Origin: Acidobacteriota bacterium
GTDB taxonomy: Bacteria; Acidobacteriota; Thermoanaerobaculia; Multivoradales; JBCCEF01
Direction: 5' to 3'
DNA: 64,000 bases
Assembly (NCBI GenBank): GCA_039028635.1
Contig: JBCCHV010000002.1
Coordinates: forward strand, 124,001-188,000
Shown one piece after another: positions 1-64,000 of the stretch. The notes below the pieces were generated by a model, which was given only the letters and a program-made list of their open reading frames with translations, searched no databases and was not told the origin of the DNA. Made by a program: the position numbers and the translations under genes. The first letter of the stretch is position 1; every line of letters begins with the position of its first letter.

Positions 1-123
1 GTTCGAGGTCGCCAGCTTGACGCTCGCCGTCCGACTCGCCGCGAGCTGATTGGCCTTTCCGTGGAGCTCGACCAGAACCGAGTCGAGGCTACTGTCGCCG
101 AAGGCTTTGTAAGTCCATGGCAT
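1..123 (-). CDS. Hypothetical protein, 5' fragment; paralogue of the next gene
   Basis: Only the first 41 codons lie in the window; the gene runs off the left edge. It starts at ATG 123, preceded by GGAGGAG about 8 bases upstream. The N-terminus (MPWTYKAFGDSSLDSVLVEL...) aligns residue by residue with the start of the gene at 143-1519 (MAWTFRSSTHGEIGDVLQDL...), and both go on to an 'S/A-x-K-L-x-T-S' motif near residue 36-40. The two genes lie 19 bp apart on the same strand and are therefore a tandem duplication, probably co-transcribed. No function can be assigned. Confidence 0.8.
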   Translation of the reverse strand, partial: MPWTYKAFGDSSLDSVLVELHGKANQLAASRTASVKLATSN

Positions 124-142
124 GTTCTTCTCTCCTCCGAAG

Positions 143-1519
143 CTAAGTTTCGAGCCAGCAGGATTGACCGTGACTGTCGGCAGTACAGGTCCAAACCGGC
201 AAGCGGAACCAGCCCCCACGACGGGCCAGAACGTCCGACAGCTTGACCCCGATCTTGGGCAGTCGCTTGCACAGGCTGCCGTTGTAGGAGTTCCAGAAGT
301 CGCTGTTCGGCGTGTAGCCGAGGCCGACTCCGTTTTCGCCGCAAGGTCCCCAGCTGACCTGCGTGAAGTTGATGATGGCGAAGATCGAGGGTGCCACCGC
401 CTGATAGAGAGAAAGCTCATACTGGTCGGCAGCGATTTCCTTCTCCTTCGAGCTGACGCTGCCCGAGGCCTCACCGACCAGCCCATAGAAGGCCTCGAGC
501 TTGCCCCAGTCCTTGGCGATCGGCAGGTAGAGATTGCTGCTCTCCTCGACGATCGAGTCGATGAAGTTCGACAGATCCGTCTCGAGCTCATCGAGCTCGC
601 CGGAGACTCCACCCTGACCGAGATGCTGGGAGATGGCCATCATCATGCCGACGGTGACCCGCAAGACCGTGAACTCGGGTCCGGCGAAGATCAGCAGATT
701 GGCCAGGGTCGAGATCAGCCAGCTATCGCCCGAGCCTTTGGACTCGAGAGTGTTCTTGGCGATGTCATAGCGCGACTGGAACTCGGCCGCGATCGAGTTG
801 GCGTTGATGTGCGCCTGGGTCTGGTAGTTGAAGAGGTCGACCAGGTAAGAGAGCTCCTTCTTGATCTGGTTCTGAACCGCGTGCCAAGCGCTCTTCAGGC
901 CAGCCGGCCATTCCTGCGGAGGCTTCAGACCGGAGACGAACACCAGCAGATTGGTCGGCGCGTACTTCGACGGGTCGAGATACGCCTCGCGCACCGGAAC
1001 CTCCACCGCATACTTGGCCTGCAGCTGCTGGTTGAGGTTCTTGTAGGCCGTCGCCGAATCGCCGCTGAACGGTGGATAGGGCGCCATCGCCCCGGCGGTC
1101 ACCAGCTCGTAGATCCGAGCGCCGGCGGAGGGAGCCTCCGCCGCCGGATGCCACACGGTGATGGCCGCCACCGGATCGGTGCTGACCTTGGTGTGGTAGT
1201 TGCTCATCGAAATGCGGGCATTGAGCGCCACCGGCAAGGGCAGGCCGTCCAGGTAATTCGCCACCTGGCCATAGATCTCGTCGGAGGACTCACCGGCCTG
1301 CCAGGTTTCCTGGATCCATCCGGAGCCAGTCGGCACTGCGGACGGAATCTCGCCGTCGTACCAGAGCACCACCCCGCGGGCGTCCCCGTCATGGGAATCG
1401 GAAGTCCCGAGCTTGGCGCTCGTCGACTGGGCCGATGACAGAGTCCTCATCGTCTGGTCGAGATCCTGCAGCACATCGCCGATCTCGCCGTGGGTCGAGC
1501 TGCGGAAGGTCCAGGCCAT
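143..1519 (-). CDS. Hypothetical protein (458 aa), tandem paralogue
   Basis: I do not recognise this family. The start at ATG 1519 (MAWTFR...) is chosen over the longer open frame because GGAGGAT lies just upstream and because it matches the paralogous start at 123. There is no signal peptide. A mixed alpha/beta N-terminal half (residues 1-220) is followed by a helical stretch with a hydrophobic segment around residues 270-300 (LLIFAGPEF, MMMAISQHLG), then a Cys-containing C-terminus with WGPCG, SLCKRL, VWTCTA and QSCWLET. An amphipathic helical centre with a hydrophobic hairpin-like segment would suit a pore-forming or membrane-inserting protein, but that is only a guess. It is the upstream member of a tandem pair. 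Confidence 0.75.
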   Translation of the reverse strand: MAWTFRSSTHGEIGDVLQDLDQTMRTLSSAQSTSAKLGTSDSHDGDARGVVLWYDGEIPSAVPTGSGWIQETWQAGESSDEIYGQVANYLDGLPLPVALNARISMSNYHTKVSTDPVAAITVWHPAAEAPSAGARIYELVTAGAMAPYPPFSGDSATAYKNLNQQLQAKYAVEVPVREAYLDPSKYAPTNLLVFVSGLKPPQEWPAGLKSAWHAVQNQIKKELSYLVDLFNYQTQAHINANSIAAEFQSRYDIAKNTLESKGSGDSWLISTLANLLIFAGPEFTVLRVTVGMMMAISQHLGQGGVSGELDELETDLSNFIDSIVEESSNLYLPIAKDWGKLEAFYGLVGEASGSVSSKEKEIAADQYELSLYQAVAPSIFAIINFTQVSWGPCGENGVGLGYTPNSDFWNSYNGSLCKRLPKIGVKLSDVLARRGGWFRLPVWTCTADSHGQSCWLET

Positions 1520-1950
1520 AGCATCCTCCTCACCAATGAAGTTTTCGATCGACCGCAGAGGTTGTCCGCGCGCAAGGGGGCGATTCGATGCCGCCCTCGC
1601 CCCGAAGTGACGACCTCGGGCGGGGCATTTCAAGGCCCCGGTGGAGCTTCAGCAGAATGGAATCAAAGCACTGAAATAAAGGGGCTTATCGATCTTCAAG
1701 ACTACAGAATGCACTGCATCGACGAATCGCAGCTGGAGCCTTCTTGGCCCGCACCCTGCACCTCGACCGATCTGCTACGGCGGAGCCGAGGAATCGAGCA
1801 AGGCCTCGGGTCGAGCTCGCAGATCGAGGCCGCGGTGGGAGCCGCGCTCCCGACCACGAAAAAAAGCCCGCCGATGAGAGCGGGCTTTCGATCCTTCCGA
1901 TATGGGCCTCGCGCCAGACCGATATCGGTCTCGCACGATGCCCCGAGAGC
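1520..1950. other. Intergenic region between the tandem paralogues and katG
   Basis: About 430 bases with no convincing gene. The katG terminator (1859-1888) is inside it. The rest must carry the promoter of the minus-strand hypothetical gene starting at 1519, but I see no clear -35/-10 pair. Confidence 0.5.
1859..1888 (-). terminator. Rho-independent terminator downstream of katG
   Basis: Read on the minus strand, AAAGCCCGC - loop - GCGGGCTTT is followed by a run of seven T. It lies about 60 bp beyond the katG stop codon, with no gene in between, and is the clearest intrinsic terminator in the window. Confidence 0.85.
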
Positions 1951-4158
<2,208 letters not shown>

Positions 4159-4169
4159 CTACGGGGTTC

Positions 4170-4199
4170 GGTCGAGCCGATGCCGGGATCGGCTCGACC
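4170..4199 (-). promoter_or_regulatory. Perfect 12-bp hairpin in the fur-katG intergenic leader
   Basis: GGTCGAGCCGAT (4170-4181), loop GCCGGG, ATCGGCTCGACC (4188-4199). It sits directly upstream of the katG ribosome binding site and has no T-run, so it is not a simple terminator. A transcript stabiliser, an RNase processing site that separates fur from katG, or a protein-binding palindrome are all possible. Confidence 0.7.
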
Positions 4200-4260
4200 T
4201 CTTCCCGCTCGTCGTTAGTGCTTCAGAAAAGGAGCCGTCAGCTCCGAGGTGCCGGGCGCT

Positions 4261-4689
4261 TCAATCCGCAGTGGAAGTCGATCGGCACTCGGGGCAGCGA
4301 CCCCAATAAATCACTTCGGCCTCGTCGATCTCGAAACCCGAGTCGTCGGCGGCGTGCAGGCACGGCGCGCTGCCGATGGCGCAGTCGACGTCCTCCACCC
4401 GGCCACAGGAGCGGCAGATCAGGTGGTGGTGGTTGTCACCCACCCGGTCTTCGTAGCGCGTCGGCGAGCCCGAGGGCTCGATTCGCCGCAGCAAACCCTT
4501 GTCCACCAACGCGCCGAGGGCGTTGTACACCGACTGTCGAGAAATCACCCCGATCTCGTCGCGCACGGCCCGGGCGATGTCGTCCGCCGTCCCATGGGGC
4601 CGTTTGACCACCGCCGCCAGCACCGCGAGGCGCTGAGCGGTGACCTGTAGACCGTGCTTTCGCAGGACAGTGGAGAAGTCTCGAGGCAT
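4261..4689 (-). CDS. Fur-family transcriptional regulator (FurA/PerR type)
   Basis: A 142-residue metal-dependent repressor. The winged-helix half (residues 1-80) includes [11 protein letters not shown] and the recognition segment [18 protein letters not shown]. The dimerisation half has [10 protein letters not shown] and a C-terminal CPEC, giving the two CxxC pairs of the structural zinc site. It precedes katG on the same strand, so it probably represses katG and itself in response to peroxide or metal. ATG 4689 is preferred over ATG 4695 because the promoter's -10 hexamer abuts 4695, which places transcription start on the A of 4689: a leaderless mRNA. The longer form would have two extra residues (MV). 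Confidence 0.92.
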
Positions 4690-4695
4690 GACCAT

Positions 4696-4724
4696 AGACT
4701 AGAACAAATTATGGATACTGTCAA
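4696..4724 (-). promoter_or_regulatory. Sigma-70-type promoter of the fur-katG unit
   Basis: On the minus strand there is TTGACA (4724-4719), a 17-bp AT-rich spacer, then TAGTCT (4701-4696). The -35 is a perfect consensus and the -10 has TA...T. Seven bases downstream of the -10 is the A of ATG 4689. The AT-rich spacer is the only such tract nearby and is a likely Fur operator. Confidence 0.7.
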
Positions 4725-4904
4725 AAATAGGATCACATACATCCAACCTTGAAACCCCGGCCGGGGGCCCGCCCGCCGATCCCACCGCGCGGTGGTGAAA
4801 GTCGATCCGAAGCGGTATGGTGACGCCATCCCCGCCGCAGCAAGCCCCCGGGGTGCTCCTTGGTTGCATCGACCCACCGAATTTCGGCGAACTAGCTGTC
4901 AGCC

Positions 4905-6005
4905 ATGAAAAAACTCTTGCGCACCGCCGCCTTTTTTCTCGTTCTGATGCTGCTCGCCCTCGCCGCCTGGCAGGTGCGCGGCTGGCTCGCCCGCCCCCCC
5001 GAGGTGGAGGTGGTCGACGTCGTAGAGCGGGATGTCCGCCGGGTGCTCGCCCTCACCGGCCGCATCCGGCCCGAGAAGAGCAACCAGATGATTCCGGCGG
5101 TGCGGGCGCGGCTGCTCGATCTCACCCGGGAAGAAGGCCAAGCGGTGCGCACCGGTGAAGTGCTGGCGCGCCTCGACGACCGCCAGGCCCGAGCCGACCT
5201 GGCCCAGGCGCAGTCGGTCCTGCGGCGCGACCAGGACGAGCTCGACCAGCGCCGCCGAGATCTCGAGCGGGCCACGGCGCTGGCCGGCGAGCATCTCCTG
5301 CCGACCAGCGACCTCGAAGCGGCCCGCCTGGCGGCGGCGCGCAGCCAGCGGCGGGTCGAAGAGGGCGGCGAGGTGCTCGCCGAGCTCACGGCGCGCCTCG
5401 ACGACTACGTCCTCAGATCGCCCCTCGATGGCTTCGTTCTCGAGCGACCGGTCGACCCGGGCCAGGTGGTGGGCCCGACGGACGTCCTCTACGAGCTGGC
5501 CACGGCGAGCGATCCCGAGGTCGAAATGGAGGTCGACGAGCGCTACTTGGGAGAGATCGTGCTCGGACAGGCTGCCCTGGTGGCTCCCCTCGGCCGGCAC
5601 AGCGAGCCCTGGCCGGCCGAGATCTCCTATATCGGTCGTCGTATCGACCGCCTGAGCGGCGCCGCCATCGTGCGCCTGAAGTTTGCCGGCGAGCCCCCCG
5701 ACCTGCCGGTCGGGCTGACCCTCGACGCCAACCTCGCCATCGCTGAGCATCCAGGAGCTCTGACGGTGCCGCGAGCAGCGGTCTCGGGAATCGGTGGCGA
5801 GGCCTGGGTCTTGGTGGTCGAGGACGGCCAGACCCGCCGGCGAGCGGTCGAGGTGATCGATTGGCCCGCCCCCGAGATCGTGGTGCGGTCGGGCCTGCGA
5901 TCCGGCGAGCGCATCGTGCTCGACCCCCGGCAGATCACCGCCGGGACCGAGGTGCGGGCCACCCTCGTGGATCCCAGCGCAGGCGCACCCGAAGCAGGAT
6001 CCTGA
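4905..6005 (+). CDS. HlyD/MacA-type periplasmic adaptor of an ABC exporter
   Basis: A 366-residue membrane fusion protein. One N-terminal anchor helix (residues 5-25) is followed by a split biotinyl-lipoyl domain (PAVRARLLDLTREEGQAVR, LDGFVLERPVDPGQVV), an alpha-helical hairpin (residues 95-165, rich in Arg, Glu and Ala) and beta-barrel and membrane-proximal domains. The next two genes encode an FtsX-like permease and a LolD/MacB-like ATPase, so this is the adaptor of a tripartite MacAB-TolC-like or heterodimeric exporter. The substrate is unknown. It converges on the RND operon. Confidence 0.88.
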   Translation: MKKLLRTAAFFLVLMLLALAAWQVRGWLARPPEVEVVDVVERDVRRVLALTGRIRPEKSNQMIPAVRARLLDLTREEGQAVRTGEVLARLDDRQARADLAQAQSVLRRDQDELDQRRRDLERATALAGEHLLPTSDLEAARLAAARSQRRVEEGGEVLAELTARLDDYVLRSPLDGFVLERPVDPGQVVGPTDVLYELATASDPEVEMEVDERYLGEIVLGQAALVAPLGRHSEPWPAEISYIGRRIDRLSGAAIVRLKFAGEPPDLPVGLTLDANLAIAEHPGALTVPRAAVSGIGGEAWVLVVEDGQTRRRAVEVIDWPAPEIVVRSGLRSGERIVLDPRQITAGTEVRATLVDPSAGAPEAGS

Positions 6006-6009
6006 AACC

Positions 6010-7224
6010 GTGCCCTTCGAGATCAAGGTCGCCGTTCGATACCTCGCCAGCAGCCGGCTCCAGACCCTCCTGATCCTCGCCGGCGTGGCTGTCGGCATCG
6101 TGGCCTTCACCTTCATGGCCGCCCTCATCAACGGCCTGGAGATCAGCCTGACCAACGACGTCATCGGCAATATCGCCCACGTCACCCTCGAGCCTCCGGA
6201 GGAGCAGCCAAGACAGTTGCAGAAGGCCGGTGATCTGCTCACCCTGCTCGCCGTCCAGCGCAGCAACGAGCGGCGCGCCAAGCTCGCCGGATGGCGGCCC
6301 CTGGTGGAGCGCATCGAGGCCCGGCCGGAAGTCCTGGCGGTGGCCCCCCAGGTCGAAGGCAACGGCTTTTTCCAACGCGGCGAGAAGGTCATGCCGGTCG
6401 GCATCAACGGCCTCGAGCCGGGCCGCGAGTCGGCGATCCTCGACCTCGAAGGCGGATTGGTCCGAGGCTCCCTGGCGTTGGCTCCCGGCGACGTGCTGAT
6501 CGGCGTGGCGCTGGCGGAAGAGCTCGGCGTCACCACCGGCCAACGCCTGCGCCTGACCAGCGAGCGCGACCGCCAGCGCACCCTCACGGTGCGCGGCCTG
6601 TTCGATGTCGGCAGCGCCAGCGTCAACGAGCGCCTGGCCTTCGTCGAGCTGCGCACGGCGCAGAGCCTGCTCGAGCTCGAGGGCAACGTCACCGGCATCG
6701 CCCTCAAGATGCGCGACATCTATGGCGCTCCGGACCTCGCCCGTGAGCTGGCGGCGGCGACCGGTCTCGAAGCGCGCGACTGGATCGCCCAGAATCAACG
6801 TCTCCAAGGAGCCATCCGGTCGCAGGGCAGCACCGGCTCGATGATCAAGTTCTTCAGCCTCCTGACCATCCTCATCGGCATCGCCAGCGTGCTGTTGCTG
6901 GCCGCCGTCCGACGCCGCTCGGAGATCGGCATCCTGCGCAGCATGGGGGTCAGCCGAACCTCGATTCGGCGGATTTTTCAGCTCCAGGGCTTCCTCATCG
7001 GCCTGCTGGGATCCGGCATCGGTGCCGCCGGAGGCTGGCTGTTCTGCATCTTTCTGCTCACCATCAGCCGTCAGCCGGACGGTTCGACGACCTTCCCCGT
7101 CGACCCCGCCCTCGGCGAGTACGGCACCGCCATCACCCTGGCGACCCTGGCGGGCCTCTTCGCCGCCATCCTGCCGGCCCGCGCCGCCGCCAAGGTGGAT
7201 CCGGTCGAGGTGATCCAGCAGTGA
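6010..7224 (+). CDS. FtsX/MacB-family ABC transporter permease
   Basis: 404 residues with the MacB/LolCE topology. TM1 at about 20-42 (LLILAGVAVGIVAFTFM) is followed by a large periplasmic MacB-core domain (about 45-270) and then three TM helices at about 278-300, 322-350 and 375-395. The cytoplasmic loop after TM2 has the family signature RSEIGILRSMGVS. The start is GTG 6010, four bases after the adaptor stop, and the 3' end overlaps the ATPase gene by 4 bp. Substrate not predictable; lipoprotein release (Lol) is less likely than export because of the adaptor gene. Confidence 0.9.
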   Translation: MPFEIKVAVRYLASSRLQTLLILAGVAVGIVAFTFMAALINGLEISLTNDVIGNIAHVTLEPPEEQPRQLQKAGDLLTLLAVQRSNERRAKLAGWRPLVERIEARPEVLAVAPQVEGNGFFQRGEKVMPVGINGLEPGRESAILDLEGGLVRGSLALAPGDVLIGVALAEELGVTTGQRLRLTSERDRQRTLTVRGLFDVGSASVNERLAFVELRTAQSLLELEGNVTGIALKMRDIYGAPDLARELAAATGLEARDWIAQNQRLQGAIRSQGSTGSMIKFFSLLTILIGIASVLLLAAVRRRSEIGILRSMGVSRTSIRRIFQLQGFLIGLLGSGIGAAGGWLFCIFLLTISRQPDGSTTFPVDPALGEYGTAITLATLAGLFAAILPARAAAKVDPVEVIQQ

Positions 7225-7937
7225 GCCGGGGCCCATCGGAGACGGCCGAGGGGCTCGTTCTGCGGGCCCGCGGGATCGAGAAGACCTTCGTCGACGGGGA
7301 CGTCGAGACGCACGTGCTCCACGGCATCGACCTCGACCTCGAACGCGGCTCCTTCGTCGCTTTGATGGGCCCCAGCGGCAGCGGCAAGAGCACCCTGCTC
7401 TCGATCCTCGGCACGCTCCTCCAGCCCTCCGCCGGCCGCATCGAGATCGACCAGCAGAACGTCCTCGAGCTGTCCGAGAAGCGGCTCACCGAGTTCCGCA
7501 ACCGCAGCCTCGGCTTCGTCTTTCAGTACCACCACCTGCTGCCCGACTTCACCGCCCTCGAGAACGTCGTCTTCCCCTCCTATGTCATCCACGGTCGGGA
7601 GACTCCCGCGGCCCGCCAACGGGGTCGTGAGCTGCTCGACCGGGTCGGCCTCAGCGAGCGCGCCACCTACCGCTCCACCAAGCTCTCCGGCGGCCAGAAA
7701 CAGCGCGTCGCCATCGCCCGCGCCCTGATGAACCGGCCGCCCCTCATCCTCGCCGACGAGCCCACCGGCAACCTCGATCGCGAGACCACCTGGCAGATCG
7801 TCGCCCTGCTGCAGGAGATCGCCAGCGAAGAGCGCACCACCTTCCTGGTCAGCACCCACGACCCGGAGATCGCGGCGCGCTGCGACCGTACCGTCCAGGT
7901 GGTCGATGGTCTGATCGATGAAGGGTTGGTGGGCTAG
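7221..7937 (+). CDS. LolD/MacB-type ABC transporter ATP-binding protein
   Basis: 238 residues, starting at GTG 7221 and overlapping the permease stop as GTGA. Walker A is GPSGSGKST, the Q-loop is FVFQYHHLLPDFTALENV, the signature is LSGGQKQRVAIARAL, Walker B is LILADEPTGNLD and the H-loop is LVSTHD. It powers the mechanotransmission exporter encoded by the two upstream genes. Its end is only 8 bp from the convergent RND gene, with no terminator visible between. Confidence 0.95.
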   Translation: MSRGPSETAEGLVLRARGIEKTFVDGDVETHVLHGIDLDLERGSFVALMGPSGSGKSTLLSILGTLLQPSAGRIEIDQQNVLELSEKRLTEFRNRSLGFVFQYHHLLPDFTALENVVFPSYVIHGRETPAARQRGRELLDRVGLSERATYRSTKLSGGQKQRVAIARALMNRPPLILADEPTGNLDRETTWQIVALLQEIASEERTTFLVSTHDPEIAARCDRTVQVVDGLIDEGLVG

Positions 7938-7945
7938 CCCGAGCT

Positions 7946-10900
7946 TCAGGCGGGAGCTGCTTGATCCTCCGCCGCCTCGGGGGCGGACCCGTCACGGCGC
8001 AGGCGCGCCAATCCTTCGAGAGCCGCCGTGTAGGCGACCGGGATCAACACCAGGGTGACCAAGGTCGAAGCGAGCAGTCCGCCGATCACCACCCGCGCCA
8101 ACGAGGCCTGGATCTCGCCGCCCACGCCGAGACCGAGGGACAGGGGAATCAGTCCGAGGACGGTGGTGGCGGTGGTCATCAGAATCGGCCGCAGGCGCAG
8201 GCGCCCGCCCTCGATCACCGCCTCGACCACCGCCAGGCGACGCTCGCGCCGCAACAGGTTGATGGTGTCCACCAGCACGATGGCGTTGTTGACCACGATG
8301 CCGATCAGCATCACCAGCCCCATCACGCTCTGCAGGTTGAGGGTGGTGCCGGTCAGCAACAGGGTCGGCACCACGCCGATCAACGCCACCGGCACGGCGA
8401 GCATGACGATCAGGGGATCGAGGAAGCGCTCGAACTGGGCGGCCATCAACATGTAGACCAGGGCCAGCGCCATCAGAATGGCGATCACGAAGTCGCGGCG
8501 AGCCGCCTGCTGCTCTTCGAACTGGCCACCGAAATAGAGAGAGAAACCACGCGGCAGGGCGAGATCCTCGAGCGCCCGCTGCACCCCCGCCATGGCGTCG
8601 CCCAGGGCGACCCCGCTTTCCAAACCCGCGGTCAGGTAGGTCACCCGCTGCCCGTCGACACGGTCGATCTCCACCGGCCCGCGGCCGCGCTCGCGACGCA
8701 CCAAGGTGGAGAGCGGCACCATCGCGCCGCTCGGGCCGCGCAGGGCGACACCGGCGAGGTCATCCACCGCCAAGCGGTCCTGCGGCCGCAGCCGCACCGT
8801 GATCGGGAACTCGTCGCCCTGCTCGCGAAAGCGTCCGGCCTGAGCCCCGGCGACGCTCGCCAGCAGCACGCGGCCGACGTCGCGCACCGACAGGTCGAGC
8901 TGAGCAATGCGCTCGCGATCGAGGATCAGGCGCTCTTCGGGCTGGCCCTGGCGCCGACTGACCCGCACCCCGGAAAGACCGACGACGGACTCCAGGCGCC
9001 GCCGGATCTCGGCTGCCAGGCGATCCGCCCGCTCGAGATCCCAGCCGCGCAGCTCGAGCTCGATCGCCTCGCCACCACCCCCGGAGCTGAACACCCGGTT
9101 GAGCATCCACAGCCCCTGCTGCGCCTGGACATCGAGCTCACCGCCGGGCACCGTGCCCTCGACCTCCCGACGCACCCGATCCGCCAGCTCACTGCTCGAG
9201 ATCGAGCGCTCCGACTGAGGCGCCAGCTTGAGCTCGACGGCGGCGTTGCCGCCCCGGATCTCAGTGGACGACAAATGCACCTCGCTCGCCGGCACCACCC
9301 GCCGCACGCGATCCTCCAGCTCGTCGACGTAAGAGCGCACCACGGCGATGTTGGTGCCGCGGGCCATTTCGATCTCGATGTCGAGCTCGTCGGCATCGGT
9401 CTGGGGCGCCAGCTCCACCGGAATCAGCGGCCAGCCGGCGAGGGCCAAGGCCAGCAGCCCAGCGGTGGCCCCGAAGACCAGGCGACGGCGCTCGATGGCA
9501 CCCGCCAAGCGCGCCGTGTACCAGCCCTCCAGGCGCTGCAGAAAACCGGCGCGCCGCTTCGTCGCCCCCCGCCGCACCAAGCGCGAAGCCAGCACCGGTA
9601 CCAGGGTCAGGGCGACGAGCAGGGAGCAGGCGAGGGCAAAGACCACCACCAGGGCGAGGGCCTGGAAAAGCGCCCCGCTGGTGGTGCGAGCAAACACCAC
9701 CGGCAGAAAGATGACGCAGGTGGTCAGGGTCGAGGCAACGATGGCACCGGCCACCTCACGACTGCCCTGGCGGGCCGCCTCGGCGCCGGTGAGTCGCTCT
9801 TCCTCGCGCTTTCGCACGATGCTCTCGAGCACCACGATGGCGTTGTCGACGATCAGCCCGACACCCAGGGCGAGGCCGCCGAAGGTCATCTGGTTCAAGG
9901 ACAGGCCGGCGAAGAACAGCAGGGCGAAGGTGGCGATCACCGAAATCGGAATCGACAGCGTGATGATCACCGTGCTCGAGCCGGAACGGAGGAAGAAGTA
10001 GAGCACCAGGACCGCCAGCAGCGAGCCCCACAGAGCCGAGCTCTGCACGTTGCCGATCGACTGGCGGATGAAGTCGCTCTGGTCCACCACCACCGTCAGG
10101 TGAACGTCGCCGCGGTCGCGGTTGATGCGCTCCACCTCGCGCCGGGCGACCGCCGCCACAGCCACCGTGTTGGCGCCACTCTGCTTCTGAATGCCGACGC
10201 TGATCGCCGGCACGCCGTTCATCTCCACCATGTAGCCGACGTCTTCGTAGCCGTCGGTCACCTGCGCCACATCGCGCACTCGCACCGGTCGACCCTGCGG
10301 CCGGGTGATCACCGTGCGGGCGATCTCTTCCAGGGACCGGTACTCCCCCAATGCCCGGATGTAGAGATCGTCGAAGCCGCTCTTCACCGTGCCGGTGGGA
10401 AAGGTGACGTTGTCCCGCGCCAGGGCGGCCTGCACATCGAGGGGCGTCAGTCCGGCGGCCCGCAGGCGATCGCGATCGAGCTCGACGCGGATCTCGCGAT
10501 AAACGCCGCCGCGGAGCTGAATCGCACCGACCCCCGGAATCTGCTCGAAACGCCGCGCCAGGTCGTCCTCGATGATGCGCGTCAGGGCCTCGAGATCGCG
10601 GGTCGAGGTGACCGCCAGGCTAACCACCTCGACGCGATCGAGGTCGAGCTTGAAAATCTCCGGTGCCTCCGCCTCCACCGGCCAGTCCTCACGCAGGCCA
10701 TCGAGGGCCGCCCGCAAATCGTTGGCCGCCTCGTCGAGGGAGGTGCCACGGGCGAACTCCAGCCGCACCCGCGATCGTCCCTCTTCCGACTGACTGGTGA
10801 TGCGCTCCAGATTGGGAAGGCCGGCCACGGCGTTCTCGATCGGATCGGTGATGATCTGCTCGATCTCCTGGGGGCCGACATTTGGATAACCCACCCGCAC

Positions 10901-11041
10901 CGTGAGTTGGGTGAACTCCACCTTCGGCAGCAGATCGAGCGGCAGGCTGCGGAAGGACACCAGGCCGAGCACGATGACGATCAAAAAGACCATCGCGGTG
11001 GCCACCGGACGCCGGATGCAGAGATCGCTGATCGCGGCCAT
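7946..11041 (-). CDS. RND-family multidrug/solute efflux pump (AcrB/HAE1-like)
   Basis: 1,031 residues, the usual length for an inner-membrane RND pump. Start ATG 11041 (MAAISDLCIRRPVATAMVFL) gives the canonical N-terminus with TM1, and the open frame upstream of it is not protein-like. Two repeats of the TM bundle and porter domains are visible. The TM4 proton-relay segment is GVGLIVDNAIVVLES. The C-terminal bundle has SVMGLVMLIGIVVNNAIVLVD. The upstream gene encodes its lipoprotein adaptor, and no outer-membrane factor is in the window. VDNAIVV resembles HAE-type drug or solute pumps rather than CusA metal pumps, but the substrate is not certain. Confidence 0.94.
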   Translation of the reverse strand: MAAISDLCIRRPVATAMVFLIVIVLGLVSFRSLPLDLLPKVEFTQLTVRVGYPNVGPQEIEQIITDPIENAVAGLPNLERITSQSEEGRSRVRLEFARGTSLDEAANDLRAALDGLREDWPVEAEAPEIFKLDLDRVEVVSLAVTSTRDLEALTRIIEDDLARRFEQIPGVGAIQLRGGVYREIRVELDRDRLRAAGLTPLDVQAALARDNVTFPTGTVKSGFDDLYIRALGEYRSLEEIARTVITRPQGRPVRVRDVAQVTDGYEDVGYMVEMNGVPAISVGIQKQSGANTVAVAAVARREVERINRDRGDVHLTVVVDQSDFIRQSIGNVQSSALWGSLLAVLVLYFFLRSGSSTVIITLSIPISVIATFALLFFAGLSLNQMTFGGLALGVGLIVDNAIVVLESIVRKREEERLTGAEAARQGSREVAGAIVASTLTTCVIFLPVVFARTTSGALFQALALVVVFALACSLLVALTLVPVLASRLVRRGATKRRAGFLQRLEGWYTARLAGAIERRRLVFGATAGLLALALAGWPLIPVELAPQTDADELDIEIEMARGTNIAVVRSYVDELEDRVRRVVPASEVHLSSTEIRGGNAAVELKLAPQSERSISSSELADRVRREVEGTVPGGELDVQAQQGLWMLNRVFSSGGGGEAIELELRGWDLERADRLAAEIRRRLESVVGLSGVRVSRRQGQPEERLILDRERIAQLDLSVRDVGRVLLASVAGAQAGRFREQGDEFPITVRLRPQDRLAVDDLAGVALRGPSGAMVPLSTLVRRERGRGPVEIDRVDGQRVTYLTAGLESGVALGDAMAGVQRALEDLALPRGFSLYFGGQFEEQQAARRDFVIAILMALALVYMLMAAQFERFLDPLIVMLAVPVALIGVVPTLLLTGTTLNLQSVMGLVMLIGIVVNNAIVLVDTINLLRRERRLAVVEAVIEGGRLRLRPILMTTATTVLGLIPLSLGLGVGGEIQASLARVVIGGLLASTLVTLVLIPVAYTAALEGLARLRRDGSAPEAAEDQAAPA

Positions 11042-11129
11042 CAGCGAGCCTTTCCGAGGCGCATCTCGCCGTCCTGGCCAGAATCCACCATCGGCCGAGT
11101 GGTCATCACCCGCTGGCTCCGGTGAATTT

Positions 11130-12677
11130 TCATGGCGCCGGACCGCCGGCGTTCGCGCCCGCCGAGGCACCGCTGCCGGCATCGGAGGGCTCCCCCGCCT
11201 TCAGAACGCGAATCACCTCGTCCTCGCTGGCAGGGATCTCGGCCCCCAGCGCCGCCGCGACCCGCTGCTGCTTGGCGAGAAAGTCCTCCAGCAAGTCTTC
11301 CCGCTGCAGCTCCTGGAGCTGGCGCACCCGCTGCCAGGAAGTGGGTCGAACCCGAGCCCGAGCCATCGCCGAGCCGGCTTCCCTCGCGGCCGAGCCTCCT
11401 TCTCCGACCTCGGCACCCTCACCGCCGGTGGCGTCTTCCGCCTGCTGCCACAGCATCTGCTGACCGAGGGTCACCACCCACTCGCCGGCGGCGAGACCCG
11501 CGACCCCCACCTCACCTCCACCCTCGGCCAGGACCCGGGCCGGCCGGAAGACCACTCGACGCACCCGCTCGTCGGGCTCCAGATCCGCCGGTGACACTCC
11601 CTCCGCAGGCGCCACCAGACCCTGCGATTCCAGCACCGAGAAGATGCCCTGCTGGCCCGATGCGGGCTCCTCCCACAGGGCGCTGGCCGGCACCAGCGTC
11701 GCCGGAGCGCTTTCGCCATAGAAGATCCGCACCGTCACGAACATGCCGGGTCGCAACCACGCCGGCGGATCGTCGAGATCGATCTCGCCGACGGTGGTGA
11801 AGCTCTCCTCGGCGAGGAACGGCGACACCCGCGACAGGCGCGCGGTCAACGGGCCGGTCCCGCTCGGCACTGCGTCCTCGTCCGTCACCACTTCGACCGG
11901 CATGCCAGCCTCCACCCGGCCGAGCATCGCCTCGGTGAGCGGCACCTCGACCCGCATCTCGTCGAGATTGCCGACCAAGAAGAGCACCGAGCCCGAATCC
12001 ACCCGCTGCCCGACCTCGACCTGGCGCTGGCCGACGCGACCGGCCACCGGCGCCCGCACCACCGTCTTGGTGAGGGCGGAGCGACGCTCTTCGGCGGTGG
12101 CGCGCGCCTGATCGACCCGCGCTGCCGCCTGGGCGGCGCTCGCTTCGAGGGCGCCGAGCTGGGCCTCCGCCACCTCGAGGTTCTGAACGCTCACCAGGTC
12201 CTCGGCGGCCAGGGCCCGAGTGCGCCGCACCCGAGCCTCGATCTCCACCACCCGCGCCCGCGCCTCGGCCAGCGATGCCTCCGCCAGGCGCACGTCCGCT
12301 TCGGCCTGGCGCAAGCGCTCACGGAGCTCGTCGCCCTGCAGTCGAACCAGCGGCTGACCACGGCCCACGGAGTCCCCGCTGCGCACCAAGACCTCGACCA
12401 CCGATCCGGCCACCTCGGGCCGAATCGCCACCTGGTTGTCTGCCCGCACCAACCCGTTCACCGTCGCCTGCAGAGGCAGTCGCCCCTGTCGGGCCTCCAC
12501 CGCCTCCACCAACGGCGGCCGGCGCTCCGGCCGCGCCTCCGGAGCGGCTCCGCAGGCCGAGAGCAAAAGCAACGAGAGCAAACCGCCGCTGGCCGCGACA
12601 GCAAGGCGAAGCGGCCCAGCGGAGCGCACGAACGAAGGGGACGAGAACAGCCTCGAGGGAAGGGTTGGTCGCGACAT
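11130..12677 (-). CDS. RND efflux periplasmic adaptor, lipoprotein (AcrA/MexA-like)
   Basis: 515 residues from ATG 12677; an ATG at 12728 is also possible. The lipobox is LLLLSACG, with Cys about 41 residues in, so the N-terminus is unusually long before the hydrophobic stretch. The lipoyl halves are VEVLVRSGDSVGRGQPLVRL and RAPVAGRVGQRQVEVGQRV, flanking an Ala/Glu/Arg-rich coiled-coil hairpin. The C-terminal 100 residues (after GEWVVTLGQQML) are a low-complexity Glu/Gly/Ala tail with a helical segment (QRVRQLQELQREDLLEDFL), longer than standard adaptors. It is 88 bp upstream of the pump gene and probably forms an operon with it. Confidence 0.9.
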   Translation of the reverse strand: MSRPTLPSRLFSSPSFVRSAGPLRLAVAASGGLLSLLLLSACGAAPEARPERRPPLVEAVEARQGRLPLQATVNGLVRADNQVAIRPEVAGSVVEVLVRSGDSVGRGQPLVRLQGDELRERLRQAEADVRLAEASLAEARARVVEIEARVRRTRALAAEDLVSVQNLEVAEAQLGALEASAAQAAARVDQARATAEERRSALTKTVVRAPVAGRVGQRQVEVGQRVDSGSVLFLVGNLDEMRVEVPLTEAMLGRVEAGMPVEVVTDEDAVPSGTGPLTARLSRVSPFLAEESFTTVGEIDLDDPPAWLRPGMFVTVRIFYGESAPATLVPASALWEEPASGQQGIFSVLESQGLVAPAEGVSPADLEPDERVRRVVFRPARVLAEGGGEVGVAGLAAGEWVVTLGQQMLWQQAEDATGGEGAEVGEGGSAAREAGSAMARARVRPTSWQRVRQLQELQREDLLEDFLAKQQRVAAALGAEIPASEDEVIRVLKAGEPSDAGSGASAGANAGGPAP

Positions 12678-12898
12678 CACCAGCAGCGTATCAACCGTCT
12701 TTGACGACGAGGTCACCGCCCCCCGCATCGCCAGCGACCACCTCCCTCACGCGCTCGTTCGCCACCGTCGAGCCCGCGACAGCGCGCCCGGCGGAGGCCG
12801 AACCGGGTCATTTCACCGAGCCCGACGGCCGACTCACCGAGTCCGCCAGAACGAAGATCGAGGGTCCGCGTAGGCCGAGAGCAAGGAGACCTCGAACG
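12678..12898. other. Divergent promoter region
   Basis: About 220 bases between the minus-strand adaptor gene and the plus-strand CIA30-like gene. It should contain both promoters. I see no strong -35/-10 pair and no repeat. Confidence 0.4.
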
Positions 12899-14107
12899 AT
12901 GAAACGAAAAATCTGCTGGATCGCAGCACTCCTCGGCCTCGCCGCCGGTCACCTGCAGGCGGGCGAGTTTCTGATCGATGACTTCGTCGACGGCAACCTG
13001 GAGGCCCAGCCGGGACTCTCCTGGGTGGTGATCGCCGACGATGCGATTGGCGGCGGAAGCCAGGCCGAGCTCGCGGTCGTTCCCCGAGCTTCGGGCCATA
13101 CCTTGAAGCTGGTCGGCAAGCTGGGCCAGCCGCCCAAGGGTTTCCCGGTGAGCTTCCTGGGACTGTGGACCGCCGTCGACGACGAGGGCCGGTCTTTCGA
13201 CTTGTCGGCCTTTCAGGGGATTCGCATGCGCGCCCGGGGCCAAGGCGGCGGACTGACCGTGGGCGTCCGGGGCAGCGCCTCGCCGATGAACTACGTGGCC
13301 GCCGTCGAGATCGGCCCGGAGTGGACCGAGCTCGAGGTGCCGTTTTCGAAGCTTCGCGGCCAGATCCCGAGTGCTTCCGACGACGGCTGGACTCCCGAAG
13401 ACATCGCCTGGGTCGGACTCTCCTTCCAAGGAGCGCCGGAAGCCGAGGTCCGCCTCGAGCTCGACCGCATCGCCTTCTACGCAGAGAGCAAGGCGGCGAA
13501 GCCGACTCCCTCACCGGCTCGTAGCGCCACCTCTGCGGTGGTCAAGACGAAGCTAGTCGAACCGGACTCCTTGCGCCGACTGGCCTGGAAGAGCCTGGCG
13601 CAGGAAGAGGCCGGTGACGATCTGCGCGGCGGCTCCCTCCCAGACGCCCGGGCCGTCGACTGGGCTCTCGACGGAGAAGAGCGACTCTGGATCCGCGTTC
13701 GCCTGGCCAACGCTCCGCCCCAGAACGCCTTCGGCGTCAACGTGGCCCTGGAGACCAGCGGCGACCCCGACGACGGCATGCCCTGGTGGGGCAGCAACAG
13801 CTCTTTTCGCTTCGATCACTTGGTGACGGCCTACCTCTCCCGCGGCGACGGCTACTGGCAAGGCGTCTGCGGCCTCTCGGGCTTCGCGCAGGTCCAGCAG
13901 GGCAACATGACCGCCGAGAGCTCCGCCGTCGTCGCCAGCGTCGACCGCGAGCACCCAGCGCTCCTGGTGGGCATTCCCCGCGCCGACCTGCCCAAGAACG
14001 ACTCCTTGCGCCTGATCGTCACCGTCGGCTCGGCGATGGTCAACAACGACGACATCCCCAACCAGGGCTCTCTGCAACTCGACCTGGCCGCCGTTTCGAA
14101 GCCTTAG
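12899..14107 (+). CDS. Secreted protein with CIA30/CBM11-like domain
   Basis: 402 residues. ATG 12899 has AAGGAG eight bases upstream and begins a clean signal peptide (WIAALLGLAAGHLQAG). The first half (FLIDDFVDGNLEAQPG ... GIRMRARGQGGG ... LELDRIAFYAE) has the galactose-binding-like beta-sandwich pattern of the CIA30 / carbohydrate-binding 11 family. A Ser/Thr/Pro linker (around residue 205) leads to a second beta-rich domain of about 170 residues that I cannot name (WALDGEERLWIRVRLANAP). It lies 6 bp before a LytS-type sensor kinase, so the three genes 12899-15957 look like an operon. Ligand unknown. Confidence 0.75.
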   Translation: MKRKICWIAALLGLAAGHLQAGEFLIDDFVDGNLEAQPGLSWVVIADDAIGGGSQAELAVVPRASGHTLKLVGKLGQPPKGFPVSFLGLWTAVDDEGRSFDLSAFQGIRMRARGQGGGLTVGVRGSASPMNYVAAVEIGPEWTELEVPFSKLRGQIPSASDDGWTPEDIAWVGLSFQGAPEAEVRLELDRIAFYAESKAAKPTPSPARSATSAVVKTKLVEPDSLRRLAWKSLAQEEAGDDLRGGSLPDARAVDWALDGEERLWIRVRLANAPPQNAFGVNVALETSGDPDDGMPWWGSNSSFRFDHLVTAYLSRGDGYWQGVCGLSGFAQVQQGNMTAESSAVVASVDREHPALLVGIPRADLPKNDSLRLIVTVGSAMVNNDDIPNQGSLQLDLAAVSKP

Positions 14108-14113
14108 CGGATA

Positions 14114-15223
14114 ATGGGCACCATGCCCGCGACTGCAGGCGCCCGCGGCACGCGTCACCTCTTCTGGCTCTACGGGCTCTCGTGGCTGCCGTTCTTGATC
14201 GCCTACGGAGTCGCCCTCGGGCTGTCGCTCGACGTCGACTTCGAGCTCGCGGCCCTCGGCGCGCTGGCCAACGGGCTGCCCCCAGCCCTCCTCGGCTGGC
14301 CCGCCCTCCGGGCCAGCCGCATGCTGTCGAGGCGACGGCCTCCCCCGGCCGTCGCCTTCGCTCGCCATGTGGTCGCCGGCAGCCTCTACGTACTGGCTTC
14401 CGGGGTCGGGACCTGGCTGGTCTTCAAGCTCGTCCACCGCCTCCAATCGGGCGCCTGGCATTGGGCCCTCGGCGACACCCGGCCACTCTTCTGGCAGATG
14501 CTGATCTGCTCCCTGCTCTACCTCGTCTTGGCGGGATTCGGCCGCACCTGGGCGCTGGCGGATCGCCTGCGGGAAGAAGCGCAGCGCAGTGCCCGGGCGC
14601 GGGAGCTCGCGGCGCGCTCGGAGCTCAGCGCCCTGCGCTCCCGTCTCGACCCCCACTTCCTGTTCAACACCCTGCACTCGCTGCTCGCCCTGGTGCGCAG
14701 CGATCCGACGGCGGCGGAGGAAGCCCTCGAACGCTTCGGCGATCTCCTCCGCTACGTCCTGGCGACGCGAAGTCCCGAAGCCGAAGAGGTCCGCCTGGCG
14801 GAGGAGAAGGACTTCCTCGGCGATTACCTCGAGCTCGAGCGCCTGCGTCTCGGCGATCGCCTGCGCGTCGACGAGCACTTCGAGACCGCGGCCCTCGGCT
14901 GCCGGCTCCCCGCCTTCACCCTGCAACCGCTGGTCGAGAACGCAGTGCGCTACGCGGTGGCAGCGCGCAGCGAGGGTGGCAGGATCGAGATCCGCGCCGA
15001 TCTCGCCGACTCCTGTCTGCGTCTCGAAGTGCGGGACGACGGACCCGGGGCACGGCCGGAGGCGGTCGCCGATGGCGGCCTGGGCATCGCCCTCGTCCGC
15101 GATCGACTGCAGGCTCTACACGGCGACGCAGCGGGACTCGAAGTCGAGACCGAGCCGGGAGCGGGTTTCCTGGTGCGGATTTGGTTGCCGAAGGTTGGCG
15201 ACGAGGAGGTCGCCGGGCCATGA
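14114..15223 (+). CDS. LytS/YehU-type sensor histidine kinase
   Basis: 369 residues. Four hydrophobic segments in the first 150 residues form the sensor. The His_kinase domain has phospho-acceptor His181 in LDPHFLFNTLHSL and the family motif LQPLVENAVRYAV (N-box). The ATP-lid Gly motif GGLGIALVRDRL follows in a shortened HATPase_c. The start may be ATG 14114 or ATG 14123. The stop overlaps the response-regulator start (ATGA), so the pair is translationally coupled. The upstream CIA30-like protein may be part of the sensed pathway, which is inferred from position only. Confidence 0.93.
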   Translation: MGTMPATAGARGTRHLFWLYGLSWLPFLIAYGVALGLSLDVDFELAALGALANGLPPALLGWPALRASRMLSRRRPPPAVAFARHVVAGSLYVLASGVGTWLVFKLVHRLQSGAWHWALGDTRPLFWQMLICSLLYLVLAGFGRTWALADRLREEAQRSARARELAARSELSALRSRLDPHFLFNTLHSLLALVRSDPTAAEEALERFGDLLRYVLATRSPEAEEVRLAEEKDFLGDYLELERLRLGDRLRVDEHFETAALGCRLPAFTLQPLVENAVRYAVAARSEGGRIEIRADLADSCLRLEVRDDGPGARPEAVADGGLGIALVRDRLQALHGDAAGLEVETEPGAGFLVRIWLPKVGDEEVAGP

Positions 15224-15957
15224 GGGTGGTGGTCGTCGAAGACGAGGTCCTCGCCCGCGAAGCCCTACGAGATCTCCTCGCCGAGCATGGCATCGCGCCC
15301 CTCGCCGAGGCCACCGATGGCCGCTCCGCCCTCGCAGCCATCGCTCGCTGGGCGCCGGACGTCGTCTTTCTCGACATTCGGCTGCCGGAGCTTTCCGGCC
15401 TCGAGGTCTTGGAAGGCGTCGAACCAGCGCAACGCCCACTGGTGGTTTTCACCACCGCCTATGATCGCTACGCGGTCACCGCCTTCGAGCTCGAAGCGGT
15501 GGACTACCTGGTCAAGCCCTTCGGCCGCAAGCGCTTCGCGGCAACCCTCGCCCGAGTCCGCGAGAAGCTGCGCCAAGGCAAGCCGACGGACCTCTCCGCA
15601 ACCCTTCGCGAGGATCTCTTCGAGCGCCCCCGAAAACGCCTCTTCGCCCGCAAAGGCCGCGCCATCGTGCCGGTACCGGTCGACCAGATCGAGCTCATCT
15701 CCGGAGCCGACGACTACAGCCGCCTGTGCTGTGGCGATGAGAGTTACCTGGTGGCCCTCCGGCTGCGCGACCTCGAAGCGCAGCTCGATCCCGACCGCTT
15801 CCTGCGCATCCACCGCTCCCACCTGATCAACCTGGACCGAGTGGCCGAGATCCGACCCCGCGACTCTCATCGACTCGAGGTCATCCTGAGGTCCGGAGCC
15901 CGCGTCCCGGCCAGCCGCCAGGGCTCGGCCCGTCTGCGCGGCCGAATGCTCACCTAG
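15220..15957 (+). CDS. LytTR-family response regulator
   Basis: 245 residues. The N-terminal receiver has phospho-acceptor Asp52 (VVFLDIRLPELSG) and the conserved Lys in YLVKPFGRKRF. The C-terminal LytTR DNA-binding domain (from about residue 135) has the typical DDYSRL and FLRIHRSHLINLDRV segments. ATG 15220 overlaps the kinase stop. It pairs with the LytS-type kinase just upstream. Targets are not evident, though it may regulate its own operon. Confidence 0.95.
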   Translation: MRVVVVEDEVLAREALRDLLAEHGIAPLAEATDGRSALAAIARWAPDVVFLDIRLPELSGLEVLEGVEPAQRPLVVFTTAYDRYAVTAFELEAVDYLVKPFGRKRFAATLARVREKLRQGKPTDLSATLREDLFERPRKRLFARKGRAIVPVPVDQIELISGADDYSRLCCGDESYLVALRLRDLEAQLDPDRFLRIHRSHLINLDRVAEIRPRDSHRLEVILRSGARVPASRQGSARLRGRMLT

Positions 15958-15978
15958 CCCAGAGGCTCGTGACCTTTC

Positions 15979-15998
15979 TTGACAGTGAGAGAACTCAC
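15979..15998 (+). promoter_or_regulatory. Possible -35 box with adjacent GTGAG/CTCAC palindrome
   Basis: TTGACA (15979-15984) is followed at once by GTGAG-AGAA-CTCAC (15985-15998), about 30 bp before the small membrane-protein gene at 16026. No good -10 is seen at 17 bp, so this is a weak promoter/operator call for the iron-type transporter locus. Confidence 0.3.
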
Positions 15999-16025
15999 AA
16001 TGCACACTGACCGCCAGGTGATTAT

Positions 16026-16331
16026 GTGAGTCGATTGAGAACGTGTCGCTCTCGAGCATGGGCCGTGCGGTGGCTGTTCACCGCCGCGGCGGTACTTCCG
16101 CTCTTGGGCTTACTCTTCGCGGCCGGGCACGGACACGACCTCGCCCAGGGCGATGAAGAGCACTGCGCCGACTGCCACCTTCAGCAGGCCAAATGGCTGC
16201 CCGAAATCGGCACACCAGAGCTCGCCCTCGACAGCGCCTCTCAATCCCGTAGCACCGCAACCCACGAGCGAATCGCCCGCGACAGCCGGCACCTCCTCGA
16301 GCCGCTCCGCGGCCCTCCGACGCCCGCCTGA
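16026..16331 (+). CDS. Small membrane-anchored protein with CxxCH motif
   Basis: 101 residues from GTG 16026 (AGGTGA upstream). There is one hydrophobic helix at about 15-33 (LFTAAAVLPLLGLLFAAG), then an exported segment with HGHD and EEHCADCHLQQ. CADCH fits a c-type haem attachment site, but one site in so short a protein is also compatible with DUF2946-like metal-associated membrane proteins. It lies about 260 bp upstream of a FecBCD/BtuFCD-type transporter operon and may act with it in metal or haem handling. The C-terminal 30 residues look disordered. Confidence 0.6.
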   Translation: MSRLRTCRSRAWAVRWLFTAAAVLPLLGLLFAAGHGHDLAQGDEEHCADCHLQQAKWLPEIGTPELALDSASQSRSTATHERIARDSRHLLEPLRGPPTPA

Positions 16332-16593
16332 GCCAGAGCCCGTCCTCGATCGAACGCGTCCGACCAGGCACGGTTCCGCCGCCGCAGGCGAATCGCGCTT
16401 TCGCCATAGCGGTTGAGCCGATCCAGGCATCGGAGCTCGTCCGACCCGTAGAGAAATCGCGCCCGTAGTCAGTTCTGGGTTCGCACTCCGAACCGCCGGC
16501 ACTGTTCTCCGGACCCTTGACGAGCAAGGTGGATCGCCTGTTTTTTCAGGTCCCCTTGACCAACCACATGAATGAGCTGCAATGGGGGAGTCT

Positions 16594-17853
16594 ATGGAGC
16601 TGCCTCGATTTCCTGACCGCAACTACAGCACTGTCCTGCTCGCGCTGGTGCTGGGGATTTTCACCTTCGGATGCGAGCGCCAGATCCAGCCGCCGGCGGA
16701 CGGGCTTCCGACGGTCGCCGGCGTGCCAACGAGCAACCTCGAAGCGGCCGCTGTCGCGGACTACGACCCGCAGGTCGACTACTTTCCGGACAAGGCGGTG
16801 TTCCGCCACGCGACTCAGATCGAGATCGAGTACCACCGCCATTACAAGGTCGCCAAGGCCGAGACCCTCGGCACCGGCGAGGAGTTCGAGTTCGTTCTCG
16901 TCCAGCGCGGAACCCCGATCCCCGACACCCGCCGGGACGTTCTGGTGGTGCAGGTTCCGGTGACTCGGTTCAGCCTGGGGACGTTCCGCTACGGTCGCGC
17001 CGCCGAGCTGCTCGCCGTCGTCGATCGCCTGGTGGGTTTCGGGAATCACACCCATGCGAGCGTCCCCGCCATCCTCGAGCTCTTCGAGTCCGGCAAGCTG
17101 AAGCGGAACTTCAATCTCGAGGCCATTGCCGAGCGCGGCACGGAGGCACACTTCGAGTGGTACTTCCCGGCCAGCCTGAGCCGCTCGGCGACCCACCGGC
17201 GGCTCGGAATCCCAGGCATCCCCATGGCGGAGCATCTCGAACCCACTCCCCTCGCTCGCGCCGAGTGGCTCAAGTTCTTCGCCCTGTTCTTCAACCAGGA
17301 GAAGGCGGCCGAGAAGGCCTTCGACGACATCGAACAGGCCTACGAGCAGGCGCGCCGAGCGCTCGCCCAGGTCGCTTCGAGACCCAAGGTTTTGGTCGGC
17401 GCCCCGGAGGACGATGGTTGGAGTCTCTACGGTGGCCGCAATCTCGCCGCCAAGATGATCGAGGATGCAGGCGGCCAGTACCTGGATGCGGACAACGATA
17501 GTGCTGAAACCAGCATCACCGTGCCGTTCGAAGCGGCGCTCGAGGGAGCGCGCGAAGCGGACGTCTGGCTTCTCGGGCCCGAGTTCTCGTTCGGCAACCG
17601 CCTCGAAGAGAAAACTCTGGACGACCCGCGGTTCGCCTTTGTGCCTGCCGTGCGCTCCGGGAGGGTCTTCGTGGGACACGCCGGCTACCCCGACGGCATC
17701 AATCCTTGGTGGGACTACGCCCTGGTGGAGCCCCATCTCGAGCTCTTGGACCTGATGGCGATCTTCCACCCCGAGACGCATGGGAATCGAGAGCTGCACT
17801 TCTATCGCAGGTTGGAGAGCAGCGAGGCAGGAGGAGGAGCGATCCGTGAGTGA
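16594..17853 (+). CDS. Metal-chelate ABC transporter substrate-binding lipoprotein (FecB/BtuF type)
   Basis: 419 residues from ATG 16594. This start has GGGGGAG six bases upstream, better than the in-frame ATG 16582. The lipobox is GIFTFGC. The N-terminal part has VDYFPDKAVFRHATQIEIEYHRHYKV, a pattern seen in periplasmic binding proteins of iron-siderophore type. The rest is TroA/FecB-like (ELLAVVDRLVGFG, RPKVLVGAPEDDGWSLYGG, VRSGRVFVGHAGYPDG). It is longer than typical FecB (about 300 aa) because of the N-terminal region. The permease gene overlaps its 3' end. The substrate, siderophore, haem or cobamide, cannot be told, and no riboswitch was found upstream. Confidence 0.85.
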   Translation: MELPRFPDRNYSTVLLALVLGIFTFGCERQIQPPADGLPTVAGVPTSNLEAAAVADYDPQVDYFPDKAVFRHATQIEIEYHRHYKVAKAETLGTGEEFEFVLVQRGTPIPDTRRDVLVVQVPVTRFSLGTFRYGRAAELLAVVDRLVGFGNHTHASVPAILELFESGKLKRNFNLEAIAERGTEAHFEWYFPASLSRSATHRRLGIPGIPMAEHLEPTPLARAEWLKFFALFFNQEKAAEKAFDDIEQAYEQARRALAQVASRPKVLVGAPEDDGWSLYGGRNLAAKMIEDAGGQYLDADNDSAETSITVPFEAALEGAREADVWLLGPEFSFGNRLEEKTLDDPRFAFVPAVRSGRVFVGHAGYPDGINPWWDYALVEPHLELLDLMAIFHPETHGNRELHFYRRLESSEAGGGAIRE

Positions 17854-18931
17854 GCAATCTTCGTCCGCTTCCACCCTCGCTCCCGCGACCCTCCGTCCCG
17901 AGAGGACGAGGCTCCTGCCATGGATGATCTTGCTCGGCGGGCTGACGCTCATTTTCTTTCTCGAGCTCGCCCTGGGTGTCGTCTGGATCCCCCTACGCGA
18001 TGTCTTTTCAGTGCTCCTGGGCTTCGATGCCTCGGTGGATCGTTGGCATCGCATCGTGCTCGATTTCCGCCTGCCCCGAACTCTCACCGCCCTGACCGCC
18101 GGCTCCGCGCTGGGAGTGTGCGGTCTGCTCCTGCAGACGACCTTTCGCAATCCGCTCGCCGATCCCTGGTTTTTCGGTCTGGTCCACAGTGCCCGCCTGG
18201 GCGTCGCCCTGTTCGTGGTGATCTCGGGGTCCTTCGGCGGCACCGTGCTGGCGAGCCTCGGCTTGCTGTCGAACCTGGGGCTCGCCCTCTCGGCGGGCTT
18301 GGGCGCTCTGGCGATGACCTCTCTCCTGCTGGCTCTGGCTCCCCGAGTCGGCGCCGTAACCCTGCTGCTCAGCGGACTCATGCTGGGCCAGGCGGCCAGT
18401 GGCCTGGTCAGCGTTGTTCTGCACTTCACGTCGGAAGCTCAGTCGCGCGCCTTCACGCAGTGGAATGATGGCACCTTCGTGCACGTCGGGTTCTCACAGT
18501 GGAGTCTCCTGGCGTCGATCGTCGCCCTCGGCTTCGCCTGCACCGTCTTGCTCTCCAAACCACTGAACATCCTCCTGCTCGGGGAGAGCTATGCCCAGAC
18601 CCTCGGCCTGGCGGTGGAGCGGATCCGGCGCGCCACGGTCGCCGTCGCGGCGGTTCTCGCCGGCGCGGTGACGGCATTCTGTGGTCCGGTGGCCTTCCTG
18701 GGGATTCTGGCGCCGCACCTCGCTCGGGTGCTCTTCCGAAGCGCGGATCATCGCGTCCTCCTACCGGCCTGCGCCTTGCTCGGCGCTGCCCTGGCAGCGC
18801 TGGCCGACCTCATCGTCCATCTGCCCTGGAGCCGACACTTTCTGCATCTCAATGCCATGCTGGGCCTGGTGGGCGGTCCGACCGTCGTGCTCCTCCTGCT
18901 TCGCGGCTACGGCCTGCGGGAGGCCTCATGA
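17846..18931 (+). CDS. FecCD/BtuC-family ABC permease
   Basis: 361 residues starting at GTG 17846, overlapping the binding-protein stop by 8 bp. An earlier in-frame ATG lies deep inside the binding-protein gene and is rejected. About nine or ten TM helices start at residue 27 (MILLGGLTLIFFLELALGV). The family signature is FRLPRTLTALTAGSALGVCG...RNPLADPWFFG, and GPVAFLGILAPHLARVLF matches the loop that contacts the ATPase. It is the membrane channel of the transporter made by 16594-19956. Confidence 0.93.
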   Translation: MSEQSSSASTLAPATLRPERTRLLPWMILLGGLTLIFFLELALGVVWIPLRDVFSVLLGFDASVDRWHRIVLDFRLPRTLTALTAGSALGVCGLLLQTTFRNPLADPWFFGLVHSARLGVALFVVISGSFGGTVLASLGLLSNLGLALSAGLGALAMTSLLLALAPRVGAVTLLLSGLMLGQAASGLVSVVLHFTSEAQSRAFTQWNDGTFVHVGFSQWSLLASIVALGFACTVLLSKPLNILLLGESYAQTLGLAVERIRRATVAVAAVLAGAVTAFCGPVAFLGILAPHLARVLFRSADHRVLLPACALLGAALAALADLIVHLPWSRHFLHLNAMLGLVGGPTVVLLLLRGYGLREAS

Positions 18932-19956
18932 GCCGCGATGCGATCGCCCTCGACCGGCTGACCATCGGCTACCGCCTACCGCGGAACCAGGAGAAGCGAA
19001 TCGCCTCGGATCTGGGACTGCGGGTGCCCGAAGGGCAGTTCACGGTCCTTCTGGGACCCAACGGCGCCGGCAAGTCGACGCTCTTGCGAACGGTGTGCGG
19101 GTTGCAGGAGCCGCTCGCAGGTCGCGTGCTCTTGGGGGGACGAGATCTCGCCGCCATCTCTCCTCGCCAGCGAGCCCGGACCCTCGGGGTCGTGCTCACG
19201 GAACGGGTCGATACCTGGGGATTGACGGTCTGGGATCTGGTCGCCCTCGGGCGGGCGCCGCATACTCGCTGGTCGGGCCGACTCGCGGACGACGATCACG
19301 CCGCGGTCACCAGAGCGCTGGTCGAAACGGACACCGACCAGTTCGCCCGGCGCAGGGTCTCTGAGCTCAGCGATGGTGAGAAACAGCGGGTGCTGGTCGC
19401 CCGAGCCCTCGCCCAAGAGCCGGCGGTGCTGGTGCTCGACGAGGTGACGGCGTTTCTCGATCTGGCTCGACGGGTCGAGATCATGCAGCTCCTGAGGAAG
19501 CTGGCACACTCCAGCGGCAAAACCCTTCTTCTCTCGACCCACGACCTCGACCTCGCGCTGCGCACGGCCGACCGCCTGTGGATGATCGATCGCCAGGGCC
19601 GAGTGCACGAGGGGTGCCCCGAAGATCTCGTGCTGGCCGGCTCCGTGGCGGAGGTGTTTCGGCACGAGGGGCTCGAGTACGACCCCGCCCTGGGCCGCTT
19701 CGAACTCGATCAAGGCAGCGGTGAGTGGATTCGCCTGGCGGGCGACGGCGTGGCCGCGCAATGGACCCAACACGCCCTCGAGCGCCGCGGTTTTCAGGTC
19801 GACCGCGAGGGCAGGAGCGATGCGGCTGCAGCCGTCGAGGTCACCCGAGAAGAGCCGCGCTGGCGCCTGACCTGTCGAGACCGAGTGTCCCGCCATTCAA
19901 CCTTGGAGGAGCTGACATCCGAGCTCGAGGCCCAACTCGAGGCGGTGGTCGCTTGA
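18928..19956 (+). CDS. FecE/BtuD-type ABC ATPase with C-terminal extension
   Basis: 342 residues, ATG 18928 overlapping the permease stop (ATGA). Walker A is LGPNGAGKST, the signature is LSDGEKQRVLVARAL, Walker B is AVLVLDEVTAFLD and the H-loop is LLSTHD. FecE-type ATPases are about 255 residues. This one has about 85 extra residues at the C-terminus (from DPALGRFELD to the end) that resemble a small alpha/beta domain (WTQHALERRGFQVDRE, TLEELTSELEAQLEAV), perhaps regulatory. It is convergent with the hydrolase-Kelch gene, 23 bp apart. Confidence 0.93.
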   Translation: MSRDAIALDRLTIGYRLPRNQEKRIASDLGLRVPEGQFTVLLGPNGAGKSTLLRTVCGLQEPLAGRVLLGGRDLAAISPRQRARTLGVVLTERVDTWGLTVWDLVALGRAPHTRWSGRLADDDHAAVTRALVETDTDQFARRRVSELSDGEKQRVLVARALAQEPAVLVLDEVTAFLDLARRVEIMQLLRKLAHSSGKTLLLSTHDLDLALRTADRLWMIDRQGRVHEGCPEDLVLAGSVAEVFRHEGLEYDPALGRFELDQGSGEWIRLAGDGVAAQWTQHALERRGFQVDREGRSDAAAAVEVTREEPRWRLTCRDRVSRHSTLEELTSELEAQLEAVVA

Positions 19957-19979
19957 CGGAACCGCCGGCCGGGGACCGA

Positions 19980-21992
19980 TCAGTGACGAGCCGGGGCCGT
20001 GCGTAGCGCTTCGAGCTCGAAGGCTTCGATAATCCTGGTCGCCGGGCCACTGCTCTTTTGATTGCCACCGATCACGAGCACGCGGTCTTCGACGAGGACA
20101 GCATCGGAATGACGCCGCGGAGTGATCTCGAGATCGAGTAGCTCGAGGCTTCCCGTGACGGTGTCGTAGCGGTGAACCGAGCTCATTTGCTGGTAGTCCC
20201 CGAAGATGTAGACCTCGGTTCCGACCGCGACGGCAGAGAAGGCGCTGAGGGCATAGGGGAGATCCTCGCGGCGCTGCCAGATTCCGCTTGCCGTGTCGAA
20301 CACCAAGACGGAACGCAGAGCCGAGCCGTTGTAGCCGCCGATGGCGAAGAGCCGCTGTCCGACACTCACCACTTGCCCCTCACGGGGGAAGGGCATGTCC
20401 GCGAGTGATTCCCAGGCGGCCTCGCCCTGTCCGAGCTTGAAGGCCACCGCGGAGTAGGTACCCTGTTCCGTGAGCCCCCCAATCGCGTAGATGTCGCCCG
20501 CGACCTCGGTCATGCCGAGGGTCCGCAACGGCTCCGGAAGCGCCGGCATCTCCCGGAAGATTCCGCTCTCGAGGTCGAGCGTCTCGCAGGACGCCACTCG
20601 GAAACGCGACAGCCCGACCTGGGTTCGGCCTCCGCAGCTGACGAGAGAGCCCTCGAGCAGGACGGAGCCGTGATTCGCCCGCCGGTGCAGGCCGCTGGAG
20701 AAGTAGCTGGACTCGAGGGAAGTCGGGTCGACGCGCTCGATCAGGGACAACACCCCCGGATGCATGAAGTCCGGACCATTGCGACTCCCATTCGGCGCGC
20801 CGCCATGGACGTAGACCCAGCGACCGTCGGTGGCCGCACTGAGCCCGTAGCGCGGCACGAGCAGCTCGCCTCGTCCCACCGCCGAGCCTTCGGAAGAGTC
20901 CTTAGCCGCGGGAGAGTCGGCAGCTCCTGGCGAATCCGGAGAGGCTGCGCGAGCGAGCCAGGACTCGAGCTCGGTGCGGAGTGCTCGAGCTTTCCCCAAG
21001 AGGGCATGTCCACCGCTCTCGAAGACGACGACCCGGGCCTTTCGCCCGGCTTCGGTCCAGCGGGTCGCAAACTCGAGCGAGGCCGAAGGATGGACCCGCT
21101 CATCGTCCGCCCCATGCAGCAGGAGAACCGGAACCTCTGCCAGGCGCTCGACTACATTGACCGGCGATCGCGAGAAAAGAGCGGCCTCCCGATCCTGGGA
21201 GTAACCGGGGACCGACCGCGAGTAGATCTCCGAGTCCATTGCCGGACGGCGCGACGCGGTATCCGCCAGATCGAGGTCGCCGGCGATCAGGACCGCTGAG
21301 CGAAAAGGCGTCGGCGGTTCGAGTGCCCAGGCAGCGACGAGACCTCCCCGACTGAAACCGACGACATCGATGTGGTCGGCATCGACGAACGGCTGCGCCG
21401 CGAGCACCGCGGCCGCGGAACGCAGGTCCGATACATCGCCGGCACCGAGCTCTGGCTCACCCTCACTACCGCCCTCGCCGCGATACTCGAGGGCCAGAAC
21501 AACCCGCCCGGCCTCGGCCATCATGAGCATGCGGATCGTGTCCAGAAAGCGCAGCTGACCCCACTGCCGATTTCCTCCCCGAGCGTAGACCACCGCCGGA
21601 AACGGCCCGGCCCCGGAAGGCCGAACGAGAAGTCCCCGCAGCCGCAGCGACTGAGAACGAAACTGCACCCGCTCGATGGATCCGCGTTGCCCCGAAAGCC
21701 AGCCGTCGAACTCCTCTTCGCTCCAAGCATTGGCCAGCTCTGCAGTCTCGTGGGGAGATGTCCCCGAGGCCATGAACTCGAGCCAGTCGGAACGACTTTC
21801 GAAAGGAGACTTCCAAGCCTCGCAGGATTCGAAGACCGGATCGCCTCCCTCGCTGGGCTGACAGGCACTGTCCGCGCTCACCGGCCGGACGCTGGCAGCC
21901 ATCACAAGGGCGACAGCAATAGCCATGGTCAAAGAAAATCCAGGCCGCAAAGTTCCTGAAGATCGCAGGGCCGAATGGCTCCAAGCTTCCAT
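19980..21992 (-). CDS. Secreted alpha/beta hydrolase fused to Kelch repeats
   Basis: 670 residues from ATG 21992, with AGGAGGGG just upstream. After a long signal peptide (cleavage near SVRPVSADS) comes a dienelactone-hydrolase/S9-like alpha/beta hydrolase at about 110-345. The nucleophile is in GFSRGG, the Asp in HGADDERVH and the His in ESGGHALLG. A Ser/Pro/Asp linker at about 350-375 leads to a Kelch beta-propeller with at least four visible blades (GDIYAIGGL, QRLFAIGGYNG, TEVYIFGDY, DRVLVIGGN). The fusion suggests a secreted esterase or peptidase whose propeller binds a partner or polymer. The substrate is unknown. Confidence 0.85.
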   Translation of the reverse strand: MEAWSHSALRSSGTLRPGFSLTMAIAVALVMAASVRPVSADSACQPSEGGDPVFESCEAWKSPFESRSDWLEFMASGTSPHETAELANAWSEEEFDGWLSGQRGSIERVQFRSQSLRLRGLLVRPSGAGPFPAVVYARGGNRQWGQLRFLDTIRMLMMAEAGRVVLALEYRGEGGSEGEPELGAGDVSDLRSAAAVLAAQPFVDADHIDVVGFSRGGLVAAWALEPPTPFRSAVLIAGDLDLADTASRRPAMDSEIYSRSVPGYSQDREAALFSRSPVNVVERLAEVPVLLLHGADDERVHPSASLEFATRWTEAGRKARVVVFESGGHALLGKARALRTELESWLARAASPDSPGAADSPAAKDSSEGSAVGRGELLVPRYGLSAATDGRWVYVHGGAPNGSRNGPDFMHPGVLSLIERVDPTSLESSYFSSGLHRRANHGSVLLEGSLVSCGGRTQVGLSRFRVASCETLDLESGIFREMPALPEPLRTLGMTEVAGDIYAIGGLTEQGTYSAVAFKLGQGEAAWESLADMPFPREGQVVSVGQRLFAIGGYNGSALRSVLVFDTASGIWQRREDLPYALSAFSAVAVGTEVYIFGDYQQMSSVHRYDTVTGSLELLDLEITPRRHSDAVLVEDRVLVIGGNQKSSGPATRIIEAFELEALRTAPARH

Positions 21993-22120
21993 GCTCCCCT
22001 CCTGCTCGCGTTTCGACCACGGTGCCGAGGCGACGAGCGAACGATCGCAGCGGCTGGTGGTCTTCCTTTCGGATGGTCTGCGAGAGACGAGAGCTCTGTC
22101 AACCGGTGCTGCCGATTCTC

Positions 22121-22576
22121 CTAGACCTCTTCGCGGCCCGCGATGTCTTCGTCCCAGAGGGCCGGGTTCTCGCCGATGAAGCGCGCCATGAGGTCCCGGC
22201 AGGCGGGGTCATCGAGGAGCACGACCTCGACGCCGTGCTGGCGCAGGAAGTCGAGGTTGCCCGGGAAGCTGTGGTCCTCCCCCACCACCACCCGCGGCAC
22301 CCCGAACTGCACGATCGTCCCCGCACACATCATGCAGGGGCTGAGGGTGGTGTAGAGGGTCACTCCGTCGTAGCGCGCTCGCCGGCCGGCACTGCGAAAG
22401 CAATCCATCTCGCCGTGGGCCGTCGGGTCCCCGCGCTGCACCCGCTGGTTGTGACCGCGGGCGATGATCCGCCCCTCCTCCACCATCACCGCCCCGATCG
22501 GCAGGCCACCCTCGTCGTAGGACTTCTGCGCCTGCTCGAGGGCGGCCTGCATTCGTTCGTGGTCGAGTTGCTTCAT
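22121..22576 (-). CDS. Cytosine deaminase, yeast FCY1-like (CDA superfamily)
   Basis: 151 residues from ATG 22576 (MKQLDHERMQ). Zinc site: TAHGEMD (His and catalytic Glu) and SPCMMC (two Cys). Along its whole length it follows yeast cytosine deaminase Fcy1 more closely than bacterial TadA or CodA: GGLPIGAVMVEEGRIIARGHN near the N-terminus, TLYTTLSPCMMC, IVQFGVPRVVVGED in place of the TadA segment, and an end with FIGENPALWDEDI. It would convert cytosine to uracil for pyrimidine salvage. It stands alone, and a 128-bp gap separates its end from the start of the Kelch-hydrolase gene. Confidence 0.85.
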   Translation of the reverse strand: MKQLDHERMQAALEQAQKSYDEGGLPIGAVMVEEGRIIARGHNQRVQRGDPTAHGEMDCFRSAGRRARYDGVTLYTTLSPCMMCAGTIVQFGVPRVVVGEDHSFPGNLDFLRQHGVEVVLLDDPACRDLMARFIGENPALWDEDIAGREEV

Positions 22577-23114
22577 CGTTCTTCGCGTCCAGAGTGATCG
22601 CTCTACCGCCACCGCAGAGGTGGCCCCTCTCGAAGTTCACGGCGCCAGCTTGCGCAGCTCGATGGCGCCGCTGAAGAATTCGAGATCGAGAGTACCTGCT
22701 CCGGAGCCGATCTGAAATCGGAAGCTCTTTTCGGTCCAATCCACCACACCGAAATCAAGAGCAAGCCGCTGGACCCAACGGAGCATCTCTTTCCTCGACC
22801 GGGAAGAGAGCCACCGAGGCGGCGAGCGGAGGCCAACTCCTCGCGCCAGCCTCTACAGGCTGAGCCCGTCCTTCGAGAGGCGTCTCCGCCGGCTCGATGG
22901 CCGAGTGAATCTCGGACCACAGATCGGTCTTCGGCTAGCCCGCCCTTCTCACGAGGTTTTCTGGCGAGAGGCCGTAGGTTCTTGAAGATGCAAGACATCC
23001 GTCGCTGCCACGACGACGCCGTACTCGACGTACTGCGAGGAGAGCAGGCGACGGATAACGCAGCAGATTCAGGGACATACGGACTCGCAGCGCAAAGCTG
23101 GTGAGAAGGGCGGG
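22577..23114. other. Gene-poor region
   Basis: About 540 bases with no credible gene. The open frames here are Arg/Ser/Ala-rich and lack any motif. It lies beside a truncated sigma/anti-sigma remnant and is probably decayed DNA. Confidence 0.5.
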
Positions 23115-23282
23115 CTAGCGGTTCGGCAGAGACTCCAGAGTCTCGACGAGGTCGCGCAGAGACTGCAACCGCCGCCCACAGTCGGAGCACTCGGCCAGAT
23201 GGCTCGCGACTTGGTCGCGGCTCGCCGTATCGAGGTCCCCTTCGAGGAACGCAGAGAGCAGCTCGACGCGGGGATGGATCAT
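23115..23282 (-). CDS. Short zf-HC2-type anti-sigma domain protein (55 aa), probably truncated
   Basis: ATG 23282 opens MIHPRVELLSAFLEGDLD, a typical zinc-binding anti-sigma domain start, and HLAECSDCGRRLQSL supplies the HxxxCxxC zinc motif. It stops after 55 residues, where related anti-sigma factors go on into a TM helix and periplasmic domain. It is therefore either a cytoplasmic minimal anti-sigma or the stump of a longer protein. A sigma-like remnant lies directly upstream, in frame with it. Confidence 0.6.
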   Translation of the reverse strand: MIHPRVELLSAFLEGDLDTASRDQVASHLAECSDCGRRLQSLRDLVETLESLPNR

Positions 23283-23444
23283 GGTTTCGGTCCTCCTCGC
23301 CCGGGCGTTCAAGCATCGTCGCAGCAGCGCTCGAGATCGGTGAAGCTGGAACTTCGAGATCCCCACCGAATAATCGAGCAGACGGGCGATCTCGCCATCG
23401 GAGGGCGGAAAGGGTTGGAAGCGAAACCGCAGGCGGGCCTCGAG
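23283..23444 (-). pseudogene. Remnant of an ECF sigma factor (region 4)
   Basis: The reading frame just upstream of the anti-sigma ATG encodes LRFRFQPFPPSDGEIARLLD YSVGISKFQL HRSRALLRRCL, which matches the helix-turn-helix of ECF sigma region 4.2 (IA..L..SVG..K..LHR.R..L). Region 2 is missing: upstream is the end of the glycoside-hydrolase-like gene (stop at 23492). It also runs without a stop into the anti-sigma frame, whereas functional pairs usually overlap in different frames. I read this as a truncated, frame-damaged sigma gene. Confidence 0.5.
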
Positions 23445-23491
23445 GCCGCATCGCTCCCGAGGCCTTGCCGCGACCTCGGGAGCCGGAGACC

Positions 23492-25573
23492 TTAGTCGAT
23501 CACTCGCACGACATCCAGCCACATGAAGGCGTTGTGGCTGCGGTAGACCCGGAAGTCCGACCCCCGGTTCTGACGGTTTCCGAAGTAGGCGTCGTTGACC
23601 GTGAAGGTGTGAGTCTTCCAGGTGTTGGTTCCCGTCATCGAAACGATGCCGCCGTTGCTGTAGGCACCGCCCGAGCCGTCATATTGCAGAAAGATGATGC
23701 CCGTCGCGTTGTCGAAGTAGGTGACCTCGATATCCACCGTCGGTCGGCTACCGCGCAGAGCGAAGGAGTCGTCGACTCGGAAGTACATGTAACGGTCACC
23801 AACGGCCGGATTGCGGATGCGACGGCAGTTACGTCCGCCCTTGTTGGCGCTCACGGTGTCGCCATCGGTGGGCTCCGGAGACGGCCGGCGGAGCTTGTCG
23901 ATGACATCGTTGGTCCCCAGATTGAGGGTCGCGGTGGCGGGAGGAGAGGTCGAGCCCGAAACCGTGATCGTCTTGACCAAGGGCTCTCCGAACCAGGCCA
24001 CGAACTCGCGGACCATCTGGAACTGCACCGAGTAGGTGCCCGGCGCCGAAGGGGCGGTCAGATTGAAGGTGAAGGTCTTCGGCCGGCTGCGGAAGATTCC
24101 GCCAAAGCGCGGGATCTCGTCGAGGCCGTCGTTGATCAGCACCCGAGTTGGCGAGAAGGGCGTCGTAAAGCCGTTGGGTTTGCGAATGCCGAGCTTGTAG
24201 TCCTTCGACGCTCGCCATTCGTCGGTGCCTTCATTGCGCACGATGACCGTGACACTGAAGGTCTGATTGGGACTGACCGTGGTCGGGACATTGCTCCACA
24301 GGATCTTCGCATCCCTTTCCGGGAGCCCCGTGAACTGACGTGCTCGGGTGGCGGTGCGGTCGATGTATTCGCGGGGATTGTTGCTGCTCGACCAGGAGTC
24401 CGTATTCGTTCCCGGGTTCGTGCCTTCGGGAGGCGAATGGATGAACGGCGGTCCCGGGTCCCCTTCGTACAGCCCCGTGCTCTCGCTGTACTCGTTCCAA
24501 GACTCGATCACCACGCGACGGATCGGGGGCGATCCGTTCATCGTATTGATCAACTGATTCCAGGCATTGTTGTAAGAGCTACCACCGTTGCGCGGCAAGA
24601 AGGTGGCATTGGGCGGCGGAATGTAGTTCTCGTTCCAGAATCCGGGCTTCAACATCGCCGTTTTCTTTCCCTGCCAGGTGATGGTGGCGAAGTGATTGTT
24701 GTTCGAGAACTGATGGAAGCGCTCATCGGTCCAACTCTGCATCTCGTCGTCCCAATGGGCCGTGTTGATCCAGTAAACCCCATTGTTGAAAACGGGATGA
24801 GCAGCACCATAGGCAGCCCGCAGGCGACTCTCGACGTCGTTGCGGGTCAGGCTGGTGGCGTTCTGGACACCGTGGTACTGAATCAAGTGCCAGTTGTTGA
24901 TGATCAGCCGGCCATCGATCTGGGCGAGATAGGAGTCCGCGTGGGGGTCGGTGTTCTCGGCGAAGTACTGGTCATAGAAACGCTTGTAGTGATCGACCAG
25001 GGCGTTCTTGCCGCTGGCGGTGGCGAAGTTGATCGTCGCGCTCTTGAATCCCCAAGTCATGAAGCCGTCGAGGAAGACGGCGATCTTCGGGGGGTCGTAG
25101 CCTTCGGCCCGCAACTGAGCGTAGGCCCGGAACAGGTTGATCCTCTGCTGCTCGACCTCTGGAACGTCCATCAGCTCCACGTAGATGACGTCGAGGTTGG
25201 CATCCATCATGTCTTTGATTTGGCGCTTGAAGAAGGCGACGGAGCCATCCCAGTTCTGCCTTCCTTCGAGGGGCTGCCAAGCGCCGTTGGCTTGCCAATC
25301 GCCGGGCTGGGTATTGAACGGGGTGTACCAATGAAAGACGTGCGCGCCAATGAAGCGATCCGTCGAAGAGAAGGTCCTGCCCTGGGAGTAGAGATTCCCC
25401 TGGGCCTCGACTGACGGAACGACCAGCAGAACCAACAGCGCGACGAGCACTGCGAGGACGGCAGAGACGAAACCCAACTTGGCTTCCCGAGGCCTTCTTC
25501 GGCCGATCGCTGGAGTAGGTCCTGGGAAGGTGAGGCGATGGAGCTGATCCGTCATGGATCCACAGGTGGACAT
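23492..25573 (-). CDS. Secreted GH99-like glycoside hydrolase with NBR1-like Ig and C-terminal beta-sandwich domains
   Basis: 693 residues. ATG 25573 is chosen because AGGAGG lies eight bases upstream. The N-terminal hydrophobic segment (LAVLVALLVLLVVPSVEAQ) is a signal peptide. Residues about 65-400 form a (beta/alpha)8-like domain: GAHVFHWYTPF, LDVIYVELMDVPEVEQQ, KIAVFLDGFMTWG and the hallmark ESWNEYSESTGLYEGDPG, typical of GH99/GH71 and WbsX-like families. Next comes an Ig-like NBR1-type domain (VSPNQTFSVTVIVRNEGTDEW ... GTYSVQFQMV). The C-terminal domain (VDIEVTYFDNATG ... FRVYRSHNAFMWLDVVRV) is likely carbohydrate binding. The Glu residues of WNEYSE and YVELMD are candidate catalytic acids. 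Confidence 0.75.
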   Translation of the reverse strand: MSTCGSMTDQLHRLTFPGPTPAIGRRRPREAKLGFVSAVLAVLVALLVLLVVPSVEAQGNLYSQGRTFSSTDRFIGAHVFHWYTPFNTQPGDWQANGAWQPLEGRQNWDGSVAFFKRQIKDMMDANLDVIYVELMDVPEVEQQRINLFRAYAQLRAEGYDPPKIAVFLDGFMTWGFKSATINFATASGKNALVDHYKRFYDQYFAENTDPHADSYLAQIDGRLIINNWHLIQYHGVQNATSLTRNDVESRLRAAYGAAHPVFNNGVYWINTAHWDDEMQSWTDERFHQFSNNNHFATITWQGKKTAMLKPGFWNENYIPPPNATFLPRNGGSSYNNAWNQLINTMNGSPPIRRVVIESWNEYSESTGLYEGDPGPPFIHSPPEGTNPGTNTDSWSSSNNPREYIDRTATRARQFTGLPERDAKILWSNVPTTVSPNQTFSVTVIVRNEGTDEWRASKDYKLGIRKPNGFTTPFSPTRVLINDGLDEIPRFGGIFRSRPKTFTFNLTAPSAPGTYSVQFQMVREFVAWFGEPLVKTITVSGSTSPPATATLNLGTNDVIDKLRRPSPEPTDGDTVSANKGGRNCRRIRNPAVGDRYMYFRVDDSFALRGSRPTVDIEVTYFDNATGIIFLQYDGSGGAYSNGGIVSMTGTNTWKTHTFTVNDAYFGNRQNRGSDFRVYRSHNAFMWLDVVRVID

Positions 25574-25861
25574 AACTTGCCTCCTACAATGTTTTGCGAA
25601 CACTTGAGGTTGGCCAATGGCCGAACGAAGTGGGAACCAGCGTTACCCCTGACCCCCTGACAAGAAGATTTCCGAAGGCCGCCCCGACCGAAGTAGACGA
25701 GGGCGGAGAGTGGGTGGGTTTTCGACTCGCGAGCTCGAGCACGCCGAGCGATCCCAGCCGGCGCTGTTGGCAGGGCAGCAGCTTCACTGCCCCCCGAATC
25801 GCCCGGGCGGCATCGGAGCGGCCGGCGAGGACAACCCGCCGCCCCGATGCCGCCCACGTCG

Positions 25862-28800
25862 CTATCTGAGCGCGATTTCGCCGAAGGAGCGAATCAAGCG
25901 ATCCCGCATGTCTCGCTGCTGCTGGAGAACACCTTGCTGCCGCTTGAGCCTCTCCCCCTGGGCCGCGCCGCGCGATCGCGCCTCGGCCGCCGTGGACGAG
26001 ATCGGCAGGCCCGTGAATGCCCCTCGCACCCTCGGGTCGGCGGAATTCGGCTTGACGCCCTGCTCGGTGGCGGTCAGGAACCTCTCCTCGGCGGCGTGGA
26101 ATCGCTGCAGTTTGGTGGCATCGTCGATCGACTGCTGGGTCTCACCGATCGCTTGATCGATCACGGTCAGCGAGTCTTTGGACACGTCGGCGAGATCGTC
26201 GACCGTCATCCCATCTCCGACGAGCTTCTGGATTCCAGAGTTGATCTTGAGGGCACGCTTCGAGAGCTTCAAGGCAACGCCAATAGGAGAGTTCTTGGGC
26301 ACCAGCTTGATCGCCACGTCGATTGCGCCTTCCGCCAGTTGCTCCGGCGATGGCGTGGCAGCGAGGCCGTCGGGATCGACGAAACGGATCGGATTGTTGC
26401 TGGCATAGGAATACAAGTTCCATTCGCTCCGCGCCGGATCGACGTTGGCGAAGCGGCCCCAGCTGTGGACATAGCCCCGCGCCAGCATGTAGTGGCTGGC
26501 CCCGTGGAGGTCCTCCTCGTGGCCGGCGAATCGCGAGTGGAGATTCTGGGCGCCGGACTGGTTGGCCACGGAACCGTAGGGGTAGTAGTCCACAGCCCCG
26601 ATCTGCTGCCCGATGACGTTGGTGAGGATGCGCGGCGTGCCCACGTGGTCTTGGTGGAAGAAGGTCTGAACTCCGCCGCGCTTGCGGGTGGCGATCAGGC
26701 CATTGGGGCCGTGGACGAAGTCCTCGACGAACTCCACGATCTCCCCGGGGTCGCTCGGCCCTCGGTAGGGACCGTAGCCAGTCGCTCGGTGCTCGCGAAG
26801 GATCGAGCCGTCCGTGTCACGAAGGGTCCAGAAGCGCTCGCCAGCCGTCACGTCCAGGCTCAGAATCCGAAAGTTCCCCGGACCATAGCCATAGAGAAAC
26901 TCGGCGCCATCGGCGTGACGGTAGAAGCGGGTGACCATGTTGAGGCCATCATGGTCGAGGTCGAAGAATGGCGCCTCCGCCGGCCCCACCCGGTCGACAT
27001 TCCCGGCCGCGTCGTAGAAGGTGTCTCGCGGCTCACCAACATTGCCGACCCGCCGATTCTTGCCGTCGATGTTGTGGTGGACGACGAAGCCGTCCCCGCG
27101 CTGGAGGCGGACCAGGTTGTCCTTGGCGTCGTACTGATACGCCTCCCAACGGGCAGCACTGCGGGCCGTGCCTCGGACCAACCGGCTGGCGGCGTCGTAG
27201 ACATAGCGGTCGACACCGATCTTCCAAGTGTTGCCGGCGCCATCGTAGCCGTAGCTCCCGCTGTCGAAGCGCAGCGAACCACCGGCTCCATAGAAGCGAA
27301 TCCTCCCCGGCCGCCGCATGCCATTGGTTCCCTGGTCGAGCAGGGTGTAGGCGTTGTTCGAGTAGTCGATGCGATCGAGCTGGAAGTTCGGGTGGTAGGT
27401 GTAGTCCGCCGAGATCCCAAGGCTGGAGCTGACCTGGACCGGAAGACGGTGATTCATCGTCCGGCTGACGGTGTGGGCCGGTGCCTGAATATCGGAGGGA
27501 TCGTTGCAGTACCGAAGACCGTTCTGCGGCGTCGTGATGCACCTCGGATAGGTCTGGGAAATCACCTCGCCGAGGACGTTGTAGCTCCAGTCCTGCTCGA
27601 AGGTGTGCGCATAGCGTCCGAAGGGATTCTCAACGTGGAGCCACTGCAACTGCGTCGTGCGGCGGCTCAGGTTGCCGACCTTGCCGCGGTACTCATAGGT
27701 TTCGGAGATCGCCCAGTCGGTGGTGCCGAAATAGTTGTGGCGGATGGCCTCGACCATCTTGCCTTTCCGGAAGTTGGTCCCCTGGTTGGTGTCGGCCCAG
27801 ACGAACTCCTCCCAAACCCGGGAGCCCTCGCGCTTGGAGAGCAGCCGGCCGTTGCCGTCGTAGTCATGGGTGATGGTGCGCAGGCCATCGAAGACCTGCC
27901 GAGGGTTGCCCAGGGCATCGGGCTGGAACGACAGAGTGCCAGCCGCCGCCGAGCCACCGATCTCGGGATGACGCTCCCAAGCCAGCAGCCCGCGGTCGTC
28001 CCAGCCGTACTGGCGCTCCTGGACGACGACGCCTGCGCTGTTCCTGCGCTTGGCCTTGAGCAGTTTGCCGTTGGGGTCGTAGAGGTTGATGACGGCGTAG
28101 CTCGGGTTCGAGACTCGGGTCGTACGGCCAAGGGCGTCGTAGCGGGTGGTGGTCGTCACCTCGCTGGAGCCGATCTGCGAGGTGCGAACCTCGACCGTCG
28201 AATCGATCTCGCGATTGCCGCGATACACCAGCACCTCTTCGCTACCGTCAGGACGCTGAATACGCCCCGGCCGACCGAAAGCGTCGTAATCCAGGTATTC
28301 GGTCGACTTCGCATCGTTGACATTCCCGGCCACCTGCACCGTCGACACCGAAGTGACCCGTCCGAGGACGTCGTACTGGGTCAGGCGCTCGGAATCGACA
28401 TGGGTCGAAGCGCCCGTCGGACGGCTCTGGAACTCCCGTTTCAGGCGTCCGAAGAAATCGAAGACGAGCTTCTCGTCGGCGTAGGTGACACCGGCGAACC
28501 TGCGCGAAATGGTGACGTTGGCTTCACCACCGGCGGGATTGGCGTAGACGAAGACGGTGGCCGCCTCGCCCAGCGACGCCGCCGGCGCGATCCGAGTCGT
28601 CCTGCCGAGATTGTCGTAGAACCGGAAGGTAGCCTGGTCTGACGGGTTGTAGGTCGCCGTCGGCAGGCCGGTGTTGCGATCGATGTCCGCCCGGTAGCGG
28701 TACGGATAACCGCCGATGCGAGTCGACTTACGCTGCAAGTAGTCGTAACCGTGGGTGAACACGAACCGGTTGGTGCCATTGGTCCCATTGGTATTGCAGG

Positions 28801-31021
28801 TACCGGATCCGAGCGCGCCGTTCTCGCCGCCGGCGACGACCTCGAGGACCGGCAGGCCGGCGTCCTTGCCCTCGACCGTGCCGCGAATGTACTTGGTCAC
28901 CAGATCGAAGCTGCCATTGGCCTGGGAGCTTTTGCGACGGCGAGTGCACTCGATGCTGCCCTGGTCGTCGAACTTGAATCGGGTGTTGTACGTCAAGCCA
29001 CCGTCGGTGCGAATCTTGGAAGTGTAGGGAGTGAGGATCCAAGGCGAGTCGGGATCCGGAAGGTAGCTCGACGGTGTGCCGACATCGAGGTAGCCGGTCG
29101 TCGGGCTCTCGGACAGGGTGGTGCCGGTGACGCTGTAGCCGGTGTAGTGATCGACCTCCCGGACACCGCCATTGAAATCGTCGAGGATCTCGACGCGACG
29201 CGTGTGGCCCGCGCCATCGTGCCCGGTGCGCCGCTCCTCGCGGTAGCGGTTGCCGTCATCGAGGTAGATCGTCCGTTCGCGAACCCTCACCGGATTGATC
29301 TGGAAGCACTGGGACGGATCGCGCTGGATCAGAAGGGTCGAGCAGGTGCGCCACTCCATGGCGTAGCGAACGTACTTCTCCCGAACCCTGGTGCAGCTTC
29401 CACCGCAGTCGAAGACCTGTTCGGAAAGGAACAGATAGTCGCTGTCGCTGCTGCCGATCCTGGTGCTCTTGGTAAATGGAAGCCCGGAATCCGTGACCTG
29501 CCAAGAGCCGATCGGGTCGAGCGAACCCGGAATCTTGGGACCAATCGTCACCGAGTGAAAGAACCGGTTCTTGGTGTAGCGCTCGGCAACCGTTGGAGCG
29601 GTGACATCGGTCTGCCGGTAGTCGGCGCGCCGGCAGTTTGGCCCGGAGTACTGGCTCGCTGGAATCAGTGGATGGAGCGAGCTCGAATACCTCCAGGTGG
29701 CGATCCTCGAGTTGTTTGGGCGCAGGTGCCGTTTCACGGTCAACCCGGTTCGGGTGTAGTGCGGCTCCGCCGTCGGATCATTGGACCAGACACACTCGGT
29801 GGGATGGCGCCAAGCGCCGTAGTCGTACTCGTACTTGCCTTGGGTGGGGAACTGAATACGCCGAACCCTGCCGCTGCGCAAGAAGTCCGAGTAGTAGCTG
29901 ACGAAGTAGTCCTTGGAGCTAGGCACATTGATCCAGGTCAGCAGCGGCACCCGGATGTTCTCGGCAACGGAGCCCCAAACGCCGAGCGGATCGTGCGGCC
30001 GAGTTCGGGCGATGGTCTGGATCGAATAGTTGAAATCGTAGACCGCGGCGTTGCCGCCCCAGGCGGCGACGCGAACCTTGTCGACCAGCCGTCGCAGGTC
30101 GCCGAGCTCGTCGCCGTTGGGCAGAGTGAGCGGATTGGAAGGAGCCGCATCCCCACCGGCCCGCTGACCGTTTCCGAGATGGAAGTCGATGCGGTGGCCG
30201 CGGCCGGTGCTATCCGAAATATGCCACTGCTCGGTATTGCCGCTCTGCGAGTAGCTCACCTCGACCCGATTGTCGTAGTAGTCCCGCATCTCCTTGAAGC
30301 GCCAGCAGCCGGTCACCCCGCCACCGCAAGCCAGGGTTCCGAGAGCGCTGTTGGTCTTCTCGAACTCGGAGATCAGGCCCTCGGGATGGTCGACGAAGAT
30401 GGTGTCGGCATCGATCTGCCGCAGCCTGAGGTGGCTCGAGTCCTTGCTGTAGCGAACCGGCCGGCTGACGGTGCCGGGATCTCGCCCAGCGAGCTTGTAG
30501 AGATAGTGCGACCCGCCGTCCGGCGACACGTAGAGCCAGCGCTCCCCGCCATCGAGGGCCGGATGTTGGCGGTTGGGCCAGGTGGCCTTCTCGAGATCGC
30601 TCAGGCCGTCCGGAGGATCGGGTGCGAAGAGCTTTCCGAAATGGACCTCCCATCCGACGCCCGCGTTGCTGCTGCGTTGCGGTAGCGAAGCGAGGACCTG
30701 CTGCTGGGTCACCGGCGCGTGATCCCAACCGTCCGAGTTGTGCGTCGCGCGCAGCTGATAGCGGATGTGAGGGCCGACGGTGAACACCTGCCCCAGCGGG
30801 ATGCTGAGCATCACATTGCCATTGGCGGTGTTGATCGACTCCACGTCGCCGTCGGAGAGGAAGGTCTGCTCCGGCAAGGAGCCGCGCAACGAGGGGATCG
30901 TCTCGCCGGCGAGACCTCCAGCATCCGGCGGATCGGGTTGTGCCAACGCCGCTTCGATAGTTAGAGCCATCAGCAGAGAGGTGAACAGGACGTGGTGTAA
31001 CGGGGCTCGGAACGACGACAT
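25862..31021 (-). CDS. RHS/YD-repeat protein with RHS-associated core domain
   Basis: 1,719 residues from ATG 31021, with GGAGGA five bases upstream. The signal peptide ends at AALAQ. Many YD repeats follow (e.g. YDALGRTTRVSNPSYAVI, YDYNGRL-type units). The RHS core signature (YYPYGSVA ... RFAGHEEDL ... YMLARGYVHSWGRFANVDP ... YASNNPIRFVDPDGL) ends near residue 1,560. The variable tip of about 150 residues is helical and charged (KLSKRALKINSGIQKLVG; GVLQQQRDMRDRLIRSF) with no toxin motif I recognise. No immunity-like gene follows, since the next gene downstream is a secreted hydrolase. A surface or secreted polymorphic protein is likely; a toxin role is unproven. Confidence 0.92.
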   Translation of the reverse strand: MSSFRAPLHHVLFTSLLMALTIEAALAQPDPPDAGGLAGETIPSLRGSLPEQTFLSDGDVESINTANGNVMLSIPLGQVFTVGPHIRYQLRATHNSDGWDHAPVTQQQVLASLPQRSSNAGVGWEVHFGKLFAPDPPDGLSDLEKATWPNRQHPALDGGERWLYVSPDGGSHYLYKLAGRDPGTVSRPVRYSKDSSHLRLRQIDADTIFVDHPEGLISEFEKTNSALGTLACGGGVTGCWRFKEMRDYYDNRVEVSYSQSGNTEQWHISDSTGRGHRIDFHLGNGQRAGGDAAPSNPLTLPNGDELGDLRRLVDKVRVAAWGGNAAVYDFNYSIQTIARTRPHDPLGVWGSVAENIRVPLLTWINVPSSKDYFVSYYSDFLRSGRVRRIQFPTQGKYEYDYGAWRHPTECVWSNDPTAEPHYTRTGLTVKRHLRPNNSRIATWRYSSSLHPLIPASQYSGPNCRRADYRQTDVTAPTVAERYTKNRFFHSVTIGPKIPGSLDPIGSWQVTDSGLPFTKSTRIGSSDSDYLFLSEQVFDCGGSCTRVREKYVRYAMEWRTCSTLLIQRDPSQCFQINPVRVRERTIYLDDGNRYREERRTGHDGAGHTRRVEILDDFNGGVREVDHYTGYSVTGTTLSESPTTGYLDVGTPSSYLPDPDSPWILTPYTSKIRTDGGLTYNTRFKFDDQGSIECTRRRKSSQANGSFDLVTKYIRGTVEGKDAGLPVLEVVAGGENGALGSGTCNTNGTNGTNRFVFTHGYDYLQRKSTRIGGYPYRYRADIDRNTGLPTATYNPSDQATFRFYDNLGRTTRIAPAASLGEAATVFVYANPAGGEANVTISRRFAGVTYADEKLVFDFFGRLKREFQSRPTGASTHVDSERLTQYDVLGRVTSVSTVQVAGNVNDAKSTEYLDYDAFGRPGRIQRPDGSEEVLVYRGNREIDSTVEVRTSQIGSSEVTTTTRYDALGRTTRVSNPSYAVINLYDPNGKLLKAKRRNSAGVVVQERQYGWDDRGLLAWERHPEIGGSAAAGTLSFQPDALGNPRQVFDGLRTITHDYDGNGRLLSKREGSRVWEEFVWADTNQGTNFRKGKMVEAIRHNYFGTTDWAISETYEYRGKVGNLSRRTTQLQWLHVENPFGRYAHTFEQDWSYNVLGEVISQTYPRCITTPQNGLRYCNDPSDIQAPAHTVSRTMNHRLPVQVSSSLGISADYTYHPNFQLDRIDYSNNAYTLLDQGTNGMRRPGRIRFYGAGGSLRFDSGSYGYDGAGNTWKIGVDRYVYDAASRLVRGTARSAARWEAYQYDAKDNLVRLQRGDGFVVHHNIDGKNRRVGNVGEPRDTFYDAAGNVDRVGPAEAPFFDLDHDGLNMVTRFYRHADGAEFLYGYGPGNFRILSLDVTAGERFWTLRDTDGSILREHRATGYGPYRGPSDPGEIVEFVEDFVHGPNGLIATRKRGGVQTFFHQDHVGTPRILTNVIGQQIGAVDYYPYGSVANQSGAQNLHSRFAGHEEDLHGASHYMLARGYVHSWGRFANVDPARSEWNLYSYASNNPIRFVDPDGLAATPSPEQLAEGAIDVAIKLVPKNSPIGVALKLSKRALKINSGIQKLVGDGMTVDDLADVSKDSLTVIDQAIGETQQSIDDATKLQRFHAAEERFLTATEQGVKPNSADPRVRGAFTGLPISSTAAEARSRGAAQGERLKRQQGVLQQQRDMRDRLIRSFGEIALR

Positions 31022-31138
31022 GGAATCCTCCAAGTTTTCTTCGAAATCGAGTGACTCCCGTACGTATAAGAGCAAGGGAAGTGCCACCGACTGGAGACCA
31101 AAAACACCGAGTCCGGGCCTGTACCGCGACTCAAGAGT

Positions 31139-31232
31139 GAACGAAATCGTTCATTTCCCGATCGAAACCGTGCACACAGAACGATTTCGTGCACAATTTC
31201 GGCACGACAGTCTGCAGAGAACGAATTCGATC
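31139..31232. promoter_or_regulatory. Three palindromic operator-like sites at exact 40-bp intervals
   Basis: GAACGAAATCGTTC (31139-31152), GAACGATTTCGTGC (31179-31192) and GAACGAATTCGATC (31219-31232) share the pattern GAACGAWWTCGNNC. The first is a perfect palindrome apart from its central AA. GTGCAC flanks the middle copy on both sides (31170-31175 and 31189-31194). They lie in the divergent region between the RHS gene (start 31021) and the kinase gene (start 31268), with the last copy 36 bp before the kinase ATG. The same helical face would be presented by each site. Confidence 0.75.
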
Positions 31233-31267
31233 AGACATGGGGGCTGACCTCAGAAAGGCCGACGGCG

Positions 31268-34015
31268 ATGAGTGAGACTCCGAGCTTCGACCACACCGAG
31301 ACCGTGCCGCCGCCGGACTCGGAGCGAACCACACCGCACTCCGATGGACGCGAGGTGATTCGCGCCGCCATGGTGGATCGCTACGCCGTCCTCTCGCACC
31401 TCGGCAGTGGCGGCATGGGCTCGGTCTATGCCGCCTACGACCCCGATCTCGACCGCAAGGTGGCACTCAAGCTGGTGCGACGCGACCGCGGTAGCCATCG
31501 AGACCAGGAGCGCTTGCTGAGCGAAGCCCGCGCCCTGGCCCGGATGACCCATCCCAACGTCGTCCAGGTCTATGACGTCGGACTCCACGGCGACAGCGTC
31601 TTCTTCGCCATGGAGTTCGTCTCGGGCCTCAACCTGCGCCGCTGGCTGGCGGCCGAGACTCCCGGCTGGCGCCGGGTGGTGTCCCTCTTCCAGGGTGCCG
31701 GCCGCGGTCTCGCCGTCGCCCACGGGCGCGGCCTGATCCACCGCGATCTCAAGCCGGAAAACATCCTCGTAGGCGAGGACGGAGCGGCTCGAATCGCCGA
31801 CTTCGGCCTGGTCAAGTGGACGGAGGAAGCGGGCACCGGCGTCGACACCGCGGCCGCCGCGGTGGACCCGAGGGGCAGCACCGAGCCGATGGGAACTCCG
31901 GGATACATGGCCCCCGAGGTCGCCGCCGGCGAGACCGCATCCGAGCTCTCCGACCAGTACGGCTTCTGTGTCGCCTTCCACGTGGCGCTCTACGGCGAGT
32001 ATCCCAGCGCGCATCTCTCCGACGGCTCCACAGGACGAGCCTCGAAGCCTGCCCGCGGACTCGGTGCTCCTGCAGCAGCCGCGGTTCCAGCCGCCCTGAG
32101 AAAGATCCTGCGTCGTGGCCTGCAGACCGATCCCAGGGACCGCTACCCTTCAATGGACGCGCTCTTGCACGATCTGTCGCGGCTGGCGGGACGGCGGCGA
32201 AAAGCCCTGACCGCAGCCGGCATCGTCGTCTTGATCGGCCTGGCGGTGACCCCATGGCTGACCAGTGGGCCCCATCCGGCCGCGGCCTGCGAAGGTGGCG
32301 AGCAGAGATTCGCCGAAGTCTGGAACGGCGAGCGCCGGAGCGCTCTCGGCAAGACCTTCGAGGCCAGCACATCCTCCTTCGCCAGCGAGGCTTTCGACGG
32401 CGTCGTGAGGATCCTCGACGACTACCGATCGGAGTGGGTCGCCTCTTACCGCGACACCTGCCTCGCCACCCGGGCTCGCGGCGAGCAGTCGGAGCGCATG
32501 CTCGACCTTCGGATGCTCTGCCTCGAGCAGCGTCGCGAGGAGGTCGGCGCCCTGGTCGACCTGCTCCAGGCCGGCGGCGCCGACCTGGTCCCGGCGGCGG
32601 TCAAAGGCGGTGAGTCTCTACCGCACGTCGGCGCATGCGATGCCAATCCCGAGCTCGCCCTGCTCACTCCACTTCCCGAGGACGCGGAGCTACTGCACGA
32701 AATCGAGCAGTTCCAGCCGCGCCTGGCGCAACAGGAACTGCGTCAATCCATTGGTCGTCCGGTCGACCTGGAGGAGCTCGAGAGCCTCGCCGAGATTGCC
32801 GGCGACATCGGCTACCGACCGCTCCAGGCCCAAACGCGCAAGGCACTCGCCATTTCCCTGGCACAGCAGAAGGGGGACGTCGACGCCGCGGTCGAAACCC
32901 TCGAGCTGGCGCTCACCGACGCCATCGGAGGGGGCGACCGAGCCACCGCTGCGGTCCTCTACGGCCATCTCGCCGAGTACACCGGATACAACCAAGGAAA
33001 CCCCGAGCGGGGCGAGTGGTGGGGCCGATTCGCCGACGAATCCCTGGCCGGACTGACGCCGGGGCACCAAAGCGAGCGCTTCAGCGTGCACTCCAGCCTC
33101 GGCCTGCTCGCCTGGACCCGCGGAGAGATGGCCCAGGCGCGCGGCCACTGGCGCCGGGCCCTCGACCACGGCGGAGAGGCCTACGGAGCGGACAGCCCAC
33201 TGCTGGCCCAAACCCTCAACAATCTCGCCCTGGCGGCGGAGCAAGACGACGAGGCGATTCGCTATCTCGAGCGCGCTCTCGCCATCAAAGAGCAAGCCTA
33301 CGGCAGCGAAATCCCGCTCCTCGCCAACACCCTCGTCAACCTCGGCGCCTGGAAAGCCCGCTCCGGGAGATACCGCGAGGTGCTTCCTCACACCACCAGA
33401 GCCATCTCGATCCTGGCCAAGGCCCACGGCCCGGACCACCCCAGCCTCGCCTATCCCCTGATCCTCGAAGGAGAGCTGCTCAACATCCTCGAACGGTACG
33501 ACGAAGCAGTGGCTAAGCTCGAACGCGCTCGCCCCCTCGCCCACGGCTTCGGAGAGTCCCACCCGATGGCGATCCAGATCGACCTCGACCTCGCCGCCGC
33601 CAGCCTCGGCCAGCTTCGCCCAGAGCGGGCCCAGAAACACCTCGACCGGGCCGACGCCCTGACCAAGGACTTCCCGGACAGCAGCCCGATTCGCCTTGCC
33701 ATCCCCCTACTCCAGGGGCAAACCGACCTGCTCCGCGGCAACTACGAGGCAGCCCTCACCGCCCTCGAGCAAGCCTGGTCCCTGGCGCATCAGCACGCCC
33801 ACATGCGGCCACCGCTCTACGAAAGCATCCGCCTCCGCCTCGCCCTCGCCGAGTGCCACCTCGTCCTCGGCCAGCCCGACCGGGCACGCCCCCTCCTCGA
33901 GCAAGCCCTCGATCTCAGCACCCCCAATGGGCAGCTCAAAACCCTCACCGCCAAGGCCCGCTCCCTCCTCGCCCAGGCGGTTGAAGCGGCAAGCCCCAGC
34001 GCGCCCTCAAGCTAG
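31268..34015 (+). CDS. Serine/threonine protein kinase with C-terminal TPRs (PknB-like)
   Basis: 915 residues. The kinase domain (about 38-305) has the Gly loop LGSGGMGSVY, catalytic Lys in VALKLVRRD, HRDLKPEN, DFGLVKW and GTPGYMAPE, so it should be active. A single TM helix (about 316-335, AAGIVVLIGLAVTPWL) places the C-terminal part outside the cytoplasm. That part (about 540-905) is built of tetratricopeptide repeats (e.g. LAQTLNNLALAAEQDDEAIRY; NTLVNLGAWKARSGRYREVL), a common layout in Myxococcota and Acidobacteriota. The natural C-terminus appears to have been lost to a frameshift (see 34016-34104). Regulation by the 40-bp-spaced operators just upstream is likely. Confidence 0.93.
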   Translation: MSETPSFDHTETVPPPDSERTTPHSDGREVIRAAMVDRYAVLSHLGSGGMGSVYAAYDPDLDRKVALKLVRRDRGSHRDQERLLSEARALARMTHPNVVQVYDVGLHGDSVFFAMEFVSGLNLRRWLAAETPGWRRVVSLFQGAGRGLAVAHGRGLIHRDLKPENILVGEDGAARIADFGLVKWTEEAGTGVDTAAAAVDPRGSTEPMGTPGYMAPEVAAGETASELSDQYGFCVAFHVALYGEYPSAHLSDGSTGRASKPARGLGAPAAAAVPAALRKILRRGLQTDPRDRYPSMDALLHDLSRLAGRRRKALTAAGIVVLIGLAVTPWLTSGPHPAAACEGGEQRFAEVWNGERRSALGKTFEASTSSFASEAFDGVVRILDDYRSEWVASYRDTCLATRARGEQSERMLDLRMLCLEQRREEVGALVDLLQAGGADLVPAAVKGGESLPHVGACDANPELALLTPLPEDAELLHEIEQFQPRLAQQELRQSIGRPVDLEELESLAEIAGDIGYRPLQAQTRKALAISLAQQKGDVDAAVETLELALTDAIGGGDRATAAVLYGHLAEYTGYNQGNPERGEWWGRFADESLAGLTPGHQSERFSVHSSLGLLAWTRGEMAQARGHWRRALDHGGEAYGADSPLLAQTLNNLALAAEQDDEAIRYLERALAIKEQAYGSEIPLLANTLVNLGAWKARSGRYREVLPHTTRAISILAKAHGPDHPSLAYPLILEGELLNILERYDEAVAKLERARPLAHGFGESHPMAIQIDLDLAAASLGQLRPERAQKHLDRADALTKDFPDSSPIRLAIPLLQGQTDLLRGNYEAALTALEQAWSLAHQHAHMRPPLYESIRLRLALAECHLVLGQPDRARPLLEQALDLSTPNGQLKTLTAKARSLLAQAVEAASPSAPSS

Positions 34016-34104
34016 CCCGCCAAGCTACCGAGGCAAGGCAGCCCACCCGCAAGAAACTCGGCTCGCAGATTGACGCCTGGCGCTCCAAGCACGTCGACGA
34101 CTGA
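34016..34104 (+). pseudogene. Frameshifted 3' end of the kinase-TPR gene
   Basis: In the next frame after the kinase stop (TAG 34013-34015), an open stretch from about 34000 to TGA 34102-34104 reads ALKLARQATEARQPTRKKLG then SQIDAWRSKHVDD. This is just how TPR-kinases of this type normally end (ALALA..A......EIDAWL..H). Gain of one base or loss of two near 33995-34005 (the GCGC run) would join the frames. It is either a real mutation or an assembly error. Confidence 0.55.
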
Positions 34105-34678
34105 CGGGAACGTCAGCCGACCGGCGGCCCACAACCGGCCGGATGAAAAGCCCTCCGACCACACAAACCTCCACACTTCTCAGCCGCGGCCGCGGCGCAC
34201 CGAGTCAAGGAACTCGAAAGTACCAAGTCGGAATTCAGGTCGGCGGTCGCGGTTGATTCGAAGATCACATTCAGACCGGATCCATCGGCACGCCGACGTG
34301 CCGCGATCTGCCAATACGCGGCACGCGCCCACGAGATCCCAGTCCACGAGAGCGAACTCCGGCGACCGGAATCAGTGAGCCCTAGAAGCTGACCCTCAAG
34401 AAACTTCTCAAGCTCGGTTCCCCAAAATCTGTACTGCCGGTGTCTACCTCTTCAGTACCGATGAAATCTCGGCTCGCGGGACCTGTGCAGCGGTATCCCG
34501 CAATGCACACAACCGAAGCCGGCAAGACCCGAAGATCAGATCGCTCACTCTCTGAGCGCGCCCTCTACCTGCTCCATCGAGATCCCTGGCCATACCGATG
34601 ACAAGAAAAATTCCAAGCCGAAGCCGGTCACCCCGAACGACCAGCATCGAGATTTCTTCGCGGGCGCATAAAGCCAAC
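34105..34678. other. Intergenic region with a 26-bp dyad upstream of the signalling operon
   Basis: About 570 bases without a credible gene. A hairpin CTGACG-GGAA-CGTCAG (34101-34116) covers the end of the frameshifted kinase tail. At 34484-34509 there is a nested dyad: TGTGCA + GCGG-TATC-CCGC + AA + TGCACA. It is a candidate operator or RNA hairpin for the operon starting at 34679. No clear promoter is seen. Confidence 0.5.
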
Positions 34679-36619
34679 ATGAAGATCATCGTTTTTTTGA
34701 ATCGCTACGGCCACGCCACTTGGAGAGCTCCCGGCAACGGAAGATTCCTGTACGAATATTCCGTCCCTCTGCGGCGCCTGGAACTCGACCCAACACGCTC
34801 AAGGCTCCCGGCCGACATCGTTTTCCGCTTCGATGAGTCGAATCCCAACTCGATGATCCGAGAGATCAGCAATCCGGCGACCCTGACCATCTGCCTGGCG
34901 GACTCTGGCTTCGAGATGACCTCGCAGTGGTTTACAGACCAATGCCAGCAGGCCATCGAGGAACACGGCGGTGACATCGAACCCAACCTCCAGGGGGATC
35001 TGATCGGTCGCCAACTCTTCCTGGGCCTCTTGCAGTTCCTCGAACATCTCGGATCAATGACCCCGGATCTGGTCGATGGCCTGCTGCCATCGCTCCCCCA
35101 GCGCCAGTTTCAAATCGGACCCGCCACGCTCCCGCTCGACGACTTGCCACGAGCCGCGAACCTGCTCCATCGGTGGTGGGTCTTCGCGGACCAGATCTGT
35201 CGAGCTCTGCGGCACTCTTCTCTCGAGCTCGGCGGCCTCAGGCCGTGGCCGTCGCGAAAGTCCGACCAGCCTGCCGAAGAGATCCGTGGCAACCTCCTCA
35301 AGCTTCGAGCCCACTTGGCCGCCTCCATTCTCGAATGTCGGCCGACAAAATACTGGCAGGGCAGTTCCGAGCGACAATCTGTCCTCGACTATCACCAGAG
35401 CATCGCCCAGTGGGTCTACTACAACCTGGAGATGCGACCCTCTACCGAAGAGCTCCTCCACCTCAAGACGCCCTATCGAGAGGTTGGTGACCTCCTCTTC
35501 CGCTGTGAGGAGCCCAAGTCCTGGCGCCCTCGGCTCAGGCCATCGGTCGAGCCCTCCCGCTCCGACTGGGCACGAACTCGTTGCTTCAAGACCCGCCCAG
35601 CCTTCCTCCGGGCCGCCGCCGCCTTTCGCCAGAAAGACTCGAAAGAGCGCAGCAAGTTGCGCCGAATCCTCGGAGAGCAGTGGCGACTATTTCGGGACGC
35701 CGAGAGCTTCTTCCTCAAGAAGTTCGAGCTCCGGGAGTTCATGATCCTCAGCCGAGCCGCCGCCGAAGTCTCGCGTCAGCAGGCTTCCCTCCGCTCCGCG
35801 GCGATCAACGCACCGGCCATCGGCTTCATTCTGAGACACCTCCCATGGCCCTACTTGGGATTCTTGATCCTTGCCTTCCTATCGTGGGGAACTCTGGGGA
35901 CAGCGCGACTCCTCGAACGCACTTCGACCACATCTGGAGCGGGCCTGGCCCTCGACATCGCCGAGGCGCTTTTTCTCATGCAGTACCTGGTGGTCTACGG
36001 CGGATTATCTGTCGTCACGGTAATGACATTTCGAAGATTCCGTCGCATCCACAGCCTATTCGAGCAAGCGCTACCCAATATCTTCGGCGGCATTTTGGTC
36101 GGCTACGTCCCCCTCTGCCTGACTGAAGAGATGTCGCGCATGCCCTTGACCATGAGCTGGCCGAAAATCCTATCCATCACGGCGATTCTGATCCTCCTGG
36201 CCTGCATGTATTTCATCGTCGAGGTTGCCAGTCAGGTCCGCCGACGGGGAGAGATGCTCCGCAAAGCAATGGCCTTATCGCTAATCGCCCTCGCCCAATC
36301 CTACGGCCTCGGCCTCATCGTCACCAGCACCTTGGGATCCGAGTACGTGATTCAATCCAACGATCTCAGCACTCAGAGCACTCCGCCTGCTCCATCCGAA
36401 TACTCGAACATCAACTGCGATGGTCCGCTCGACTCCGTCGAGTGCATGGAGGAAGCGAATATTCTGCATCGCCTCCGGGTCATGACCCTGGGAAATCTCG
36501 AGATGGAGTTCATGCTGTTTCCCAAACTTCTATTGCTCTGGTTCAGCCTTGCTCTGTTCGTCGGCATCTTTGTCGAGTCCATGTCCAATCAACCGCGCCC
36601 AGCCCCCGAACGGTACTAG
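34679..36619 (+). CDS. Six-TM membrane protein of unknown family, first gene of the signalling operon
   Basis: 646 residues from ATG 34679 (MKIIVFLNRYGHATWRAPGN); an in-frame ATG at 34598 would add 27 basic residues and is less likely. The first ~385 residues are soluble, with an N-terminal alpha/beta part, then helical segments with many Arg and Leu. Six hydrophobic helices follow at about 392-412, 430-455, 475-492, 498-518, 530-550 and 614-636. A Ser/Pro/Cys-rich loop lies between helices 5 and 6 (CDGPLDSVECMEE). I recognise no domain. Only 18 bp separate it from the giant histidine kinase, so it may be the membrane sensor or output of that system. Confidence 0.8.
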   Translation: MKIIVFLNRYGHATWRAPGNGRFLYEYSVPLRRLELDPTRSRLPADIVFRFDESNPNSMIREISNPATLTICLADSGFEMTSQWFTDQCQQAIEEHGGDIEPNLQGDLIGRQLFLGLLQFLEHLGSMTPDLVDGLLPSLPQRQFQIGPATLPLDDLPRAANLLHRWWVFADQICRALRHSSLELGGLRPWPSRKSDQPAEEIRGNLLKLRAHLAASILECRPTKYWQGSSERQSVLDYHQSIAQWVYYNLEMRPSTEELLHLKTPYREVGDLLFRCEEPKSWRPRLRPSVEPSRSDWARTRCFKTRPAFLRAAAAFRQKDSKERSKLRRILGEQWRLFRDAESFFLKKFELREFMILSRAAAEVSRQQASLRSAAINAPAIGFILRHLPWPYLGFLILAFLSWGTLGTARLLERTSTTSGAGLALDIAEALFLMQYLVVYGGLSVVTVMTFRRFRRIHSLFEQALPNIFGGILVGYVPLCLTEEMSRMPLTMSWPKILSITAILILLACMYFIVEVASQVRRRGEMLRKAMALSLIALAQSYGLGLIVTSTLGSEYVIQSNDLSTQSTPPAPSEYSNINCDGPLDSVECMEEANILHRLRVMTLGNLEMEFMLFPKLLLLWFSLALFVGIFVESMSNQPRPAPERY

Positions 36620-36637
36620 CGAGAGAAAGGGGAGATT

Positions 36638-39600
36638 TTGTCACTGCATCCGTCACTCCAGGACGCCGACTCACCCACGTCTCCGCGAACAGCTGCTACG
36701 GACAACCTCGCCTGGGTCTACGCGATGACTCCCCAGTGGCTGGCACAAGCCATGGCGTCAATTCGGGATGGCTCGCGCCAAGACGCATCAGCCGTCCGCA
36801 GTGAGCTGGCCGCCATCTGCCGCCTCTATGCCCAGCTCTTTCGCCTCAGCTCCGACTCGCTGGAGGCACTCGAAGAGAAGAAACGCCTCTTGGGGCTAGA
36901 GCTCTGTCTTGGCGAGGTCGCGGAGATCCACTTTCTGCCCCTAGGGGCGCGGAACCAGTTGGGATTCTCCTATCTCCGAACCACCCCCGGGGCATCCGCC
37001 CACCTCTTCTCATTCGAAACCTCGCAACTCCTGCCCGACCACCCTTGGCCAGCCATCGGCAACCAGCATCTTTCTCGCAGCGATGAAAAGCAAGCCACGA
37101 ACAAGGAAGGCTCGGCACCGCCTCCGGTTCGTTGCCGCATCCTCGAGCGAGGACGCGAGGACTTCCACATCTTCGAGGCGCTACGTAACTCACTTCGACA
37201 GTTCGCCGACGAGCCGGACCGTCGACTCCGCAGCGAATCCGAAGCCGGCCCAGGAGAGCTCGTCACCATCGAACAACGAGTCGAGGACAGCCCCGACTGC
37301 ATGATTTTGCTGGTGCGTGAGCCCTCGTCCGAGCCACTCTCGGAGCAAGAGGTGCAGCGTATTGAGGCCGCTACCCGACTCTTCTTCGAAAGCTACCGAG
37401 TCCTTCGACTGCAGTCGATCAACGAGTCTTATCGCAGCCTGGTGAACGACCGCCTGTTGCTCGAAGACTTCACCGCCGGCCTGCAGAAGGTTCGCGGCCA
37501 AGCGGCGCCAAACACTGATTGGTCCGAGGACAGCACCGCGAGATTCCTCCATTTCTTTCTCACAACTCTCGCCGACGCCGACGCTTTGCCAGAAATGGAC
37601 AACGCGTATTTCTTCCCCCTGGTTGGCGCGAAATCCTATCTCTTTCAGGCACCACCGCCCCGCGAACGAGAGCAGCGAGTATCTGTCCTCGTCCCAAGAG
37701 AAATCGGAGTTCTCCCCATCCAGAGACCACAGAGCCTGACCGACACTCGGCCTGAAGGCCTCCCGGACGCCGGTGCTCGACTCTGCTGGGATCTCTACTC
37801 CAAACGCCTGAGACTGCTGGCCACGGCCCAGGAGGATTCGTCAAACGAGGTCCTTCAACCCCGACTGGAAGAGTTGGCCGAGGCCATTCGGCAAGCCACC
37901 GACTCTCCCTTAGGTCACGAAACTCAATCCCAAACCAGCGGCGGCTCGACCCTTATCGGCGTGGTCCATGGGGCACTGTTCGGCTCGACCCACTGGGCCG
38001 AGTGGATGTTCGGCGAGATAGAACCCGACTTCTTGCAGTTTCGCGCCTCACGCAACACCGCCCGAGACTTCGAGGTTTTTGGCTCCAGCGGCAGCCTGAT
38101 TGCCCTTCTCGTCCTCTTCGACCACCTGCCTCCGGGAGTGCTCTTTCTCAATTCGTCTCAGCCCTTTGTCTTCACTGAAGAAGATCTCATCGACGTCAGT
38201 GGCATTGCCAAGGCCTACTTCCAGACCTTCCAGCTCAAGAGACTCAGTCAGATCGTTGGGAACTATCAGGATCTAGAAAGCCAGTTAACCGTCGGCCGAA
38301 CCCTACAAACCTCTACCGGCTCCCTCAACGATTGGGAATTCTCCTCCGCCCTGCGCGCCTTCCTCGGAGAGCTCTTCGCCAGCTTCGAAACCACGAGGTT
38401 CGCCGTCTGGCTACCTCTGGACCGCGATGACGCCCTGCTCGGACGGTCGACCAGGGACCGCCAGGTCATCTTTGAGCACTTCTCAATTCGAGAGGCGATC
38501 GAGGAGACCCTTGCCGCGACTGCCTCGAGCCAACAGCAGCTGCAGCTACTCGAGTTCCCTGAGCCTTCTGATGAAGGCAGCAAAACCCTTAGCTGGCTGT
38601 ATCGCTGGAGCATGGCGCAGATCGTCGGTCGGCAGAGCTCGGCCAACCTACCGACCCTCGAAGAGATCGCCGCGCTCCTGCCGAAGGACGAAGGCCAAAG
38701 CCCTCTCGACGCGCTGATCCTCGCGGCCTGCTTCTCAGCTTGCCTTTTCGATCTGGAATTTCCTTTCTTACGCAGCCTACTCAGGAGAGTCGGAGGCTGG
38801 CAAGCGGAGCTCCCAACCACCGGCTCTGCCATGGGCGTGGGAATCTTCTGCGACGGACTACCCAAGGGCCTTCTCGTGATGCTGTCGGCCGATGAGCTGA
38901 GCTTCACACCTGCGATCGAGCTGAGAGATCTGAAGCTGGCCGTCCGCACATTCGTCCTCCCAGCCCAGCTCGCCTCCCGAGATCTGGTGGTGGGCGAGTA
39001 TCAGAGGCTACTGCTGGAAAGAGAGGAAAAGGACCGGTTCGACTTTAATAGTCAGCTCGAGGCATTCCTCAAGCGGATGGGCACAGCCCTCGCCACTCTG
39101 GAGAGCGCTTTCTTTCTTCCCCTGAGCTCCGAGAGCTTTCGCGGCCTGAAGAGCCAACGCAGCCTCTCCTGGAACTGCAAAGATCTCACGGTCTTTGGCA
39201 GCAACGATCCGGCAATCCTCGCCAGCGTCAATTCCCGGCTGGCGCAGTACGAAAAGAGCCTCGAGAACCCCCATGAGGAGTTGCTGGAAGGTGCCGGAGA
39301 CTGCGCCCTCCAGCGACTCTACCTGCGCTGCCTCAGAGACCTCCTCGAAGGTCGACATCAACCCGAGGGCTATGCCCTCGATGAGTTGGTCGCGGACTTC
39401 TTCGTCGATCAGCACGCATCCAACAGCGACGGCAGCCTTCGTACATTGGTCCGAGCATACTGCTGGCCGACCTGCCAGCCGGACCAGGTATTTCCGTATC
39501 TCAACAAACTCGTCGAGCTCAGGCCAGCACCAAACCGACACGACGGCATCACCAGCCTCGGCACCTCCTGGAGCTCCGAGGGATCCCTCCTAGTGGCGCT

Positions 39601-41842
39601 TTTGCTCGTCGAAGGTCTTCCTCACGGCCTCATCTTTCTCTCCTCACCAATTCGAGGCTCGTTCAGCGACCAGGAACGTCAAGACGTGGAGGCGGCGACC
39701 AAGGTCGTCTTCGAGGACGGCCAAACCCATTATCGCGAGAAGGTCATCACCGCGTACCGGAGAGTGGTAGGAGAAATCCTCTCCGAAGACTCCCTTTCGC
39801 AACTAGCAGCCCGCCAGGCCGGCTCCAGCTCCCCCAACGTGCAATTGGCACGCGACGATGAGTTCGGAACCTATATGGCCGGATTCATGAAGACTCTCTT
39901 TCAAGCCTATTCGGAGCAAGAGGCCCTTCACCTCGTCTACATCCCTTTCGAGGGCACGCGGCTCTACTACTCCAATTGTCCGAATGACCAGATGGTTCTT
40001 GACAGCATCGACCTCTCGCAACTTCAGCCACCGCCGATCGGTTGGCCCCAGCACTGCCATCAGTGGTTAGAGAGTACTGTCGACAAACTAAGTCGCCGTA
40101 GCGGAGACCTCTCCAAAACCGGCGCCGAAGGCGTAAACCCAGACCGCGGGCATACGGACCACTGCCTGGGCACAATGCTCCTTCCCGGACATCGCTTCAA
40201 CCAGCCCACGGAGCAGGGGCAACCAGCCTTTCTGAAGCCGTTTCTCGAACCCCTCTCTCACCACGGAGTCCCCTGGCAGGACTGGCAATCGGGATCAACG
40301 CTCCTTACAGCGATCCTGTACCGAGACCTGCCCTCGTCCGGAGTCCTTCTGATGACGTCTCCCATCCCCTGGTGGTTCACCGAGCACGACCGAAAGGACG
40401 TCGAAGCCATCGCCAAAGCCTACTTTCTCACCTACCGTTCCATCTCACTCAAGGTGAAGGCCGCCCGAGCAGCCAGACTGAGCGGCATGCAGCAAGTACT
40501 CCTCGGCGTCACCCATCGCTTGAAGAACGGCCTGCAACCGACTTACAACGTCATCAAGGAATTACGCGCAATCCTCAAGAAGGATCCTAGCGAAATTGGG
40601 CCTGCGATCTGCGAACTCGACCGCATCGGCCAAATCGAAGGAGGAGCGCACGGCATTGAGCAGGTCCAGAAAAAGTTCGCGATGCTCAGATCGATCGTCA
40701 CAGGGGCTCGGCAGCCCAAGAAGCCGCGCTCACTCTCGGACTTGATCGAGACCTACACCGGGCTCATCTCGGGACATGACATGACCACCAACAACCGCAG
40801 TCAAGCGGATAGCCAGGGGATCAGTCTTCATCTGAACACGCTCCCCGAGCCCCTAGCCGAAGTCCTGCCTGAGCTGAATGTGGACAACCTGCTGAACAAA
40901 GATTCAGAAATATGGATCGACATCACGGAAGGGATTGAAGAAGTCCTATCAATCTACGCCGAGAATACCGTCAAGGCCGTCCAGGAAGCTCGCCTTGGCG
41001 AGATATTTCTAATTCTTATCCAACCCCCTGACAACTCCGACTCGATCGAGGTCTTGATCTTCGACGAGGTCCTAATACCGACCGAGAAACTCAAGTACAT
41101 CGAAACCGGCGAGGTCATTCCAACAGAGATCGGCGGTGGCAGCGGAACCGGGTTCTACAACGCTCGGAACCTCCTCGAGCTCAATGCTGACGGTAGACAA
41201 CAGGTGCTTTCGAGCCCGGAGTTGGGCGGAACACTGATTCGCCTCGAACTACCAGTCCTCTTGACGAACCCAATCCCAGTGGGCGTCGCCGAAGTGGAGG
41301 CCAATCTGCGCAACACCGTGCAGACACTGGCCGACCTGCAGCAGGACAAGATGCCGCGAACCCCTTGGACTTACGAGACCATTGGTCGCACCCAGGCGCA
41401 GGTCGAGCTCTACAACGGTTCGTACTGCTGGGACAGAGAGCTCTTCAACCTGACAGCCCAGGTCTTTCTGCAGCGGCATGCCAACCGCATCGAAAGGTCG
41501 AAAGACCGCGAAGATCTCGGCCTCCCGGCCTTGGAGGATGACTATCACGTCAAAGCGCGCTTTCTCCCTGAGGACTCATCGAGTGTCTCGGTAGAGATCG
41601 CGGATTCGGTGCAAGGCGCCTTCTACGAAGGCTATGGTGGCGAGGATCACGGGCTCGATCAGTTCGCCCGCAATCACAATCGCCCCAGCCTCTTGGGCCC
41701 ACAAGGAGCCGTCGGCGAGTTGTTCCTGGCCATGAAGGAGAGAGTCGAGCGGGACTCCAGCATCACCATCTCTCTCGCCCCTAATGAAGACGGATTCACC
41801 ACCATAAAAATCACAATTCCCGCAAGGAGGTTCTCGCAGTGA
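36638..41842 (+). CDS. Giant histidine kinase with five tandem GAF-like modules
   Basis: 1,734 residues, starting at TTG 36638 with AAGGGGAG six bases upstream; there is no better ATG. Five repeats of about 250 residues each end in a similar segment, e.g. GSLIALLVLFDHLPPGVLFL, GSLLVALLLVEGLPHGLIFL and STLLTAILYRDLPSSGVLLM, followed by F(T/S)(E/D)xxxxDVxxIAKAYF. These begin near residues 217, 484, 728, 978 and 1217 and look like divergent GAF modules. A DHp-like helix has the likely phospho-acceptor His in LGVTHRLKNGLQPTYN (about 1291). The ATPase domain has an N-box-like YAENTVKAVQEA (about 1441) and a G-box GGGSGTGFYNARNLLEL (about 1497). About 170 further residues of unknown type follow. 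It is soluble, with a receiver gene overlapping its stop. Confidence 0.85.
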   Translation: MSLHPSLQDADSPTSPRTAATDNLAWVYAMTPQWLAQAMASIRDGSRQDASAVRSELAAICRLYAQLFRLSSDSLEALEEKKRLLGLELCLGEVAEIHFLPLGARNQLGFSYLRTTPGASAHLFSFETSQLLPDHPWPAIGNQHLSRSDEKQATNKEGSAPPPVRCRILERGREDFHIFEALRNSLRQFADEPDRRLRSESEAGPGELVTIEQRVEDSPDCMILLVREPSSEPLSEQEVQRIEAATRLFFESYRVLRLQSINESYRSLVNDRLLLEDFTAGLQKVRGQAAPNTDWSEDSTARFLHFFLTTLADADALPEMDNAYFFPLVGAKSYLFQAPPPREREQRVSVLVPREIGVLPIQRPQSLTDTRPEGLPDAGARLCWDLYSKRLRLLATAQEDSSNEVLQPRLEELAEAIRQATDSPLGHETQSQTSGGSTLIGVVHGALFGSTHWAEWMFGEIEPDFLQFRASRNTARDFEVFGSSGSLIALLVLFDHLPPGVLFLNSSQPFVFTEEDLIDVSGIAKAYFQTFQLKRLSQIVGNYQDLESQLTVGRTLQTSTGSLNDWEFSSALRAFLGELFASFETTRFAVWLPLDRDDALLGRSTRDRQVIFEHFSIREAIEETLAATASSQQQLQLLEFPEPSDEGSKTLSWLYRWSMAQIVGRQSSANLPTLEEIAALLPKDEGQSPLDALILAACFSACLFDLEFPFLRSLLRRVGGWQAELPTTGSAMGVGIFCDGLPKGLLVMLSADELSFTPAIELRDLKLAVRTFVLPAQLASRDLVVGEYQRLLLEREEKDRFDFNSQLEAFLKRMGTALATLESAFFLPLSSESFRGLKSQRSLSWNCKDLTVFGSNDPAILASVNSRLAQYEKSLENPHEELLEGAGDCALQRLYLRCLRDLLEGRHQPEGYALDELVADFFVDQHASNSDGSLRTLVRAYCWPTCQPDQVFPYLNKLVELRPAPNRHDGITSLGTSWSSEGSLLVALLLVEGLPHGLIFLSSPIRGSFSDQERQDVEAATKVVFEDGQTHYREKVITAYRRVVGEILSEDSLSQLAARQAGSSSPNVQLARDDEFGTYMAGFMKTLFQAYSEQEALHLVYIPFEGTRLYYSNCPNDQMVLDSIDLSQLQPPPIGWPQHCHQWLESTVDKLSRRSGDLSKTGAEGVNPDRGHTDHCLGTMLLPGHRFNQPTEQGQPAFLKPFLEPLSHHGVPWQDWQSGSTLLTAILYRDLPSSGVLLMTSPIPWWFTEHDRKDVEAIAKAYFLTYRSISLKVKAARAARLSGMQQVLLGVTHRLKNGLQPTYNVIKELRAILKKDPSEIGPAICELDRIGQIEGGAHGIEQVQKKFAMLRSIVTGARQPKKPRSLSDLIETYTGLISGHDMTTNNRSQADSQGISLHLNTLPEPLAEVLPELNVDNLLNKDSEIWIDITEGIEEVLSIYAENTVKAVQEARLGEIFLILIQPPDNSDSIEVLIFDEVLIPTEKLKYIETGEVIPTEIGGGSGTGFYNARNLLELNADGRQQVLSSPELGGTLIRLELPVLLTNPIPVGVAEVEANLRNTVQTLADLQQDKMPRTPWTYETIGRTQAQVELYNGSYCWDRELFNLTAQVFLQRHANRIERSKDREDLGLPALEDDYHVKARFLPEDSSSVSVEIADSVQGAFYEGYGGEDHGLDQFARNHNRPSLLGPQGAVGELFLAMKERVERDSSITISLAPNEDGFTTIKITIPARRFSQ

Positions 41843-42240
41843 TCCGCGTACTGATGGTCGAAGACCAGCCGGTGGTTCTCAATTTCTGGCAGTACGAGTT
41901 CTCGAAGCATAAGGGTGAGTTCGAGCTACTCGTCGCCACTTCCGCCGCGGCGGCTCGTAAGATCGTCTCAGAGCAAGAGATCGACGTCGCCATCGTCGAC
42001 ATGGGAATCCCGATCGACCCGGACTCCCCTGACCCGAAAGAGCGCGAAGAGCATCCCCGAAACGGCCTTCTACTGCTCGAAGAGCTGAAGTCACGGCATC
42101 AGGTCAAGACCTTCGCCTTGAGCGGCACCCTCAATCCCAGTCTCCAGCGACACATCGATTGCCCACTCATCACCAAACCGGTCAAGGACTTCGAAGAGCA
42201 AGTTTTCACATTACTGAGAACAACGAATCCTGGAATCTGA
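41839..42240 (+). CDS. Stand-alone receiver domain with loop insertion
   Basis: 133 residues, GTG 41839 overlapping the kinase stop (GTGA). Acidic pocket in MVEDQPVV, phospho-acceptor Asp54 in VAIVDMGIP, Thr/Ser in FALSGT, and Lys in LITKPVKD. Between Asp54 and helix 3 (NGLLLLEELK) there are about 14 extra residues (IDPDSPDPKEREEHPR) compared with a normal receiver. No output domain, so it is a phosphotransfer or protein-binding partner of the giant kinase. Confidence 0.93.
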   Translation: MIRVLMVEDQPVVLNFWQYEFSKHKGEFELLVATSAAAARKIVSEQEIDVAIVDMGIPIDPDSPDPKEREEHPRNGLLLLEELKSRHQVKTFALSGTLNPSLQRHIDCPLITKPVKDFEEQVFTLLRTTNPGI

Positions 42241-42273
42241 TCTGTATCGCGCAAAGACAAGGAGGAAAGGACG

Positions 42274-43191
42274 TTGGCAGTCGAGCCCAATCCAACAGCA
42301 ATCGACGAGGCTCTCCAGAGGATGAACCGAAGCTCCGAGGAACCTGGAAGTCGGTACACCCTCTTCGTCGGAGAGCAACTTGCCGATCTCCGATCATCAT
42401 ACCAACGCATCTCTGACCATCGGACCGTCGCCGCTGAATCGATCGAGGAGGGTCGCTCACGCCTCAAAGAGCAGCGGAATGAGAGTCAATCGTTCCTCAT
42501 CGTGCTGGAGGCGCCTCCTGGCAGCGACAACCTCGGACGGCAACTGCGGTCTCTCGTCGAGCCCCTCGATGGAGCCTCACAGAGCCCCCGGACGGTGCTC
42601 TACGGCCAAACCTCCGTCGAGAGCTTCCGCACTATCCAGGACTGCCTCTACTGCCATGTCGTGGACTGGATTTCGGCGGCGACAGTCACGGAGGAAGCCC
42701 TAGAGCGGATCGAGGCCGCCTGGGGGAAGTCCAGCCTTCGGCTACTGGTCTTCGGCATGGGACTCCTGACCGGAGCCCCCTTGCACGCCTGGACACATCA
42801 AGCAACGCGCATGGAGCACCTGATTAAGCCCCTCGGGCTCGATCAGCTGGATAATGATCCGGCTTTCCTGTCGGCCTTCAGACTCGATGAGTCAGAGTTT
42901 CCGATCTCCGACTCGATGAAGCGCTTTCTCTTCGAGTTCGAGCTCAGGCAGCAAGTCGAGAAGGAGCGCTGGAATCGTCTCGGCATCGGAGGCCAAGAAA
43001 TGCAACACCTCCTCGACACCACAACGGACATTACAATCCGGCGGGTGGTCCTTCTGAAGTGCTGGGCGGCCTATCTTTCAGAGGTTGTCACCGGGATCGC
43101 CCGCATCACTCGCGTCGACCGGCGAGAGCTGGAAGAGTTTCTCGAGAACATCAGCCGTGACTTCCTTCCGAGAGAGCGGACCGATGACTGA
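42274..43191 (+). CDS. Hypothetical protein, possibly with a degenerate receiver-like domain
   Basis: 305 residues from TTG 42274, preceded by GGAGGAAAGG. I do not recognise the family. Residues about 72-150 (SFLIVLEAPPG ... PRTVLYGQTSVESFRTIQDC ... HVVDWISAATVTEEALERI) have the beta/alpha order of a receiver domain but no phospho-Asp in place. The C-terminal half is all helical (KRFLFEFELRQQVEKERW, VVLLKCWAAYLSEVVTGI). It lies between a receiver and a receiver-pseudo-AAA+ gene, and its stop is overlapped by the latter, so it probably works in the same cascade. Confidence 0.75.
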   Translation: MAVEPNPTAIDEALQRMNRSSEEPGSRYTLFVGEQLADLRSSYQRISDHRTVAAESIEEGRSRLKEQRNESQSFLIVLEAPPGSDNLGRQLRSLVEPLDGASQSPRTVLYGQTSVESFRTIQDCLYCHVVDWISAATVTEEALERIEAAWGKSSLRLLVFGMGLLTGAPLHAWTHQATRMEHLIKPLGLDQLDNDPAFLSAFRLDESEFPISDSMKRFLFEFELRQQVEKERWNRLGIGGQEMQHLLDTTTDITIRRVVLLKCWAAYLSEVVTGIARITRVDRRELEEFLENISRDFLPRERTDD

Positions 43192-44878
43192 CACCGCCCA
43201 AGAGGAGAAGTTCGTCCTCATTATCGACGACGACTCCGAATTCGTCATCGCCTGCATGCGCGAGTTGAGCCTCCAGTTCAGGAAGCTCGAGAATCCACAC
43301 CTGGACATTCCGACCTTTCTGAAAATCACCAACGTCGAGCAGCTGGAGAAAGCCCTCAGCCATCAGTCTGCGCATGGCGAGATCCAGTCCATCGCCTATG
43401 CCCTCGTCGACTATCGTCTGCCGACCACCGCATGGAGCGAAGACACCACCAAAGAGATGGAAGAGAACGGTAAGAAAGTGCTTCATATGCTGGAGGAGCT
43501 ACAGGTCCCGGTTCTGCTGATGTCCATCGCGGACAGGGAGCTGGTTGACGATCAAGTTCTGCATCACAAGGATGTCTGGTTTGTCCCGAAGAAGAGCTTT
43601 ACCGAAGAGGCGCCAGACATCGCCCGGCGGTTGCTGGCAAATCTCGAGGGCGCGAACGAGGTCAAGAGGCGAAAGGCGCGCCTGAGGGTCATCCGTTGCC
43701 CCAATGGCAAGCGATGCCAGACCCGAATTCTCCCCCTGGCTTTCGAGTCCAAGTCCATGACGGACATCGTCAACGCCATCCAGCGTGGGACCTTCCATCA
43801 AGCAGCCGCCACTCTCCTGGTCGGCGAAGAAGGAGTTGAGTTCGAGCAGGTCGCCTGGCTTCTCTTCGAGTCCTTGAGCAAGAAAGAGCTGGGATCAAAT
43901 CGCTCGATGCGGTTCGAGATTCTCAATGGCCGGGGTATGCCGGAGATGGAAGACGTGATTAACCGCCTGGAGGAGGCACTAGATGCGGATTCTCACGAGC
44001 CTCTCTTCGTCTTCTTGGAGAACACGCAGGCCCTCAGCGGCTGGGCCGTCACGCGGCTGGTGCACCACCTGGAGAATGCCATCTCGCTCGGCCCGGGCAA
44101 GGTGCGATTAGCCCTCATGGGATCTCGCATCGAAATTGATGAGCGCATCCAAGACCTCTTCGCCCTCGCCGGAAGCCCCGATTTCTTCACCATCGAGATT
44201 CCACCGCTGAGTCGACGCCGCGAGGACATTTCCCCCTATCTGGACTACTACCTGGAAGAGCGCAACCGCGGAGAATCGACCAGCTACCTCAAATGGGGGT
44301 CTCGCACTCACAACGTGCTTGCACAGCTCCAGTTCCACCGCAACTTCAAGGATCTTGCAATTCAACTTGAGGCCCTCTTCAGGAACAGCAGAAAAGGCGT
44401 CATCACAATCCCCGACATTCGGAGGATCATCGAAGAAAGCGATTTCTTCAGCACGATTTCTCAGCAGGTCGTCGAACGGATTTTGCGCTCAGAGGAAGTC
44501 TTCGCAAGGCTCGAAGAGGAAGGCGAGTTGGCCCACGAAGCGATGCGAGAGGACGCCGAACAACTCAAGAGTCTCTGCGCACAGATGATCTCAGCCCGCA
44601 AGCGAATGTCGGAAGAGATGACCGACGAGGACGACCGAATGCATCAAGACCTGAAGCGGATCTACGAGACCATTGCCACCATCGAAGGCCTGAGCAGCGA
44701 CCCTTCCGTGCTCTCGGGACTCGAGCAGCTCGATCGCTTCTGGCCCCTTGAGAGGTACCCCTTCTGTTCGAGCCTGTTGAAGGAGCTCGAGAAGAACGGT
44801 TACACCGTCGGCATCCGCCCCTTGCGCACTCGGCTACCAGAAGGTGTCGACCTGCAAAGCCGGACGAGCCATTTCTGA
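43184..44878 (+). CDS. Receiver plus degenerate sigma-54-activator-like AAA+ protein
   Basis: 564 residues from ATG 43184, overlapping the previous gene by 8 bp; longer frames start inside that gene. The receiver has FVLIIDDDSEF and Asp76 in ALVDYRLP, with an inserted loop (TTAWSEDTTKEMEEN). The following domain aligns with the AAA+ domain of the next gene, but Walker A (GETGTGKE) is replaced by VGEEGVEFE, Walker B (FLDEVGDL) by FLENTQAL, and no GAFTGA loop is seen. RIE..IPPLSRRREDISPYL-type features after it are kept. The C-terminus is a coiled coil of about 130 residues with no DNA-binding HTH. It is probably an inactive partner of the real activator. Confidence 0.82.
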   Translation: MTDTAQEEKFVLIIDDDSEFVIACMRELSLQFRKLENPHLDIPTFLKITNVEQLEKALSHQSAHGEIQSIAYALVDYRLPTTAWSEDTTKEMEENGKKVLHMLEELQVPVLLMSIADRELVDDQVLHHKDVWFVPKKSFTEEAPDIARRLLANLEGANEVKRRKARLRVIRCPNGKRCQTRILPLAFESKSMTDIVNAIQRGTFHQAAATLLVGEEGVEFEQVAWLLFESLSKKELGSNRSMRFEILNGRGMPEMEDVINRLEEALDADSHEPLFVFLENTQALSGWAVTRLVHHLENAISLGPGKVRLALMGSRIEIDERIQDLFALAGSPDFFTIEIPPLSRRREDISPYLDYYLEERNRGESTSYLKWGSRTHNVLAQLQFHRNFKDLAIQLEALFRNSRKGVITIPDIRRIIEESDFFSTISQQVVERILRSEEVFARLEEEGELAHEAMREDAEQLKSLCAQMISARKRMSEEMTDEDDRMHQDLKRIYETIATIEGLSSDPSVLSGLEQLDRFWPLERYPFCSSLLKELEKNGYTVGIRPLRTRLPEGVDLQSRTSHF

Positions 44879-44879
44879 C

Positions 44880-46547
44880 ATGAAGAGTCGCGGCCTCGTG
44901 TTGATCGTCGATGACGACGCGTCCCTCCACCTCGAGAGCTATCTTTCTTCGACTCCCTACGAGATCCGGAGAGCCTTCGACTGCGAGTCGGCCTTGAGGC
45001 ACTTGATGGACTGGGTCGGGCAAGAGAAGGAGGCGCCCTGCCTGGCTTTGGTGGACATCGTGCTACCAATCACCGCAACGGACCGCAGGACGGACCCCCG
45101 GGGCGGGCTCAAGCTGATGCCGGAGCTCAAGCGCATCGCCCCACAAGTTCAGCTCATCCCTATTACCGGCAAGGGTTGGGGTAGCGAGAGCACAGACCAA
45201 AAGGACATTCTCGACGAGGCTCGCCAGATCGGAATTCGGGACTACATCTCCAAGCCGATCACCCGAAACGAGGTCCTGGCGGTCGTGGAGAAGGCTTTCG
45301 GCCTGCGTCAAGGTCGGAGCACCGTCCAGAGCGACATCAAGCGCTATCCGGTGGACTTCGGCGATGGCGATCGGCGATACATCGTGAGTGTCGACAAGAC
45401 CATGCAGGACCAGGTGATCGGCCGCATCGTGATGGAAGCATCGAACGACCGCCCGGTGATCATCCTCGGCGAGACCGGCACCGGCAAAGAGCTGGTGGCG
45501 CGAGCGGTTCACGGCGCCTCGCGGCGAACCCGGTTCCTCTCGGTCAACTGCGCCGCAATCCCGGAGTCTCTGATCGAAAGCGAGCTCTTCGGCTACGAAC
45601 GGGGCGCCTTCTCGGGCGCCGTTCGCCGCAAGAAAGGCAAGTTCGAGCTTGCCCACGGCGGCACGCTTTTCCTCGATGAGGTCGGCGACCTCAGCCTCAC
45701 GGCGCAAGCCAAGCTCTTGCGCGTCCTCCAGGAGCAGCAACTCGAGCGAGTCGGGGGGACGGAGACCCTGCAGGTGGACGTCCGCATTGTTGCCGCAACC
45801 AACCAGGATCTCGAAGAGAAGATCGACAGCGGAAAATTTCGCGCCGACCTCTACTACCGCCTCGAAGGGCTCGTCATCGAGATCCCGCCCCTGCGCCAAC
45901 GGCGCGACGACATTGAGCTGATTGCCCGATACCACCTCGAAGCCCTCAACGAGAGGCACGGCTGCCAGAAGAACTTCGACGACCAAGCCCTGGTAGCACT
46001 CGTCGAATACAACTGGCCCGGGAATGTCCGCGAGCTTCAAAACGTCGTCAACCATCTCTACTACGCCTCCCGCGGCAGCACCTTCCTGGTCACAACGGAC
46101 CTGCCCAAGCGGTTGCGTGCTCGTCGCTGCCGAGTGACCCAAACGCTCGACCAGCTTGCGGCCGAGGTCTTACAGGACTCTCGCCTGTCGCTCGACGTTC
46201 TATCGATGCTGCTCGCTGAGAGGGTCTATCGCAAGGCAGGCAAGGATCATCGCAGAGCCAGTCAAGCCCTCGAGATCTCAGCCAATACTCTCTACAAATA
46301 CAAACGATCTCTCGAAGAGATCACGACAGCTCTGATCGACACCAATTTCGACGAGAAAGCCGCTGCGCGCCGCCTGCCCGACTTTGGCTCCGCCACCTTT
46401 CTTCGCAAGCGGGTGCGATCACTCCTCTATGGGAAGACCAAACAAGATATTCAGGCGGAGGGAAAGCGGGCAGGCTACCCCACCGAATGGACTTCCTACA
46501 TGACGAACGCCATTGCATCGCAGATCACCGGAGAAAGCCCTCAGTAG
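44880..46547 (+). CDS. NtrC-family sigma-54-dependent response regulator
   Basis: 555 residues from ATG 44880, one base after the previous stop. The receiver has LIVDDDASL, Asp59 in LALVDIVLP, an inserted loop (ITATDRRTDPRG) and Lys in YISKPITR. The AAA+ domain has Walker A GETGTGKE (about 196), the sigma-54 contact loop as GAFSGA (Ser in place of the usual Thr), Walker B FLDEVGDL and the arginine-finger region ADLYYRLEGLVIEIPPLRQRR. The C-terminal ~130 residues hold a Fis-like HTH (RASQALEISANTLYKYKRSL) and a second HTH-like segment (AARRLPDFGSATFLRKRV), longer than in standard NtrC. It is the likely DNA-binding output of the operon. Possible targets are the promoters at 51819-52037. Confidence 0.93.
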   Translation: MKSRGLVLIVDDDASLHLESYLSSTPYEIRRAFDCESALRHLMDWVGQEKEAPCLALVDIVLPITATDRRTDPRGGLKLMPELKRIAPQVQLIPITGKGWGSESTDQKDILDEARQIGIRDYISKPITRNEVLAVVEKAFGLRQGRSTVQSDIKRYPVDFGDGDRRYIVSVDKTMQDQVIGRIVMEASNDRPVIILGETGTGKELVARAVHGASRRTRFLSVNCAAIPESLIESELFGYERGAFSGAVRRKKGKFELAHGGTLFLDEVGDLSLTAQAKLLRVLQEQQLERVGGTETLQVDVRIVAATNQDLEEKIDSGKFRADLYYRLEGLVIEIPPLRQRRDDIELIARYHLEALNERHGCQKNFDDQALVALVEYNWPGNVRELQNVVNHLYYASRGSTFLVTTDLPKRLRARRCRVTQTLDQLAAEVLQDSRLSLDVLSMLLAERVYRKAGKDHRRASQALEISANTLYKYKRSLEEITTALIDTNFDEKAAARRLPDFGSATFLRKRVRSLLYGKTKQDIQAEGKRAGYPTEWTSYMTNAIASQITGESPQ

Positions 46548-46593
46548 ACCGCCCCCTCCGCGAGGCAATAACTCACCAAAGGAGACACAAACC

Positions 46594-46779
46594 GTGGGAT
46601 ATAAAAAGGTTGGTCAAATCGATGTCCTCAAAAAGGAAAACTCTGGATGTGGCTGTCTGGCCGTGATCGGCATCCTCTTTCTCCTCTGGCTCGCGGGCGA
46701 AGACGCAAACGGCAGCCAAACAGACCTCTCCCTCCACCCCGCTCTATGGGAGGTCCAGTACACATCGACTCCGCGGTAG
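46594..46779 (+). CDS. Small membrane protein (61 aa)
   Basis: It starts at GTG 46594 with AAAGGAG nine bases upstream. The protein begins MGYKKVGQIDVLKKENSG, then has a Cys-containing TM helix (CGCLAVIGILFLLWLAG), then an acidic and Ser/Thr-rich tail. It is 46 bp after the sigma-54 activator on the same strand and is probably the last gene of the signalling operon. Function unknown; small single-span proteins beside large kinases often modulate them. Confidence 0.65.
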   Translation: MGYKKVGQIDVLKKENSGCGCLAVIGILFLLWLAGEDANGSQTDLSLHPALWEVQYTSTPR

Positions 46780-46808
46780 CGAATCCGAACGACAACATCC
46801 CAGGCCGA

Positions 46809-46838
46809 CGAGGAGGTGGCAAGCTGGCCACCTCCTCG
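46809..46838. terminator. 12-bp perfect hairpin between convergent transcription units
   Basis: CGAGGAGGTGGC (46809-46820), loop AAGCTG, GCCACCTCCTCG (46827-46838). It follows the 61-aa gene and precedes the convergent radical SAM gene's end. There is no long T-run on either strand, so it may work with Rho or as a bidirectional stabiliser. Nothing else is seen in 46780-47055. Confidence 0.55.
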
Positions 46839-47055
46839 CCTCGGGCTCTCACCTACTTCTCCGAACAGACTCCGGCACCTCCAGAAGCCCAAAAGACCAT
46901 TCGATAAACGGACGGACTTTGCCAACCCTCCTCACCGGCGTCTCGGCGAATCGGTGGAAGTCCTTGGACACCCAAACCCAAGGTTTCCCTTGCCAGAGCG
47001 AGAAGCTTGTACTGTTCGCAGATTCCGACGGCGGGGCTGCGGCGAGAAGAGCGGG

Positions 47056-48156
47056 CTAAGAGCGTAATCCACGCAGGCTCGCCAGCGTCTCGTCCAGGCG
47101 CTGATGCAGGGTTCGAGACAACTCCAGCTCTTGCTCCCACAAGGCCCTGCAGGAGCACGCGAGAGTACGCAGTCGGTCGGCCCGCTGCGAAAGATTGAAG
47201 TCCTGCAGCACCGAACGAAATTGTTGGGAGCACGACGAACAGTTACCGGCGCAGTGCTCCGCCGACGGATAGACCACCAGCCCTCCGACCCTCACTCGGC
47301 CATGCGGGGCAAGGTGCCGCAGAACCTCCACCACACTCCAAAGCCAAGGAGGTCGGTGGAGCTTCTCGACCCATAGAAGGTGAGCCAAGGTTCCGGGCTG
47401 CACCGCCAGTGGTTCGAGGGAGACCGAGCTCGCCCCGAGGTCGAAAGCATAAAGGCCGGTGCTCACCGCACTTTCGATGGCCGGAGACTCATCGAGGAAC
47501 GGAGGCTTCAACACTGCATAGGTCAGGAGCCTCGCCCCTTCGCCGACAACGCAGCGTGCTGCCGTCTCGAAGTGTTCGCGGGTCGAGTGCTTGTTGAGAC
47601 AAAGAGCCCGCACTGAAGGGTCAACGGAATCCAATCCGATTCCGACTTCGAGCTCGACGCCTTCCAGCAACCGTACCGCCTCGGCAATCAGCCCGGGCCG
47701 CAGAAACTCCGGGCGCGTCTCCACCACCAGCCGACGGACCCGGGCTCGGCGAGCCACGGCGGCCAAGACTTTACGCCGCTGAGCGTCGCTGATCTCACGG
47801 CGATCGAAGAAGGAACCGGCGACATACAAGCAGAGGATCCGAACCTCTTTCTGACACATGCGATCGAGCTGTGCCTCCAGTTCCTGCAAGGCCACCGATT
47901 CATCGAGGCCCGGGTCCCACAATCCGTCCTGAACCAGCCCGCAATGAGAACATCCACGCCCCTTGCCCCCGAACCAAAGACAACCACGCGTTCTCAAGGC
48001 AAGGACGGCTCGCTGCGTACGCTCGCCAGCGAGCACTGCTGGTAGAATCTCGAACGAACGCAGACTCGACTGCTGGGGGGCCTTTGAGCGCGAAATCCGC
48101 TGGCGAGCCATCTCGATCAGTTCACGCACACGCTTCTGCCGGGAATCACCAGCCAT
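47056..48156 (-). CDS. Radical SAM protein similar to the TIGR01210/RaSEA group
   Basis: 366 residues. The iron-sulfur site is an expanded TRGCLWFGGKGRGCSHCG (C-x9-C-x2-C), not CxxxCxxC. With LYVAGSFFDRREIS, VVETRPEFL, EVGIGLDSVDPSVR..CLNK and YAVLKPPFLDE it follows the Elp3-related TIGR01210 family, whose archaeal members (RaSEA) act in archaeosine synthesis. A second Cys set near the C-terminus (CAGNCSSC, CSCRALW) may bind another cluster or zinc. It is the last gene of a minus-strand operon that starts with an ABC transporter at 51751. The actual reaction is unknown. Confidence 0.8.
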   Translation of the reverse strand: MAGDSRQKRVRELIEMARQRISRSKAPQQSSLRSFEILPAVLAGERTQRAVLALRTRGCLWFGGKGRGCSHCGLVQDGLWDPGLDESVALQELEAQLDRMCQKEVRILCLYVAGSFFDRREISDAQRRKVLAAVARRARVRRLVVETRPEFLRPGLIAEAVRLLEGVELEVGIGLDSVDPSVRALCLNKHSTREHFETAARCVVGEGARLLTYAVLKPPFLDESPAIESAVSTGLYAFDLGASSVSLEPLAVQPGTLAHLLWVEKLHRPPWLWSVVEVLRHLAPHGRVRVGGLVVYPSAEHCAGNCSSCSQQFRSVLQDFNLSQRADRLRTLACSCRALWEQELELSRTLHQRLDETLASLRGLRS

Positions 48157-48184
48157 TCAGCCACCTCTCAGTTCCAGCATCCGC

Positions 48185-49066
48185 TCAATTCGAGGGAAGC
48201 TTCGCAAGCTCGGCCATGAAGTATGTTTTCTCCTCCAGAAGGCGCTCGAAGATGAGCTCGAACTTTTGCCTTCGGCCAGCGTCTAAAAGGGCGATCTCAG
48301 ATCGAGCCCGCTCCATCTCGGCCTCGACGAAATCGTTGAGGATCTTTGCTCCTCCGAGCATGTCTCCACCCAGTTTCTGGAGGCAGATCACCGTGTTGAA
48401 GTTCGCGATCTCCAGATCCTCGAAGTAATCTCGAATATCATCGAAGGTCTCGCGAATCTTGTCGATGCGCCGAAAGATCGCCATTTCACTCTCCCGGCAT
48501 TCAAGATCGGCGACCCGCAGATAGATACGCCTGAGGAGGCCGAGGTCCGCTGACTTCAGATCCAGAATCGCGAAGATCTCCTCCCGGGAATATTGGATCT
48601 TGTCGTGCAGCTCATCGCGTTCCTTTCGGAGGTACTGGATGACATCCCGAAGACATTGGCGAATCCGGACATCCGAGAGGTCGTGTTCCTCGAGGAATTC
48701 TTCAATTCCCGCCCCGACCTCGGCCAGGCGCATCGCTGATCGGCGGTTGGCCCCGGCCCCTTCCTGCTCCGTATTGATGTCGAGCTCGTAGATGATCGTC
48801 TGGACATAGGTCAACCACACCAGCGACTGGATGTACTCGTCGACCGGCTGCTCGTGAAACTCCAAGGCGAACTCCCGCAGGTCGAAAGCCCAGGTGTGGA
48901 AGATCTTGCGCAGCAGGAAGAAGTACTCCCCCAGATAGGCTTCGTGGTACCTACGAAAAGCCTCCGCCTGAACGGGATCCTGCGCTGTCACCAACGCTGG
49001 GAAGGATTCCTCTTTGCGATCGATGAGGGCCGCCTCGCCCTTACCGAAGACTAGTCGGCTCGTCAT
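48185..49066 (-). CDS. Hypothetical helical protein between ABC transporter and radical SAM gene
   Basis: 293 residues from ATG 49066, overlapping the ATPase stop (ATGA). No recognised domain. It is almost wholly alpha-helical with long charged helices (LRDVIQYLRKERDELHDKIQ; RLLEEKTYFMAELAKLPS). The N-terminal part has aromatic-rich segments (RYHEAYLGEYFFLLRKIFHTWAF). Only 28 bp separate it from the radical SAM gene. A scaffold or substrate-carrier role with the transporter or radical SAM enzyme is possible but not shown. Confidence 0.78.
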   Translation of the reverse strand: MTSRLVFGKGEAALIDRKEESFPALVTAQDPVQAEAFRRYHEAYLGEYFFLLRKIFHTWAFDLREFALEFHEQPVDEYIQSLVWLTYVQTIIYELDINTEQEGAGANRRSAMRLAEVGAGIEEFLEEHDLSDVRIRQCLRDVIQYLRKERDELHDKIQYSREEIFAILDLKSADLGLLRRIYLRVADLECRESEMAIFRRIDKIRETFDDIRDYFEDLEIANFNTVICLQKLGGDMLGGAKILNDFVEAEMERARSEIALLDAGRRQKFELIFERLLEEKTYFMAELAKLPSN

Positions 49067-49884
49067 GAGTCCTGTCCTTTCCACTCTTCCAGCGCTTGAT
49101 TTCGAAAAAGTCCGTGGATCTTTCCCTCGAGCTGACGGAATGGCACCGAAGTCTTGATGGCCGAGGGACGAGGGCGACCAAAAGGAACATCGACCACGTC
49201 ACAGCAGCGACTCGGGCGAGCCGTCGAGATATAGATTCGATCGCCCAGAAAGATCGCCTCTTCGATGTCATGGGTCACAAAAAGAACCGTGGTCCTGGTT
49301 TCCCGCCAGACCTCAAGCAGAAGCTCTTGCATCTGCCAACGGGTCTCCACGTCGAGGGCACCGAAGGGCTCATCCATCAGAAGAATGTCCGGTGAATTCG
49401 CCATCGTCCGGGCGATCGCAACCCGCTGTTTCATTCCACCGGAAAGTTCTTTCGGGTAGGCATGGCGGAATTCCGCAAGCCCCGTCACCTCGAGAAAATG
49501 AGCCACGACCCTCTGCTGCTCTTCGACCTTCACGCCACGCAGCTCGAGGCCGAAACCGACATTCTCCTCGACTGTCAGCCAGGGGAACGAGGTATATGCT
49601 TGAAAGACTAGGCCACGGTCTCTTCCGGGACCATCCACCGCCCGGCCATCGACCAACACTTGGCCAGCCGAGGGGAGCTCCAGCCCAGAGACCATCCGCA
49701 GAATGGTGCTCTTGCCGCATCCCGAAGGGCCGAGCAGCACAAAGAACTCAGCCTCCGCAACTTGAAAGCTAGCCTCGGCGACCGCGACAACCGGCTCGGC
49801 GTTGACCTCGCGATAGGTTTTGACCAGGCTCTCGACCTGCACTTTCGGCGTCACTGCGGGCAGCACCGGTCCTACTCCTCCCAT
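49063..49884 (-). CDS. NrtD/SsuB/TauB-type ABC ATPase
   Basis: 273 residues from ATG 49884, overlapping the permease end by 13 bp. The long open frame upstream is a shadow of the permease. Walker A is LGPSGCGKST, the signature is LSGGMKQRVAIARTM, Walker B is ILLMDEPFGALD and the H-loop is FVTHDIEEAIFLGDRI. This subclass serves nitrate, sulfonate, taurine, bicarbonate and thiamine-precursor uptake. It partners the permease and lipoprotein encoded upstream. Confidence 0.94.
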   Translation of the reverse strand: MGGVGPVLPAVTPKVQVESLVKTYREVNAEPVVAVAEASFQVAEAEFFVLLGPSGCGKSTILRMVSGLELPSAGQVLVDGRAVDGPGRDRGLVFQAYTSFPWLTVEENVGFGLELRGVKVEEQQRVVAHFLEVTGLAEFRHAYPKELSGGMKQRVAIARTMANSPDILLMDEPFGALDVETRWQMQELLLEVWRETRTTVLFVTHDIEEAIFLGDRIYISTARPSRCCDVVDVPFGRPRPSAIKTSVPFRQLEGKIHGLFRNQALEEWKGQDS

Positions 49885-50759
49885 GAGGTCAACCACGCGG
49901 AGACAACCTTGAAGAGGAGATCGGTCAGCACTCCGATTGCACCGATGACCACGATCCCGGCGATGACTCGATCGGTCCTCAAGAAGCGCTGTGCTTCGCT
50001 GATGCGAAAACCAATCCCAGTTTGAGCGGCCACCAACTCTGCGACGATCAGATAAGTCCACGCCGCTCCCACCATGGCCCGAAGCGACTTGAGGACCCCG
50101 GGAAGCGCGGCCGGAGCAATCACGCGACGAAGAATCTGCCACCTGGAGGCCCCTAACGTGTAAGCGGTTTCGATCAGATCTTTCTTTACTTGATCCGCCT
50201 CCCCGGCAATCAAGATCAGCATGTAGAAAAACACTCCGAGAAAAATCACCGAAATCTTCTGCCCATGACCGATCCCCAGCCAAAGTATGATCAACGGGAT
50301 GAAAGCCGCTGCAGGCATGTAGCGCACGAATGCACAGAACGGACTCACGATGGCCTCGAGCGGCCGAAAAGTCCCCATCAGGATCCCCAGAGGGGTCGCG
50401 AGCAGAGCTGCCAGTCCGAAGCCGGCCAGAACCCGGAAGACACTCATCAGGATGTCGTAGGCGAAGTCCTCGGCCGTAAAGAGCTGAACGAGATCGGCGA
50501 CCACCGCCGTTGGCGTCGGCAAGAAGAGCGGTTTGACGATTCCCCCGTAGGTTAGGAAACACCACAGCATGAGGGCCCCGAGAAACGCGCCGGCGCCCAG
50601 GAGAATCGACCAGAGTTTCGGCAAAGACCTCTTGAATTCGAAGGCCTCGTGCAATCTCCGTCGCAGTCCAGTCGGCTGCTCAGGGGATTCGGGCTTCGGT
50701 CCTCTTGGGGCAGGAGATGTCCCGACACCGGCGAAGGACATTCCAGGCAACGGCCTCAT
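49872..50759 (-). CDS. SsuC/NrtB-type ABC permease
   Basis: 295 residues from ATG 50759 (MRPLPGMSFAG), overlapping the binding-protein stop (ATGA); the longer frame is not needed. An N-terminal soluble segment rich in Pro and Arg precedes six TM helices. The EAA loop is VKKDLIETAYTLGASRWQILRRVIAPAALPG, the classical ATPase contact of BPD_transp_1 permeases. It belongs to the operon 51751-47056. Substrate not predictable from the sequence. Confidence 0.93.
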   Translation of the reverse strand: MRPLPGMSFAGVGTSPAPRGPKPESPEQPTGLRRRLHEAFEFKRSLPKLWSILLGAGAFLGALMLWCFLTYGGIVKPLFLPTPTAVVADLVQLFTAEDFAYDILMSVFRVLAGFGLAALLATPLGILMGTFRPLEAIVSPFCAFVRYMPAAAFIPLIILWLGIGHGQKISVIFLGVFFYMLILIAGEADQVKKDLIETAYTLGASRWQILRRVIAPAALPGVLKSLRAMVGAAWTYLIVAELVAAQTGIGFRISEAQRFLRTDRVIAGIVVIGAIGVLTDLLFKVVSAWLTSWEE

Positions 50760-51751
50760 TGCTTCTCTTCCGAAGCCAGCTGGACCAAGGGGGACACCTC
50801 GGCAAACCCGGCCGACGGCCGTGCATCTCTCACCAGACCAGCAACCTCCCAAGCTCTTCCAGCGGCCTCGAAGGTAAGGTCGAACGCGCTTCCCCCACCC
50901 TCACCGACTCCGAAGTAGGCGAGGTTCTCCTCGAGATCGGCGTACTTGATCCCGGCGACCATGGCCGCAAAGTCATCCTCGGCCAATCCGAGCGCCGCCG
51001 CCATCGAGCGATTGGAGGCGCTCTCCTCCTGCTGCCACAGCTCCACGGCACGGAACCAGCCAGACAATAGTTTGACCAGGTCCGCCGGGCGCTCGAAAAG
51101 AACGTCTCGACGCACCACCAATATGTCCGAGATCAAACCGGGATACTCACGGGTCGTCGCCAGGACATGGCCGCCCTCCCGATCAGAGGCCTGGCTCAAC
51201 CAGGGCTCCCAGGTCACAGCAGCATCTACCTTTCCCGCCACAAAAGCTCCCCCGGCCTCACCCGCCTCCATAAAGCGAGGCTTGACCTCGGAGATTGCCA
51301 GACCGTTCCTCTCAGCGACGTTGAGCAGAAAGAAATGAGACGGCATACCCTGCGGAAAGGCAATCGTCTTTCCGGCGAGCTCGGCAACACTGCGAATCTC
51401 TGAGCCGGCAACGATTCCATCCGCCCCCAAGGAGTCGTCGGTCTTCAGGACAGCAACGGCAGGCACTCCGGCAGCGGCGGCATTGGCAAAATCATCGACC
51501 GTTGCCAGCATGGCATCCAGGGCACCGCTCGCCAAGGCAGACCGCCTGCCCGCTGCATCATCGAGAACCTCGAGCTCGACCTCGAGACCATCGAAGAAAT
51601 CTCGCTCCTCGGCCAGATAGAAGGGACCACTCCCAACCCAAGTCACCAAGCCGACTTTCAGCGGCCGCCCGGTGTCTCCACAAGCATTGAACAAGACCAA
51701 CAGAGCCACCCACGAAAGCAGGGAAACCCAGGTCCTTTCATGAATTCTCAT
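50756..51751 (-). CDS. NMT1/SsuA-type substrate-binding lipoprotein
   Basis: 331 residues from ATG 51751 with AAAGGAG upstream. The lipobox is LLVLFNACG. The fold is that of SsuA/NMT1/ThiY proteins: KVGLVTWVGSGPFYLAEERDFFDG, ALDAMLATVDDFANAAAAG, GKTIAFPQGMPSHFFLL, GKVDAAVTWEPWL. The ligand may be an organic sulfonate, nitrate-like anion or thiamine precursor; the motifs do not decide. It heads a five-gene operon ending in a radical SAM enzyme and diverges from the CHAT-SAVED gene. Confidence 0.92.
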   Translation of the reverse strand: MRIHERTWVSLLSWVALLVLFNACGDTGRPLKVGLVTWVGSGPFYLAEERDFFDGLEVELEVLDDAAGRRSALASGALDAMLATVDDFANAAAAGVPAVAVLKTDDSLGADGIVAGSEIRSVAELAGKTIAFPQGMPSHFFLLNVAERNGLAISEVKPRFMEAGEAGGAFVAGKVDAAVTWEPWLSQASDREGGHVLATTREYPGLISDILVVRRDVLFERPADLVKLLSGWFRAVELWQQEESASNRSMAAALGLAEDDFAAMVAGIKYADLEENLAYFGVGEGGGSAFDLTFEAAGRAWEVAGLVRDARPSAGFAEVSPLVQLASEEKQ

Positions 51752-51818
51752 CTCGAGATTCTCCTTTTATATTCGCGTTATCCGATCTTCCTGCAACGGC
51801 CATGAGTAGCAGAATTCA

Positions 51819-51834
51819 TGCCGATTGCGCGCCA
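51819..51834 (-). promoter_or_regulatory. Possible sigma-54 (-24/-12) promoter of the ABC-transporter operon
   Basis: On the minus strand TGGCGCG-CAAT-CGGCA has GG and GC separated by 10 bp, as in TGGCACG-N4-TTGCA; three of the conserved bases differ. It is 68 bp upstream of ATG 51751. Such a match can arise by chance in GC-rich DNA, so the call rests on its symmetrical arrangement with the site at 52022. A sigma-70-like TTGCAG box near the start is an alternative. Confidence 0.35.
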
Positions 51835-51920
51835 GCGCTTCAATATGGGGAAAGACCTATTAATTTCAATGACTCCAAGAGGTCGACTCTCAAGAATCAA
51901 GAGCGTGAATCAGCCCGGCT

Positions 51921-51969
51921 TCTGTAACGACCCGCTCAACATCTGTAACAAAACAAGGCGAGCAGTAAC
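51921..51969. repeat. Three phased direct repeats (CTGTAAC-like) between divergent promoters
   Basis: TCTGTAAC at 51921-51928 and 51942-51949, and CAGTAAC at 51963-51969: start spacing 21, then 20 bp, two helical turns. They lie about 75-100 bp upstream of one -24 element and 90-135 bp upstream of the other, where enhancer sites of sigma-54 activators usually are. Nothing else is seen in the 333-bp region 51752-52084. Confidence 0.5.
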
Positions 51970-52021
51970 GGCTCTACAACCACCAAGGTGAGAACAGACG
52001 CCCAAGCCGACCCCACGCCCC

Positions 52022-52037
52022 TGGCCCTAATCCTGCA
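52022..52037 (+). promoter_or_regulatory. Possible sigma-54 (-24/-12) promoter of the CHAT-SAVED gene
   Basis: TGGCCCT-AATC-CTGCA keeps GG (52023-52024) and GC (52035-52036) 10 bp apart. Transcription would start near 52048, leaving a leader of about 37 bases before ATG 52085 with its CGGAGG ribosome site. Three positions differ from the consensus. Confidence is limited by chance matches in GC-rich DNA. Confidence 0.35.
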
Positions 52038-52084
52038 TTGACTCCACTCCGAGCAATCCTCAATCCCACCCATCGGAGGCGGCC

Positions 52085-54100
52085 ATGAAATACTTTGATT
52101 TCATCCTCGAGCTCGACCAGATGAAAGGAGATGACCTCGTAATCCGTGCCCATACCGACTCCTACGGCTTGACCACCGCAACGGAGATCATGGATACGGG
52201 ATTCGACCCGGAAGAGCTTCGGGAGCAGATGCAGGATTATGACTTTCGCACCCGCGCCCTATTCAAGAGCGACCACCCAGGGGCGGAGCGTGAGCAGGCC
52301 CTAAGTGGGCTTCAAGGAGATCTCGGCAGCCGCCTCTTTCAGGCTTTCTCAAAAGGAGATATCGGCACTGCTTTTCAGCGCTGCCTAAGTCGATTGGACA
52401 GTGATCGCAATGTCGGACTGAGGGTGCGGATCGCGTGGTCACCCAACAAAAGCAGTCTCAACGCAATCGCGGCAGCCCCCTGGGAGCTGATCCGCCGACC
52501 GCAAAGCGGCGACTTTCTTTCGCGCCGCAGCCGATTCCCGGTCTCACGCTTTCTTCAGGGCATGACGCCAATCACGCAATTGAAGGTGAATGGCCCCTTG
52601 AAGATCTTGATCGTCACCTCACAGCCGACTGACATTTCGCCAGTCGACGCCAAGCAGGAGGAGCTCGACATTCACCGGGCGTTCCGCAAGCGCCACGATG
52701 TCGAAGTGACCTCGGAATCACCGATTCTCGAACGGGTCCGGGACCGAATAGCTGACGACGGCATCAATGTCCTGCACTTCATCGGCCACGGCAACTTCGA
52801 TCCATCGACGTCCGAAGGCACAGTCGTCTTCACCAATAAGAAAGGCCTCGCGACCCGCTGGGCGGGAGACATGTTCGCGGAATACGTGACGGATCTTCCG
52901 AGCCTGCGCATGGTGGTGCTGTCGAGCTGCTACGGAGCCGCCCTGCCTCGACTCAACGGCCAAGACCCCTTCCTGACCATCGCCCCCAGCCTTCTTCAGA
53001 GAGCTGAGATACCTGCGGTAGTTGCCATGCAGTTTCCGCTGTCGAATCTCGCGGCGACAACCTTCGCCCGGCGCTTCTATCAGCGCATCGCCGTCGGTAC
53101 GCCGGTTGACGTCGCGGCCTGCGAGGGCCGCCTTGCCATCCACGCCCTTCGCTCCACACCCTCGCGCCTCGAATGGCCACTGCCGGTGGTGTTCATGCGA
53201 GTGGAGGACGGGCACATTCTCCAGCCTTCCGGGGCTACAGACTCGGAAGCCCGAACCAACGCCACCGTGACCAATGAGGATTCAGCTTTAGATTCCCGCC
53301 AAGAGGTCGGCCGTGGACTTCGCAGCAGCCCGCCCCGCAGCGCCGCGATCAAGGTAGGAATTCGCCTCTCTTCGAACGCCGTGGAATTCCCTCCACAGAG
53401 CCGTTTTGATCACATCTTCGAATTCGACGAGCCTTCCCCGAAGAGGGGCGATGCAGCGCCCCCCCTCGGGAACCTGACCGCCATCGCTCAACAGGCGGAA
53501 GTCTGCCTTGCCCCCCTGGCGATCAACCAACGGCCGATCGCCTTAGAGATACAGGCCCCCTGGAGCGTCGCCTTCTCCGCCGGCTGGGCTCTGCGAGCCA
53601 AGAGTGCCGTGGACCTGCGTGTCCACTCCCAACGACCCGACGGCACCAAGGTCTGGTTCGCCCTCGATACTCCGCCACCGGAGGGCTCCCTCTGGGAGCT
53701 CGACAGCAGGACTCTCGAGCGAGGAGTGCCGGACGTCGCCCTGGTAGCCAGTGTCAGCGAGAATGTCAGCGAAAACGTGGAGTACTTTCTCGAAACGACC
53801 GGAGCACCATCCGTAGGGCGCCTGATCTATGCCAACTGCCATCCCGTTCCGGGGCCAGAGGCCCTGCGCAGTGGCGCCCACGCCCGGCGCCTCGCCCAAC
53901 AGCTCGCCCAAGTTATTCGGCAAAGAACCCCGGCCGAAACCCACGGATGGCTCCATCTCTTCGTCGCTGCGCCGGCGGCCTTCTCCCTATTCCTCGGACA
54001 GCTCGCCCCTTCCTTCGGACCGCTACGGCTCTACCGTCAACGGAGAATCCCAGGAAGAGCCGAATTCGACTTCGAAGCCCATGTCGATCTTCGACCGTAG
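52085..54100 (+). CDS. CHAT protease-SAVED domain fusion protein
   Basis: 671 residues from ATG 52085. Residues 1-390 are a CHAT (caspase-like) protease with its usual N-terminal part (LGSRLFQAFSKGD, APWELIRRP). The catalytic dyad is His235 in LHFIGHGNF and Cys282 in VVLSSCYGAAL. A linker is followed, from about residue 420, by a SAVED domain: VALVASVSENVSENVEYFL-type core, then HGWLHLFVAAPAAFSLFLGQL and PLRLYRQ near the end. SAVED domains bind cyclic oligonucleotides in CBASS and type III CRISPR defence, and SAVED-CHAT proteases are known to be activated by them. Here CHAT is N-terminal and no CD-NTase or Cas10 is near, so the ligand source is unknown. Confidence 0.9.
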   Translation: MKYFDFILELDQMKGDDLVIRAHTDSYGLTTATEIMDTGFDPEELREQMQDYDFRTRALFKSDHPGAEREQALSGLQGDLGSRLFQAFSKGDIGTAFQRCLSRLDSDRNVGLRVRIAWSPNKSSLNAIAAAPWELIRRPQSGDFLSRRSRFPVSRFLQGMTPITQLKVNGPLKILIVTSQPTDISPVDAKQEELDIHRAFRKRHDVEVTSESPILERVRDRIADDGINVLHFIGHGNFDPSTSEGTVVFTNKKGLATRWAGDMFAEYVTDLPSLRMVVLSSCYGAALPRLNGQDPFLTIAPSLLQRAEIPAVVAMQFPLSNLAATTFARRFYQRIAVGTPVDVAACEGRLAIHALRSTPSRLEWPLPVVFMRVEDGHILQPSGATDSEARTNATVTNEDSALDSRQEVGRGLRSSPPRSAAIKVGIRLSSNAVEFPPQSRFDHIFEFDEPSPKRGDAAPPLGNLTAIAQQAEVCLAPLAINQRPIALEIQAPWSVAFSAGWALRAKSAVDLRVHSQRPDGTKVWFALDTPPPEGSLWELDSRTLERGVPDVALVASVSENVSENVEYFLETTGAPSVGRLIYANCHPVPGPEALRSGAHARRLAQQLAQVIRQRTPAETHGWLHLFVAAPAAFSLFLGQLAPSFGPLRLYRQRRIPGRAEFDFEAHVDLRP

Positions 54101-54134
54101 GACAGCCTTAGGCCCGAACTTCAAGTCGGACAGG

Positions 54135-57100
54135 TCAGAGCCCACTGTCCGGCGCAGGTTCGGGCAAAGGTCGCCAATCGCCGACCAGAGCGAAGGCTCC
54201 CCAGTAAAAGGGGGAGCCCCGACCTTCCCGATCGGCGAGTTGAAGCTGTGCCCTCCGCAAGGCGGCAGCCGGCGCCAGGCGATCCCGCAAGATTCCTTCG
54301 TAGAAGTAGTGCATCAACTCTGCCGTCGCATCATCGTCGACTTCCCAGAGGCTGACGACCAAGCGCGACGCTCCAGCCGTCAGGAAACCCTGCGTGAGAC
54401 CCACCAGACCTTCACCCCGGATTTCCCGTCCGAGCGCCGTACGACAAGCGCTCAAGACCACCAGATCGGCTGGCAAGGTCAGATCTTGAATCTCGTGCGG
54501 CCGCAACAGGCCGTTGATCGGAGCACCTCGTCGATCGCGGAGCGAAAAGACCAACCCCGAAAGTTCCGGCTGCCGACCATCGACCAGACCATGGGTTGCG
54601 AAGTGCAGGATCCGGTACTTCGCCAAGTCGCCACCAAGAACCAACCCTCGAGTGGCCTCGAATCCGTCCGCCAGCAAGACGTCTCGATCATCCGCCAAGA
54701 GGTCGAGAATCTGCGAGGCTTCTAGACTGGAACCCTGCAACCGTCCAAAGGGACCGCGTCGCGCAGAGCGAGCCACCGCCAGCTCGAGGCCCTTCGGCCC
54801 TGCCCCGGCAGGCTGACCCGAAAACTGCAGGCGCGGGTCATCCTCCTCGAAAACGGCATCTGCCAGAATCGCCATGAGCTTCGGGGCCGGCGCGCGCCAG
54901 CTTCGCCGGCGAAGCTGGACCAAAACCGAGGCGGACGGCAGGCGAACCACCTCCACTCGCTGCAATAGAGGAACTCGCGACTCATCGGCATCGCCGGAAG
55001 CGACCGGCAAGACTGCGAAGGGGATGTAATGCAATGAGCCGTCGCCGACGACAACAACGCGCCCTTGTCTCAACTCTCGAGCCACAGGCCCCAAGACAGC
55101 ATCGCTCAGCTCTATCAGGGCCTGTCTCGACGCCGTTCGATACCCCCGGCGATAGCTTAGAGGCAGAAGGCGGTGGGCCTTCTCTGTCAGTTGGTCGATC
55201 TCGGACCTCGGCGGCAGCTCGAAGATTCGTACTTCCGTCGCATCGACCAACCACAGCCAGCTTCGTTCCTCACCGAGGAGATACGAAAGCAGCTTGGTGT
55301 CGCTCCCCAATTCTCTCTGAATGGCCCGCCCGGAAGCCGGCCGAACAACTGTCGGCAGGGATCCGGTAGAACGCCGGATCGCTTCCTCCGTCGCCTCGAT
55401 CTCCCGCCACAGGCGCTTTGCCCGGCGTGCCAGGACCTGGGTTGGGGCTCCTTGCTGAAGTGCTTGCAGGTGTTGCCGATGCAGAGTGTCGATCCGCGCC
55501 TTCAAGACCCCCTCGCGCCGGGCCAGCTCCGGCGGCACCGACTCGACGCGCTGCTCTCGACTCGAGATTTCGAGGCTCTCCAAAAGGGAACGGGCCTTCG
55601 CCTCCTCGGTCGTGTCGAAGCTCTCGAGTGCGACACCAGCGTCCCCGCCGCCGAGCGCCGTCTCGGCCAGCAGGTCCGCGAGCTCGATGTGAATCTCTTG
55701 ATGACTGCCGAAGTACGTCTGCCGAAAGGAAGGGAGAAATAGGCTTTGCCGCGCGGCCTCGATGCCGGCGACGGCGGCTTCCATCTCGCGTCGCGCCCGC
55801 TGACGGTCGCCAAGAGCCCGGAAACTCCGACCGAGCTCCGCATGAGCGACGACCTGCATGTGACTGACACCCAAATCGTCGAACGTGTCCAGCGCACCCT
55901 GGAGATCTTCGAGGGCCTCTCGTGGCTGGCCAAGGGCCAGCGTCGCAACGCCAAGGCCGAGCTGAAGAAAGGCCCTCGTCAGCTCATCCTCGCCACTCAG
56001 TGGCATCGAGCGACGAAAGTCCCTCACGGCCTCCACGGGGCGCCCGAGTCGGAGCAACGAGAAGGCCCGATGCTCCAATGTCAGAGCTTGGTCGCGCCGG
56101 GCTCCGGTCGCCTGGAAGATCTCCAGAGCACGACCGAATGCCTCGAAGGCTTCGTCCGTGTTCCCGGCCAAGCTCAGCCCCCAAGCCAGGGCACTGAGGG
56201 TGCGAGCCTTGGCCAGTTCCTGGTTCAACTCCTCGCGTAGCACGAGGGCTGCCCGCAGACTGGCGATGCCATCGTCGACACGGCCCAAGCTGAGGTAGTA
56301 GACGCCCAAGTTGTGAAGAATGTTGCCCTCAGAAGAGGTCACTCCCTGCCGGCGCCAGGTAGCCAGAGCCTGGTTGTAGGCGGCAAAGGCTGGTGTCAGC
56401 TCGCCCCTCGAGGCATAGAGCACTCCTAGATTGTTCCAAGCGACCGCCACTGCAAAGGGATTGTCCACCGCAAGCGATCTCGCGAGACCTTCCTCCAGAA
56501 CCTCTTCAGCAGCCGACGCCATGCTGCGACCGAGATAGACACCCCCAAGGTCGTTCAACAGGGGACCGAGCTCCCAATCGTTGGAGTGCTCCATGAAGGA
56601 CTGGCGCGCTGCCTCGAGCTCCTTCGCGGACCGTTCGAGCTCGCCCAGATCCTTCAAGGCCAGTCCGAGGCGATGGCGGAACCGACCCCTGAGCAGGGGC
56701 GGAGCGGAAGCGGGAAGTAAGACGAGAGCCTCTTCGAGAAGGACACAGGCTCGAAGCTGAGAGTCCGCTGACGGGGAAACGGCAATCTCGACCGCCCGAT
56801 CGAAGGAAGCCAGCGCAGCCAAGAGGGCTCGATCCCGCCTTGTCGGCCGGTCCGTCACTGCGACCTGCAGCCAATAGGAGCCAGAACCGAAGTGTGCTTC
56901 GACGTGCAGCTCGAAGACGCCGGTCGACTGCGGAGACAATGCTAGAAATTCTAGGCCATCCGGACCATTGGGACCATCCACAGAACCGATCTCGTTGCCG
57001 CCACCATCGACGAGCGCAACCGAAACATCGACCCCCTGCTGAATCAGAGCAACCTGTAGAAATTGACCTGGGCCGAGCTCGATCGGAAAGGAATGCCTGA

Positions 57101-57272
57101 TGCCAACAGCGATCTCTCGCCTCTGCTCAATGGCGCCGGCAACAAAAGATTCGCTCTCGGCAGATTCATCGATGAACGGAGCCGGGACAATGTCGCAGCC
57201 AACGAGCGCAGTCAGGAGACCCACCAGGACGAACCCAGAGCAAGCTCTCCAGCCAACGACCCTCACCGACAT
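54135..57272 (-). CDS. CHAT-domain lipoprotein with TPR array
   Basis: 1,045 residues. The signal peptide has a lipobox-like GLLTALVGC. A beta-rich domain at about 45-145 resembles a PPC-type domain (GPGQFLQVALIQQGVDVSVAL ... GSYWLQVAV). TPRs fill about 165-560 (e.g. AVAWNNLGVLYASRGELTPA; NILHNLGVYYLSLGRVDDGI). The C-terminal CHAT domain has His894 in LHFATHGLVDG and Cys943 in LSACRTALG, so it should be an active protease. It is encoded behind an ECF sigma and an anti-sigma-like gene on the same strand and converges on the CHAT-SAVED gene with 34 bp between. Regulation by that sigma factor is likely. Confidence 0.92.
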   Translation of the reverse strand: MSVRVVGWRACSGFVLVGLLTALVGCDIVPAPFIDESAESESFVAGAIEQRREIAVGIRHSFPIELGPGQFLQVALIQQGVDVSVALVDGGGNEIGSVDGPNGPDGLEFLALSPQSTGVFELHVEAHFGSGSYWLQVAVTDRPTRRDRALLAALASFDRAVEIAVSPSADSQLRACVLLEEALVLLPASAPPLLRGRFRHRLGLALKDLGELERSAKELEAARQSFMEHSNDWELGPLLNDLGGVYLGRSMASAAEEVLEEGLARSLAVDNPFAVAVAWNNLGVLYASRGELTPAFAAYNQALATWRRQGVTSSEGNILHNLGVYYLSLGRVDDGIASLRAALVLREELNQELAKARTLSALAWGLSLAGNTDEAFEAFGRALEIFQATGARRDQALTLEHRAFSLLRLGRPVEAVRDFRRSMPLSGEDELTRAFLQLGLGVATLALGQPREALEDLQGALDTFDDLGVSHMQVVAHAELGRSFRALGDRQRARREMEAAVAGIEAARQSLFLPSFRQTYFGSHQEIHIELADLLAETALGGGDAGVALESFDTTEEAKARSLLESLEISSREQRVESVPPELARREGVLKARIDTLHRQHLQALQQGAPTQVLARRAKRLWREIEATEEAIRRSTGSLPTVVRPASGRAIQRELGSDTKLLSYLLGEERSWLWLVDATEVRIFELPPRSEIDQLTEKAHRLLPLSYRRGYRTASRQALIELSDAVLGPVARELRQGRVVVVGDGSLHYIPFAVLPVASGDADESRVPLLQRVEVVRLPSASVLVQLRRRSWRAPAPKLMAILADAVFEEDDPRLQFSGQPAGAGPKGLELAVARSARRGPFGRLQGSSLEASQILDLLADDRDVLLADGFEATRGLVLGGDLAKYRILHFATHGLVDGRQPELSGLVFSLRDRRGAPINGLLRPHEIQDLTLPADLVVLSACRTALGREIRGEGLVGLTQGFLTAGASRLVVSLWEVDDDATAELMHYFYEGILRDRLAPAAALRRAQLQLADREGRGSPFYWGAFALVGDWRPLPEPAPDSGL

Positions 57273-57311
57273 ATCTCGCCGAACGCGAGACCAGACCAGA
57301 GCTCGGACACC

Positions 57312-58085
57312 CTACCCCCCGACGCTTTCCAGCGGAAGCAGCGTCAACCTGTAGCGCACGACTCGGCCGGTCACGCCATGGCTCAGGTCAAGCCAGAATT
57401 CTCTCCCTTTAAGGATTTCTCGAGGCAGAACAACCGTGACCACCCCTGCCGAATCCGCCACCAGCTCCTCCGCCACTTCGATTGCTCGAGAATCCTCACC
57501 GGTCACCTTCAAGCCATAGCGAGCTCCCGGCAGAAGCTCGGAGCCGGCGAGAGCCAACGTCACACCGCTTGCATACTCGGGAAAAACAGTCGACGAATCT
57601 CCGCGGGTGCGGGAATGCCCCTCGGGCAAGAGCTCGACAATGGGGGTATTGGCTTGCACTCCTAAGACCGAAGGCGGAGGAGTCGTCGGCCCGGAAGGAC
57701 CGAGTTGCCCAATGAAAAGGGCCGCCACTGCGCCAATCAGAAAGGATGCAGCGAGTGATGGCCAGCGGCCCTGCCACAACCCTCCGGACGCTTTGGAGGT
57801 CGCTGTGAAGATGCGGCCGCGAAAGTCCTGCCAAAGCTCTCCCCGACGGGATTCGCTCAGAAATTCTTCGTCCGATAAAGGCTCAAAGTCAGGGAATCGT
57901 TGCAAATCGAGGAGCAGCCGAGAGAGCTGCGGATCGACAGCGGCTCTGTCGAGCAGCTCGGCGCGCTCCTCTTCGGAGAGACGCCCTTCCAGAAATCCGA
58001 TCAGCACCTCAACAGGAGGTGCATCGCCGAGGCGCGCCCGCCGCTCGGCGATTACAGCCTCGAACGCAGCATTCCACTCGGACAT
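57312..58085 (-). CDS. Single-span protein, probable anti-sigma-like partner
   Basis: 257 residues from ATG 58085, with GAGGAGG upstream. N-terminal VEVLIGFLEGRLSEEERAELLDRAAVDPQL resembles the anti-sigma domain but lacks the zinc-binding His and Cys. One TM helix at about 108-127 (SLAASFLIGAVAALFIGQLG) is followed by a Pro-rich linker and an exported beta-sandwich (VTLALAGSELLPGARYGLKV ... GREFWLDLSHG). It lies between an ECF sigma gene (10 bp) and the CHAT-TPR gene (39 bp), so it probably holds or senses for that sigma factor. This is inferred from layout and the N-terminal pattern. Confidence 0.75.
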   Translation of the reverse strand: MSEWNAAFEAVIAERRARLGDAPPVEVLIGFLEGRLSEEERAELLDRAAVDPQLSRLLLDLQRFPDFEPLSDEEFLSESRRGELWQDFRGRIFTATSKASGGLWQGRWPSLAASFLIGAVAALFIGQLGPSGPTTPPPSVLGVQANTPIVELLPEGHSRTRGDSSTVFPEYASGVTLALAGSELLPGARYGLKVTGEDSRAIEVAEELVADSAGVVTVVLPREILKGREFWLDLSHGVTGRVVRYRLTLLPLESVGG

Positions 58086-58095
58086 CGCGACCTCC

Positions 58096-58767
58096 TCAGA
58101 GCATCACCAGAAAGCACAGAAGGCCGAAGAGCTCAACGCCAGCACCGAGGAGTGGCCTCATTCTGCTCCGCGCCAGTTTCAGCTGTCGCTTGACGGTATC
58201 AATAGCGACCCCTTGAATCTCAGCGATTTCCCGATACTTATACCCCTGATAACGAAGAAAGATGCACTGCCGCATTCTTGGAGGCAAGGCGCCGAGCGCA
58301 GCGCCAAGGCGCCCTCGGCGTTCGGCGTCGATCGTCGTCTCCAAGGGACCAGCCGATGGATCCGCCGACTCCACGATCACCGCACCTTCCCCGGAAGGCT
58401 CTTCCGGAAGCTGGACTTCGACCCGCACTTTCTGCGAGTGCGAGTGACGGAGCCAATTTCGATACACATTCAGCATGATTTGAGCGACCCACGTATCGAA
58501 GGAAGACCGGAATTGATAGCCTTCAATACCTCTATAGACCCGCAGCATCACTTCTTGGGCTAGATCGTCCGCCTCCTGAGCCAGCCCACGACGAACGAAG
58601 AAGTGCCGACAGGCGGGCAGAAATCTCCGATAGAGGCCTTCGAAGTGCTGCTCGACGTTGCTTCCGGCCTGAATCTGGCGCAACGCTTCTTCCACCGAAG
58701 CCCGCACCGCTCCTTTGCGGAAAGACGCCCCTCGAGACCACTCGGTGTCAGCCTCGCCAGAGGTCAT
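58096..58767 (-). CDS. ECF RNA polymerase sigma factor
   Basis: 223 residues from ATG 58767; an ATG at 58815 is also in frame. Region 2 has AQEADDLAQEVMLRVYRGIEGY and the promoter-melting segment SSFDTWVAQIMLNVYRNWLR. Region 4 has LPPRMRQCIFLRYQGYKYREIAEIQGVAIDTVKRQLKLAR. An acidic linker separates them. The C-terminus ends in a short hydrophobic tail (ELFGLLCFLVML), which is unusual and could tether it to the membrane or to its partner. First gene of the sigma / anti-sigma-like / CHAT-TPR operon. Confidence 0.93.
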   Translation of the reverse strand: MTSGEADTEWSRGASFRKGAVRASVEEALRQIQAGSNVEQHFEGLYRRFLPACRHFFVRRGLAQEADDLAQEVMLRVYRGIEGYQFRSSFDTWVAQIMLNVYRNWLRHSHSQKVRVEVQLPEEPSGEGAVIVESADPSAGPLETTIDAERRGRLGAALGALPPRMRQCIFLRYQGYKYREIAEIQGVAIDTVKRQLKLARSRMRPLLGAGVELFGLLCFLVML

Positions 58768-58892
58768 AGATCTTTCTCGACGAAGCACTCGCCTGTCGGA
58801 TGCGAGACGACCCACGGCGCTGAGTACCCCAGAAACCGGAGTCGAGGTGTCTGAAAAAGAAGACCCCGGGCTCTCGGCACGAAGCCAGAGCT

Positions 58893-58921
58893 CTTATCAC
58901 TCTGAAAAGGAGATTTCACAA
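58893..58921 (-). promoter_or_regulatory. Possible promoter of the ECF sigma-CHAT operon
   Basis: On the minus strand TTGTGA (58921-58916), 17 bp, GATAAG (58898-58893): a moderate sigma-70-like match about 125 bp upstream of ATG 58767. The -35 overlaps the start codon of the divergent small gene at 58921. Confidence 0.3.
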
Positions 58922-59079
58922 TGAAGACCAAGAGCCACGGCTCCAAGAACGATTCTTCCGCATGCCGTGATCACTCCAAGCAGGAGAAGGAAACCACCCA
59001 AACAGCCGTCAAGGCTGAAGCAGAGAAGAGGGTCGGAGGGAGCGGAGCGGACAAGCCCACCATTCAACGCAATGCGTGA
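58921..59079 (+). CDS. Small charged protein (52 aa)
   Basis: ATG 58921 has AAGGAG nine bases upstream. The product begins MKTKSHGSKNDSSACRDHSK and goes on with QEKETTQTAVKAEAEKRVG; it is very rich in Lys, Ser, Glu and Thr, with one Cys and no TM helix. It resembles a short disordered or DNA/RNA-binding peptide. It is divergent from the sigma-CHAT operon. The good ribosome site is the main support. Confidence 0.5.
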   Translation: MKTKSHGSKNDSSACRDHSKQEKETTQTAVKAEAEKRVGGSGADKPTIQRNA

Positions 59080-59152
59080 GGTAAGCCAACCCTTCAAAGC
59101 GGTCGTCACGACCAAGGCTCCGGCGAGGCATCTGTAGCATTCCCCTCATATC

Positions 59153-59183
59153 GGCAGGCGACCAAAGGACCGCGTCGCCTGCC
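59153..59183. repeat. 10-bp inverted repeat
   Basis: GGCAGGCGAC (59153-59162), 11-base loop, GTCGCCTGCC (59174-59183). It lies 74 bp after the small charged gene. No T-run; possibly a transcription end or a protein site. Confidence 0.5.
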
Positions 59184-59466
59184 ACCCAGGCTCTCACACC
59201 CAACCCCACGGCTTGCAAACAAACTCAAATCAGCCCACTTGAACCTCAGTTAATTCGCATTTATAGCATATGAATCGGAGGATCAGCCGCGGCTGAACAG
59301 GTGCAGCGGCGGGACCCGTCACCCAGCATCAGACCCGTCGAGAGCGGAACCACCAAGGCTCCGACGCCATGAAGGGAAGATTCGATCGAACCAGCGCAGT
59401 CGGATCATCGAAAACCCAACGGACCGGTTGAGACCCGCTACTTCGGCCAACCGGAGAAGCTCCACG

Positions 59467-59490
59467 CCACGACGGCTTCAGCCGTCGTGG
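59467..59490. repeat. 10-bp perfect hairpin with TTCA loop
   Basis: CCACGACGGC (59467-59476), TTCA, GCCGTCGTGG (59481-59490). It is about 60 bp beyond the 3' end of the tRNA gene. A bidirectional terminator or REP-like element is possible. The rest of 59080-59550 holds no gene that I can support. Confidence 0.55.
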
Positions 59491-59552
59491 AGTCACCGAG
59501 TCCCGATCGGATCCACCGAATAACCGACTGACTGATAAGGAAGGAGGGGATT

Positions 59553-59628
<76 letters not shown>

Positions 59629-59668
59629 ACGCAAGGTGCGCTAGTCTATTGGGCCCCTTTCGGGCTTG

Positions 59669-60874
59669 TCAACGACCCTCTTCGGAGCCCCCGGGAAGAC
59701 CCTCGACGACCGCCTCGGCCGGCGCCACCACGGGCTCGGGCCAGGCGCTGGGAACCGGCTGGCCGAGGAGCTCGGCACGCTTCAGGATCTCTTCTTTGAG
59801 GACGTCGAGACCCTCGCCGCTCAGGGCCGAGACCCAGACGCCTTCGTTGTCGACGGGCGCCGGCCAGGAAGCGCCCTCGGCGAAGAGGCGGTCGGCCTTG
59901 TTGTAGACCCGCATCAGGCGCTCGGGCTCGACGCCGAGCTCGGCGAGAACGTCCTCGGCGACGTTGGCCTGGTCTTCCCAGATCGGATGGCTGCGGTCGA
60001 TGACGTGCAGCACCAGATCGGCGGCGGTGGCTTCTTCGAGGGTGCTGCGGAAGGACGACACGAGGTGATGCGGCAGCTTGCGAATGAAGCCGACGGTGTC
60101 GGCGAAAACGGCGATCCGGCCGGGCGCCAAGGCGCCTTTCCGCAGGCGCGCATCGAGGGTGGCGAAGAGCAGGTTCTGGGCCTTTTCGCCGGCGCCGGTG
60201 AGACGGTTGAAGAGGGTGGTCTTGCCGGCGTTGGTGTAGCCCGCCAGCGCCACCGAGAGGGTGCCCCGGCGGCCCCGGCGCTGCACCGAACGGGTGCGCT
60301 CGATCTTCTTGAGCTGCTTCTCGAGACGGCCGATCTGGTTGCGCAGGATACGGCGGTCGGCCTCGATCTGCTTTTCGCCCTCACCACCACGGATACCGAC
60401 GCCACCGCCCTGCCGGGAAAGGTGCTTCCACATGCGGGTGAGGCGCGGCAGCACGTAGCGCAGACGGGCCAGCTCGACCTGGGTGCGGGCCTCGCGAGTC
60501 CTCGCCCGCTGGCTGAAGATCTCGAGGATCAAGCCGCTGCGGTCCATCACCTGCAGCTCGACGATCTTCTCGAGGTTCTTCACCTGCGAGGGCGACAGGT
60601 CGTCGTCGAAGAGCAGTAAGTCGGCGCCGAGCTCCTTCGCCGCCTGCCCCGCCTCTTCGGCCTTGCCGCGACCCACGAAGGTCGCGGGATGGGGGGTGGC
60701 GCGGCGCTGGATGGCGTTGCCGGCGACCTCGACGCCGGCACTCCGCGCCAGCTCGGCGAGCTCGTCGAGATGCTCCTCCACCAGATGGCCGGGCTGGCCC
60801 TGCTGGATGAGCCCCAGAAGGAAGGCTCGCCGTGGCAGGTCTTGGGATGCTTCGTCGCGGTTGTAGAATGACAC
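59669..60874 (-). CDS. hflX: GTPase HflX
   Basis: 401 residues from GTG 60874; no better ATG is near. The N-terminal HflX domain has NAIQRRATPHPATFVGRGKAEE, FDDDLSPSQVKNLE and MDRSGLILEIF, and the family signature LSRQGGGVGIRGGEGE with the helical linker follows. The G domain has G1 GYTNAGKTT, G3 DTVGFIRKLPHHLV, G4 NKAD and G5 VSALSGEG. It is a ribosome-splitting GTPase of stress response. The C-terminal tail is Pro/Glu/Ala-rich. It is divergent from the TlpA-like gene. Confidence 0.97.
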   Translation of the reverse strand: MSFYNRDEASQDLPRRAFLLGLIQQGQPGHLVEEHLDELAELARSAGVEVAGNAIQRRATPHPATFVGRGKAEEAGQAAKELGADLLLFDDDLSPSQVKNLEKIVELQVMDRSGLILEIFSQRARTREARTQVELARLRYVLPRLTRMWKHLSRQGGGVGIRGGEGEKQIEADRRILRNQIGRLEKQLKKIERTRSVQRRGRRGTLSVALAGYTNAGKTTLFNRLTGAGEKAQNLLFATLDARLRKGALAPGRIAVFADTVGFIRKLPHHLVSSFRSTLEEATAADLVLHVIDRSHPIWEDQANVAEDVLAELGVEPERLMRVYNKADRLFAEGASWPAPVDNEGVWVSALSGEGLDVLKEEILKRAELLGQPVPSAWPEPVVAPAEAVVEGLPGGSEEGR

Positions 60875-60956
60875 GTGCTGGAACCTCGTCTTCCGGTGAT
60901 TTTAGCTCGGGCTCGCCCGTCCGCTCTCTAACCTCTGGTGCGAACGAATATTCCCG

Positions 60957-61499
60957 ATGAGCGAATCGACAGCAGCCTCTCAACCCCAACCTCTGGGCGC
61001 CCAGGCGCGCTGGGTGGTGATCGCCCTGGCGGTGGTGGCCGCGGTGGCGCTGTTCTGGCCGCGCGGTGACGGCAGCTTCGATGCCCCGGGCGGCTTCCTC
61101 GTCGACGGCCACGGCCGCCCCGAAAAGCTCGCCCCCCGCATGGCGCCGGTCACTCTGGTGCACTTCTGGGCCACCTGGTGCCCGCCCTGCATCACCGAGC
61201 TCCCGGCCATCGACCGGCTCTCCGCCGACCTCGACGACGAGCCCGACTTCGACCTGGTGATGATCGCTGTCGACGATACGCTCGAGAAGGTCAAGCCTTT
61301 CGTCGGCCGCCGTGCCGAGATGATGCTCTACGACCCCAACTGGGACGTCGCCCACCGCTACGGCACCCGCAAACTGCCCGAAACCTATCTGGTGGTGGAC
61401 GGCAAAGTGGTCCACAAGTGGGAAGGTGCCGTCGACTGGGACCAGCCCGAAGAGCGCGCCCGCATCGAAGAACAGCTCACCGCCCAGCGAGGCAGCTGA
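60957..61499 (+). CDS. TlpA-like membrane-anchored thioredoxin
   Basis: 180 residues. An N-terminal TM helix at about 19-33 (VVIALAVVAAVALFWP) anchors a periplasmic thioredoxin fold. The redox site is WCPPC in VHFWATWCPPCITEL, and the cis-Pro is in KLPETYLVVDGKVV. This is the pattern of TlpA/ResA/CcmG proteins that reduce disulfides, for example in cytochrome c or copper-centre assembly. No cytochrome genes are near, so the target is unknown. ATG 60957 is 82 bp from the divergent hflX start. Confidence 0.9.
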   Translation: MSESTAASQPQPLGAQARWVVIALAVVAAVALFWPRGDGSFDAPGGFLVDGHGRPEKLAPRMAPVTLVHFWATWCPPCITELPAIDRLSADLDDEPDFDLVMIAVDDTLEKVKPFVGRRAEMMLYDPNWDVAHRYGTRKLPETYLVVDGKVVHKWEGAVDWDQPEERARIEEQLTAQRGS

Positions 61500-61522
61500 G
61501 GGAAGGCTCCGACCCGACATCG

Positions 61523-61740
61523 GAAGCAAGAAAGCAGTCGAGCAGGGCGAGGCGGAGGAAGCCGACGAGGACGGGGGCACCAGGATAAAGGGTGAGGCCG
61601 CGTAGGCCGAGGCCATCCACCAACCAGCACCCGAAGCAAGAAAGCTGGATGCTAGACAGCATCCAGCCTCCGAGCCCGACCAGGGCGAGGCGGCGGCAAC
61701 GCCGCCGAGGACGGGGCCGCCCTGGATTGGGAGTGAGGCC
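61523..61740. repeat. Two copies of a structured repeat, 110 bp apart
   Basis: Both copies open with GAAGCAAGAAAGC (61523 and 61633) and then share CAGGGCGAGGCGG, GAGGACGGGG and GTGAGGCCGC in the same order. Copy 2 has two fine hairpins: GCTGGATGCT-AGAC-AGCATCCAGC (61644-61667) and GGCGGCG-GCAA-CGCCGCC (61689-61706, GNRA tetraloop). Copy 1 lacks the first and has a weaker version of the second. It fills the ~300 bases between the TlpA-like gene and the outer-membrane protein gene, and no gene is seen there. Confidence 0.7.
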
Positions 61741-61799
61741 GCACGACCTGTGCGGGCTGGCGGGCCGCGCAGGCCCGAGGGGGGCGCCTTTAGCCCTCC

Positions 61800-62354
61800 T
61801 TAAAAGCTGTAACTCAATCCGCCATGGCCGATGGCGAAGAACTGCGTGTCGTCGAAGTCGGCGAAGTGGCCCGAGAGCTCGACCAGGAAGGCGAGGCGCC
61901 GGGTGATCGGAAAGTTGCCGGTGAAGCCGAGGACGGCGCCGAAGGCGGTGTCGTCGACCTCGGAGCCGGCAAAGTTGGTGCCCTCGAGGCGGTAACCACC
62001 GATCCCGAGGTAGACCCCGGAGTCGTAGACCCCTTCGTTATAGCGGTACTCGCCGGCCAAGGTGAGATAGGTCAGCTCCGGACCGAAGGTCGACTCGAGG
62101 GGCTCGTCGTCATCGAAGTCGATGCGCCCGAGACGCACACCGACCAGGGTCCGCGGCTCGGTGACGAAGGAGAAGCCGACCTGGAGGGCGGTGTTCTCGA
62201 TGCCATCACCGGAGTCGGCATCGAGCGAACCACCGAGACCCGCCGCCAGGCTGACGGAGTAGGAGTTGTAGTCCTGAGCGGCAACCGCTCCAGGCAGAAC
62301 GAACAGACCTGCAACGAGCAGGACGAACAGCGGATTTCGAAGCAGGCGGCTCAC
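61800..62354 (-). CDS. Outer-membrane beta-barrel protein
   Basis: 184 residues from GTG 62354 with AAGGGGAG upstream. The signal peptide ends near GAVAAQDY. The mature part shows alternating strands with aromatic girdles and acidic turns (LQVGFSFVTEPRTLVGVRLG; TYLTLAGEYRYNEGVYDSGV; AFGAVLGFTGNFPITRRLAF) and the C-terminal Phe of a BAM signal (GGLSYSF). The size fits an eight-stranded OmpA/OmpW-like barrel. Ligand or role unknown. Confidence 0.82.
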   Translation of the reverse strand: MSRLLRNPLFVLLVAGLFVLPGAVAAQDYNSYSVSLAAGLGGSLDADSGDGIENTALQVGFSFVTEPRTLVGVRLGRIDFDDDEPLESTFGPELTYLTLAGEYRYNEGVYDSGVYLGIGGYRLEGTNFAGSEVDDTAFGAVLGFTGNFPITRRLAFLVELSGHFADFDDTQFFAIGHGGLSYSF

Positions 62355-62495
62355 GGCGTCTCCCCTTCACACGAGCTGGTCGGTCATGGACCCCACGCGG
62401 CTCCGGCACGACAGGCGCCGAGCGCGCGGGGAGTATAGCGCTGTTCTTTGGCGTCCTCCGGTCGGAAAGAAGCACTCTTCCGGAGGATCCGATCC

Positions 62496-63350
62496 ATGAC
62501 CGAGCGACGCCTGCGCAGCACCTTACTCTCTAGCTCCTACGATTCTCCCGCCGGAACCGTCACGCCGGCTCCGCGAGCCGCCTGGGATCGACTGCTGCAC
62601 CTGCTTTTTCCGGCTCCCTGTCTGAGCTGCGAGAGGCCGCTGCCGACGGGCCGAAGAGCGCTCGCCCTCTGCCTGCCTTGTCGCGGACGGCTGCTGCGCT
62701 GCCGAGCCTGCCATTGCGCCGGCTGCGGCCTGAGTCTCGCTCCGTCGCCCGGCACCGCCCGCTACCAGCTCTGCACCGCCTGCTCACTGCGCCCCCCCGC
62801 CTGTCGGCGAATCTGGACACCCTGGATCTACGGTCCGCCCCTCGCCGAAGTCCTCCAGGCCTTCAAGTTCGGTCGCCTCGACTACCTCGGCCGCGATCTC
62901 GCCGAGAGTGCCCTCGAAGAGATCGGCTGCGTGCTCGAAGAAGCGGAGGTAGTCGTACCGGTACCGCTCCATTGGCGACGACGAATGGAGCGCAGGTTCA
63001 ACCAGGCCGAAGCCATCGCCCAGCCGCTGGCTCGGGCCCTCCGGCGTCCCATGGTCCAGGCCCTGAGACGCCGCCAGGCGACCCGGCCCCAAACCTCCCT
63101 GCCGAGACGAGAACGCCTCCGCAACCCGCGCCGCGCCTTCGTGGCACGGCGACGCCAAGGCCAGCGAGTCGCCGGCCGTCGAGTCCTCCTGGTCGACGAC
63201 GTCTTGACCACCGGCGCCACCCTCGAAGCGGCAGCCCGCAGCCTGCAGCGGGCCGGTGCCCGGGAGGTGTTGGGCTTGGCAATTGCCCGTAGCTTGCCCC
63301 TGCCGGAGCCGGGCGCAGTGAATCCAGGAGCCGAAACACCGCGGAAATAG
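62496..63350 (+). CDS. comF: ComF-family phosphoribosyltransferase-like protein
   Basis: 284 residues from ATG 62496, with GGAGG nine bases upstream; an earlier ATG at 62448 is less likely. The N-terminal zinc-finger part has CLSCERPLP, CLPCRGRLLRCRACHCAGCG and LCTACS. The PRTase part has VVPVPLHWRRRMERRFNQAE, RRQATRPQTSLPRRERLRN and the PRPP loop RVLLVDDVLTTGATL. ComF acts in DNA uptake and processing of imported single strands in competent bacteria, although many carriers are not known to be competent. The N-terminal 35 residues are an unusual extension. Confidence 0.94.
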   Translation: MTERRLRSTLLSSSYDSPAGTVTPAPRAAWDRLLHLLFPAPCLSCERPLPTGRRALALCLPCRGRLLRCRACHCAGCGLSLAPSPGTARYQLCTACSLRPPACRRIWTPWIYGPPLAEVLQAFKFGRLDYLGRDLAESALEEIGCVLEEAEVVVPVPLHWRRRMERRFNQAEAIAQPLARALRRPMVQALRRRQATRPQTSLPRRERLRNPRRAFVARRRQGQRVAGRRVLLVDDVLTTGATLEAAARSLQRAGAREVLGLAIARSLPLPEPGAVNPGAETPRK

Positions 63351-63440
63351 TTCAGGAGGCAAAGTATTCCGAAGATCCAGGGCGTCGACAGAGGGGTCGA
63401 AAAATGTACTCCCCTACTGCCCTACGCGCTGCCCCTTCGA

Positions 63441-63470
63441 TTGACATCAAGCATCAGCGAGACCTATACT
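63441..63470 (+). promoter_or_regulatory. Sigma-70-type promoter
   Basis: TTGACA (63441-63446), 18-bp spacer, TATACT (63465-63470), about 33 bp upstream of ATG 63503. It is a near-consensus match in a GC-rich genome and points to strong expression of the following secreted protein. Confidence 0.75.
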
Positions 63471-63502
63471 TTCGCTTCATAGGCACGTCGAGATTCAGCT
63501 CC

Positions 63503-64000
63503 ATGAAAAGACTCCAACACCTCCCGATCGCCTCCTTAGCGCTCCTTGCAGCCTTCGGAGCTCTCCTCCTCGCAGGGTCCAATCCGGCCCTCGCCGAGGC
63601 GGCTGATTCGGGAGCTTCCGGTGCCCTGGCGGTTCAGCCGGGGATCGGCGGCCAGGTGTTCGGAGCGACGGCCCCCTTGGTGGCCGCCACGGTGTACGCC
63701 TACGATCTCGCCGAAGCCAAGATCCACAAAGTCTCGACGGACAGCGATGGCCGCTTTCTGTTCAGCGCCATTCCCGCCGGCCTCTACAAGGTGATCGCCC
63801 ACAAGCCGGGATTCGTCCCGGGGGTGCTCAAGATCACCCGCATCACGGCCGACATGGACCAGTTCCTCGAGCTTCGCCTCGATGAGGTTCGCACCAGCTT
63901 CGGCGAGCCGGTCAACGACTACTGGAAGGCCCGCGCCGAAGTGCCGTCGGACGTCCTGCGCGATATCGAGATGACGGAGATCGCGCAAGCGGCTGCGGCA
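63503..64000 (+). CDS. Secreted protein with carboxypeptidase-regulatory-like domain (5' part)
   Basis: Open from ATG 63503 to the window edge (166 codons). The signal peptide is LPIASLALLAAFGALLLAGSNPALA. Residues about 46-105 (IGGQVFGATAPLVAATVYAYD ... TDSDGRFLFSAIPAGLYKVIAHKPGF) form a CarboxypepD_reg-like beta-sandwich. The following segment (LRLDEVRTSFGEPVNDYWKARAEVP) is not recognised. In related bacteria this domain opens large outer-membrane or secreted proteins, including TonB-dependent receptors, but the missing 3' part decides. A strong promoter precedes it. Confidence 0.85.
   Translation, partial: MKRLQHLPIASLALLAAFGALLLAGSNPALAEAADSGASGALAVQPGIGGQVFGATAPLVAATVYAYDLAEAKIHKVSTDSDGRFLFSAIPAGLYKVIAHKPGFVPGVLKITRITADMDQFLELRLDEVRTSFGEPVNDYWKARAEVPSDVLRDIEMTEIAQAAAA

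What the first reader, a model, noticed from the sequence alone, without database searches (positions are those of the whole stretch)
52085..54100. CHAT protease fused N-terminally to a SAVED cyclic-nucleotide sensor, without a synthase nearby
Both catalytic residues (His235, Cys282) and SAVED hallmarks are present. Established: SAVED domains sense cyclic oligonucleotides in CBASS and type III CRISPR, and SAVED-CHAT proteases start proteolytic cascades. In this window there is no CD-NTase, no Cas10 and no CRISPR array. The neighbours are an ABC transporter operon and another CHAT protein, so this may be a non-standard defence or signalling setting.
Basis: partly seen in the sequence, partly recalled or inferred. 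Interest (0 to 1): 0.75.

Follow-up and report, generated by a model that had tools for sequence, protein, structure and literature searches.

The report
Protease switch beside a sigma-factor module
The gene encodes a protein-cutting enzyme joined to a sensor for viral-alarm nucleotides; in related bacteria it usually sits beside a sigma-factor gene-switch module, in genomes with CRISPR systems that can make such alarm molecules, but no known maker of the alarm was found in this genome's assembly.

Summary
ORF 52085-54100 (+) is a 671-aa CHAT-SAVED protein (PF12770 4e-16, PF18145 4e-19), with His235 and Cys282 invariant in ten aligned homologues. The "other CHAT protein" ends 34 bp away, facing it. 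It is a TPR-CHAT lipoprotein in an operon with a membrane anti-sigma and an ECF sigma factor (54135-58815, -). Among 13 CHAT-SAVED genes in 11 related genomes, 10 lie within 3 kb of such a unit (11 if two contig ends are one gene), against 16 of 68 other N-terminal-CHAT genes (p=4e-4). Ten of those 11 genomes carry type III CRISPR RAMP genes, often in the same locus; this genome is the exception. It has a type I-C-like CRISPR-Cas but no detectable Cas10, RAMP or CD-NTase (assembly 95% complete). Most likely the protein is a cyclic-oligonucleotide-triggered protease, the input arm of an ECF/anti-sigma switch. It works like CalpL/T/S or Craspase, has the reverse domain order of Haliangium SAVED-CHAT, and its partner resembles a split Myxococcus DdvS/DdvA. 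The sensor arm is exchangeable: SIR2-like or FGE-sulfatase domains replace SAVED in sister modules. New variant of a known kind; here probably orphaned. Ligand, cleavage and sigma release are untested.

The parts
52085..54100 (+). CHAT-SAVED protein, 671 aa: N-terminal CHAT cysteine protease domain (residues ~97-372, His235/Cys282), low-confidence linker 384-462, C-terminal SAVED sensor (~463-671); no signal peptide seen
   Evidence: Pfam/NCBIfam, PDB profiles, alignments, AlphaFold and fold searches, topology scan
54135..57272 (-). TPR-CHAT protein, 1045 aa, with N-terminal signal sequence and lipobox (LVGC), hence predicted envelope lipoprotein; catalytic His894/Cys943 invariant in 12 homologues; convergent with CHAT-SAVED, 34 bp between the two genes
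   Evidence: Pfam CHAT 4e-58 and TPRs; alignment A3; lipobox/hydropathy; linkage
57312..58085 (-). predicted single-pass membrane anti-sigma factor, 257 aa: four-helix N-terminal domain (Zn ligands not kept), TM 111-129, C-terminal Ig-like beta domain
   Evidence: no Pfam hit by itself; profile of the operon homologues has anti-sigma ChrR (4e-4) and 3hug (0.012) as its top PDB hits, DdvA at 0.58; homologues hit zf-HC2; TM; model
58096..58815 (-). ECF sigma factor, 239 aa, first gene of the operon ECF > anti-sigma > TPR-CHAT
   Evidence: Sigma70_r2 and r4_2, TIGR02937 1.6e-28; 40% identical over 194 aa to the ECF of the CHAT-SAVED/Cas10 locus L033

Best explanation
The protein is a cytoplasmic protease that is switched on when its SAVED domain binds a cyclic oligonucleotide, probably by stacking or filament formation as in other SAVED proteins. 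Its CHAT domain then cuts a partner of the neighbouring module, most likely the cytoplasmic side of the single-pass anti-sigma factor, so that the ECF sigma factor is freed and starts a defence transcription programme. The TPR-CHAT lipoprotein is a second, extracytoplasmic protease or sensor acting on the same anti-sigma from outside. In relatives the ligand would come from the Cas10 of a type III CRISPR system in the same genome. In this genome the sensor and the sigma module are kept, but no synthase was found, so the arm is either orphaned after loss of type III, fed by a locus missing from the assembly, or fed by an unrecognised enzyme. Shown here: domains, conserved catalytic pair, gene linkage, co-occurrence with type III, absence of known synthases in the assembly. 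Inferred: ligand, activation, substrate, sigma release.
For: Linkage: 10 of 13 CHAT-SAVED genes have the TPR-CHAT or ECF gene within 3 kb, against 16 of 68 other N-terminal-CHAT genes (Fisher p=4e-4). In G013 the missing partner probably lies across a contig break, which would make 11 of 13. Several orders occur: ECF>anti>TPR-CHAT>CHAT-SAVED (L036, L039, L040, L149, L179), CHAT-SAVED>ECF>anti>TPR-CHAT (L033, L038), convergent (window). Type III: 10 of 11 CHAT-SAVED genomes have RAMPs against 12 of 88 others, p=4e-7; within the four families f5-f8, 10/10 against 2/8, p=0.0015. L179 carries Cas10, RAMPs, CRISPR-like arrays, TIR-SAVED and the complete four-gene module on one 20-kb contig; L033 has Cas10b/Cmr divergent from CHAT-SAVED>ECF>anti>TPR-CHAT. 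SAVED-linked TPR-CHATs are not one clade (at least 4 changes forced by well-supported branches), so the pairing was probably made or kept repeatedly. Precedents in the literature: CalpL SAVED protease cuts anti-sigma CalpT and frees sigma CalpS (PMC11229360, PMC11417357); Csx29 CHAT cuts the sigma inhibitor Csx30 (PMC10028731).
Against: No Cas10, RAMP or CD-NTase in the own assembly, so there is no known ligand source here. In the window CHAT-SAVED is convergent, not co-transcribed, with the module. ECF/anti-sigma/TPR-CHAT units are common in these genomes without any CHAT-SAVED (10 TPR-CHAT hits in G000 alone), and two CHAT-SAVED genes (L032, L041) have no such unit nearby. The window SAVED departs from several conserved positions (e.g. 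H492>P, Q515>S). TPR-CHAT is predicted extracytoplasmic, so it is unlikely to be a direct substrate. The anti-sigma call for 57312-58085 rests on weak profile similarity and operon position. The type III association is partly confounded by kinship.
Confidence: 0.6

Rival explanations
1. Orphan remnant: the type III system that supplied the ligand was lost, and the CHAT-SAVED gene is a leftover that is drifting or has lost ligand binding.
For: No RAMP/Cas10/CD-NTase in the assembly; the window protein is the most divergent of the set in conserved CHAT columns (0.74) and among the lowest in SAVED (0.69).
Against: The ORF is intact with both catalytic residues and the whole sigma module; two homologues (L034, L035) whose genomes do carry type III genes score 0.66 in the SAVED columns, so the divergence alone does not show decay.
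Confidence: 0.25
2. The ligand is made in this organism by a type III or CBASS locus that is absent from the assembly.
For: 117 contigs, 95% complete; a CRISPR array runs off the end of contig C33; a same-genus genome, G001, has a DncV-like CD-NTase.
Against: The array adjoins I-C-like cas genes; G001 has no RAMP and no SAVED; a complete absence of several RAMP genes needs the whole locus to be missing.
Confidence: 0.25
3. CHAT-SAVED and the ECF/TPR-CHAT unit are neighbours only because both belong to families expanded in these genomes; CHAT-SAVED cuts an unrelated target.
For: Many TPR-CHAT and CHAT genes per genome; convergent orientation in the window.
Against: Adjacency of 10/13 is far above the few percent expected from roughly 10-15 TPR-CHAT genes per 6-8 Mb (my estimate), and above that of other N-terminal-CHAT genes (p=4e-4); same-strand arrangement in at least five loci.
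Confidence: 0.15
4. A cascade in which CHAT-SAVED first activates the TPR-CHAT protease, which then acts on the anti-sigma, like the Haliangium SAVED-CHAT cascade (cascade details recalled, not tested).
For: Two CHAT proteases with intact catalytic pairs in one module.
Against: TPR-CHATs carry a lipobox-like motif in 10 of 12 aligned homologues, which predicts the other side of the membrane from CHAT-SAVED; the automatic motif match is loose in L033 and L163.
Confidence: 0.1

Closest known systems
CalpL-CalpT-CalpS (SAVED-Lon protease, anti-sigma, ECF sigma; type III CRISPR)
   Same: C-terminal SAVED sensor on a protease; an anti-sigma and an ECF sigma factor in the neighbourhood; type III context in most relatives
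   Different: CHAT (caspase-like) protease instead of Lon; an extra TPR-CHAT lipoprotein; no type III genes in this genome
Haliangium SAVED-CHAT (PDB 8tl0)
   Same: Same two domain families; CHAT half E 3e-19, weak SAVED match
   Different: Reverse order: in 8tl0 SAVED ~130-252 and CHAT 278-454; here CHAT first; phmmer of the single protein does not find 8tl0. PADLOC already has a SAVED_CHAT model that aligns the CHAT part to profile positions 118-277 of 498, so the CHAT-first order may be catalogued
DdvS/DdvA of Myxococcus xanthus (ECF sigma and transmembrane anti-sigma controlling a CBASS and type III-B island)
   Same: ECF sigma, membrane anti-sigma, CHAT-like fold: DdvA 8rot 706-991 matches the window CHAT (Z 18.6); control of a CBASS/III-B island reported (PMC12288465)
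   Different: Anti-sigma and TPR-CHAT are separate proteins here; a fused zf-HC2+TPR+CHAT form exists in L162; no nucleotide-sensing protease in that pair as far as I know
Craspase (type III-E Cas7-11, Csx29 TPR-CHAT, Csx30, CASP-sigma)
   Same: CHAT protease acting on an inhibitor of an ECF-like sigma; CHAT fold Z 25
   Different: Activated by an RNA-guided complex, not by a nucleotide; no RAMP here
Cap4 (CBASS, SAVED-endonuclease)
   Same: Closest SAVED domain of known structure (7yia)
   Different: Nuclease effector replaced by CHAT; no CD-NTase found in the genome

Membership tests
SAVED-CHAT effectors | SAVED domain | tested here: met
   PF18145 3.9e-19, NF033611 9.7e-25
SAVED-CHAT effectors | CHAT domain with His/Cys pair | tested here: met
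   PF12770 4.2e-16; H235, C282 invariant
SAVED-CHAT effectors (Haliangium type) | SAVED N-terminal, CHAT C-terminal | tested here: not met
   Order reversed relative to 8tl0
SAVED-CHAT effectors | cognate type III or CBASS synthase in the genome | tested here: not met
   No Cas10, RAMP, SMODS or DncV-like hit in G000; 95% complete assembly. Type III RAMPs present in the other 10 genomes with CHAT-SAVED
SAVED-CHAT effectors | activation by a cyclic oligonucleotide | not testable with these tools
   needs biochemistry
CalpL-CalpT-CalpS | Lon protease domain | tested here: not met
   no Lon family match; CHAT instead
CalpL-CalpT-CalpS | anti-sigma and ECF sigma near the SAVED protease | tested here: met
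   57312-58085 and 58096-58815; in 10 of 13 CHAT-SAVED loci a module gene within 3 kb
DdvS/DdvA | anti-sigma fused to TPR-CHAT ectodomain | tested here: not met
   two separate genes here; fused in L162
DdvS/DdvA | sequence homology of the module's anti-sigma to DdvA | tested here: inconclusive
   profile vs 8rlz E 0.58; otherwise CHAT fold similarity only
CBASS | CD-NTase next to the effector | tested here: not met
Craspase (III-E) | gRAMP/Cas7-11 | tested here: not met
   no RAMP hit in G000; no dedicated Cas7-11 model was run

The most novel reading that the evidence does not exclude
A general two-protease sigma switch with exchangeable sensors: CHAT-SAVED, CHAT-SIR2-like, CHAT-FGE and other N-terminal-CHAT proteins each feed an ECF/anti-sigma/TPR-CHAT unit, with a cytoplasmic CHAT and an envelope CHAT acting on the two ends of one anti-sigma. 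In this genome the SAVED version answers a cyclic nucleotide made by an enzyme other than Cas10 or any recognised CD-NTase.
Probability: 0.15. Interest if true: 0.8.

Novelty: new variant of a known kind. Interest (0 to 1): 0.6.

Why it matters
If right, control of sigma factors by triggered proteolysis in CRISPR-type defence exists with a further protease arrangement (CHAT-first SAVED, beside Lon-SAVED and gRAMP-Csx29). The input domain would be exchangeable within one sigma module, and the linkage would offer a candidate trigger for DdvS/DdvA-like anti-sigma factors; for the Myxococcus III-B system the trigger was described as an unknown invasion signal (PMC11237760). It is directly testable with purified proteins from a relative that has both cas10 and the module (G020 C228, G006 C139).

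Tried and rejected
TIGR02578 hits in all genomes cover only the first ~100 positions in G000 and were read as unrelated HD-domain proteins, not Csm1. The genome-contig scan used a single CHAT motif, so most of its 80 loci are other CHAT proteins; it was not used for distribution counts. A phylum sample of 396 genomes has SAVED in 15; none of the fetched ones but ours has the N-terminal CHAT. SAVED-pocket decay was considered and not supported, since other homologues diverge as much. No shared promoter motif between the CHAT-SAVED and ECF upstream regions was established. A fold search with the anti-sigma model gave no anti-sigma match in its listed rows; the best rows are beta-rich proteins. 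The key DdvA papers (PMC6061681, PMC11506125) are not held. A sequence search of the window TPR-CHAT's CHAT part found no convincing PDB relative.

Full report
Observation. The ORF at 52085-54100 (+) is intact, 671 aa. Pfam finds CHAT at 97-352 (4.2e-16) and SAVED at 481-654 (3.9e-19); NCBIfam SAVED 9.7e-25; PADLOC matches many SAVED effectors and, for the CHAT part, SAVED_CHAT. An AlphaFold model (mean pLDDT 77.2, pTM 0.59; residues 384-462 poorly defined) matches Craspase TPR-CHAT over 2-374 (Z 25.0), separase (Z 23.7) and Cap4 SAVED (Z 25.0).

Domain order. A profile of the family finds 8tl0, the Haliangium SAVED-CHAT, with SAVED at about 130-252 and CHAT at 278-454 of that chain. The window protein has the reverse order, and its SAVED is closest to the CBASS effector Cap4.

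Own genome. G000 is 6.28 Mb in 117 contigs, 95.1% complete. It has one SAVED and no hit for SMODS, Cmr2/Cas10, RAMP or DncV-like NTase. The TIGR02578 hit on C53 covers only positions 7-102. A Cas1 on C33 lies in a locus with an 11-copy array near the contig end, and genes that I read by eye as cas2, cas4, cas8c, cas5 and cas3, hence type I-C (subtype not model-tested). So no known maker of a SAVED ligand was found, with the reservation of an incomplete assembly.

Neighbours. The facing gene at 54135-57272 (-) is a TPR-CHAT protein (CHAT 4e-58) with a signal sequence and lipobox; its His894 and Cys943 are invariant in 12 homologues. Upstream in the same operon are a single-pass membrane protein, 57312-58085, and an ECF sigma factor, 58096-58815 (TIGR02937 1.6e-28). 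The membrane protein has no Pfam match itself. A profile of ten operon homologues has the anti-sigma factors ChrR (4e-4) and 3hug (0.012; called anti-sigma from memory, the record says membrane protein) at the top of its PDB list and the DdvA anti-sigma domain at 0.58, and homologues hit zf-HC2. I call it an anti-sigma factor with moderate confidence.

Relatives. A search of 99 related genomes found many N-terminal-CHAT proteins with varied C-termini. Regions around them were fetched and scanned with profiles built here. Thirteen genes in eleven genomes (G000, G006 twice, G008, G013, G016, G020, G021 twice, G023, G027, G029, G044) are CHAT-SAVED. Ten of 13 have a TPR-CHAT or ECF gene of this module within 3 kb, against 16 of 68 N-terminal-CHAT genes without SAVED (Fisher p=4e-4). 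The profiles were seeded with window and CHAT-SAVED-locus proteins, which could favour the SAVED group. In G013, contig C171 ends inside a CHAT gene divergent from a complete ECF/anti-sigma/TPR-CHAT unit, and contig C224 begins inside a CHAT-SAVED gene; the two ends fit as one gene with a few residues missing, without sequence overlap.

Type III. RAMP genes occur in 22 of 99 genomes, including 10 of the 11 with CHAT-SAVED; Fisher p=4e-7 overall and 0.0015 within the four families f5-f8. These tests treat genomes as independent. G027's evidence is a single partial RAMP hit. On one contig, L179 (G020) holds TIR-SAVED, III-D-like RAMPs and Cas10 (PADLOC), CRISPR-like arrays and ECF>anti-sigma>TPR-CHAT>CHAT-SAVED. 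L033 (G006) has a Cas10b/Cmr locus divergent from CHAT-SAVED>ECF>anti-sigma>TPR-CHAT. L032 (G006) and L035 (G013) also have Cas10/RAMPs beside CHAT-SAVED.

Exchangeable sensor. In sister modules the CHAT partner carries other domains: SIR2-like (L163, L165), FGE-sulfatase (L158, L189), or nothing recognised. A tree of 37 TPR-CHATs does not group the SAVED-linked ones (at least four changes forced; the bootstrap had not settled). ECF/anti-sigma/TPR-CHAT units also occur without any such partner, as in G000 C24 and C56. The window ECF is 40% identical over 194 aa to that of L033; among fetched ORFs its best hits are L061, then L033 and L037.

Mechanism. CHAT-SAVED shows no signal peptide, while TPR-CHAT is predicted outside the cytoplasm and the anti-sigma spans the membrane. 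The simplest reading is that a nucleotide-activated CHAT-SAVED cuts the anti-sigma from inside and frees the sigma factor, with TPR-CHAT acting from outside. This is inference; it rests on precedent from CalpL/CalpT/CalpS and Csx29/Csx30/CASP-sigma. DdvS/DdvA shows that an ECF/anti-sigma pair controls a CBASS/III-B island in Myxococcus (PMC12288465), and the DdvA structure contains a CHAT-like region (8rot); further DdvA details are from memory because the papers are not held.

Limits. No ligand, cleavage or regulation was tested. Whether the window copy is active, orphaned or supplied by an unassembled locus cannot be told from these data.

Noticed in passing
window 58096-58815 (-): The ECF sigma factor ends in a hydrophobic stretch (residues 222-240, mean hydropathy 2.2), unusual for an ECF.
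   Followed up: no
window 34598-46547 (+): A run of large signalling genes: 673 aa and 1734 aa proteins without Pfam or NCBIfam match, a receiver-like 133 aa protein, a 597 aa protein with a weak AAA-lid match, and an NtrC-like receiver-sigma54 activator; its PADLOC RtcR hit covers only the AAA part.
   Followed up: partly
G000:C33 (L226:186-9024): Array of 11 repeats near the contig start, next to cas genes read as type I-C.
   Followed up: partly
G000:C76 (L042:8626-10392): A second N-terminal-CHAT protein in the own genome, with a TM segment and what looks by eye like a lamin-tail-like C-terminal domain.
   Followed up: no
L162:2808-6053 (-): Single protein with weak zf-HC2, TPR and CHAT, next to an ECF gene and another CHAT gene: a fused, DdvA-like form of the module.
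   Followed up: partly
L194:12007-16888 (-): TPR-CHAT directly next to a III-D-like Cas10, with TIR-SAVED and a CRISPR-like array on the contig, but no CHAT-SAVED found there.
   Followed up: no
G027:C693 (L046, L199): SMODS NTase hit directly after a SAVED hit (3743-4222 and 3162-3740), a likely CBASS pair separate from that genome's CHAT-SAVED.
   Followed up: no
window 48185-51751 (-): SsuA/NMT1-type substrate-binding protein, permease and ATPase operon with an unassigned 299-aa protein; no link to CHAT-SAVED found.
   Followed up: no
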